From NCBI GenBank assembly GCA_025354985.1, contig JANXLU010000091.1:1-37609 (forward strand): a stretch of 37,609 nt of DNA, written 5' to 3'. The translations under genes were made by a program, and so were the position numbers. Shown piece after piece: positions 1 to 37,609 of the stretch. The stretch is from Chloroflexota bacterium (GTDB lineage Bacteria > Chloroflexota > Anaerolineae > J036 > Brachytrichaceae). Below the pieces are notes generated by a model that was given only the letters and a program-made list of their open reading frames with translations, did no database searches and was not told where the DNA came from. The number at the start of each line of letters is the position of its first letter. Within the stretch, counting starts at the first letter, position 1.

Positions 1-26
1 ACCGGGGCGGAAATTTCCGCCCCGGT
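1..26 (-). terminator. Hairpin downstream of doxX
   Basis: A perfect 26-bp palindrome (arms ACCGGGGCGG and CCGCCCCGGT around AAATTT) lies about 40 bp beyond the doxX stop codon. It has no long T-run on either side within the visible sequence, so it may be a factor-dependent or bidirectional terminator. The window edge hides what lies beyond it. Confidence 0.55.
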
Positions 27-66
27 TGCTCGCGTGTTTGTAGTTCCGTTCCCTGCGAAGGTGGCG

Positions 67-507
67 TTACGGAATCTCGCGCTTTAGCACATTGGTTTCC
101 AGCGAGGTACTGCCCGGGCCGGTGAACAACAGCGCCAGGCAGCCGAGCCCCAGCAACAGCTCGGTGCGCACGGCCGCCCAACCATTGGGCAGACCTTGGG
201 CGAGCAAACCCTGTGCACCGGGAAGCCTCGCGGCCAGAATGGCCACCGTCATGTCACAAATCAGCAAAACACTCGCCAACCGGGTGCCAATGCCCAGCAA
301 CAATGCCAGCCCGCCAAAACATTCGACAATGCCGATAAACGGAGCGGTCACGCCAGGGATGGGTAGGCCCAAAGTGCCGAAAAAGCCCACGGTCCCCGCA
401 ATACCGAGCAGTTTTTGCAACCCGGAAAAGAAGAACGCCAGCCCCACGCCGATGCGAATGATCAATGGCACCAAGTGGGCCCGATTACCAACCATTTTTT
501 CCAACAT
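67..507 (-). CDS. DoxX family membrane protein
   Basis: A 146-residue membrane protein with four hydrophobic segments (about residues 12-36, 48-72, 78-98 and 112-130). The opening RIGVGLAFFFSGLQKL and the FGGLALLLGIGTRLAS block are typical of the DoxX/DoxD family. Family members are linked to thiol redox balance and oxidative or electrophile stress; the exact reaction is not settled. The start is supported by GGAG 8 nt upstream. It lies downstream of cimA, but a 14-bp operator almost identical to those at yceI sits 38 bp before its start, so it is probably transcribed separately under the local TetR regulator. In Bacillus subtilis a DoxX-like protein (MhqP) is encoded with a nitroreductase and a ring-cleaving dioxygenase, which resembles the gene content here. 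Confidence 0.88.
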   Translation of the reverse strand: MLEKMVGNRAHLVPLIIRIGVGLAFFFSGLQKLLGIAGTVGFFGTLGLPIPGVTAPFIGIVECFGGLALLLGIGTRLASVLLICDMTVAILAARLPGAQGLLAQGLPNGWAAVRTELLLGLGCLALLFTGPGSTSLETNVLKREIP

Positions 508-545
508 TTGTTTAGCTCCGTCAATGTGTTCCTAATAGCCTCAAC

Positions 546-559
546 CGGACACCAGTCCG
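546..559. promoter_or_regulatory. Candidate TetR operator upstream of doxX
   Basis: The 14-mer CGGACACCAGTCCG lies inside a 16-bp inverted repeat (CCGGAC-ACCA-GTCCGG, 545-560). It differs at one base from the operator inside the yceI promoter (CGGACACCTGTCCG). It ends 38 bp before the doxX start codon, the same distance as the second yceI operator from its own start codon. Confidence 0.7.
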
Positions 560-610
560 GCACATTAAATTAACGTTTGCTAAGAGTGGATTGGATGTGG
601 TTTTTTGAAC

Positions 611-2179
611 TTATGCCACCAAAAGCGCATATTCCATGGAATCCGCCAGGGCCTGCCAGCTCGCCTCGACGATATTTGAGGATGAGCCCACGGTCGTCCA
701 GGTGCGCTTGCCGTCGGTGGTGTCAATGGTGACCCGGGTGGTCGCGCTTGCAGCCTTTTCACCGTCGATGATGCGGACTTTGAAATCGGTCAAGCGCACA
801 CGCTTAAGTTTTGGATAATGCGGCAGCAGCGCCTTGCGCATGGCCAGATCGAGCGCACCCACCGGGCCGTCGCCCTCGGCAACCGTATGGGCGACATCGT
901 CGTCAATCTTGATTTTGACACTGGCCTCCGCCAGCAACCCGCGCCCTTCGCGATGCTCGACCACGACCATAAAGTCTTGCAACTCAAACAAGGGTATGTA
1001 GTTCGCCTGGCCGCGCCTAAGCATAAGTTCAAGCGTGGCGTCGGCACCTTCAAAGAAGAACCCCTTGTTTTCCATCTCCTTGACCCGACCAAGTACCTTC
1101 TTCACTTCATCACTTTCCGGGTTCAGCCCGAATTCTTTGGCCTTGTACGCAATATTGCCCCGACCGCTTAATTCGCTGACGAGTACACGCTTTTCATTGC
1201 CGACCAGCGTTGGGTCAATGTGTTGATAGCTGTCTTCAAGCTTGAGCACGGCCGCGACATGAATACCGCCCTTATGTGCGAAGGCGGCCTGACCCACATA
1301 TGGATGCCGGATGTTTGGCGTAAGGTTTGCAACCTCAAATACGTAGCGTGACAGCGCGGTCAACCCTCTGAGCTGCTCGTGCGATACGCACTGATCGTTC
1401 ATTTTGAGAGCAAGATTTGCAACCGTTGCAATCATGTCGCAATTGCCTACACGTTCGCCTATGCCGTTGACAGTGGCTTGCACCTGCGCACAACCCGCCT
1501 GGATGCCGGCGAGAGCATTGGCCACGCCCACGCCGGCATCATTGTGGGTGTGAATGCCCAGGCGACAATCGCCACCGTCAGCAAGCTTTAGAAAATCACG
1601 GGTTGTGCGCACGATTTCGGCGACCTCCCAGGGCATCGTGCCACCATTCGTGTCACATAAAACAAGCCAGTTTGCACCGGCGTTTCGCGCAGCCAGCAGG
1701 GTTGCAAGCGCATAATCCTTGTCAAGCTTAAACCCGTCAAAGAAGTGCTCGGCATCGTGTATGACTTCCTTTCCCCGGGCGTGAAAGTAAGCCACGCTAT
1801 CGACGATCATGTCCAGGTTTTCTTCGGGATCGGTCTCCAACACATGCTTAACGTGGAGCGTTGACGTTTTGGCCACCATGGTCACGACTGGAGTGGCTGC
1901 GTCCACCAACAGTTTGATCTGCGGGTCGTGTTCGACATTCGAATTGGCGCGCCGGGTGCTGCCAAACGCCGCCAATTTGGCGGTTCGAAATGTGAGGCCC
2001 TGTGCACGCAGGAAAAACTCGGCGTCCTTGGGGTTGCTCCCTGGCCAGCCACCTTCGATGTAGTGCATGCCAAATTCGTCCAGCCGTTGAGCGATGCGAA
2101 GTTTGTCTTCGAGGCTGAGATTCACCCCTTCGCCCTGGGTGCCGTCTCGCAGCGTGCAATCATAGAGCAGTGTTTTCAT
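611..2179 (-). CDS. cimA: Citramalate synthase
   Basis: A 522-residue enzyme of the isopropylmalate/citramalate synthase family, condensing pyruvate and acetyl-CoA to (R)-citramalate, a threonine-independent route to 2-oxobutyrate and isoleucine. The N-terminal TIM barrel opens with YDCTLRDGTQGEGV, holding the catalytic Arg-Asp and metal-binding residues. The metal-binding HTHND is at about residues 210-214. The C-terminal LeuA-type allosteric domain is recognisable (about 390-520). The GGWPGSNPKDAEFF segment and the overall length match the CimA type rather than LeuA. Expression is probably controlled by attenuation: an Ile/Val-rich leader ORF and a strong terminator stand directly before the start codon. 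The only Shine-Dalgarno-like bases (a run of G) lie in the 3' arm of the terminator, so the hairpin could also block translation. LeuA is the main alternative and is less likely. Confidence 0.93.
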   Translation of the reverse strand: MKTLLYDCTLRDGTQGEGVNLSLEDKLRIAQRLDEFGMHYIEGGWPGSNPKDAEFFLRAQGLTFRTAKLAAFGSTRRANSNVEHDPQIKLLVDAATPVVTMVAKTSTLHVKHVLETDPEENLDMIVDSVAYFHARGKEVIHDAEHFFDGFKLDKDYALATLLAARNAGANWLVLCDTNGGTMPWEVAEIVRTTRDFLKLADGGDCRLGIHTHNDAGVGVANALAGIQAGCAQVQATVNGIGERVGNCDMIATVANLALKMNDQCVSHEQLRGLTALSRYVFEVANLTPNIRHPYVGQAAFAHKGGIHVAAVLKLEDSYQHIDPTLVGNEKRVLVSELSGRGNIAYKAKEFGLNPESDEVKKVLGRVKEMENKGFFFEGADATLELMLRRGQANYIPLFELQDFMVVVEHREGRGLLAEASVKIKIDDDVAHTVAEGDGPVGALDLAMRKALLPHYPKLKRVRLTDFKVRIIDGEKAASATTRVTIDTTDGKRTWTTVGSSSNIVEASWQALADSMEYALLVA

Positions 2180-2182
2180 AAT

Positions 2183-2216
2183 AAAAAAAGCCCCCCGAGA
2201 TTCTCGGAGGGCTTTT
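2183..2216 (-). terminator. Attenuator terminator before cimA
   Basis: On the minus strand AAAAGCCCTCCGAG pairs with CTCGGGGGGCTTTT (14 bp, one T-G pair, three-base loop), and the pairing T's run on into a seven-T tract. The tract ends 3 nt before the cimA ATG, in the same direction as cimA, so this is a leader terminator, not the end of the upstream gene. It begins 25 nt after the leader peptide stop codon. Confidence 0.85.
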
Positions 2217-2241
2217 GCAAATTACCGTTGCAGGGTTCTGG

Positions 2242-2352
2242 CTATGCCATCCTCGATCCATGCACTTTGACCCGCACCGAAATAATCGGGCGGATCGAAA
2301 TAATGCGAACAATCGAGATAGTCATTCCAGCCACGACTGAATTGTAGCCCAT
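2242..2352 (-). CDS. Ile/Val-rich leader peptide of cimA attenuator
   Basis: A 36-codon ORF (ATG at 2352, TAG at 2242-2244) lies between tetR and the cimA terminator. Its centre reads MTISIVRIISIRPIISVRV. The whole peptide has seven Ile and six Val codons, the end products of the pathway cimA feeds. The block IIS(I/V)R is repeated, also at DNA level (ATTATTTCG twice). The second ATG at 2325 is an alternative start that gives a 27-residue peptide. Neither has a strong Shine-Dalgarno sequence. Ribosome stalling on Ile/Val codons, followed by an alternative fold that prevents the terminator, is the classical model. GAGG in the last leader codons is complementary to CCTC in the 5' arm of the terminator, but I did not establish a full antiterminator. 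Confidence 0.72.
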   Translation of the reverse strand: MGYNSVVAGMTISIVRIISIRPIISVRVKVHGSRMA

Positions 2353-2365
2353 GGCGGTGAATTGC

Positions 2366-3076
2366 CTAGCTTTGCGAAATTAAGCCCGCCAGCAATGTGG
2401 TCAAACCCTGGACCATCTGATCAATCGAATAGCCGACACGGTCGCGGTTAAAACGAAACACGACCGGATGCAGAGGGGCAAGCAAAAGATCGGCCAGTAC
2501 CCGCGGTTCAAACGCAGTGTTCGGACGTTGTTCACGTATTGCGCCCGTCAGCAGACCAATAACGGTCATTCGCTGCCACTCCCAAGGGGGCGTGGATGCG
2601 CGCGGATTTAAGTTCAGTTCGGTCATGCTTTCACACAAAAGCGACGCATGCTTTTCGTTGAAATGTGCAAGAGCCCCAATAAACCACAGCAGCCGGGCGT
2701 GCGAGGATGCGCGCAGTTCTCCCATTCCGCGCAGTTGTAGCAGCACGTGTTCCTGGAACTCGTGCATTTGTGCGTCAAGCAGCCCCAGACACAGTTCGGC
2801 CTTGTTTGCATAGCGTCGATACAGCGTGCCCTGGCCGACATTGGCCGCCTTGGCAACGTCTACCATATTGACATTTGCGACGCCGTGCCGCGCAAAAAGA
2901 CGTTCAGCTACTTTTAGGATTCGCTTGCGGTTTTCCGCCGCGTCGCAGCGTTCACCGCGTGGTGCGTCCGCGAGAGCGTCCGGCATCATCAATTGCACGT
3001 CCATGGGCGGTGCCATGCCCTGCACTTCACCGCCAGTTGTTGGCTCGTTGATAAAAACGTGACGCTCTGATGTCAT
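2366..3076 (-). CDS. TetR/AcrR family transcriptional regulator
   Basis: A 236-residue repressor. The TetR helix-turn-helix is at about residues 50-95 (RILKVAERLFARHGVANVNMVDVAKAANVGQGTLYRRYANK, seen in two parts), followed by a helical ligand-binding region. The stretch before the helix-turn-helix (about 45 residues) is longer than usual and unstructured, so translation may begin at a later start. The gene is divergent from yceI across a 160-bp gap holding two copies of an inverted repeat. A third copy stands before doxX. Known behaviour of the family plus this placement suggests it represses itself, yceI and doxX, and is released by a small hydrophobic or electrophilic ligand (inference). 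The stop codon lies 13 nt before the cimA leader ORF, so read-through into the cimA leader is possible. Confidence 0.9.
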   Translation of the reverse strand: MTSERHVFINEPTTGGEVQGMAPPMDVQLMMPDALADAPRGERCDAAENRKRILKVAERLFARHGVANVNMVDVAKAANVGQGTLYRRYANKAELCLGLLDAQMHEFQEHVLLQLRGMGELRASSHARLLWFIGALAHFNEKHASLLCESMTELNLNPRASTPPWEWQRMTVIGLLTGAIREQRPNTAFEPRVLADLLLAPLHPVVFRFNRDRVGYSIDQMVQGLTTLLAGLISQS

Positions 3077-3144
3077 GGTCTGGTTTGCAATAAGGCCACG
3101 CCTGCCTTAGGATTTGTGTCTTGAAAACCTTAGAATTTAACTGC

Positions 3145-3173
3145 TTGACAAACGGACACCTGTCCGCTACTAT
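3145..3173 (+). promoter_or_regulatory. yceI promoter
   Basis: TTGACA (3145-3150) and TACTAT (3168-3173) are separated by exactly 17 bp, and the spacer contains the first operator. A repressor bound there would block RNA polymerase directly. Confidence 0.8.
3153..3166. promoter_or_regulatory. Candidate TetR operator 1 (yceI/tetR)
   Basis: Inverted repeat CGGACA-CC-TGTCCG with perfect 6-bp arms, between the -35 and -10 boxes of the yceI promoter. Confidence 0.78.
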
Positions 3174-3184
3174 TGCGCCGAAAG

Positions 3185-3198
3185 TGGACAGTTGTCCA
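3185..3198. promoter_or_regulatory. Candidate TetR operator 2 (yceI)
   Basis: Inverted repeat TGGACA-GT-TGTCCA with perfect 6-bp arms, centred 32 bp (about three helical turns) downstream of operator 1 and 38 bp before the yceI start codon. Confidence 0.75.
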
Positions 3199-3236
3199 TT
3201 TTATTATAATCATCTTATTTTAGGAGACAAATTAAC

Positions 3237-3758
3237 ATGGCTTGGAATCTCGACCCTTCGCACACGCACGTTGGCTTTAGCGCTCGTCACTTGATGATCT
3301 CAACCGTCAAAGGTGAATTTATGAAGTCCAGCGGCACGGTGGACTTTAATGAACAACACCCGGAGCAAAGCAGCATGGACATCAGTATTGACGCCGCCTC
3401 GGTCAATTCACGCGACGAGAAGCGGGATGGTCATCTCAAGAGCGCGGACTTCTTTGACGTGGCCAACCATCCGGTGATTACCTTCAAGAGCAAGAAGGTC
3501 GTGGCTCATAGCAAGACGGAAGCCAAAATAACCGGTGACCTCACAATCCGTGGCGTGACACATGAGATTACGCTCGACGTTGAGCACAACGGCACTCAGA
3601 AGACTCCCTGGGGAACCACCATGGCCGGCTTTTCGGCCAAGGGCAAGCTGAACCGCAAGGACTTTGGTCTCGTATGGAATGCTCCCCTGGAGACCGGTGG
3701 CGTGCTCGTCGGGGATGATGTGAAGATAGATATTGAGGCGGAACTCGCGAAGGCCTAG
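3237..3758 (+). CDS. YceI family protein
   Basis: A 173-residue lipocalin-fold protein. WNLDPSHTHVGFSARHLMISTVKGEF at the start and the later LTIRGVTHEITLDVEHNG are family signatures. YceI proteins bind long polyisoprenoid chains such as quinone precursors. There is no signal peptide, so this copy is cytoplasmic, unlike E. coli YceI. The start is well supported by AGGAGA upstream. Transcription comes from a strong promoter with an operator in its spacer and a second operator downstream, and a hairpin terminator follows. With a TetR regulator, DoxX and nitroreductase/dioxygenase genes around it, a role in quinone or lipophilic-electrophile stress is plausible (inference). Confidence 0.93.
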   Translation: MAWNLDPSHTHVGFSARHLMISTVKGEFMKSSGTVDFNEQHPEQSSMDISIDAASVNSRDEKRDGHLKSADFFDVANHPVITFKSKKVVAHSKTEAKITGDLTIRGVTHEITLDVEHNGTQKTPWGTTMAGFSAKGKLNRKDFGLVWNAPLETGGVLVGDDVKIDIEAELAKA

Positions 3759-3770
3759 GTTTCCCATTAA

Positions 3771-3803
3771 CGGCCCCGGATGAAAGCCGGGGCTGTTTAT
3801 TTT
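3771..3803 (+). terminator. Terminator after yceI
   Basis: CGGCCCCGG pairs with CCGGGGCTG (9 bp with one G-T pair, seven-base loop), followed by TTTATTTTT. The T-rich tail runs almost into the start codon of the next gene at 3805. Confidence 0.8.
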
Positions 3804-3804
3804 T

Positions 3805-4236
3805 ATGAACTCCACCGCTAACTCTGCAGCTGCCGCTACCTCGAACACACCGACATTTGGCACTGTGATTAGGACTGCCGCAATTGCCGGGGGCATTGCC
3901 GCGACGGTCAATGCCGCCCTTTGGATCATAGGCAGCCTCTTTGCCAACATTGTGGTGCCGCTGCCATTCGTCGTGGTCTTCAGCCTGGTTTTTATTGTGT
4001 TGGGAGGCGTGTTTTACTGGGTGTTGTCACGCTTTTTGGGTGCCCGCACCAACCGGGTATTTATCATCGTCGCGGTAGTGTTTTTGCTACTGAACGCGCT
4101 TGCACCTGTCAGTGCGACGATGCAACCCCCTCCCGGCGTGCCTTTGTTTAATACTGCAACCCTGATTGTGACCGAATTGATGCACATTGTCGCAGGCGTT
4201 ATCGCGATTCGGCGTCTTACGGGTGTTGGCCGCTAG
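3805..4236 (+). CDS. Small four-helix membrane protein, DUF6069-like
   Basis: A 143-residue protein with a Ser/Ala/Thr-rich start and four hydrophobic segments (about residues 20-45, 50-75, 83-105 and 115-137). The overall layout resembles the DUF6069 family, which has no known function. The ATG directly follows the yceI terminator and has no Shine-Dalgarno sequence. Either the gene is read from a leaderless or read-through message, or translation starts slightly later; the GTG at residue 20 would remove only the unstructured head. It sits between yceI and a nitroreductase gene, pointing to a stress-related operon, but nothing in the protein itself shows an activity. Confidence 0.75.
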   Translation: MNSTANSAAAATSNTPTFGTVIRTAAIAGGIAATVNAALWIIGSLFANIVVPLPFVVVFSLVFIVLGGVFYWVLSRFLGARTNRVFIIVAVVFLLLNALAPVSATMQPPPGVPLFNTATLIVTELMHIVAGVIAIRRLTGVGR

Positions 4237-4272
4237 GAACCATTCGGTAACAATCAAATAATCAAGCAAAAT

Positions 4273-4830
4273 ATGACACAAATTGAGATTCTCCCCGTGC
4301 TGCGTGAACGCAACAGCAGCATTGCATTTGACCCATCCAAGACTGTTTCTGAAGATGACATGCAGGCGTTGCTCGAGGCCGCCCGATGGGCGCCCAGTGG
4401 CAGTAATGGCCAGCCTTGGCGCTGGATGATAGCCCGCCGCGGAACCCCGGAATTTGACGGAATCTGGAACGTCTTGATGCCGGGTAATCAGGGCTGGACA
4501 AAGTTTGCACCTGTATTGATGATTGCGGCGGCACAGACTTCCTACACCAGGCCGGATGGAACCAAGCAGCTAAACCGCACGGCGTTTTACGATGCGGGCC
4601 TGGCCAACATGTCGCTGGCCGCCGAGGCCACGCGCCGCGGGTTAAACCTGCGCATGATGGGCGGGTTCAAGTTGGACGAGGCCCGCAAGCTCATGCCCGA
4701 GGGCGTAGAGCCAATTTGCGTTATCGCCTTGGGCGCCACCAACGACGGTAGCCACCTGCCCGAAGACATGCGTGCGCGAATTTCCGCCCCGCGCCAACGC
4801 AAGTCAATCTCCGAGTTCGTGATTGCATAG
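4273..4830 (+). CDS. Nitroreductase family protein
   Basis: A 185-residue flavin (FMN) oxidoreductase of the nitroreductase fold, which uses NAD(P)H to reduce nitro compounds or quinones. The opening LRERNSSIAFDP, the flavin-binding AARWAPSGSNGQPWRW (about residues 36-51) and the GLANMSLAAEATRRGL helix are family marks. The substrate cannot be told from sequence. The next gene starts 9 nt after its stop codon, so it is co-transcribed with the VOC and methyltransferase genes. Together with the ring-cleaving dioxygenase and the DoxX protein it matches the content of the MhqN-MhqO-MhqP quinone-resistance set of Bacillus. No clear Shine-Dalgarno sequence precedes the start. Confidence 0.88.
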   Translation: MTQIEILPVLRERNSSIAFDPSKTVSEDDMQALLEAARWAPSGSNGQPWRWMIARRGTPEFDGIWNVLMPGNQGWTKFAPVLMIAAAQTSYTRPDGTKQLNRTAFYDAGLANMSLAAEATRRGLNLRMMGGFKLDEARKLMPEGVEPICVIALGATNDGSHLPEDMRARISAPRQRKSISEFVIA

Positions 4831-4839
4831 CCGCCCATC

Positions 4840-5331
4840 ATGCCTGAACCCATCGACCCAGGAACCACCATCGGACACGTGCATCTTCGCGTGAGTGATT
4901 TGCCACGAGCCGTGAAGTTTTACACCGAAGTCATGGGTTTTGAACTCATGCAGTATTACGGTGACAGTGCGGCCTTCGTAAGCGCGGGCGGTTATCACCA
5001 CCATATTGGCCTAAATACCTGGGAGAGCGCCGGCGGTCGACCGCCGGCGCGTGGCAGCACCGGTCTGTATCATTTCGCCATCCTCTTGCCCAACCGCAAG
5101 GCTCTGGCACAAACGCTCAAGCGCTTGATTGACCATAACTGGCCAATTGATGGTGCGTCTGATCACGGCGTCAGCGAAGCGATTTATTTGAGCGATCCCG
5201 ACAAGAATGGGATCGAAATCTATCGTGACCGGCCGCGCAGCGAGTGGCCACGCGACGAAAAGGGCACGTTGCGAATGACTGGTGATCCGCTGGATTTTGA
5301 TGGTCTCATGGCTGAGTTGGACCCAGTGTGA
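4840..5331 (+). CDS. VOC family (CatE/glyoxalase-like) protein
   Basis: A 163-residue vicinal-oxygen-chelate protein. The first betaalphabetabetabeta module starts with TIGHVHLRVSDLPRAVKFYTEVMGFEL and the second with GLYHFAILLPNRKAL. Likely metal ligands are the His of HVHLRV (H13 or H15), the His of YHFAIL, and the Glu in NGIEIYRDRP. The closest resemblance is to CatE/MhqE-type catechol 2,3-dioxygenase-like proteins, though a short form may act as a fosfomycin- or glyoxalase-type enzyme. Its stop codon overlaps the GTG start of the methyltransferase (GTGA), so the two are translationally coupled. Confidence 0.85.
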   Translation: MPEPIDPGTTIGHVHLRVSDLPRAVKFYTEVMGFELMQYYGDSAAFVSAGGYHHHIGLNTWESAGGRPPARGSTGLYHFAILLPNRKALAQTLKRLIDHNWPIDGASDHGVSEAIYLSDPDKNGIEIYRDRPRSEWPRDEKGTLRMTGDPLDFDGLMAELDPV

Positions 5332-5873
5332 ACCATGCGGATCACGTAGCACTGCTTCGGCCCGCACAGCCAAAGGGCGTGTGGGCCGATCTGGGTAGTG
5401 GAACGGGTGCATTCTCCATGGCCCTGGCAGAGTTGTTGGGTTCCCAGGGTTCGCTGGTTTCTGTGGACCAGGATGCCGGGGCCATGCACCACCAACAACG
5501 CGAATTGCTGTCGCGCTTTCCCCGGGTTGCCGTCCAGACACTGGTCGCAGATTTTCGGTATGACGTGACCGGGATGCCCGTATTGGATGGCATTGTCATG
5601 GCCAATTCGCTTCACTTCCACCCTGACCCGCAGCGAATTGTTGAACACGTGTGCGGCTGGCTCAAGCCCGGCGGTTCATTTGTTTTAATCGAATACAACG
5701 CAGACGGTGGAAATCACTGGGTGCCACATCCCGTGAGCTTTGACAGATGGCGATCGCTGGCCGGCATGTGCGGCCTAAAAAATACGGTGAAAATAGGTGG
5801 AAGCCCGAGTCGCTTTCTCAACGAGATTTATTCCGCCCTGAGTCAGAAACCATCTAGTACCGTCTCATCTTAA
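5328..5873 (+). CDS. Class I SAM-dependent methyltransferase
   Basis: A 181-residue methyltransferase. Motif I is VWADLGSGTGAFSMALAE (residues about 17-34), the acidic end of beta-2 is VSVDQDAG, and the central strand is VLIEYNADGGN. The start is GTG at 5328, overlapping the stop codon of the VOC gene. An O-methylation step on a phenolic or quinol substrate would fit the neighbours, but no substrate-recognition feature is visible. The ending (HPVSFDRWRSLAGMCGLKNTVKIG) resembles small methyltransferases of the UbiE/ArsM-like superfamily. Confidence 0.82.
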   Translation: MNHADHVALLRPAQPKGVWADLGSGTGAFSMALAELLGSQGSLVSVDQDAGAMHHQQRELLSRFPRVAVQTLVADFRYDVTGMPVLDGIVMANSLHFHPDPQRIVEHVCGWLKPGGSFVLIEYNADGGNHWVPHPVSFDRWRSLAGMCGLKNTVKIGGSPSRFLNEIYSALSQKPSSTVSS

Positions 5874-5903
5874 TCCAATAGCACGACTGTAAGGTTTCAT
5901 ATC

Positions 5904-6242
5904 ATGACAGTAATCGGAGCCGGGAAGCATTTACAACAGGTGTTGGAAGCCTGGCCGCAGATTACATATCAGCCACATCGTTTTGGTGGCACCGAATATT
6001 TGATTGGCACCCGCGAAATTGGACACGTGCACGGAGATCATCTGGTGGATATCCCCTTGACGGTGAAAATGCGTGACGAGGTGATAGCGGCAGGAACGGC
6101 GGAGCGGCATCACCTGCTGGCGGACTCGGGCTGGGTGAGTTTGTATCTGCGTCAGAGCAGGGATATTGAAAAGGCCGTTATCTTGTTCAAACTCAGCTAC
6201 GAAGCCGCACTTAAACAGAAGGGATTCCGCTCGGACCCATGA
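5904..6242 (+). CDS. DUF5519 (luciferase-domain) protein
   Basis: A 112-residue protein. The central block GGTEYLIGTREIGHVHGDHLVDIP and the later AERHHLLADSGWVSLYLR match the DUF5519 family (Pfam 'Luciferase' domain), whose biochemical role is not established. Conserved His residues (GHVHGDH and RHH) could bind a metal. The stop codon overlaps the start of the next dioxygenase gene (ATGA), so the two are translationally coupled. Confidence 0.75.
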   Translation: MTVIGAGKHLQQVLEAWPQITYQPHRFGGTEYLIGTREIGHVHGDHLVDIPLTVKMRDEVIAAGTAERHHLLADSGWVSLYLRQSRDIEKAVILFKLSYEAALKQKGFRSDP

Positions 6243-7171
6243 ATCCGATCGCAGGCATACACCATGTGACGTGCATCAGCGGTGATGCCCAGCGCAATTT
6301 GGATTTCTATGTCAGGGTGCTGGGTCAGCGGTTGGTGAAGACCACGGTGAACTTTGACCAGCCCGGCACCCACCACTTGTACTATGGCGATGCCACTGGT
6401 TCGCCTGGCACGATCATCACGTTCTTCCCCTGGCCTGGCGCCAGAAAGGGCAGGGTTGGTAATGGTCAAGTGGCGTTAACGTCGTACGCCATCCCAAGCG
6501 GTTCGACGGGCTTTTGGCAAAATAGGTTGAAGATGCTCAACATCTCGTATTCCCGGGTTGAGGAGCGCGGTGAGGAAACGGCTATTCAATTTAGCGATGT
6601 CGATGGTGTGCGGATTGAACTTGTGGCACACGCAAGCGCAGACAAGGTTCCGGGCTGGGACGGCGGCCCGGTCCCCGCTCATCATGCAGTGCGCAATTTT
6701 TTTGGCGTGACGTTGTGGGAGGCTGATCTTGAGCGTACATCCCGGATGATCCTGACGCTCCCCGGCTTCATCAGGGGTGAAACAGTCGGGGATCGCACGC
6801 GCTTTAGCGCACCGGGATCCGTGGCCAGACATATCGACGTAATTCATCGCCCGGGCCAGCCACACGGCGGCGATGGGCCCGGCGTGGTGCACCACGTGGC
6901 TTTTCGCGCGGCAACCGACGCCGATCAATTGACTCTGCAAGCACACTTACAAGAAACCGGCGCCGGGGTTACCGAGGTAAAGGACCGACAATACTTCCGC
7001 AGTATTTACTTTCGGGAACCGGGTGGGGTTCTGTTTGAAATTGCAACCGATACCCCTGGCTTTTTGGTTGATGAATCGCCCGAGATGCTTGGCACGGCGC
7101 TCAAGTTGCCCCCGTGGCTGGAACAATACCGCGGCCAGATCGAAGCAAGCCTGCCCAAGCTGGCGGTATAG
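6239..7171 (+). CDS. Ring-cleaving dioxygenase, MhqO-like VOC protein
   Basis: A 310-residue two-domain VOC protein with the pattern of hydroquinone-type extradiol dioxygenases (MhqO/LinE-like). The first domain opens with IAGIHHVTCISGDAQRNLDFY, and FFPWPGARKGRVG is a family signature. The second carries GVVHHVAFRA and GVLFEIATDTPGF, supplying His and Glu ligands for Fe(II). It overlaps the DUF5519 gene by 4 nt. Likely role (inference): opening the ring of hydroquinones formed when quinones are reduced, completing a detoxification chain with the nitroreductase. Confidence 0.88.
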   Translation: MNPIAGIHHVTCISGDAQRNLDFYVRVLGQRLVKTTVNFDQPGTHHLYYGDATGSPGTIITFFPWPGARKGRVGNGQVALTSYAIPSGSTGFWQNRLKMLNISYSRVEERGEETAIQFSDVDGVRIELVAHASADKVPGWDGGPVPAHHAVRNFFGVTLWEADLERTSRMILTLPGFIRGETVGDRTRFSAPGSVARHIDVIHRPGQPHGGDGPGVVHHVAFRAATDADQLTLQAHLQETGAGVTEVKDRQYFRSIYFREPGGVLFEIATDTPGFLVDESPEMLGTALKLPPWLEQYRGQIEASLPKLAV

Positions 7172-7197
7172 TTGCGTTTTGTTGGAACGTGAGTTGA

Positions 7198-8028
7198 ATG
7201 GATATGAAATCATTGGAATCTTTTTTTAAGACCGTTGATGCGCAGCGCGCCTCCTTCTGCGGTTATGTGCCCCCGCGACCGGAGACCCACCAATTGGTGG
7301 ACGACTTGTTCTCGCTCCTGTTTCCCATTACGTGCACTGACCAGCGGCCTGCCGCGGTTCGCTATGAGGAACTGCGCGGTCGATTGTGTGACTTGCTTGC
7401 CCCGCTGATGGACGGGGAGAATCCGTGCGAACTTACGGACGCCTTCTTTGAGGATTTGCCAAATCTTTATGGATTTTTGATGGAGGACGCCCAGGCCTCG
7501 TTGCGGTTTGACCCCGCCGCCACCAGCATCGAAGAGATCATCACCATTTACCCGGGTTTTTTCGCCATCAGCGTCTATCGCCTGGCGCATCAGTTGTATC
7601 ACCTGGGTGTGCCCCTGCTGCCCCGGATGTTTACCGAATATGCACACAGCAAGACCGGTGTGGATATCCACCCGGCGGCCGAAATTGGTCATTCGTTCTT
7701 TATCGACCATGGCACTGGCATTGTGGTGGGTGCCACCGCCCGGATTGGCAACAATGTCAAGCTGTACCAGGGCGTGACGCTTGGTGCGTTGCAGGTGGAG
7801 AAAAAACTGGCCGATACCAAACGCCACCCAACCGTGGAGGATGATGTGATCATCTACGCCAATGCGGCAATCCTTGGCGGCAAGACCGTGATAGGCAGAA
7901 ATTCGATCATCGGCGGCAATGTCTTTATTACCGAAAGTGTGCCACCCGACTCAATGGTTTATCATAAATCGCAAATGAGCGTCCGGAGTAAAACAACGGG
8001 CTTGGAAGCGATCAACTTTGTAATCTAA
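7198..8028 (+). CDS. cysE: Serine O-acetyltransferase
   Basis: A 276-residue enzyme that acetylates L-serine with acetyl-CoA, the first step of cysteine synthesis. The N-terminal helical part (to about 145) is followed by the left-handed beta-helix of hexapeptide repeats: [26 protein letters not shown] contains the catalytic Asp and His, then [16 protein letters not shown] and [13 protein letters not shown]. The long N-terminal region places it with the longer SAT type rather than short EpsC-like forms. It starts 26 bp after the dioxygenase gene. cysK follows after 179 bp of structured sequence, so the pair supplies O-acetylserine and uses it. Confidence 0.93.
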
Positions 8029-8031
8029 ACC

Positions 8032-8127
8032 ATGCGCAACCCGATCACGCGCGTCATATTGCACAAATGTGGCAGCGGGCTTCCGGAATGTATTCAGCCC
8101 TTGCCGATGTTCAAGGCAAGGGCGTAA
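8032..8127 (+). other. Possible short leader ORF and hairpin between cysE and cysK
   Basis: A 31-codon ORF (ATG at 8032, TAA at 8125-8127) with two Cys codons ends just after an 8-bp hairpin (CCCTTGCC, nine-base loop, GGCAAGGG, 8098-8122). The hairpin has no T-run. The following bases up to 8207 contain a further short inverted repeat (TGCCGC/GCGGCA). It may be a Cys-responsive leader for cysK or only structured spacer. There is no Shine-Dalgarno sequence. Confidence 0.3.
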
Positions 8128-8207
8128 GACTTCAAAGCTTGTTTGGCGCCGCGAGTGCGCCGTGCCGCCGCACACATCCTGCGGCAAACGTCAGCAAACA
8201 CAAGATC

Positions 8208-9122
8208 ATGAAAGCAAACAGTATTCTAGAAACCATTGGCAACACGCCCCATGTCCGAATCAACAAACTATTCAAGCCGGCGACCCAGGAAGTCTGGATG
8301 AAGCTGGAACGCGCCAACCCGGGTGGATCGATCAAGGACCGCATCGGTCTGGCCATGATCGAGGACGCCGAGCGCAAGGGTCTGCTAAAGCACGACAGCG
8401 TGATCATTGAACCAACCAGCGGCAACACCGGGATTGGTCTGGCCATGGCTGCGGCCGTAAAGGGCTACAAGCTCGTGTTGGTCATGCCCGAGAGCATGAG
8501 CGTGGAGCGCCGCAAACTCATGAGCGCCTATGGCGCCTCGTTTGACCTCACCCCCCGCGAGAAAGGCATGAAGGGCGCGATTGCCCGCGCCGATGAGCTG
8601 GCGGCACAGACGCCGAACTCGTGGATTCCACAGCAATTTAACAACCAGTCCAACATCGAAATTCACAAGTCGACAACGGCCCAGGAAATCCTGAAGGACT
8701 TTCCGGAAGGCATCGATGTGCTGATCACCGGCGTCGGCACCGGCGGACACATTACCGGGGTGGCCGAGGTTCTCAAGCCAAAGTTCCCGCATCTCAAAGT
8801 GTATGCGGTTGAGCCTGCGCTTTCACCGGTGATCAGCGGTGGCGCCCCGGGGCCGCATCCCATCCAGGGCATTGGCGCGGGCTTCATCCCGACCAACCTA
8901 CACACCAGTGTGCTTGATGGCACGATTCAAGTGACCAAGGAAGAAGCCTACGCAATGGCTCAGCGCGCTGCAAAAGAAGAGGCGATTTTCATGGGCATTT
9001 CGTCGGGCGCGTCGCTTGCCGCGGTTGCCAAGAAGCTGCCGGAGCTGGCCGCCGGTGCACGCGTGCTCACGTTTTGCTATGACACGGGTGAGCGCTATTT
9101 GTCGATCGAGGGTTTGTACTAG
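8208..9122 (+). CDS. cysK: Cysteine synthase (O-acetylserine sulfhydrylase)
   Basis: A 304-residue PLP enzyme making L-cysteine from O-acetylserine and sulfide. [22 protein letters not shown] is the usual start; the in-frame extension back to 8067 looks nothing like the family and was dropped. The PLP lysine is K43 in [11 protein letters not shown]. The substrate loop [13 protein letters not shown] and the phosphate-binding [10 protein letters not shown] are intact. Paired with cysE upstream; a strong terminator follows directly. It matches CysK rather than CysM or cystathionine beta-synthase in length and start. Confidence 0.94.
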
Positions 9123-9136
9123 AGTAATTCCAATTC

Positions 9137-9179
9137 TGCGGAGCGAATGGCGAGCGTCCATTCGCTCCGCACTTTTTTT
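9137..9179 (+). terminator. Strong terminator after cysK
   Basis: TGCGGAGCGAATGG pairs perfectly with CCATTCGCTCCGCA (14 bp, seven-base loop), followed by seven T. It ends 8 nt before the start of the esterase ORF. Confidence 0.92.
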
Positions 9180-9187
9180 CACACTGA

Positions 9188-9982
9188 ATGTTTAACCCCA
9201 AGCTCGTGCCTTATGCCGTATGGAGCGGCGATGCCAACCGAACCGCGGTGGGTAACATCTGGATGGCCGCGGACGTGCCGTCGCCGCAGCTGGGTAACAC
9301 GCGCAATGTTTTTATTTATCTCCCGCCAGGCTACACACATTCGCGCAAACGCTACCCGGTGCTCTATATGCATGATGGTCAAAACCTGATCGATGCGCAA
9401 ACATCCTTTGCGGGGACAGAGTGGGGTGTTGATGAGACCCTTGAGTCCTTGGGCAAGACGAGGACAAAGCCGCAGGTTGAGGCTATCGTCGTGGGGCTTT
9501 GGAACACAGCCGCGCGCAAGGAAGAATACATGCCGTTTAGGGTCGGCTGGAACGGCACCGGCCCATCCTATCTGGCTTTTCTTACTGACACGATAAAACC
9601 CTGGATCGATGACAGATTTCGCACCAAGCCCGGGGCGGAGACAACCGTGATCATGGGTTCGTCGCTTGGCGGATTGATCAGCATATATGCCGCGTTCAAC
9701 CGTCCGGATGTATTCGGATTGTGCGCCGCGTTAAGCCCGGCCCTTTGGCCGGGAAATGGCGAGATCATGCGCCGTATAAGCGCTTCCGAGGGTGGGCCCG
9801 GCAAGGTGTATGTGGACTGGGGCACCCGGGAGCCGAGCGCCCGTCGCGTGGTGGATTTGCTCATGAGCAAAGGCTATACACCTGGGAACACGCTCCAGTT
9901 TGTGTCCGAGCAGGGTGGGCAACACAACGAAGCTGCCTGGTCCCGCAGGTTTCCTGGCGCCGTTTCATTCCTGCTCGGCTGA
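9188..9982 (+). CDS. Esterase family protein (EstD/IroE-like alpha/beta hydrolase)
   Basis: A 264-residue alpha/beta hydrolase of the putative-esterase family (enterochelin esterase/S-formylglutathione hydrolase-like). RNVFIYLPPGYTHSRKRYPVLYMHDGQN is the family's N-terminal block. The nucleophile elbow is GSSLGG (Ser about residue 159), and the catalytic His is likely the one in GGQHNEAAWSRR. No signal peptide is evident, so it is cytoplasmic. The ATG follows the cysK terminator by 8 nt with no Shine-Dalgarno sequence, so translation may be leaderless or begin inside. The substrate is unknown. Confidence 0.85.
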   Translation: MFNPKLVPYAVWSGDANRTAVGNIWMAADVPSPQLGNTRNVFIYLPPGYTHSRKRYPVLYMHDGQNLIDAQTSFAGTEWGVDETLESLGKTRTKPQVEAIVVGLWNTAARKEEYMPFRVGWNGTGPSYLAFLTDTIKPWIDDRFRTKPGAETTVIMGSSLGGLISIYAAFNRPDVFGLCAALSPALWPGNGEIMRRISASEGGPGKVYVDWGTREPSARRVVDLLMSKGYTPGNTLQFVSEQGGQHNEAAWSRRFPGAVSFLLG

Positions 9983-9995
9983 GGTAACCCGGATC

Positions 9996-11165
9996 CTAAC
10001 CCGTGGGCGCAAGCGCCGCCGAGATGGGCTGCGGGACAAACACCAGAATCAATATCATCAGACCGACAAGGGCGAGTGCAAAATGCCACGGTTGCAGCTT
10101 GAGCGTGGGATCAGCCACCGGTGGATGGGCCCGGCCAAAGACAAACAATAGCACCGCCCAAACAAAATAGGCCGGCGAAACGGTGAGCGCAAGCGCGGCC
10201 ATGGCGCCAACCATTACCAGGGTGAGAATTCGTGAACCGCGCTCACCCAACAACGCATACGAAACGTGCCCGCCGTCCAACTGCCCGGCCGGTACCAGGT
10301 TCATCCCGGTGATAAGCAATCCGATCCAGGCGCCATCCAAAATCGGATGGGTATACAGTGCCTGACCGGCAGGCACGCTCTTAAACAACAGAAGCACGGT
10401 CGTCAGGAGTGAGTTGCCGAGCGTGGCGGAATCGGCCGGCACGCTCGGCACAACCTTGCTGATCATTAGCCCGATCACAAATAGCGGCACTGCGACGATA
10501 AACCCAAAGAGCGGTCCCGCCAGCGCCACTTCCAGCAACGTGCGTTTGTTTTTGAATGGTTGGCGCTGCACAATGACCGCGCCAAGCGTGCCAAACATGC
10601 TGATAAAGGGTAGTGGGATAAAAAACGGCAGTGAGGGCTTCTCGCCACGCAGTCGCCCGATCAACCAATGACCAAACTCATGTGCCACCAAAATGCTCAT
10701 CAGCGAGAAGCTAAAGGTGAAACCGTTTAACAGACTGAAGGCGGGGTCACCAGGATCGGCTTTCTCGTTGGCGGCGCCAGTGAGGAAAACCGACAGCACG
10801 GTGGCCACAAACAAAATAACCGGCAGCCACCTATTACTAATCAAGCTGCCGGCCGCCGATGGGGTTGCGGCAACGCCCGTCACAAGCTCGGGGATTCCCT
10901 GCACACCTTGCAGCCCTTGGTTCGAGGGTGCAAAACCTTTGGTCACCAGCACGTGAACTGACGCGTCTGGCAAATGATTAACCGTCGGAATAAACCCCAC
11001 CGCCGCCAGCTTGGCCTTTAGCCGCTGTTCGGCCTCATAGGCGTTGCCGATGAGCTTGCCTTTAAGCGTCAACAGCCCGGCCGGATCAAAGCCATAGCCG
11101 CTGACATCCATGACCTCGGCTACGGCGGTGCGAATCGTTGCGACGTGTGTCAGTCTGTTGTTCAT
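9996..11165 (-). CDS. Site-2 protease family (M50) metalloprotease, EGY-like
   Basis: A 389-residue intramembrane zinc protease. A cytosolic N-terminal region (1-120) is followed by several transmembrane segments. The zinc motif HEFGH is at residues 162-166 and the third ligand in LDGGH at 297-300 (Asp297). There is no PDZ domain, and the layout resembles the EGY1/S2P group known from plastids and cyanobacteria. These enzymes cleave transmembrane substrates, often anti-sigma factors or other regulators. Its start overlaps the stop of the SufE-like gene by 4 nt, so the two are translationally coupled. No sigma or anti-sigma partner is in the window. Confidence 0.9.
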   Translation of the reverse strand: MNNRLTHVATIRTAVAEVMDVSGYGFDPAGLLTLKGKLIGNAYEAEQRLKAKLAAVGFIPTVNHLPDASVHVLVTKGFAPSNQGLQGVQGIPELVTGVAATPSAAGSLISNRWLPVILFVATVLSVFLTGAANEKADPGDPAFSLLNGFTFSFSLMSILVAHEFGHWLIGRLRGEKPSLPFFIPLPFISMFGTLGAVIVQRQPFKNKRTLLEVALAGPLFGFIVAVPLFVIGLMISKVVPSVPADSATLGNSLLTTVLLLFKSVPAGQALYTHPILDGAWIGLLITGMNLVPAGQLDGGHVSYALLGERGSRILTLVMVGAMAALALTVSPAYFVWAVLLFVFGRAHPPVADPTLKLQPWHFALALVGLMILILVFVPQPISAALAPTG

Positions 11166-11611
11166 ACGTATCTCTTGGCAAAAGCCTTGACCATGCTGGC
11201 AATGCCTAGCAGCCCCTGTCCCTTGCCCATGCTGATATTTTTTGTAAACAGCGTTGGCACCAGGTCATCAATCGGCATCTCGGCGATGGCGCGCGCAGGC
11301 AGATCGTTGATCGTGGTTGCCAATACCGCGCTCAACGCGCGTGCGCTCACCCCAAACGGGTTCTCCACGGCAAAGTGAAACCGCAGTGGGTTGTCATCAC
11401 CCGGGAGCGGTTCAACAAAAACGTAGCTCTCACTTTCACAATGTGGCACCTGGTGCGATTCCGGGTATGGCTTTGTTGCAATGTGTCCGGGCACGCCCGT
11501 AAACAGATCGCTGTAGTCGATAAGCATGGCGTTGCGGTCGTTTGGGTTGTCTCGAAATGTCTCAAGCACCTCACGCAGCGCAACCGGGTAGGCGGAAAAG
11601 TCGGAAGGCAT
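11162..11611 (-). CDS. SufE-like Fe-S assembly protein
   Basis: A 149-residue protein matching the SufE fold. The N-terminal helix reads LREVLETFRDNPNDRNAMLIDYSDLF. The sulfur-accepting Cys is C58 in VPHCESESYVFV, aligned with the family's VPGCQS loop. The C-terminal block ends with KGQGLLGIASMVKAFAKR, as in SufE. SufE takes persulfide from a SufS-type cysteine desulfurase and passes it to the SUF scaffold. No sufS or sufBCD lies in the window, and the gene is coupled to the site-2 protease instead, an unusual partner. Family assignment is good; actual sulfur transfer is inferred. Confidence 0.8.
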   Translation of the reverse strand: MPSDFSAYPVALREVLETFRDNPNDRNAMLIDYSDLFTGVPGHIATKPYPESHQVPHCESESYVFVEPLPGDDNPLRFHFAVENPFGVSARALSAVLATTINDLPARAIAEMPIDDLVPTLFTKNISMGKGQGLLGIASMVKAFAKRYV

Positions 11612-11700
11612 TCAGAGGATTATTGTACGGGGCGGGGATTTGATCCAGGTTAGAACGACAGGACGAGGTCGTGCGGTCCAAACCACTATGACGCACATCC

Positions 11701-11706
11701 TATACT
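11701..11706 (+). promoter_or_regulatory. -10 box of a probably leaderless gene
   Basis: TATACT lies 9 nt before the ATG at 11716, which would put transcription start within a few bases of that codon. No good -35 box is visible. Confidence 0.45.
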
Positions 11707-11715
11707 GTGAGTACC

Positions 11716-12198
11716 ATGGTCGACCCTTCCGCGCGCGTGTTGGTTTGCACTCTAAATAGTCCGGTTGACCTTGAAATCGCCCGCTGGGATCATTGGTATC
11801 GCATCCCGGTCAAGCACGCGCCGGCGGAATACTTGGTTGAGGTGTTGGCGTTTTACCTGACCGCCGCCTTTGGTGATGAGAAGTGGGCGATATCCGAATA
11901 TGCCGAGGTGCGTGGTCATGAGCTTGTGCGGCGGGTGGATTTGTTTCCCACAGAGCTTAACCACCCGCGCGCCAATGACTTGTATTACAAACTGCAGTTG
12001 GGCCCACTCCAACGCCTCGCGCGGCCGATCCCCAGCCTGAAGTGGCGCAGGCTCACCTTCCTGCAGACGACCGGTGATCGATTGCTTCATGCGCTTGACG
12101 TAAACGAATTGGTTGAATCGACCGCCAAGACCATGCGGTACGTGACGCTGATGGAAGATGATGTCAATCCAACCGACCAACCGAGTGATTCGGTTTAG
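11716..12198 (+). CDS. Conserved hypothetical protein
   Basis: A 160-residue soluble protein without signal peptide or membrane segment. I do not recognise a named domain. The text is highly patterned: VLVCTLNSPVDLEIARWDHWYRIPVKHAP, then LAFYLTAAFGDEKWAISEYAEVRGHELVRR, and LYYKLQLGPLQRLARPIPS. It looks like a conserved core rather than random coding, with possible similarity to N-terminal modules of nuclease or helicase-associated proteins (weak). I chose the ATG at 11716 over the GTG at 11707 because a TATACT box stands directly before it. It is divergent from the SufE-like gene. Confidence 0.7.
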   Translation: MVDPSARVLVCTLNSPVDLEIARWDHWYRIPVKHAPAEYLVEVLAFYLTAAFGDEKWAISEYAEVRGHELVRRVDLFPTELNHPRANDLYYKLQLGPLQRLARPIPSLKWRRLTFLQTTGDRLLHALDVNELVESTAKTMRYVTLMEDDVNPTDQPSDSV

Positions 12199-12695
12199 TT
12201 ACAATCACGTGCATGCGTCTCCTGCAGTGTGCGCTTCAACGGCCGAATTAGAGCCGGGTAAAAACAGAGCAACAAAATTGCAAGTGTCGACTAAGAAGGC
12301 CTTAATTTGGCGGCGCTGGGTCTCATTATATGAGTAGGTAGTAAAGAGTTGCCCTCCGGGCGAGCGCGAATTCTAAGGATTCCCTAACGGAAAAACCAGT
12401 CGTTTCTAGGCAATTTATTCGAAGCATTACTCAAAGATATCTAAAGGCGTAGGGTATCCATGTTTCTGCTGATACGTGCTCGGGTGGTTGGTCTGATGCA
12501 AAGCATGTTAATAAACTTATCATATAATGGACATTAGGTGAGAAATGTCCCACCTGTGGTTTGTCTGTTTCTTATAAGGGTAACGTGTAACTGTATTGTG
12601 ATTGTTGAATTAAAACCTGATCCAGGCGCCGCTTGGCGCGTTCACATGTTGCAGTTTGCCCTGCAAAAGTTTGTCGCTGAAGTCTCGGAGGAAAG
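12199..12695 (+). promoter_or_regulatory. 497-bp non-coding region before the giant operon
   Basis: This stretch is clearly richer in A+T than its flanks and holds no convincing gene. A TATAAT is at 12523-12528 but lacks a good -35 box. A small inverted repeat (TTGCAG/CTGCAA) is at about 12648-12665. GGAGGAAAG just before 12696 is a strong ribosome binding site for the next gene. I compared it with common riboswitch cores and saw no match. Confidence 0.5.
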
Positions 12696-15600
12696 ATGCT
12701 GAAGATACAAAAATTCCGGTTTACATCATTTGTACTGTCGTCAATGATGGTCGCCAGCGCCATTGGTGCGCCCTCGGCAACCACCAGCGTCCTGGCGGGT
12801 AGCGCTGCGAAGCCAGCTGCGGCCAGTTCCTCACTCCTGCGTATTCGCGTGGAAAGTGCGCGTGATTGGATTCCGGCGGGTCTTCACAAGGGTGATTCCG
12901 TGCCTACCTATCACTGGATGATTGTTCAGGATGACACCGGTGACGCCAGTCGTTATGGCATAAATCTGCCCGCAACTGATCCACAAAACTCCAATTACGC
13001 TTGTAAAACTCAGGCGCTTGGCGGCGATCCGCTCTTTCCGAGCAATTGTCAGTGGCCGGGGATGCATTCCGTTGTTGGTGGGACCAGCGCTTCCGTGGTC
13101 GCCCAAGGTGATCAGACCACGTTGAGCGATGTTGTTAGTATCGATACCTCCCCGTGGATCGCCAACGAGCGCAACCCCAACAAGGGCTATATGATTTCGG
13201 TGATTGCCGATGGCTACACGGTGCCCAACTGCACGGTAACGGCGACAGTTACGTGCCAGGTGGATGGATTTAAGATTGGCGGCGCTTGGTTTACGTCGCC
13301 GATAGAAAATGATGGTCTGGTTCGCGTGCCCGTGCAGCCCTATCCGCTTCCCTTGGCAACCGTGCGCATGAAGGCTTGGAACGACCTCCAGACCAACGGC
13401 GCGTATGACACTGGTGAGCCCGCCCTTGCCGGCTTTGAAGGGCATATTGGGGACGTGCTTGGCCCCATCCTGACCGACTGGTACGGTGATCCAATTTGCT
13501 CCACCTATCAGCACGATCAGGTTGCAGTATCCACTGCAAACACCGATGCAACCACGAATGGATTCGGCACCGTGACGTCAGCCGGACCCGCCACATTAGC
13601 CACGTCGTCAAAGGCGTGGATCGATAATCAGTGGGAGCTGTATCAGGTTGTCGTCACGGATACCTTGGGTGTCACGGAAACACGCAACGTGGTTGCCAAT
13701 ACGGGCACCGGCATCACCGTAGATGTGCCATTTACAATCGTGCCGCGCACCTATGGAATTGGGCATGGTCTGATGATCTACGGGAGCAACGGCAAACCGG
13801 TGATTTCATTGATTGGCGGTCACTGTCTATCCGATTCGGACGGTGTGATTTCCATTCCATATCTTGGGCCCAACCGGTATGTTTCAACGGTGACGCCACC
13901 CAATGGGCAGGAGTGGTTTCAGACCAGCACGCTGGAAGGCTGGCATGACTGGGACACATGGACGATTGAAGGCTGGAACGGCTACGATCCGGAGTTTGTA
14001 CAGGGCGCCGAGCCCTTCCCATTCGCCGAATTTGGTTTTGTACAGATTCAAACCGGAGCAAATCCTTCAACTAAAAATTCGACCGTTTGTTGCAATTACC
14101 CGACAAATCCCGCTGGAACTGGAGCGATTCACGGCAGCGCGGCCGGCATCGGCGAGTATTCGCCACAGGTGGCTGGTCTGGGTTTTGGCGGTTTGGGCAA
14201 GCAAATTATCGAGAATATCAGTAGGCCGCTTGTTTCCTTGATCGACACCGGCCGCAATGACAACACGGTCTATATCGGTCGGGGCAACGCAGACGGCACA
14301 TTTGACATTACCAATATTCCAGACGGTGATTATGTCCTGGCCGTTTGGGATGAGGACCAGGCATATCTGCTCAACCAAGCCAACGTCAGCATCGTTAATG
14401 GCGCACAGTTGGACATGGGGGTGATGGACATTGCGGCCTGGCACAGTCAGGTGTCCGGTAAGGTTTGCTTTGACACCAACCGCAACGGCAAGTGCGACCC
14501 GGGTGAGCCTGGGATTCCCAGATTGACGCTCAATCTGCTTGATCGTGACAATAAGGTGGCCTTTTATGGTGATACGGCTGCCACGACCGATAACGATGGC
14601 CATTATGCATTTCCCCGCACCTATCCTCTGGGTCAATGGGTGGTAAGCCAGGGTTATTGGGAAAATTACTATACCGTCGGCGTAACCTATCAGACGGAGA
14701 ACCAACCGACTGAGACAACCACCATTGCACGCGGCGGATTTGTAGACGTCAGCTCGTATAACCTTATCGGGCATCAGACGCGGATGGACTGGGCTGTTCA
14801 TACGTATGAATCTGATCCCAGTCTTGGACCCGTTACTGGTGGCATCGTAGGAGAGGTAGTCGCCACCACCACCCGCAATGAGCTGGATGCGCGCTTCCAA
14901 GCTGTGGAATCCTACGAGCCCGGTTTGCCGGGCGCAACCGTGCACCTATTTGCACCGGTCAAGTGCGTGGTTGCAGATACACCACCCGCGGGCACCGCAT
15001 GCACGCAGGTGACGACCAACTTTGGTTCAGCGTATTACCTGACCGACTCTACGAATGGGTCGCTCAAGCGCTTGTCTGATGGTCCGGATAAGGTCTCCGG
15101 CAGCCCAATTGATCTTTTCCCGACCTATACCAGCGAAACTTGGCAGCGCCCCACCGACTGTGTGGCGCGTGGTTATGGCGGCGTGCCGGTTGTGGAGCAG
15201 GTGCTGCCAGTCGGCCCTGGGCATGACTGTCTTGAGGCGCCCTTGATGTCAAGCCAGGTGGGGAACAACGAAGTTGGACCATTTATGCAGGTGAACGGCA
15301 ACTATGGCTTTACCGCCATCGATCATGATCCAAACACAGGCGCGCCCATTGTCGGTGATCCGATCACCATTGTTCCGGGAGATTACATTGTTTACGTAGA
15401 GCCGCCCAAGGATGCGGCTGGCAACCCGGCGTTTGAAGTGGTCAAGGAAGAGGATATCAACATCTTCAGCGGTGATCTATTTGTTGCACCCGGCGAGAGT
15501 CGGTTGGATCCGCCCCTGCCAAACCGCACCCCGCCGACCAATATCGCCCCGGCCATTCCACCGTTTCCGTGCGTTGGCCCGTTGCACACCGTAAATGTAG

Positions 15601-18600
15601 TCGATGACAGGTCTCTGGCCAACTATCAGATCGCGGATCCTTCGAACACTCATGGTGTCTACAATCCCGATATGGCTGGCGCGGGTAGCCCGTACGAGGG
15701 TCTGCGCATGCCGCTGTGCGATTCGCGTCTGGTCAGCGTGCGTAATGGTCGTTCGGCCACCCCAAACTTTCACTTTAAAACCTTTAACGGGTTTGACGCA
15801 TCCGGCACTCAGCTGTCATCTGGTGCGGGTGTACCGCTTCCCGGCCGAATTTTCGGCATCGCGGTGGATGACCTGAACCTGTCGGTCAACCCCAAGGAGC
15901 TGTTTTACGGTGAGAAGTATGGCATTCCCAATCTTCCGATCGGCATTTACGACTTCTCAAATACGCTCGTAAAGACGATTCAAACCGATCCACAGGGGTT
16001 TTACGAGGTGATTTTGCCTTCAACGTCCAGCTATAACTGTCCGTTGCCAGCCGGTCCCTGCCCCGGGGTTTTCCGGTTTTTGGCGAATGATCCGGGCGTG
16101 CCTGGTCATCTGAATCCAAATTACAACCCGAGCTACCGCACCATCGGTGGTTTCTTTGAAGTGTGGCCCGGCGTAAGCCTGCCCTCCGACCTCGCACCAA
16201 CGCCCGTTGCGTTTGGTATCGAGAACCCCGGCAGCCAACAGACCCACCCGGCGGCTTGTTTGGTGAATGATCCGGCACATCCTGAGGCACCGCAAATTCC
16301 CGAACTGTATGCTGTTTCCAAGCCGGTTGTATTGGGCACCGACACGGGTGCGGCCCGTACGATCACGGTTAACGGAGTACACTTTGGCGTCGATGGCCGT
16401 GCCACGCTCGTATCGACGGGCGGAGCGTCTACAGTTTTGCAAATTTCCGGCGCGTGGTCGGATAATCAGATCACGGTGATTGTTCCGGATGTCAGCGGCA
16501 TCGCTCCCGGCCCCTATCAGCTAAAGATCACGAGCAGCAACGGGCAAGGCAACGGAAACGGCTTGACCATCCATGTGCTGGGCGGATCAGGCGCCACTGC
16601 CTACAATCCCACGGTATATCAGGTGGGCCCAGGTCTGACGGGTGCGCGCACCTTTGACCCAAATGCGGCCGCCCACAACACCAACGGCTACGAACATGCG
16701 ATTCAGGATGCCTTGGATGCTGCAGCATTGAGCCCCCAAGCCCTAGTAGTCGTCTATCCAAATTCCAGTGACACGTATAACCCGTTGGGTGCGTATTATG
16801 AAAACCTAATCATCCACTCCCCGCTCAAGTTGCAGGGTGTGGGTCCGGGTGGCGTTCTCGCAAGCGGTGTTCTTGTCAGTGGTACTGTGCTCGATGGCAT
16901 TGGTTATGGAACCGATAGTCAGCGTCAGACCGGTTGGCAGGCCACCATCAATTCTTTGGTTACCTCGTTGACCGGTATTGTTGGTCCAAACAACACGGCG
17001 CTGACAGATCCCGACCTGGCGATTGTTCCGGAAGGTGAAGTCATCCTTGCGCTGGCAACCGGTCAGAATCAATATGGTGCGACGTATAAGGGCGCCATTG
17101 ACGGAATGCTCATCCAGAATGGCGATGTCATGGACTTTGTGCCAAACGTCAACACATTGGGCAATGGCGCCCAGGTGGGAGGCGGCAATAACATTCCAGG
17201 CAACCCGAACCAGGGTGGTGGCATCGTGGCATTTGCGGCGACCAAAAACCTGCAGATCACCAACAACATCATCAAGAGTAACTCTGGCGCCTATGCCGGG
17301 GGCATCCGGCTGGGGACACCCTTGGTGGGAGACAACCACCTGGATGGTGTGCAGATCGCCAATAATCGTATTCTGAACAACGGTGGGACCAACCTGGCGG
17401 GAGCAGTCGGCATCTTTAACGGCGCCTACGGTTATGAGATCAATAACAATGATATATGCGGCAACTTCTCGTCGGAGTATGGTGGAGGCATCAGCCACTT
17501 TGGTCTGAGCGGAAATATGTTGAATGGCAGTCGCAGCACAAACGCCGCCAGTGTTCCGTCCGCCATTCATGACAACCGGATCTACTTCAACGGGTCCTAT
17601 GACGAGGGTGGCGGAATTCTGATTGCCGGGGAACCTCCCGCGACGCTTACGGGTGTATTCACTGGCTCGGGATCGGTCAACATCTATAACAACATCATCG
17701 AGGCCAACCTGGCGAACGATGACGGTGGTGGGTTGCGCTTCCTATCGGCTGGCAATTTCCCGTTCAACGTCTACAACAACATGATCGTCAACAACATCTC
17801 CTCGCACGAGGGTGGTGGTGTGGCGATTGACAATGCGCCGAATGTCCGGTTCTATAACAACACGGTGATGAAGAACCTGACCACGGCCACCGCGTCAACC
17901 AGCAGTGGTCAGCCCGCTCCGGCAGGGTTGTCCACCGCGTCAAACAACAGCTTCTTCCAGGCCACATTGCCCGCGGGTTCGCCGCTGTTTAGCAACCCGT
18001 TGCTGTTTAACAACATATTCTGGGATAACCGAGCCGGCACGTGGAATCCAACGCTTGGCCAGATCACCGGCATCGGTGGTGTTGATGCGGGCGGTGTTCC
18101 AGATCCCACAGCGATAAACATCTGGGATATCGGTGTACCGGATTCCGCTCCTGATCTCCTGGCCCCGACAAACTCTGTTATTGATCCGGGAAACGGAGGC
18201 CATCCCTACACTGCAAGCCCAACCAATCTCTCACTTGATCCCCAGGTTGCTCAGGTTTATACAACGACCGTACTGGCGCTACCATGGCGCGGCAACCCAA
18301 ATTTCGTCGCAAACACCATTGTTGCGCAGGACGTGCCGATTTCAATCATGGGTGACTATCACCTGGGGGGCATTGGGTCGTCGGCCTATAACAACGGTGC
18401 CGCTTCAAAGGCAGCGCCTTCGTATCAGCAACCCCCGGCATCGATTGCCGCACCGACTTTTGATATTGATCGGAACGCCCGGCCCGCGTTTAATGCGTTT
18501 GATATTGGCGCCGATGAAATTCCCAACGTTCAGGCCGATCTTCAAATTGCATTGACGGATGGGCTTAGTGCGGTTAACGCGGGAAGCGTCGTTCCCTATA

Positions 18601-20348
18601 CCATCACGATCAACAATCTGGGCCCCAACGCCGCGCCAGCCAGCGCGGTGGTGGACAACTTCCCAGCCAGCGTTGTGAGTGTGGCCTGGACCTGCACGGC
18701 ACCGGCCGGGTCAACGTGTGCGGTAGCGTCGGGAACTGGCAACATCAATACCCTCGTGAATCTTGGAGTCGGTGGTTCGGCCAGTATTGCGGCTTATGCG
18801 ACGCTCTCGAACGCAGCTTCCGGTACCCTGACCAACACCGCCACGGTCGCGGCTGCCGTCGGGGTTACTGATCCAAACCTTGGCAACAATAGCGCCACCG
18901 ACGTGGATACGATTCGCCCGGTTGCAGACCTTTCAATAAGCGTGACGGATAACGTGACAACTGTGGTGACCGGTCGCTCGTTGACTTACGTTATCAAGGT
19001 CAGCAACGCCGGACCCGGATCCGCTACTAATGCCGTTGTCAACAATCCCTGGCCCTCAGGTCTCAACTTGCCTAATCTCATTGCGTGGCAGTGTGTGGCG
19101 AGCACGGGCTCCGCTTGTAATGGAGCGCTTGGGCTTGGAGCTATCAATCGGACGATCAACGTTGCCGCTGGCGGTAGCGTGACGTTCACCACCATCGCCG
19201 CAACAGTGGCGGCAAATGCGACGGGCTTCCTGACGGATATCGCCACCGTCACCCCGGGCGCGACAACCTTTGATCCAAACCTTGCCAACAACACGGCCCA
19301 GGATGTGGACACCGTGCTGCAGCAGGCCGATGTTGCGGTTGCCAAAACGGACAATGTCACCGTGATCGCGGCGGGTGGTGTGTTCCGCTATAGCATCACC
19401 GTGAGCAATGCCGGCACCGGAGCAATAACCGGCGTGGCGGTTACCGACTTGTTCCCGGCAACTGCATCTGGCATATCGTGGACGTGCAGCGCCACCTTCC
19501 TTTCGAGCTGCGCTGCGGGTTCGGGAACGGGCAACATAAACACGACGGTCAACCTTGCCAACCCAACGTTCTTTACGCCGGGAACAGTGACCTTCGTTGC
19601 GACCGGTGTGCTGGCATCATCGGCCACCGGAACGTTTGCAAACACGGCAACGGTCGCGGTGCCCGCCGGTTTCACCGACACGAATACCAACAACAACTCT
19701 GCCACAGACACCGATTCGGTTGTCACACTACTGCCAGCGCTTCCGACGTTGACGGTGCTTGATAACTTCAACCGGGCTAATGCAGGCAACTTGGGTGCAT
19801 CCTGGAGCCAAAGCACCAACACCTCCGTAAATGGCAATCAGGCAGTGGGCGGTGGTGCAGGTGGAAACGCCATATACGGCACCCTATTCGGCGCCCAACA
19901 AGCCGCCGGGTTTACGTTTGCAAATAACCCGGCTAATAACACTGCGTTGATCCTGAAGGCAAACGCAGCAACGGCGCCCTCCACCTATATTCGGGTTCGT
20001 TACGCCACGGGTAACGGCGGTCAGGTCATTGTTGAGAGCACCACAAATTCAGGCGGAGCGTTTGCACCGGCTGCGACGTTCAACAGTCCGTTTGCAAATG
20101 GAGATACGCTTAGTGCCCTGGTCTCGGCAAGTGGCACAGTTTATGTCTATAAGAACGGCACCACGCCGGTTGGTTCCGTCCTTGTGAGCGGATTCACCGG
20201 CGCTGGGCGCATCGGAATGCAGATTCCGAATGGCCGTAGTGTAGATAACTTTAGCGGTGGAACGATTACGACGCCAATATTTGCCAGGGAGGCGGCCGAT
20301 CCGGCGCCGACTCAATTTGTAACCGTGTTGCCTTTGATCATTAACTAG
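12696..20348 (+). CDS. Giant secreted multidomain protein (SdrD-B, TIG, beta-helix, DUF11)
   Basis: A 2550-residue extracellular protein. After a signal peptide (about 1-36) comes an unnamed region rich in Trp, Pro and Cys. A prealbumin-like module is at about 220-260 and an SdrD-B-type module at about 586-690, with the calcium-loop-like DTNRNGKCDPGEPG. An IPT/TIG domain lies at about 1207-1297 and a long right-handed parallel beta-helix with many Asn-rich turns (YNN, INNN) at about 1300-1940. Three tandem DUF11 domains (about 1947-2072, 2073-2205, 2208-2347) each end in DPNLGNNSATDVDT-like text. A LamG-like jelly roll follows at about 2352-2527. The tail ends VLPLIIN. GGAGGAAAG gives a strong start. 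Three oxidase-like genes follow after 11 nt, so it is probably a surface scaffold or substrate-binding partner for them (inference). No catalytic motif was seen. Confidence 0.9.
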   Translation: MLKIQKFRFTSFVLSSMMVASAIGAPSATTSVLAGSAAKPAAASSSLLRIRVESARDWIPAGLHKGDSVPTYHWMIVQDDTGDASRYGINLPATDPQNSNYACKTQALGGDPLFPSNCQWPGMHSVVGGTSASVVAQGDQTTLSDVVSIDTSPWIANERNPNKGYMISVIADGYTVPNCTVTATVTCQVDGFKIGGAWFTSPIENDGLVRVPVQPYPLPLATVRMKAWNDLQTNGAYDTGEPALAGFEGHIGDVLGPILTDWYGDPICSTYQHDQVAVSTANTDATTNGFGTVTSAGPATLATSSKAWIDNQWELYQVVVTDTLGVTETRNVVANTGTGITVDVPFTIVPRTYGIGHGLMIYGSNGKPVISLIGGHCLSDSDGVISIPYLGPNRYVSTVTPPNGQEWFQTSTLEGWHDWDTWTIEGWNGYDPEFVQGAEPFPFAEFGFVQIQTGANPSTKNSTVCCNYPTNPAGTGAIHGSAAGIGEYSPQVAGLGFGGLGKQIIENISRPLVSLIDTGRNDNTVYIGRGNADGTFDITNIPDGDYVLAVWDEDQAYLLNQANVSIVNGAQLDMGVMDIAAWHSQVSGKVCFDTNRNGKCDPGEPGIPRLTLNLLDRDNKVAFYGDTAATTDNDGHYAFPRTYPLGQWVVSQGYWENYYTVGVTYQTENQPTETTTIARGGFVDVSSYNLIGHQTRMDWAVHTYESDPSLGPVTGGIVGEVVATTTRNELDARFQAVESYEPGLPGATVHLFAPVKCVVADTPPAGTACTQVTTNFGSAYYLTDSTNGSLKRLSDGPDKVSGSPIDLFPTYTSETWQRPTDCVARGYGGVPVVEQVLPVGPGHDCLEAPLMSSQVGNNEVGPFMQVNGNYGFTAIDHDPNTGAPIVGDPITIVPGDYIVYVEPPKDAAGNPAFEVVKEEDINIFSGDLFVAPGESRLDPPLPNRTPPTNIAPAIPPFPCVGPLHTVNVVDDRSLANYQIADPSNTHGVYNPDMAGAGSPYEGLRMPLCDSRLVSVRNGRSATPNFHFKTFNGFDASGTQLSSGAGVPLPGRIFGIAVDDLNLSVNPKELFYGEKYGIPNLPIGIYDFSNTLVKTIQTDPQGFYEVILPSTSSYNCPLPAGPCPGVFRFLANDPGVPGHLNPNYNPSYRTIGGFFEVWPGVSLPSDLAPTPVAFGIENPGSQQTHPAACLVNDPAHPEAPQIPELYAVSKPVVLGTDTGAARTITVNGVHFGVDGRATLVSTGGASTVLQISGAWSDNQITVIVPDVSGIAPGPYQLKITSSNGQGNGNGLTIHVLGGSGATAYNPTVYQVGPGLTGARTFDPNAAAHNTNGYEHAIQDALDAAALSPQALVVVYPNSSDTYNPLGAYYENLIIHSPLKLQGVGPGGVLASGVLVSGTVLDGIGYGTDSQRQTGWQATINSLVTSLTGIVGPNNTALTDPDLAIVPEGEVILALATGQNQYGATYKGAIDGMLIQNGDVMDFVPNVNTLGNGAQVGGGNNIPGNPNQGGGIVAFAATKNLQITNNIIKSNSGAYAGGIRLGTPLVGDNHLDGVQIANNRILNNGGTNLAGAVGIFNGAYGYEINNNDICGNFSSEYGGGISHFGLSGNMLNGSRSTNAASVPSAIHDNRIYFNGSYDEGGGILIAGEPPATLTGVFTGSGSVNIYNNIIEANLANDDGGGLRFLSAGNFPFNVYNNMIVNNISSHEGGGVAIDNAPNVRFYNNTVMKNLTTATASTSSGQPAPAGLSTASNNSFFQATLPAGSPLFSNPLLFNNIFWDNRAGTWNPTLGQITGIGGVDAGGVPDPTAINIWDIGVPDSAPDLLAPTNSVIDPGNGGHPYTASPTNLSLDPQVAQVYTTTVLALPWRGNPNFVANTIVAQDVPISIMGDYHLGGIGSSAYNNGAASKAAPSYQQPPASIAAPTFDIDRNARPAFNAFDIGADEIPNVQADLQIALTDGLSAVNAGSVVPYTITINNLGPNAAPASAVVDNFPASVVSVAWTCTAPAGSTCAVASGTGNINTLVNLGVGGSASIAAYATLSNAASGTLTNTATVAAAVGVTDPNLGNNSATDVDTIRPVADLSISVTDNVTTVVTGRSLTYVIKVSNAGPGSATNAVVNNPWPSGLNLPNLIAWQCVASTGSACNGALGLGAINRTINVAAGGSVTFTTIAATVAANATGFLTDIATVTPGATTFDPNLANNTAQDVDTVLQQADVAVAKTDNVTVIAAGGVFRYSITVSNAGTGAITGVAVTDLFPATASGISWTCSATFLSSCAAGSGTGNINTTVNLANPTFFTPGTVTFVATGVLASSATGTFANTATVAVPAGFTDTNTNNNSATDTDSVVTLLPALPTLTVLDNFNRANAGNLGASWSQSTNTSVNGNQAVGGGAGGNAIYGTLFGAQQAAGFTFANNPANNTALILKANAATAPSTYIRVRYATGNGGQVIVESTTNSGGAFAPAATFNSPFANGDTLSALVSASGTVYVYKNGTTPVGSVLVSGFTGAGRIGMQIPNGRSVDNFSGGTITTPIFAREAADPAPTQFVTVLPLIIN

Positions 20349-20359
20349 GAAAGAACGTT

Positions 20360-21799
20360 ATGAGAACATCACTTTTGTCGAATAAGTTCAATCGGCGCCG
20401 GCTCCTGAAGTTGAGCGGTGGCGCGCTGGCGGCCATGGCGGGTGCAAGCATCGCACCCGCCTGGTCGGGCCGGTTTCTAAAGCCGGTTTCTTCGGTTGAG
20501 GCCGCCACCCTGCAATCACCCCGGCCGACGATCTACAGGCACTTTATCGCCTCGGACGGTTGGATTTCGATCCCAACGGGCGAGCTCAAGAACGAGCAGG
20601 GCGTCGTTCTGGCTCCCGACGCACTGGCTCCTACTGGAAAAAGCACCTATGTGTTCGGGTTCAGGGATATCACCGATCTGGAAGGAGGCACGGCGGTGGC
20701 CACACCCGCCAACACCACCGATGCGCGCGTTCTGGCCCAGAAGGGCAACGTGCAGCACTCCGCGCCGCAGATGTTCTTTGATGAAGGTGACGCAATTCAG
20801 ATCACTTTGTCGAACCTTGGCTTCGCGCTTCGCCCGGACTTGTTTGACCCACACACGATACATTGGCACGGCTTTCGCAATGCGCTGCCGCTGTTCGACG
20901 GTGTGCCCGAAATGTCCATTTCGGTTGCGGTTGGCCGCTCGTTCCCCTATTACTATCATCCGACCGACCCGGGCACGTATATGTATCACTGCCACAACGA
21001 AGACGTTGAGCACGTCCAAATGGGTATGGACGGCATCGTGTTTGTTCGCCCCGCGCAAAACCGGACGGGCAACGGTGCCGGTGCACCTGTAGCGAGGGGT
21101 TACGTCGGCGGCGCACCAACCGCTCCGATGGGTTATGTTTACAACGATGGTGTGGCGTTGAACGATCGCCGTTCAACAGCCTATGACCGCGAGTTTGGCA
21201 TATTCCTAAATGAAATGTGGGCACAATCGCACTTTGATGACGCCCATATTCAAACCAGCGACTGGAGTGACTTTCACGCCGATTTTTATCTGATGAATGG
21301 TCGCTCCTATCCCGATACGCTCGCACCCAATGGTGGCGGTCTTGATTTGTCGAGTGGCAGTTTGGTCGCACCGGTTGGACGGCCTGATCTGGATTCCCAG
21401 CCGCTTTCATCACTTATCCAGTGCTGTGCCGGGGACAAGGTGTTGTTGCGCTTTGTAAACCTGGGATACACGCAGCCGGCCATGAAGTTGGCCGGCATCC
21501 CCATGCGGATCGTGGGCAAGGATGCCACGCCACTGCGCGGCCTTGGCACGGGTGGATTGCGCAATGGTGCAGACACCAGCTACAAAACCAATATGATTTA
21601 TATGGGTGCGGGTGAGAGCTATGACGCGATCTTCACCGCGCCACCCAAGACCGGGGCCGGCTACGACACCTATCTGCTGTTTAACAACTCGTTGGGCGCC
21701 CTGAATAAACCGGGCGGAACCGGTTTGGGTGGCCAAATGACCGAAGTCCGCGTTTATGCGGCGGGCGCCTTGCCTGCGCAAACCGCGCCAAACACCTAA
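20360..21799 (+). CDS. Multicopper oxidase-like protein A (active domain 1)
   Basis: A 479-residue exported oxidase subunit with a twin-arginine signal (NRRRLLKLSGG). Domain 1 carries HTIHWHG (H165, H168, H170) and YHCHNEDVEHVQMGM (H210, C211, H212, H218, M223). That is a complete type 1 copper set (H165, C211, H218, M223) plus four His of a trinuclear centre, as in two-domain oxidases with type 1 copper in domain 1. Domain 2 keeps the cupredoxin framework (LLRFVNLGY...GKDATPL), but where HPxHxHG is expected it has TQPAMKLAG, and the final HxH region reads LFNNSLG. It therefore cannot build a trinuclear site from its own kind. Protein B, next in the operon, has the missing half. GGAAAG precedes the start. 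Confidence 0.9.
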   Translation: MRTSLLSNKFNRRRLLKLSGGALAAMAGASIAPAWSGRFLKPVSSVEAATLQSPRPTIYRHFIASDGWISIPTGELKNEQGVVLAPDALAPTGKSTYVFGFRDITDLEGGTAVATPANTTDARVLAQKGNVQHSAPQMFFDEGDAIQITLSNLGFALRPDLFDPHTIHWHGFRNALPLFDGVPEMSISVAVGRSFPYYYHPTDPGTYMYHCHNEDVEHVQMGMDGIVFVRPAQNRTGNGAGAPVARGYVGGAPTAPMGYVYNDGVALNDRRSTAYDREFGIFLNEMWAQSHFDDAHIQTSDWSDFHADFYLMNGRSYPDTLAPNGGGLDLSSGSLVAPVGRPDLDSQPLSSLIQCCAGDKVLLRFVNLGYTQPAMKLAGIPMRIVGKDATPLRGLGTGGLRNGADTSYKTNMIYMGAGESYDAIFTAPPKTGAGYDTYLLFNNSLGALNKPGGTGLGGQMTEVRVYAAGALPAQTAPNT

Positions 21800-21844
21800 A
21801 TATCCCGTCTTGGAAGAACGGAAATGAGCAAAGGAGAAGCAAAT

Positions 21845-23188
21845 ATGCACACCTTGAATCAGAAAATAAACCGACGGGGTCTCGCGGTGGCAGCAGGCAC
21901 ACTTTTGTGTGTCATGACGCTCGTCCCAAATATTAGAGCCACGGCGGCCGGGCCAACCTCGGGCATCGTCTGCTCGACCAGCACCGGCACCACGCCCAGC
22001 TTTTCATTGACGGCGGGTGCGGATTACATTCAAATGCCCGATGGCAACACCATGTGGACTTGGAGCTTTGGCCCAACTGGTGGGGTATTCCAGTTCCCGG
22101 GACCCGTGCTTTGTGTCAACCAGGGTGACACGGTAACGGTGGTGCTTAATAACAAGCTGCCGGAAGCAACATCGATCATGTTCCAGGGGATCGAAGGCGT
22201 GCTCGCAAACGGCGTGCCTGTTCAACCGCAATTCACCGGGCCAAAATTGACCTCACTGGTAAACACGGCGGCGCCAAATGGCAGCGTGACGTATAGCTTT
22301 GTTGCCAGCGAACCCGGCACATTTCTTTATGAAAGCGGTACCAATGTGGGCAAGCAGGTGCAGATGGGTCTGTATGGCGCCCTGGTTGTTCGCCCACCTG
22401 CCGACGTCGCAACCGGATTGCCCCGGGCCTATGGTCCGGGCACGGAGTACCTTCCCAACACCGAGTTTGTATTGCTGTTGTCGGAAATGGATCCAAACCT
22501 CCACTCCGCGGTTGAGCTGAATCAGCCCTACGATGTCACCACGCTCCATCCGCGGTATTGGCTGATAAACGGGCGGTCGTTCCCGGACACCATCGCGCCA
22601 AACAACGCGGCCTGGTTGCCTCATCAGCCGTATGGTGCGCTGGAGCACCTTACGGTGCAAGATCTCAATACGCCGGATCCGAACAATCCGAACAACGCAC
22701 CCGCTTTGATTCGCTATTTGAATGCCGGCTCGCGCAACCACCCGTTTCACCCACACGGTGAGAATGGTCGACTGATTGCGCGGGATGCCACGCCGCTGCT
22801 CGATGTCGGTGGTAACGATCTGTCATACGAGACCTTCTCATTCAACATCGGCTCGGGCCAAACATGGGACCAAACGTATCATTACGACAATCAGGAGCAC
22901 TTTGATGGTGCACTCAATCCGGTTCCTGTGACAATACCCCAGCTGATGAACCTTGAGTTCAAGGGCGCCGCGACCTACTATAGCGGTTCACCCTACCTGG
23001 GCCAGAAGGGTCAGCTTCCAGTCGCAGTGACCTCGTTCAACCAGTGCGGTGAATATTACATGGTTGCTCACAGCCATGCGCTCTACGAAGTGGCAAACTA
23101 TGACGCCGGATTCGGTGGCATGTTGACGCTTGAACGCATAGATCCAATTGCCGGTCATCAGGCGCCAGGAACCAATTGCACGCCATAA
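21845..23188 (+). CDS. Multicopper oxidase-like protein B (active domain 2)
   Basis: A 447-residue exported paralogue of A. I chose the ATG at 21845 because AGGAGAAG stands before it and a twin-arginine-like signal (NRRGLAVAAG) begins soon after. Domain 1 has lost its copper ligands: IMFQG (residues 111-115) replaces IHWHG, and LYESGTNVGKQVQMG replaces MYHCHNEDVEHVQMG. Domain 2 keeps NHPFHPHG (H299, H302, H304) and AHSHALYEV (H409, S410, H411). That gives four trinuclear-site His, with Ser in place of the type 1 Cys. This is what domain 2 looks like in two-domain oxidases carrying type 1 copper only in domain 1. It is the mirror image of A. Confidence 0.88.
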   Translation: MHTLNQKINRRGLAVAAGTLLCVMTLVPNIRATAAGPTSGIVCSTSTGTTPSFSLTAGADYIQMPDGNTMWTWSFGPTGGVFQFPGPVLCVNQGDTVTVVLNNKLPEATSIMFQGIEGVLANGVPVQPQFTGPKLTSLVNTAAPNGSVTYSFVASEPGTFLYESGTNVGKQVQMGLYGALVVRPPADVATGLPRAYGPGTEYLPNTEFVLLLSEMDPNLHSAVELNQPYDVTTLHPRYWLINGRSFPDTIAPNNAAWLPHQPYGALEHLTVQDLNTPDPNNPNNAPALIRYLNAGSRNHPFHPHGENGRLIARDATPLLDVGGNDLSYETFSFNIGSGQTWDQTYHYDNQEHFDGALNPVPVTIPQLMNLEFKGAATYYSGSPYLGQKGQLPVAVTSFNQCGEYYMVAHSHALYEVANYDAGFGGMLTLERIDPIAGHQAPGTNCTP

Positions 23189-23198
23189 GGAGACCATA

Positions 23199-26100
23199 AT
23201 GAAAAATTACATTCATCTCGAAGGTCTTTCAAAACTTGGTGTGCGCGTTGCCCGAAGCGCGACCATAACTGTCGCTGGGTTGGCGGCGGGCGTGGCCTTA
23301 GGCGGCCTTGTTGCATTTGCGGCGCCAACAGCAGCGCCTGGTCCCGTTGTGGGAATACCGTGCTCGCCAGGCTGTGACTTGTATGCCGTCACCGGAACAA
23401 TCAGTTTGCCGGGCGCCCCGGTCGCTGGCATCCCGATTTGGGGATACAACACCGTAAGCGCCACAGTAACGGCACCGGGTGGCCCGATCATCGTTGTAAA
23501 CGAAGGTGACCCGGTTGCAATCACACTTCATAACGTAAGTGTGCCGTCGGCCACGTCTTTGAGTATTGCCGGGCAGGATGTGATTCCCGACAGCGCTGGT
23601 GTGACGGCCGGAAACAGCAAGACGTATTCGTTTGCTCCAGGCGCGCTCAAACCGGGTACCTATCTGTATGAGGCCGGTCTGACTGCCGACGGGCCACGAC
23701 AGGTCGCCATGGGTCTCTATGGTGCGCTGATCGTGCGTCCTGCAGGTGCGCCCGGTCAGGCCTACGCCGACTCCGCTACCGCCTTTGATGACGAAGCCGT
23801 GCTTGTGTTGTCCGAAATTGATCCGGCATTCAATGCCGACCCGCTCGCTTTTAAGACAACCAGCTTCTTTGCCAAATACTGGCTAATTAATGGCAAGGCA
23901 TATCCCAATACGGATTTGATTCCCAGCACGCCCGGTGGGCGGGTCCTGTTGCGCTATATAAACGCCGGCCTGGTGCATCATTCAATGGCCGTCTCCGGTC
24001 TGCATCAGACGATTTACGCCACCGAAGCCCAAACACGCACGAATCCATTGCGTGTGGTGGCACAAACCATCCCTGCCGGTGGCACGCTCGATACGATTGT
24101 GACCATGCCCAGCATAACCCCGCCCGGCGGCAAGTATGCCTTGTTTGAGGCAGCCATGCATTTGGACAATGCGGGCGTGGGTGCCGATGCGATCGATTTC
24201 GGTGGCATGCTGACCTTCCTCACGGCATCGGGAACAGGGACCTCAACGCAAGGCCCGGTGACTTCCGATGTAAGCCTGTCGCCCAACCCCAGCAGCGGTG
24301 CATCCGGCGTGCTCGGCGGCCCGGTGACATTGGTTGCGACCATCACGGCGTCTACGGGTGGCGCAGTCGATGCCGCAGAATATTTTGTGGATGGCTTGGG
24401 CGTCAACGGTTCCGGTTGCGCAATCAGCGCACCGTTTACTCTGGCGAGCACGCTCATTCCGGTATCCGGCGCCACTTCGCCATGTGTTGATTTGACGACA
24501 TTGACGGCCGGGCGTCACATGTTCTATGTGCACGGACACAACGCAAATGGTTGGGGCGCCTTTGCATCCGCATCACTGATGCTGGCCAAGAGTGGCCCGG
24601 TCGTGAGTGGTGTGTATATGGTTTCCAATCTGGTCAATGGCACGACAGATGTTGTGCTGCGGGCGACTGGCACAACCATCGATCCGCTGATCGTGGATCA
24701 GGCGGAATACACGATCGATGGCGGCGCGCCGGTGGCGATGAGTGCCGAGGCGCCAACTGCCGCAGTATCCAGCCTGGTCGTGACGATACCGGCAGCAACA
24801 ACGCTCGCGTTGCCGGAGGGTAACCACATCGTTGGCGTGCGCGCGCATGACACATCTGATACCTGGGGTGCCGTAACAACCGCGACCCTTGTCGTTGACA
24901 AGACCGGTCCAAGCGTCAGCAATGCCTTTGCCAACCCGCCAGCCACAAATGGCACCACGGGTATTCAGGCCGGCAGCGGTGGCGCCTTCTACGTGCGCTT
25001 GCAAGCCACGTTTAATGATCCTGCCGGTATTGCCGCGGCGGAATACTTTGTGGGAGCACCCGGGCCTAACGGAACGGGGCAGCTCATGCCCTCGGTGGCC
25101 GGCGTATATTCTGGCATATCAGTCACATCCTATGCTCTATTGGACATGCCAGGTTTGGCCGCGCTCAGTGACGGTCCAAATACCTTCTTTGTCCACGCCC
25201 AGGATGCGGCTGGAAACTGGGGACCCACTACGGGCATCGTGGTCATTATTGATCGGGTTGGCCCAACCACCTCAAACATCGTGTTTACGCCGGTTGCGGC
25301 CAACAACCGTTCCGTAGCTGTCAGCGCCTCCGCGTCCGACGTTGCAACCGGCAACAGCAACATCGCGGGCGGTGAATTCTTTGTGGATACCATTGCGGCA
25401 AGTGGAACCGGCACGGCGATGACAGCAGCCACTGTGGCGCCCACATCGGCCATAAACGGATCCATGCCTGCAGCCACTGTCAGTGCGTTAACACCCGGCA
25501 ACCACACTGTCTATGTTCATTCAATTGACATCGCCGGCAACTGGGGTCCAACGATTCAGAAGACCTTATTGGTGGATCGCACCGCTCCAACCTTCACCGG
25601 CATTACCCTGAATCCGACGTCGATCGCTTCTGGCACGGCGTCAATCAACCTCACGCTAAACGGTGCAACCGATCCGCTCGTTGGTGGGCTTGCCAGCGGG
25701 GTGGTCGGAGGTGAATACTGGTTTGGCAATACGAACATTGCAGCAGGAACCGGGACGCAGTTTGTCGGCACGACCAACGTGCCAATTGCCACGGGCGCGT
25801 TGTTGCCGGGCACCTACACCGTCCGAGTGCGCATCGTCGATGCGGCCGGTAACTACAGCACCGGCAACAGTGGTGTTCGGACGGCGACGTTGACGGTCAC
25901 CGGCCCGGCAGTGCCTTGGAGCTTCGCGAATGGCTTCGAGACCGGACCACGACCATGGGGTTGGTCTTCGACCTCGACCAACAACACCGGCCGACTAGAC
26001 GTCACGGCGGCTGCGCTGCGTTCGGGCACGCTGGGTCTGCAGGCGCGGGGGAACAACAACAACTACGTTCAATACACGTTTGGCGCCAACCCGGTAAACG

Positions 26101-26507
26101 TATCAACCCTGGACGCACGCTTCTACTTCAATCCGAACAACAACTCTAATACCGGTGGAAATACGGAGGATATCTTCGTTGGCCGGTCGGGTGGAACTAC
26201 GTTGTTCCATGTGCGGTATCGCCAAATTGGCGGCCAACCTCAGGTTCAGCTGCAGGTTGGTAACACCAACAACGGTGCCTGGGTCAATATCACTAACAAT
26301 GCCTTCAACTACATTGAAGTGGTGTATGTTTCCGGAGCGTCCTTGAACCTGTATGTGAATGGAAACACCGCCGTGCAGACGTTGTCGCCTGGAACTGCGA
26401 ATGTAGACTCGTTCAGACTTGGTTCCGTCGTAGGGGGCAATCAAAACACGCTTGAATTCTTTGATGACTTCAGCGCCGATGCGGATGTCGCACTGATTGG
26501 TCCATAG
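23199..26507 (+). CDS. Copper-less oxidase-like protein C with Ig-like and LamG-like domains
   Basis: A 1102-residue exported protein. The start at 23199 follows AAGGAG; the longer frame back to 23148 overlaps gene B. A hydrophobic export signal (about 18-46) lacks twin arginines. Two cupredoxin domains (about 60-180 and 195-365) align with those of A and B (LSEIDPAF..., KYWLINGKAYPNT) but have no copper site: SLSIAGQ, YLYEAGLTADGPRQVAMG, HHSMAVSG and FEAAMHLDN stand where ligands should be. Then come five tandem Ig-like repeats of about 110 residues (about 370-900), most ending in xVHxxDxAGNWG, and a C-terminal LamG-like jelly roll (about 905-1095). It has no LP tail. Probably the structural third subunit linking an A-B oxidase to the surface (inference). 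Confidence 0.87.
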   Translation: MKNYIHLEGLSKLGVRVARSATITVAGLAAGVALGGLVAFAAPTAAPGPVVGIPCSPGCDLYAVTGTISLPGAPVAGIPIWGYNTVSATVTAPGGPIIVVNEGDPVAITLHNVSVPSATSLSIAGQDVIPDSAGVTAGNSKTYSFAPGALKPGTYLYEAGLTADGPRQVAMGLYGALIVRPAGAPGQAYADSATAFDDEAVLVLSEIDPAFNADPLAFKTTSFFAKYWLINGKAYPNTDLIPSTPGGRVLLRYINAGLVHHSMAVSGLHQTIYATEAQTRTNPLRVVAQTIPAGGTLDTIVTMPSITPPGGKYALFEAAMHLDNAGVGADAIDFGGMLTFLTASGTGTSTQGPVTSDVSLSPNPSSGASGVLGGPVTLVATITASTGGAVDAAEYFVDGLGVNGSGCAISAPFTLASTLIPVSGATSPCVDLTTLTAGRHMFYVHGHNANGWGAFASASLMLAKSGPVVSGVYMVSNLVNGTTDVVLRATGTTIDPLIVDQAEYTIDGGAPVAMSAEAPTAAVSSLVVTIPAATTLALPEGNHIVGVRAHDTSDTWGAVTTATLVVDKTGPSVSNAFANPPATNGTTGIQAGSGGAFYVRLQATFNDPAGIAAAEYFVGAPGPNGTGQLMPSVAGVYSGISVTSYALLDMPGLAALSDGPNTFFVHAQDAAGNWGPTTGIVVIIDRVGPTTSNIVFTPVAANNRSVAVSASASDVATGNSNIAGGEFFVDTIAASGTGTAMTAATVAPTSAINGSMPAATVSALTPGNHTVYVHSIDIAGNWGPTIQKTLLVDRTAPTFTGITLNPTSIASGTASINLTLNGATDPLVGGLASGVVGGEYWFGNTNIAAGTGTQFVGTTNVPIATGALLPGTYTVRVRIVDAAGNYSTGNSGVRTATLTVTGPAVPWSFANGFETGPRPWGWSSTSTNNTGRLDVTAAALRSGTLGLQARGNNNNYVQYTFGANPVNVSTLDARFYFNPNNNSNTGGNTEDIFVGRSGGTTLFHVRYRQIGGQPQVQLQVGNTNNGAWVNITNNAFNYIEVVYVSGASLNLYVNGNTAVQTLSPGTANVDSFRLGSVVGGNQNTLEFFDDFSADADVALIGP

Positions 26508-26521
26508 GGCGGGTTGATTTT

Positions 26522-26551
26522 GGTCCCGTGCCCCAGGCGGGGCACGGGACC
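26522..26551. repeat. 13-bp hairpin after gene C
   Basis: GGTCCCGTGCCCC and GGGGCACGGGACC form a perfect 13-bp stem with loop AGGC. No T-run follows. It may help the terminator behind it or protect the mRNA end. Confidence 0.7.
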
Positions 26552-26567
26552 CATGGAACATCGCGCA

Positions 26568-26608
26568 CGCTTGCAGCTCGTTACAAACGAGCTGCAAGCG
26601 TTTTTTTT
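26568..26608 (+). terminator. Terminator of the giant/oxidase operon
   Basis: CGCTTGCAGCTCGTT and AACGAGCTGCAAGCG form a perfect 15-bp stem with loop ACA, followed by eight T. This closes the 12696-26507 operon. From here to 26792 I see only a weak inverted repeat (AAACCG/CGGTTT near 26770). Confidence 0.95.
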
Positions 26609-26792
26609 GTGCGGCGGTTGGGTCCGGTCAGCCCCTAACGCGTCGCGGATTGCCGTGGCTCTTGAGCACCGTAACCAACCGGTGCGTCATTGATCAAGCC
26701 GCGTGTTGGTGTTCAGTGACTTGCACGGCCATGCCTTTACAATCGGGCCTGGCCTCGGGTAGGAAGCAAACCGCCGTTCCGGTTTGGTAGGA

Positions 26793-28655
26793 TCACACCG
26801 ATCTCGGTTGCCGAACCGACCAAACAAACCTCACAGCAAGGAGCGCGGCAACAATCACGGCAAAGAGCATACTGAGCAGCGTCAGATCCGGCTCCCAGGC
26901 GGTATTTGAAATGACCACTGGACGCAACGACGCGCTTGGCATGATCCAGTCAAACGTTGATACCACATCTTCCAGCCCCGGGCGCCTGACAATGACATCC
27001 ACCTGCCAACGGCCGGAAAGGCTCATGTATGTTCCGCCTGCCTGAAACCGTGTCTTGTCAATCTTGGCCGCGTCCACCGTCACAACACCCAGATCGCTTT
27101 CCTTGCTTTGAATGCGCAGAATAATCCGGCCAACGGGTGCCGGTTCCGGGCGGCGGGTACTGGTGGCGTCGACAACAAACAGATTTTGACCTGGCAGGTT
27201 GGGCTTGACTGAAAATCCAATCAACATATCCTGGGCAATCTGGGTCGGCGACGTGTTCGCGGGTGGGGCGGCAAACTCCGGCCCATGCGCCGGCGCCGCG
27301 GATGTGACGATGCTGGTTGAGGTGAAAATCAGAATGCTCAGCAGCGACTCAATAACTATGGCCCGCGATGAGTGCACGGATTTGAACGTCCGGTTGCGCG
27401 GCCCGAGAAAGAATTTTGAAAGCGCCGACGTTGGGTGCAACCGCAGGGAGTTGACAAAGCCCAGACCAGCCACCAGGATGACGCACAGCAGCTTTACCAA
27501 TAGCGCCTGTCCATACAGCGTGCCGACCAGGGCATCAATCGTCTGCACCTGACGCGCGGTGTTATACAGACCGGTTGCCCCAATCAACCCCGCCCCGATC
27601 AGGGCCTGATTACTAAACGCACTCCAGCTTTTTGCGGCCTCCCCGGGTTGTGTTGACTGCTGAGATTGCATTACTGGTGTTACCGCCACCATAATCGCAA
27701 GTGCACCAATCCACAGACCGGCCGCAAAAATATGCGCGGATGATGATCCGATGGCAAGCACGGTATCCGGTGAGATACCGGCCGCATGGCCTATTGCGCC
27801 CTGTGCGATGCACAATCCAACTGTGAGCCCAAAGGCTGCAGCCAGGAAACCGCGCCGCAACGATTTGTTCGCCAGCAAAATCACCAGAAGACAAACGGCG
27901 ATAGCCTCGCGCGCCAGCCAAATGACGCCCCACTGGGTTTGGCCAAGCAATTGAAAAACCAAATCAGCCGGGTTTGCGGCGCCCGCCACCGAGCTTGTCA
28001 GAACGTTAACCTGCCAGAAAAGCCACGCGATCCCTACGACAATAAACACGACGATGCTGATCGCCGTGATCGACCATGCGCGACGTGACGCAGCAGCGCC
28101 GGTATTTCCACGTAATAGCCAGAACAACGCGCTAACGCCGCCGGTTATCAGCGCCAGCGAACCATACGTAATGATGCGCAGGGCAATCTCGACGGGCGCG
28201 GGTGGCGCATCTGCCTGCGGCTGGGCACCGGCACCCGCGCCCGGTTTTGCGTCTCCCACGCCAAAAACACTGTAATCTCGCGTGTAGTGACCATCTGCGG
28301 CCAGCACAACCCAACTTAGATTGTAGAGACCGGATGCCAGCGGTGCCGATCCGGCGATTTGAGCCGTCACGTGTCGCCGGTCATTCGCGTCAATCTTTAA
28401 CGGGCTAACCGGTACTGTTCGACCAGCCGAATCAATCAGTTTTATAGAACTGAAATCCGGCACGATCGGCTCGGTAAAGAAAAGTTCGATCTCACGCGGT
28501 GGATTTGCAACAGTACTGCCATCTATTGGCAGAACACGGACTATTTTTGCATGCGCAAATATCGAAGCGGTTTCGGCCAGCCCAAAAACGGCACTCAGCA
28601 CGATTGCGATGCAGGCACGTATCACCCGCCGTTTCGTAAGATTAAACACATTCAT
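26793..28655 (-). CDS. CopC-CopD fusion copper protein (YcnJ-like)
   Basis: A 620-residue membrane protein. The signal peptide ends at IFA, leaving His35 as the mature N-terminus, the first Cu(II) ligand of CopC. The CopC domain (35-135) retains LAADGHYTRDYSVFGVG with the second His. A CopD membrane domain (about 150-465) with about eight helices follows. The C-terminal part (about 490-590) is an extracellular beta domain resembling YtkA-like modules, then a last helix. CopC/CopD-type proteins bind and import copper. The gene converges on the copper-oxidase operon and is divergent from a lipoprotein and a second CopC, so it probably supplies copper for maturation of the oxidase (inference). 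Confidence 0.9.
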   Translation of the reverse strand: MNVFNLTKRRVIRACIAIVLSAVFGLAETASIFAHAKIVRVLPIDGSTVANPPREIELFFTEPIVPDFSSIKLIDSAGRTVPVSPLKIDANDRRHVTAQIAGSAPLASGLYNLSWVVLAADGHYTRDYSVFGVGDAKPGAGAGAQPQADAPPAPVEIALRIITYGSLALITGGVSALFWLLRGNTGAAASRRAWSITAISIVVFIVVGIAWLFWQVNVLTSSVAGAANPADLVFQLLGQTQWGVIWLAREAIAVCLLVILLANKSLRRGFLAAAFGLTVGLCIAQGAIGHAAGISPDTVLAIGSSSAHIFAAGLWIGALAIMVAVTPVMQSQQSTQPGEAAKSWSAFSNQALIGAGLIGATGLYNTARQVQTIDALVGTLYGQALLVKLLCVILVAGLGFVNSLRLHPTSALSKFFLGPRNRTFKSVHSSRAIVIESLLSILIFTSTSIVTSAAPAHGPEFAAPPANTSPTQIAQDMLIGFSVKPNLPGQNLFVVDATSTRRPEPAPVGRIILRIQSKESDLGVVTVDAAKIDKTRFQAGGTYMSLSGRWQVDVIVRRPGLEDVVSTFDWIMPSASLRPVVISNTAWEPDLTLLSMLFAVIVAALLAVRFVWSVRQPRSV

Positions 28656-28989
28656 ACCTTGCTTTTTGTAACCAAAACCGATTCAGGCAGATTGCCCGCT
28701 ATATCGATGAGAACCTCTTTCGTTCAAACTTATTTTGGGATATCACATATTATCCTCCGCTGATGAATGTCACACGAGCCATTCCTCCGTTATCACGACT
28801 TTGGCTTCGGGCTGCACGCACATCGCCGTATTTTGATGAGTTCGCCGCCAAGCGATCGCTATCACCACGCTTTGGCTGGTAGTTACATCGGAAAGGTCGT
28901 CGGCAATCAGCCCCACCTGTGTCACTTAGGTGCGGGGCCGTTTGCTTAAGCTCACAAATCGCTTAAGCAAACGGACGATAATTAGGTGT
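28656..28989. promoter_or_regulatory. Divergent 334-bp control region of the copper genes
   Basis: This region separates copC-copD (minus) from the lipoprotein and copC genes (plus). It is A+T-richer on the left. At the right end is CCCCACCT...AGGTGCGGGG (about 28912-28937), directly followed by the long inverted repeat listed separately. No ORF of substance is seen. Confidence 0.55.
28938..28974. repeat. Long inverted repeat, candidate operator
   Basis: CCGTTTGCTTAAGC (28938-28951) and GCTTAAGCAAACGG (28961-28974) are perfect 14-bp arms around 9 bp. Each arm contains the palindrome GCTTAAGC, and the two copies are 17 bp apart. It lies 15 bp before the lipoprotein start, with no T-run, so an operator is more likely than a terminator. 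Confidence 0.7.
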
Positions 28990-29430
28990 ATGCTCGGAAA
29001 ATCTTCGCTTCGTGGATTAACGATAACCATCGCCGTTTTATTGGCGGCGGGTCTTTTGGGTGCCTGCCGTGCAGCGCCGAAGAAGCCCGTGGCGGCGCCC
29101 CGCAGCGAAGTTATCGAGCAGCGCTTTGGCATCCGGGTCACCCAAATCGGCGTGACCGCGGATAACGGTTTGTTGGATTTTCGCTACATTGTGCTGGACT
29201 CTGAAAAAGCCTTGAACATGCTTGAAAACGAGCAGACCGTGCCAATTCTGGTTGACGAGTTTACGGGTACGGCCGTCCGTTCCCAGGTGCCCATGGCCCA
29301 CCGCCATGACCTGCGGCTTGGCGAGACCTACTTTATTCTGTTCTATAACCCGCAGGGCACGGTCAAGCCAGGCAGCCTGGTCGGTGTCCACATTGGTGAT
29401 CTCATCCTGGATCACGTCATGACGCAATAG
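28990..29430 (+). CDS. Lipoprotein of unknown function in the copper cluster
   Basis: A 146-residue lipoprotein: hydrophobic signal, then lipobox LGAC with the lipid-carrying Cys26. The mature part is a single beta-rich domain (RFGIRVTQIGVTADNGLLDFRYIVLD), then VPMAHRHDLRLGETYFILFYNPQG. The Met/His/Asp group (PMAHRHD) could bind a metal. I do not recognise a named family. The ATG at 28990 is preferred because the frame upstream runs through the inverted repeat. The next gene, a CopC, begins 4 nt after the stop codon, so the two form an operon and probably act together in copper handling outside the membrane (inference). Confidence 0.75.
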   Translation: MLGKSSLRGLTITIAVLLAAGLLGACRAAPKKPVAAPRSEVIEQRFGIRVTQIGVTADNGLLDFRYIVLDSEKALNMLENEQTVPILVDEFTGTAVRSQVPMAHRHDLRLGETYFILFYNPQGTVKPGSLVGVHIGDLILDHVMTQ

Positions 29431-29434
29431 CACG

Positions 29435-29998
29435 ATGGACATCCATGGTTTCGGGCTTGGTCGCGGGGCGTTCCGGTTCAAACTGGTGGTCGCGCTGTTC
29501 GTACTATTCCTCGCAAATGCCGGTCTCGTGGCCGCTCACAGCGTAACGTTGCTCCGCTCCGAGCCGGTGGCCGGTGCCGTGCTCGATCAATCACCCAAAC
29601 AAATCGTCGCCAAGTTTTCCGAGGAGCTCAACCCCAACGGAAGCACGCTGCAAATCTTTACCGAACAGGATAAGCCCGTCGGGGACGATACAGGCAAATT
29701 GGATCTCAAGGATCTCGATCATGCCACTCTGGTGCTCCTGATCAGCAAACCCGTTCCGGATGGCAATTACCGCGTGAAGTGGCAGGCCACCCTGCTCGAT
29801 GGAGACAGCACCACCGGCGTCTTCGTCTTCACGGTTGGCAAAAACACCGCCCCGCCCAAGCCCATCCCCGCCGCTGTGGCGTCCGCCGCCGCCGCGGATC
29901 CATCCACCACCACCACCTTCCTCGCCATCCTCGGCGGCACTGCCGCTGTGATTGCCCTCGGGGTTGTTGCAGTGACGGTTGCAAAGCGGAAGAAATGA
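29435..29998 (+). CDS. Membrane-anchored CopC-domain protein
   Basis: A 187-residue protein: signal peptide cut after VAA, giving His35 as mature N-terminus, CopC domain (35-135, with LLRSEPVAGAVLDQSPKQIVAKFSEEL), an Ala/Pro-rich linker, and a C-terminal membrane helix ending AKRKK. CopC binds Cu(II) through the N-terminal His and a later DGH. Here the later motif reads DGDSTTG (D122-D124), so His is replaced by Asp and the site must be altered or lost. It is 4 nt from the lipoprotein gene. The other CopC in this cluster keeps its DGH. Confidence 0.88.
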   Translation: MDIHGFGLGRGAFRFKLVVALFVLFLANAGLVAAHSVTLLRSEPVAGAVLDQSPKQIVAKFSEELNPNGSTLQIFTEQDKPVGDDTGKLDLKDLDHATLVLLISKPVPDGNYRVKWQATLLDGDSTTGVFVFTVGKNTAPPKPIPAAVASAAAADPSTTTTFLAILGGTAAVIALGVVAVTVAKRKK

Positions 29999-30140
29999 AG
30001 TGTGTGTGTTCAGGTGAAGGCCGTGCTCAGGCACGCCCGTCAGGCGCGCGAATGCATCACACCCATGTCTCCCTTGCGTTACTAGGTCTGCAGTTGGCCC
30101 ACGCTCGCCTCTCGCCGTTTGATCGCCGTTGAGGCGCGCC

Positions 30141-31904
30141 ATGGTATTTCATCGTCTCGCCTCCCGCCTCCTGCTAACCCTGATCCTACTGATTACCCTG
30201 GGCACATCCCACGTCACGGTCGCTATCGACAACACACCGCCGGCGCCTGCCATCAGCGCTGAACTCGCCCGCCGCCCGCCACCCACCGGCATAATCGCCA
30301 GCGTCATCGTGCACCTCAAGGATCAGATAGATCCCCGCACCATCAAGGGCGCCGACAAACAAGAAAGACGCCGCAGTCTGCTGGCCACCCTGCAAACCAA
30401 GGCCGACACCACCCAGGGCTTCCTTCGCGCCTTGCTCCACACCCGCCGCACCGAGGGCCGCGTCACCTCGTTCACCCCGCTTTGGATCATTAATGCCATT
30501 GCCGTCACAGCCGATACCAGCCTCATCGCCGAACTCGCCGCCCGCCCCGAGGTTGACCGCATCGAGCCGGACGAGATCAGCATTCGGCCAACGGGGGGGC
30601 AGCGAGCCGCACTTTCCAGTCCACCTGAACCAAATATCGACCTGATAGGTGCGCCGCTCTTGTGGGCGGCCAGTTATAGCGGCACGGGTGTCGTCATTGC
30701 AAGTATGGATACTGGCGTGGATATTGGTTCGCAGAGCGATCTGGCCGCGACGTGGCGTGGCGGAACGAATAGCTGGTTTGACCCGTACACTGGCTCCACC
30801 ACTCCGTACGATGTAAATGGGCATGGCACCAACACCATGGGCCTGATGGTTGGCGGCACGGCGGGCGGCACCGCTATTGGCGTTGCTCCGGGTGCGCGAT
30901 GGATTTCCGCCAAGATTTTCCCGGACAGTGGCATGTTATCCACAAATTACATACACCAAAGTTTTCAGTGGCTCTTGAATCCGGGTGGTGACCCGGCGGC
31001 GGCACCAGATTTGGTTAACAACTCCTGGCAGATAACGACGGGTGCCTGCGATACCTCTTTCGCACCAGATATACAAAACCTCCTTGCCGCGGGGATCGTG
31101 CCAATATTTGCCTCAGGTAACGACGGTCCCAATGCTTCGTCCGCTGCCAGCCCCGCGAATAACCCGGGTGCCTTTGCCGTGGGTGCCACTGATAATAGCG
31201 ACCTTATCGCTACGCTCAGCGGCCGCGGACCGACAAACTGCCGTGCATCTCCAGGTTATTTCCCGGACGTTGTTGCGCCCGGCGTGGGCGTGACCACGAC
31301 GGATCTAAGTGGTAATTACTTGCAATGGTCGGGTACGTCCATGGCCGCTCCTCACGTCTCTGGCGGCATGGCACTTTTGCTAAGCATCAACCTCAGTTAC
31401 ACGGTCGCCCAGCTCGAGCATGCGATAACCACCACGATTGTGGACCTCGGTCCCTGCGGTCCGGACAACACCTACGGTGCCGGACGAATCAACCTCGTGG
31501 CCGCCGCGACTGCCTTGGCCGTGATCACGCCCACGCTTACCGCCACGCCCACATGTGTGCCCACCTTAACACCGACCGTGACACCGACCCGCACCCCCAC
31601 GCCCACCCGCACCCCAACGCCAACCCCCACGGTTACAGCCACGCCGACCGAAACGGGAACACCCACTCAAACATCTACACCAACATCCACTGCAACACCA
31701 ACCAGCACGCCCACGCAGACGGCAACAGTAACAATGACCTCAACCCCGACCACGACCAGCACTGCCACCGACACACCCACTCAAACTGCGACCAGCACGC
31801 CAACGCCAACGCCAAGCACCACCTCAACTGCCACACCGACCGTTACCGCCACCAAAACACCCAACCCGCATCTCGTTTATTTACCCGCAATCCGCCGAAA
31901 ATAG
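30141..31904 (+). CDS. Secreted subtilisin-like (S8) serine protease with Thr/Pro stalk
   Basis: A 587-residue exported protease. I use the ATG at 30141 rather than the in-frame TTG at 30129. A signal peptide (1-27) is followed by an I9-like propeptide (about 45-145). The catalytic domain has D190 (SMDTGVD), H228 (GHGTNTMG) and S400 (GTSMAAPHVSGG). Residues about 463-575 are a Thr/Pro repeat stalk (TPT units). The end, LVYLPAIRRK, is a short LP tail like that of the giant protein. The gene follows the CopC gene after 142 bp and is closed by a shared terminator. It may mature surface proteins, including those of the oxidase operon (inference). Confidence 0.92.
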   Translation: MVFHRLASRLLLTLILLITLGTSHVTVAIDNTPPAPAISAELARRPPPTGIIASVIVHLKDQIDPRTIKGADKQERRRSLLATLQTKADTTQGFLRALLHTRRTEGRVTSFTPLWIINAIAVTADTSLIAELAARPEVDRIEPDEISIRPTGGQRAALSSPPEPNIDLIGAPLLWAASYSGTGVVIASMDTGVDIGSQSDLAATWRGGTNSWFDPYTGSTTPYDVNGHGTNTMGLMVGGTAGGTAIGVAPGARWISAKIFPDSGMLSTNYIHQSFQWLLNPGGDPAAAPDLVNNSWQITTGACDTSFAPDIQNLLAAGIVPIFASGNDGPNASSAASPANNPGAFAVGATDNSDLIATLSGRGPTNCRASPGYFPDVVAPGVGVTTTDLSGNYLQWSGTSMAAPHVSGGMALLLSINLSYTVAQLEHAITTTIVDLGPCGPDNTYGAGRINLVAAATALAVITPTLTATPTCVPTLTPTVTPTRTPTPTRTPTPTPTVTATPTETGTPTQTSTPTSTATPTSTPTQTATVTMTSTPTTTSTATDTPTQTATSTPTPTPSTTSTATPTVTATKTPNPHLVYLPAIRRK

Positions 31905-31917
31905 TGTCTCTGGGCAG

Positions 31918-31970
31918 ACAACAAAAAACACCCGCATGTGGGAACCACATGCGGGTGTTTTTTGTTGTTT
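31918..31970. terminator. Bidirectional terminator between protease and rplT
   Basis: A perfect 24-bp stem (31918-31941 with 31945-31968, loop GAA) has an A-rich left end and a T-rich right end. It can therefore stop the protease transcript from the left and the infC-rpmI-rplT transcript from the right. Confidence 0.92.
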
Positions 31971-31980
31971 CTAAATGATC

Positions 31981-32328
31981 CTAGTTGACCACTTGCTTGA
32001 CCAGCGCGCTAAAGCTCGCCGCATCCCGTACGGCCATGTCGGCCAGCATCTTGCGATTTAGCGTGATATTCGCCTCGGCCAGCTTGGCGATCAGCGTACT
32101 ATACGTTGTGCCGTTCTCGCGGGCTGCCGCGTTGATGCGTATGATCCACAGTGCGCGAAATTCGCGCCTGCGCACCCGGCGGTCGCGCGTGGCATAGGCC
32201 ATCGCGTGCAACCGGGCTTCCATCGCCTTGCGCACATTTTTGCTGCGCGCCCCAAACTGACCCTTAACATCATCGAGGATTCGATTATGTCGACGTCGGG
32301 CCTTTACGCCACCTTTTACTCTTGCCAT
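31981..32328 (-). CDS. rplT: 50S ribosomal protein L20
   Basis: A 115-residue protein starting MARVKGGVKARRRHNRILDD, the standard L20 start. An in-frame upstream extension to 32382 was rejected for that reason. L20 binds 23S rRNA, is needed for large-subunit assembly, and in many bacteria represses its own operon. It is the last gene of infC-rpmI-rplT, 60 bp after rpmI, with a terminator 10 bp beyond. Confidence 0.97.
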   Translation of the reverse strand: MARVKGGVKARRRHNRILDDVKGQFGARSKNVRKAMEARLHAMAYATRDRRVRRREFRALWIIRINAAARENGTTYSTLIAKLAEANITLNRKMLADMAVRDAASFSALVKQVVN

Positions 32329-32388
32329 GGTTGTTCCAATTGGTTTGGGTTTCACCACCCGCGCTGCGGATCGTGGCCCCAATCAAAA

Positions 32389-32601
32389 TTATTTCTGCTT
32401 GTCCAAATAGGGCGCAATCGAAAGAATGTTCTTCGTCTGCGCATTGCCTGAGACAATCACCATTTGAGAGAGCGCATTAATCTTGCGCTGCGGCTTGTTG
32501 CGTCGAAAGTGGCTTTTGCCTTGTATGGTGCGCTTCAGCTTCCCGCTTCCGGTCAACCGGAAGCGCTTGCTCGTCGCTTTGTGTGTTTTGATTTTGGGCA
32601 T
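32389..32601 (-). CDS. rpmI: 50S ribosomal protein L35
   Basis: A 70-residue protein with the standard MPKIKTHKATSKRFRLTGSGK start and full length for L35. It lies between infC (41 bp upstream) and rplT, the usual order. Confidence 0.96.
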   Translation of the reverse strand: MPKIKTHKATSKRFRLTGSGKLKRTIQGKSHFRRNKPQRKINALSQMVIVSGNAQTKNILSIAPYLDKQK

Positions 32602-32642
32602 TTTGTATCAGTCCAATCTGAATGTTGGCCCGTCGCTATTCG

Positions 32643-33479
32643 CTAGGGCAGTCCAAATATTTCATCCGTGCGTTGCTTGCTGCGTTTTTGCAAATTCAGC
32701 TTGCGCCGCGCGTCTTTGTCGCGGAAATTAATTTCGGGCTCCACTGCGGGCACCTCGGCTGCAACCGGGGTGGCGGGAGCTTCAACTTCCTCGTCAAATG
32801 CATCATCTGCGCCGTCGGCTTCGGTCTCATCGTCGGCTTCTTCCTCTTCCAGGTATCCCTTCCTGCGGTCTTCTGCTGCTTCCTGGGCCAGACGTTGCTG
32901 GGTGGCCCGGTTTGCTGCGGCGGCGATTGTGGCGGCGGTGGGAGCCATGACCATCAACATGGTCTTGCCTTCCATCATCGGGTTCTGCTCAATCTGCGCC
33001 AGATCCGCGGTCTCGGTCTTCACCCGATCCATCATGCGATACGCCACGTGCGGGATCCGATCCTCACGACCGCGGAACCGCAGGGTTACCTTGACCTTGT
33101 TTCCAGCCTCCAAGAACCGCCGGGCAGCGCGCACCTTGAATCCAAGGTGGTGATCGCTTGTCTTTGGCTTCAGGCGGATGCCTTTGAGCTCAATCGACTT
33201 CTGCGCCTTTTTTGCGTCGCGTTCCTTCTTCTCGCGTTCAAAGTTGAACTTTCCAAAGTCGAAAATGCGGCATACGGGTGGGTCCACATTTGGCGCCACC
33301 TCGATCAAATCGAGGTTCATGGTGCGCGCCAGATGCTGTGCTTCCTGGATGTCTACGACACCCCGGTTTGTACCGTCCGGCATAATGAGTCGTACGGTTG
33401 GCACGCGAATTTGCCCGTTAATGCGAAATTGAGCGCTACTGTTCTGCCACGGTCGTGAATTGTGTCTTGGTGGTGGGAT
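32643..33479 (-). CDS. infC: Translation initiation factor IF-3, AUC start
   Basis: A 278-residue IF-3. The frame extends upstream of the GTG at 33404 without a stop. The added residues include FRINGQIRVPTVRLI, matching the conserved IF-3 start (RINGEIR in E. coli), so the GTG start is too late. At the upstream end, AGGAGG (33487-33492) is followed by 7 nt and then ATC at 33479; no ATG, GTG or TTG fits. A rare start codon is the known basis of IF-3 self-control (AUU in E. coli). Both IF-3 domains are complete to about residue 180. Then comes an unusual acidic, Ala/Pro-rich tail of about 100 residues ending in a basic segment (KDARRKLNLQKRSKQR). First gene of infC-rpmI-rplT. Confidence 0.93.
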   Translation of the reverse strand: MPPPRHNSRPWQNSSAQFRINGQIRVPTVRLIMPDGTNRGVVDIQEAQHLARTMNLDLIEVAPNVDPPVCRIFDFGKFNFEREKKERDAKKAQKSIELKGIRLKPKTSDHHLGFKVRAARRFLEAGNKVKVTLRFRGREDRIPHVAYRMMDRVKTETADLAQIEQNPMMEGKTMLMVMAPTAATIAAAANRATQQRLAQEAAEDRRKGYLEEEEADDETEADGADDAFDEEVEAPATPVAAEVPAVEPEINFRDKDARRKLNLQKRSKQRTDEIFGLP

Positions 33480-33486
33480 ACCTGTT

Positions 33487-33492
33487 CCTCCT
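33487..33492 (-). promoter_or_regulatory. Ribosome binding site deciding the infC AUC start
   Basis: AGGAGG on the minus strand, 7 nt before ATC at 33479. This is among the best Shine-Dalgarno sequences in the window. Confidence 0.85.
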
Positions 33493-33535
33493 ACTTCTGT
33501 TGGTTAAATAAATTCCATCCGATCATCGGAATTTG

Positions 33536-33561
33536 AGCGCGCTATTATACATGAGCGCGCT
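33536..33561 (-). promoter_or_regulatory. infC promoter region with paired AGCGCGCT palindromes
   Basis: On the minus strand TATAAT (33544-33549) lies between two copies of the palindromic octamer AGCGCGCT (33536-33543 and 33554-33561), 18 bp apart. A -35 box is weak (TTCCTG). The two octamers could bind a dimeric regulator or form a hairpin. Confidence 0.5.
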
Positions 33562-33589
33562 TGTCCCAGGAATGAAATATCATCTTTTG

Positions 33590-33868
33590 CTTGCCTTGTA
33601 TCAAGGCAACCCTTCGGCTCCGCTCAGCGACCGAGTTACGCACGGGGCTCGCGTCCACTGGCCTTAAACATATGCGCAGAGCCTTGTACGTGTTTAAGAC
33701 CCGGAAGCCGGTGCAAGGCCATGCGGCGCTGCCTGAGCGGTCCTGAGCGGTCCTGAGCGGAGCCGAAGGACGAAGTACGAAGGCAGCCTAGTAGGCGGGG
33801 GCTCCGTCACCCAATCAGCAGGGTCGGTTCGGCTCCGCCTCCTCATGTGCGGATCTTACACGTAAGCC
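33590..33868. repeat. Intergenic repeat element between kinase and infC
   Basis: This gap has no gene. CCTTCGGCTCCGCTCAG (33611-33627) recurs inverted as CTGAGCGGAGCCGAAGG (33753-33769), 17 of 17 bases, 125 bp apart. Directly before the right arm are three tandem copies of a 10-bp unit, CCTGAGCGGT (33732-33760). A small hairpin, TGCCTTG-TAT-CAAGGCA, lies at about 33592-33608. It looks like a mobile or REP-type intergenic element. Confidence 0.7.
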
Positions 33869-35449
33869 CTACGGCAATGGCCCCTTGATGATCGGCGGCT
33901 TGATCCTGATCGGCACCGCCGTCGGTGCTAGTTGAATAAACACCGGATTAACCACCGGATTAACCACCGCAATAACTGTAACCTTGAAAATGGGTGGACT
34001 AACTATTGCAGTGGCAGCCGGCGGGGCAGTTGGCGCCGGTGGCGAAGTCGGTGCGGGCGGCACTGCCGTCGGTGCGGGTGCCGCGGTTGGCGCCGGCGCT
34101 GAAGTAGGTGCCGGCGCGGAAGTCGGTGCAGCCGGTGCTGATGTAGGCGCCGCCGGTGCTGACGTGGCGGCAAGAGCCGACGTCGCCGCGGGCGCTGATG
34201 TTGCAATCGTTGCGGCGGTGGCAATGGAACCTGGCGCGGTTGTGGCAGCCGGCGCGCCAAGGCCAGTTGCCGGCGTGCTCGATGCCGCCGGGTCTCCCGG
34301 CGCTGGCGTTTGACTGCTGCCTGGAGCACCTGCGACCAGAGTTGCCGTGGCAAGCGCATTGCCTGCCGGCTTTCCGGAATTTGCGTCGATGGGAAGTGGT
34401 GTAACCGAGGCGAGCAGCCCCGGTTTGCCTGCGGCGTCCACCGGGGCTGCGGTGCCGGCGGCGCCTTGCCCCTGCACTTCCCCGATTTGCCCCGCCCCTC
34501 CGTCTGCTCCGCCCGGCGATGACAATCGGAATGCGCCAAAACCCAGGCCCACAAATGCGGCAACCCCCATCAAGCCAGCCAATGCCCGCGGGAACACTGG
34601 AGCCATGGCAACACGTGCTTTTGGCTTTTCCACGAGTTTGCTCAGATCGGCGGCCAGTTTGCCGGCAGACTGATACCGACCGTCCGCTTTCTTGGCCAGC
34701 AGTTTTTCAACCACCGCCTTCACGCCATCAGGCACATTGCTGCGCAACGCGCGCACATCCGGTGGGTTCTCGTGCACGTGCTTATACAGCAGCGCGGGCG
34801 TGTTCTCGGCAGTAAAGGGCACCCGTCCCGCCAGCATTTCATACAGCACCACACCCAACGAATACAAGTCGCTCCGCCCGTCCACCGGCTTGCCCATCGT
34901 CTGCTCCGGGCTCATATAATCTGGCGTGCCGACCGCAGCAAACGTCTGCGTCACCTGGGTCATCTGATCGCCACGCACCACGCCAAAGTCCGTCAGCACA
35001 TAACGATCGGGCCCGCCCAACATAATATTGCTGGGCTTGATGTCTCTATGCACAATACCCATTTTGTGCGCCTGTTCCAGCGCAAGCGCAATCTGCCGGG
35101 TGATCTCCAGCGATGTGCGCATGGGCAGCACCTGGTTCACCTTGCGCGCATTCTTGAGCAACGCCAGCAGGTTGCCGCCGGGCAGATACTCAAGCGCCAT
35201 GTAGTGCTGCCCATCGTCAACACCCGAGTCAAATATCTTGACGATGTTTGGATGGTTCAGCTGTTTGAGGACCTGGATCTCATGATCAAATCGTTTGATA
35301 AAGTCCGCATCCGTGCTCAGATGGGTCAGCAATACTTTGAGCGCAACATCCCGTCCGCTCGCATCTCGCGCCTGATACACCGCGCCCATGCCGCCTTGCG
35401 CAATCGGCGCCACAATCTGATAAGGACCAATTTGACTGATCGTTGACAT
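33869..35449 (-). CDS. Transmembrane Ser/Thr protein kinase (PknB-like)
   Basis: A 526-residue Hanks-type kinase. The kinase domain (about 8-270) has the Gly loop AQGGMGAVYQARD, the ATP-binding Lys in VALKVL, the catalytic loop HRDIKPSN, DFGV for the metal-binding Asp, and GTPDYMSPEQ in the activation segment. One membrane helix is at about 290-310. The outer part is low-complexity and rich in Ala/Pro/Thr/Ser (units like TSAPAPT), ending in a hydrophobic Pro/Ile/Val-rich tail with a duplicated VVNPV. No PASTA or other sensor domain is visible. It is about 100 bp from a second kinase in the same orientation, and has no clear Shine-Dalgarno sequence. Confidence 0.93.
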   Translation of the reverse strand: MSTISQIGPYQIVAPIAQGGMGAVYQARDASGRDVALKVLLTHLSTDADFIKRFDHEIQVLKQLNHPNIVKIFDSGVDDGQHYMALEYLPGGNLLALLKNARKVNQVLPMRTSLEITRQIALALEQAHKMGIVHRDIKPSNIMLGGPDRYVLTDFGVVRGDQMTQVTQTFAAVGTPDYMSPEQTMGKPVDGRSDLYSLGVVLYEMLAGRVPFTAENTPALLYKHVHENPPDVRALRSNVPDGVKAVVEKLLAKKADGRYQSAGKLAADLSKLVEKPKARVAMAPVFPRALAGLMGVAAFVGLGFGAFRLSSPGGADGGAGQIGEVQGQGAAGTAAPVDAAGKPGLLASVTPLPIDANSGKPAGNALATATLVAGAPGSSQTPAPGDPAASSTPATGLGAPAATTAPGSIATAATIATSAPAATSALAATSAPAAPTSAPAAPTSAPAPTSAPAPTAAPAPTAVPPAPTSPPAPTAPPAATAIVSPPIFKVTVIAVVNPVVNPVFIQLAPTAVPIRIKPPIIKGPLP

Positions 35450-35550
35450 GGTATTTTTAAGCAGAATTCAGGAGACAGGACTCAGGATTCAGAAATCCGG
35501 TCCAGTCTCCCATCTCCTGTTTCCTATCTTCGGGCTCCTGTTTTCTGATT
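35450..35550. repeat. Short imperfect repeats between the two kinase genes
   Basis: Motifs of the type CAGGAGACAGGA appear on one side and TCCTGTTTCCT/CTCCTGTTTTCTGA on the other, forming an imperfect inverted repeat. No promoter or ORF stands out. Confidence 0.4.
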
Positions 35551-37479
35551 TCAACATGGAACTACATTTACATCATTAAAACAAACACGCACAAATGGCG
35601 CGCCCTTGGCACCCACAAACATCGACGTAATCGCGCGGCTGTCCAAGTAGGCGTAGACGCGAACCGGCCCAAACTGTTCGCCCGGCTTTAGCGAAGCGGG
35701 CAGGTTCTCGGGACAGCCGGGCATATTGACACTGTTGCCGCTCCAAACTGCAAAGTTGGCGTTGAAATTGGTCAGGTCCGTGCTGCCCGTATTGGTAAGG
35801 ATCATATTCAGCGCAAATCGCAGACCGGCACCATCCTTGGAGTTTGGTCGACAGGCATTTGTCGCCTTTGCCCAGTTTTCATAGCCACCCCGGCTCTCAA
35901 GCACTTGCACGGTAAATGCAGCCGGGGGCGCCGCGGTTGGTGTGGGTGTCGTCGTGGGTTTGGCCGCGTCCGTTGCCCGCGCGGCAACCGCGGTAGCGTT
36001 GGCATTTGCGTTGGCAGCGTCCTGGGTGCTGCGCGCCCGCTGTGTTGCAGCCACATCAGGCGTGGGAGCATTGGTTGCCGGTGGTGTCGTGGTAGGCAGC
36101 CCGGCGACTTGGGTTGCCTTAAGGCCGGCGAGTAACGCCGTTTGTGTGGCCATCGTGAGCGACATGGTCGATTGTGAATCCATCGCCGCCTGGGTTCCAA
36201 TGGCTGCCGCGGTGAGCTGGACAGACGCGTTTGTCTGCTGGCCGCTGGCAAGCGCGGTTGCCCGTCCACTAGCCTGGGCTGTTCCAATCGTATTTGCCAG
36301 CTCTGCAGTTGCTGCCAGATTGGCATTGCTGGTCGCCACCGCCTGGGTCGAAATATTGCCAACGTTTACGGTCGCCTCTGGTTGTGGGCTCAGGCCGGGT
36401 ACCCGTAACACGCCGAAAATTGCCGCCATGAGGAACGCAGCCAATGCAAGTACCAACGCGCCGACGATCGCTGCAAGCTTGCCAAATATGTTGCCTCCCG
36501 ATGGCTGTGGTGGCGGGTTGGAGGGCCGAAGTTTGGCCACGCCGCCCGCGGGAGTAGCGTCCCGTGCCGCGGTTCCCCGTGCGGGTGTGTTCGGACCGCT
36601 GGCCCAAATGGATTGCGAATCCTGCGCCGCGCCGGTGGCCACGTCAATTGCCCGGACAAAATCACCGGCAGTCTGGAATCGTTGGGCTGGCTGCTTGGCT
36701 GTGGCCCGGTCCAAAATTCGCAGAGTGGTCTTGCTCAGGTCGCCACGAATATTTGCAATACTTGGGAGTGGCTCATGCGCATGCTGATACACCGTCCCCA
36801 GGGCACTGTCACTTGAGAATGGCGGTTTGCCACTGAGCAATTCATACAGCACGATTCCAAGCGAATAGATGTCGCTACGGCCGTCCACGGGCAAACCCTG
36901 ACCAGCTTCCGGGCTCATATATTCTGGCGTGCCCAGCGCGCTAATGTTCCGCGTCAGCCGGGTTGCGCCCGTGTCAAAGGCTATACCAAAGTCCGTAAGC
37001 ACATGCCGATCCTCACCCGCGCGCATGATATTGCTCGGTTTCACGTCCCGATGCACAAGGCCTTTTTTATTTGCATAGTCCAACGCACTCGCGATTTGTC
37101 GCACGATTCCAAGCGCCTCATGCTCGGGCATCAAAATGCCGCGCGCCCGCAAGGTCTTTAGCGTCTGGAAGACGGTCTCACCCGGCACATACTCCATTGC
37201 CAGATAGGGCAGGCCGTTCGCGATGTCGGCGTCATACACCTGCACGATATTGGGGTGGGTGAGCTGCGCCATGCTCACCGCTTCACGTTGAAACCGTGCC
37301 ACGAAGTCGGCATCACTCGCCAGGTGCGGGAACAGCACCTTTAACGCCACATCCCGTTGCAGCTTTGGATCGCGCGCGCGATATACCGCGCCCATCCCTC
37401 CCTGGGCGCGAAATTCTTGGATCACATACGGGCCTAGACGGTCGTTCGGGTTTAGTGTCTTGGGTGCTGGGTCTGCCAT
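35551..37479 (-). CDS. Transmembrane Ser/Thr protein kinase with C-terminal beta domain
   Basis: A 642-residue Hanks-type kinase from the ATG at 37479; the frame is open to 37599 with other possible starts at 37557 and 37572. The kinase domain (about 12-275) has AQGGMGAVYRARD, VALKVL, HRDVKPSN, DFGIAFD and GTPEYMSPE. A membrane helix lies at about 335-360. The outer region (about 375-515) is rich in Ala, Thr, Gln and Asn with recurring AT(A/Q) units, possibly helical. The C-terminal domain (about 520-642) is compact, with Cys at both ends (ACRPN, PGCPEN, VRVCFND, VVPC) and text typical of an Ig-like or DUF4352-like beta sandwich (ALNMILTNTGSTDLTNFNANF). It may be a sensor for an extracellular signal (inference). 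Confidence 0.92.
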   Translation of the reverse strand: MADPAPKTLNPNDRLGPYVIQEFRAQGGMGAVYRARDPKLQRDVALKVLFPHLASDADFVARFQREAVSMAQLTHPNIVQVYDADIANGLPYLAMEYVPGETVFQTLKTLRARGILMPEHEALGIVRQIASALDYANKKGLVHRDVKPSNIMRAGEDRHVLTDFGIAFDTGATRLTRNISALGTPEYMSPEAGQGLPVDGRSDIYSLGIVLYELLSGKPPFSSDSALGTVYQHAHEPLPSIANIRGDLSKTTLRILDRATAKQPAQRFQTAGDFVRAIDVATGAAQDSQSIWASGPNTPARGTAARDATPAGGVAKLRPSNPPPQPSGGNIFGKLAAIVGALVLALAAFLMAAIFGVLRVPGLSPQPEATVNVGNISTQAVATSNANLAATAELANTIGTAQASGRATALASGQQTNASVQLTAAAIGTQAAMDSQSTMSLTMATQTALLAGLKATQVAGLPTTTPPATNAPTPDVAATQRARSTQDAANANANATAVAARATDAAKPTTTPTPTAAPPAAFTVQVLESRGGYENWAKATNACRPNSKDGAGLRFALNMILTNTGSTDLTNFNANFAVWSGNSVNMPGCPENLPASLKPGEQFGPVRVYAYLDSRAITSMFVGAKGAPFVRVCFNDVNVVPC

Positions 37480-37609
37480 AACTTCCACCCACCAGTGTAC
37501 GTGATTATATGAGTGCTGGCGAGGGTCGTACGTCCTATTTTCTCCCTGAGGTTTCATGTTGCTTTCATGCATCTTTCCTAAGGAGCGTGGGCACCTCAAG
37601 TATGGAGCG

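Follow-up and report, generated by a model that had tools for sequence, protein, structure and literature searches.

Two-domain multicopper oxidases are described as trimers whose copper sites lie between the protomers (PMC13151041), and six-domain oxidases are single chains in which at most one trinuclear site has been kept (PMC3600357). In the heteromeric Mnx complex, the partner subunits are not paralogues of the oxidase (PMC5622069). In the open-licence literature we found no two-domain oxidase with a site common to different gene products. A preliminary description of a Chloroflexota contig had claimed that three tandem oxidase paralogues, here A, B and C, together keep exactly one copper active site, formed between domain 1 (D1) of A and domain 2 (D2) of B in an obligate heterotrimer. 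From the comparison of related loci reported here, A and B most likely build a single active site between them, in a ring that C completes as third member, a reading to which we give a probability of roughly 70%.

The X-A-B-C unit of the source contig

The window, 37.6 kb long, is one whole contig of a 4.19 Mb genome that is 95.8% complete. Its features are listed below, where ‘live’ domains carry copper ligands, T1 is the type 1 (blue) copper site, and counts refer to alignments of 38 non-degenerate loci made family by family (A, B and C separately) and to a joint alignment of 40 triads with the single-gene relative L024. Residues of B are numbered from 21824; from its probable start, an ATG at 21845 preceded by AAAGGAG, they run 7 lower, which is the numbering of the preliminary description.

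12696..20348, plus strand: X, giant secreted protein of 2550 aa, which opens the conserved X-A-B-C unit
20360..21799, plus strand: A, 479 aa two-domain multicopper oxidase paralogue, with a live domain 1 and no ligands in domain 2
20852..20872, plus strand: A domain 1 motif HTIHWHG, with T1 ligand H165 and trinuclear ligands H168 and H170, each 38/38 and 40/40
20987..21028, plus strand: A domain 1 motif HCHNEDVEHVQMGM, with trinuclear ligands H210 and H212 and T1 ligands C211, H218 and M223, each 38/38
21824..23188, plus strand: B, 454 aa two-domain multicopper oxidase paralogue, with no ligands in domain 1 and the other trinuclear half in domain 2
22748..22756, plus strand: B domain 2 motif H309-P-H311, 38/38 and 40/40
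23069..23077, plus strand: B domain 2 motif H416-S-H418, 38/38
23199..26507, plus strand: C, two-domain multicopper oxidase homologue without copper ligands, with an Ig-like repeat tail
26567..26601, plus strand: strong intrinsic-terminator-like hairpin with a 16 bp stem and a T-run, 60 bases 3′ of C (consensus scan)
26793..28655, minus strand: CopC-CopD fusion (copper uptake), a neighbour outside the unit that recurs near triads
29435..29998, plus strand: CopC-domain protein (Pfam CopC 4e-14)

Pfam Cu-oxidase_3 is matched by A (E 1e-12), B (5e-13) and C (2e-7), Pfam and NCBIfam assign all three to the multicopper oxidase superfamily, and sequence comparison ranks the type C two-domain enzymes 3gdc, 2zwn and 3g5w among the best solved relatives of A. 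The A N-terminus (20360-20470) contains a Tat-type signal, NRRRLLKL. The start of C is the ATG at 23199 (the first listed start of the open reading frame is a TTG at 23148), and its two-domain part, approximately residues 18-370 of the listed frame, is followed by the long Ig-like tail. X matches SdrD_B-like and DUF11 repeats in Pfam, and its orthologues also match TIG, CarboxypepD_reg and right-handed beta-helix models. The gaps between X and A (11 bases) and between A and B (24 bases) are short, and the B stop overlaps AAGGAG, the ribosome-binding site of C, so that X-A-B-C looks like one transcription unit, with the terminator-like hairpin as its probable end. CopC-CopD homologues lie close to the triad in 12 further loci. 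Downstream of the copper genes, positions 30129-31904 encode a subtilase-family protease (mycosin-like match), and two adjoining Ser/Thr protein kinase genes occupy 33869-37599 on the minus strand.

One complete set of copper ligands per triad

In the family alignment of A, the eight domain 1 ligands listed above are present in all 38 loci, those of the second motif in the pattern H210-C211-H212-x5-H218...M221/M223. The B family keeps H309, H311, H416 and H418 in 38/38 loci with no further His conserved at 90% or above, and the C family has no conserved His at all (38 triads). In the joint alignment, seven D1 ligand columns are intact in 40/40 A proteins and are substituted in B (V/T, I/V/M, P, E/Q, S, G, Q) and in C (T/V, L/S, P/Q, E/Q, A/S, G, Q), with one stray H. 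The first D2 HxH pair is present in 40/40 B proteins and missing from A and C; the second pair of B sits after a B-specific insertion, outside the L024 columns, and was hence scored from the family alignment. T1 ligands occur in D1 only (H165, C211, H218 and M223 of A), with no Cys/His T1 pattern in the D2 of A, B or C. Eight trinuclear histidines and one T1 set, each found once per triad, thus match what one complete type C site needs.

The motif positions first described from the source contig are confirmed across loci, at the counts given above, as is the lack of ligands in A D2, B D1 and both C domains, which holds in all 40 non-degenerate loci; the claim that each triad has one full set of ligands and no more is likewise supported by 40 triads. 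A misaligned motif, which had been named as a finding that would speak against the claim, did not appear: nearly all A proteins have no HxH pair in D2, and two have a stray one at about residue 412. Conservation per domain is 0.56 for A1, 0.56 for A2, 0.61 for B1, 0.54 for B2, 0.44 for C1 and 0.49 for C2, so that the dead domains of A and B are as conserved as the live ones, pointing to a structural role and not to decay. This equal conservation, together with the presence of 41 loci in many genomes, rules out a pseudogene or assembly artefact.

Single-gene relatives from these genomes carry copper-ligand motifs in D1 as well as in D2. One of them, L024, a single protein of 368 aa with HTIHLHG, HCHEEAPEHIQM, HSHG and HDH, shows the ancestral state, with both half-sites in one protein.

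Distribution and co-occurrence

The 41 A-B loci, assembled from class profile scans (396 genomes), an earlier phylum scan and the individual loci L014, L015, L125 and L126, are spread over at least 15 Chloroflexota families and one Myxococcota MAG (L015). The A profile matches 30 of the 396 genomes of the class and the B profile 29; both match the same 29 genomes, and the extra A match, in G320, is weak. Considered as a possible A without B, this match (L071) proved to be an ordinary single-gene enzyme with live domains. Across the 396 genomes, the A and B profiles revealed no homologue with ligand loss but without a partner gene. The search that the preliminary description had proposed, for genomes holding the three genes with the same ligand pattern, thus returned 40 non-degenerate A-B loci, and the matching of the same genomes by the two profiles supports an obligate A-B partnership, with none of the partnerless homologues that would have counted against it.

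Gene order is X-A-B-C at all loci as far as the genes are visible, and A, B and C are everywhere separate reading frames, each with its own stop and start signal. C is visible in 38/41 loci, with contig ends in L015, L058 and L061. The contig of L015 ends right after B. Absence of C from L058 was rejected, as the gene was found on another contig of that genome, and so was its absence from L061, where the adjoining gene encodes a DUF11 protein that runs off the contig; in L060, from the same genus as L061, the C core begins only at residue 895, behind DUF11-type repeats. BLASTP places an X homologue directly upstream of A wherever sequence exists, including the Myxococcota MAG, L125 and L126, with L043 lying at a contig end. 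The X core of about 1600 aa (SdrD_B/TIG/beta-helix) has roughly 30-66% identity, and several Cys together with H1293 and H1889 are invariant in 26 orthologues. The nearest relative found, L014 from a Chloroflexota MAG, is 77% identical in A, 68% in B and 59% in the C core. Several units can occur in one genome: G660 has three diverged ones (L014, L125 and L126), G246 two in tandem and G589 three.

Complementary loss after duplication

In a tree rooted at midpoint, in which the C of L044 is short, A, B and C each form one clade (100/99, 100/93 and 100/100), and B and C are sisters (100/97). Since B and C also have the same D1 replacements (P/E/S-A/G/Q), the D1 site was lost once, in the B/C ancestor, and the D2 sites of A and C appear to have been lost separately. 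We propose that the gene of a homotrimer was duplicated and that one copy lost its domain 2 site, giving A, and the other its domain 1 site, giving the B/C ancestor, which would then have been duplicated again, with C losing the remaining site. Complementary loss after duplication, as originally suggested, is thus supported by both the tree and the ligand pattern.

A natural fusion, a degenerate triad and structure models

One locus, L107 (G185, 572-2866), consists of a single gene of 764 aa that encodes a pair of two-domain units followed, at the C-terminus, by a plastocyanin-like domain. In unit 1, D1 is live and D2 is dead; in unit 2, D1 is dead and D2 is live, and an end-to-end alignment of the protein with A-B pairs all ligands. 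The L107 units group together and with L024 (99/90), not with A or B, and their replacements differ, which indicates a parallel event independent of A-B-C. A neighbouring gene (2884-4128) encodes a protein that, by eye, resembles two cupredoxin-like domains.

Laccases form their trinuclear centre between D1 and D3. The AlphaFold model of L107, of moderate quality (pLDDT 67, pTM 0.71; other four models 53-55), whose alignment included A-B rows and which is accordingly not independent of the A-B sequences, superposes over model residues 8-605 on the three-domain laccase 6vow (Z 26.6, rmsd 2.7, 363/409 residues), and on 2xu9 with Z 25.8; in Foldseek it reaches a TMq of 0.47-0.51 with laccases vs 0.33 with factor VIII A1-A2. 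This superposition places D1 and the fourth domain (D4) of L107 where a joint site needs them, and the model thereby supports an interface between A D1 and B D2.

We also modelled A and B as an artificial single chain, reading in frame through the A stop (as Gly) with a 66-row alignment in single-chain AlphaFold, which gave a good model (pLDDT 82.8, pTM 0.81). Both domains of each half align to homotrimeric type C enzymes, the A half with VIA Z 28.8 to 3g5w and 28.5 to 2zwn, and the B half with 28.3 to 3gdc. The whole model matches six-domain oxidases and the heavy chains of factors VIII and V (TMq 0.43-0.48), including chains that hold only the successive units A1-A2 (4bdv_A, TMq 0.44; 9mot_A, 0.43), vs about 0.25 for three-domain laccases. 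Its match to successive-unit chains means that the model puts A D2 beside B D1, a dead interface, contrary to A D1 and B D2 as neighbours; the artificial linker or the covalent A-then-B order may explain this. Because neighbours in a quasi-symmetric ring are similar and the covalent order favours a sequential arrangement, we read the result as at most mildly negative. Covariation over 35 triads (Neff 30) is 2.19-fold for both A1-B2 and A2-B1 and so does not tell the two interfaces apart. The interface proposed in the preliminary description thus gains support from the laccase-like model of the natural fusion, with the read-through model pointing the other way, a mixed outcome.

A second informative locus is the degenerate triad L070 (G518, 583-4259), in which A D1 has LTIQWRG in place of HTIHWHG, HCR in place of HCH and Tyr in place of the T1 His, amounting to loss of H165, H168, H170, H212 and H218, and in which B has lost H311 (HPH to HTD). 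L070 appears to be a factor V-like inactive version in which both half-sites decayed at the same locus.

Proposed mechanism and alternative assemblies

In the mechanism we propose, X-A-B-C would encode an extracellular multicopper oxidase with a single active site split over two different subunits. Domain 1 of A would provide the T1 copper site and four trinuclear histidines (H168, H170, H210 and H212), and domain 2 of B the remaining four (H309, H311, H416 and H418). Electrons would pass from the substrate to the T1 copper of A and from there via HCH to the trinuclear centre, located where A D1 and B D2 meet, at which O2 would be reduced to water. C would most likely close a three-membered ring at the dead interfaces A D2:C D1 and C D2:B D1, and the Ig-like tail of C, together with the giant X, may tie the enzyme to the cell surface, X probably being a surface scaffold or a substrate. 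A twin-arginine motif is found in 37/39 A proteins, a loose form of the pattern in 4/39 B proteins and none in 36 C proteins, suggesting that A leaves the cytoplasm as a folded protein through the Tat system and that B and C take the Sec route; assembly of the shared copper site would then have to finish beyond the cytoplasm.

The shared A-B site is strongly supported, and we infer the A:B:C stoichiometry, the assembly, the activity and the electron path. How C takes part is the point on which another reading has some claim, namely that A and B share the site as a heterodimer or in an A/B-only assembly, and that C is a separate surface or scaffold protein of the same family descent. L107 has no evident third unit, and its model joins D1 and D4 without one, so that an A-B pair may work without C. 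Pairwise distances also correlate better between A and B (r 0.89) than between A and C (0.75) or B and C (0.79), and conservation is lowest in C, which lacks ligands and carries Ig-like or DUF11 tails that are long and of very variable length. Yet the two-domain core of C is complete, at about 350 residues, and C forms one clade and is found wherever it could be visible; in L125 it is nothing but a bare two-domain core of 331 aa, and the solved two-domain relatives are all trimers or multiples (PMC13151041). We therefore consider an assembly of A and B alone possible but unlikely.

If the ring were instead ordered as in six-domain oxidases, with A D2 against B D1 as in the read-through model, no trinuclear centre would form and the complex would be a non-oxidase like coagulation factor V. 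This would leave at least 11 invariant copper ligands without a purpose, the one truly inactive triad, L070, shows ligand decay in both A and B, and the natural fusion is modelled in the opposite arrangement, making such an order very improbable. Equally hard to credit are separate homo-oligomers, with A as a blue T1 electron carrier, B as a mononuclear or storage copper protein and C inert: each protein is indeed two-domain and from a homotrimer-forming family, but the four trinuclear His of A D1 (two of them flanking the T1 Cys) and the four of B D2 are all invariant and superfluous to either protein alone, the losses complement each other both in A-B-C and in L107, and A and B are never found apart in the 396 genomes scanned.

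Returning to the shared site with C in the ring, the fuller account, that A-B-C is an obligate heterotrimeric oxidase with one active site, produced by two successive duplications with complementary loss and kept across Chloroflexota and beyond, with L107 as an independent parallel, seems to us reasonably probable.

Comparison with known systems

The path from a symmetric enzyme to an obligate complex is usually argued from ancestral reconstruction. The heteromeric form, if true, would show this transition through the loss of redundant half-sites, with single-gene, fused two-unit and three-gene versions coexisting, and, given A-B-C and L107, would make the splitting of a shared metal site among duplicated ring subunits a repeatable evolutionary outcome. 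It could also hint at how six-domain oxidases retained one site of three. The A, B and C genes are likely annotated as ordinary oxidases, and any one of them expressed alone should be inactive. The fungal V-ATPase ring likewise went from homomeric to heteromeric by duplication and complementary interface loss; the principle is the same, but no catalytic metal site is split between subunits there.

Among copper enzymes, nitrite reductases, which combine T1 copper with a mononuclear T2 site of three His and have no HCH pair, can be set aside: A has HCH and HWH and B two HxH pairs, eight trinuclear histidines in all, and the Cu_nitrite_red model scores 28 and 37 bits against a cutoff of 296. The three-domain laccases differ in that A and B are two-domain reading frames, and the L107 model, though similar in arrangement, has four domains. 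The Mnx complex (MnxE, MnxF and MnxG) resembles A-B-C in being a bacterial multicopper oxidase that is encoded by several genes and is obligately heteromeric (PMC5622069), but there MnxG alone is the six-domain oxidase, and MnxE/F are not oxidase paralogues and supply no trinuclear ligands; the source locus has no six-domain reading frame. As in A-B-C, one of three trinuclear centres survives in ceruloplasmin, hephaestin, algal Fox1 and bacterial MnxG, which consist of three two-domain units (PMC3600357). Those six-domain enzymes are one polypeptide with the site at D1-D6 or D2-D3 and T1 copper in even domains, whereas here there are three genes and T1 lies in the N-terminal, odd domain.

The closest likeness is to the type C two-domain oxidases (mgLAC 2zwn, Nitrosomonas BCO 3g5w and 3gdc), which have the same fold as A and B and T1 in domain 1, and whose trinuclear centre forms where D1 of one subunit meets D2 of its neighbour, as expected here. 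Two cupredoxin domains per chain are seen in A and B by model alignment and in C by sequence alignment only, and the confinement of T1 ligands to domain 1 is that of type C. Known type C enzymes are homotrimers with three sites and both halves in every subunit; in the triad, A is without the D2 half, B without the D1 half and C without both, so that the halves lie on different genes with one site per triad. Judged by sequence, A-B-C would be a system derived from two-domain oxidases that departs from them in one defining feature, the presence of both half-sites in each subunit.
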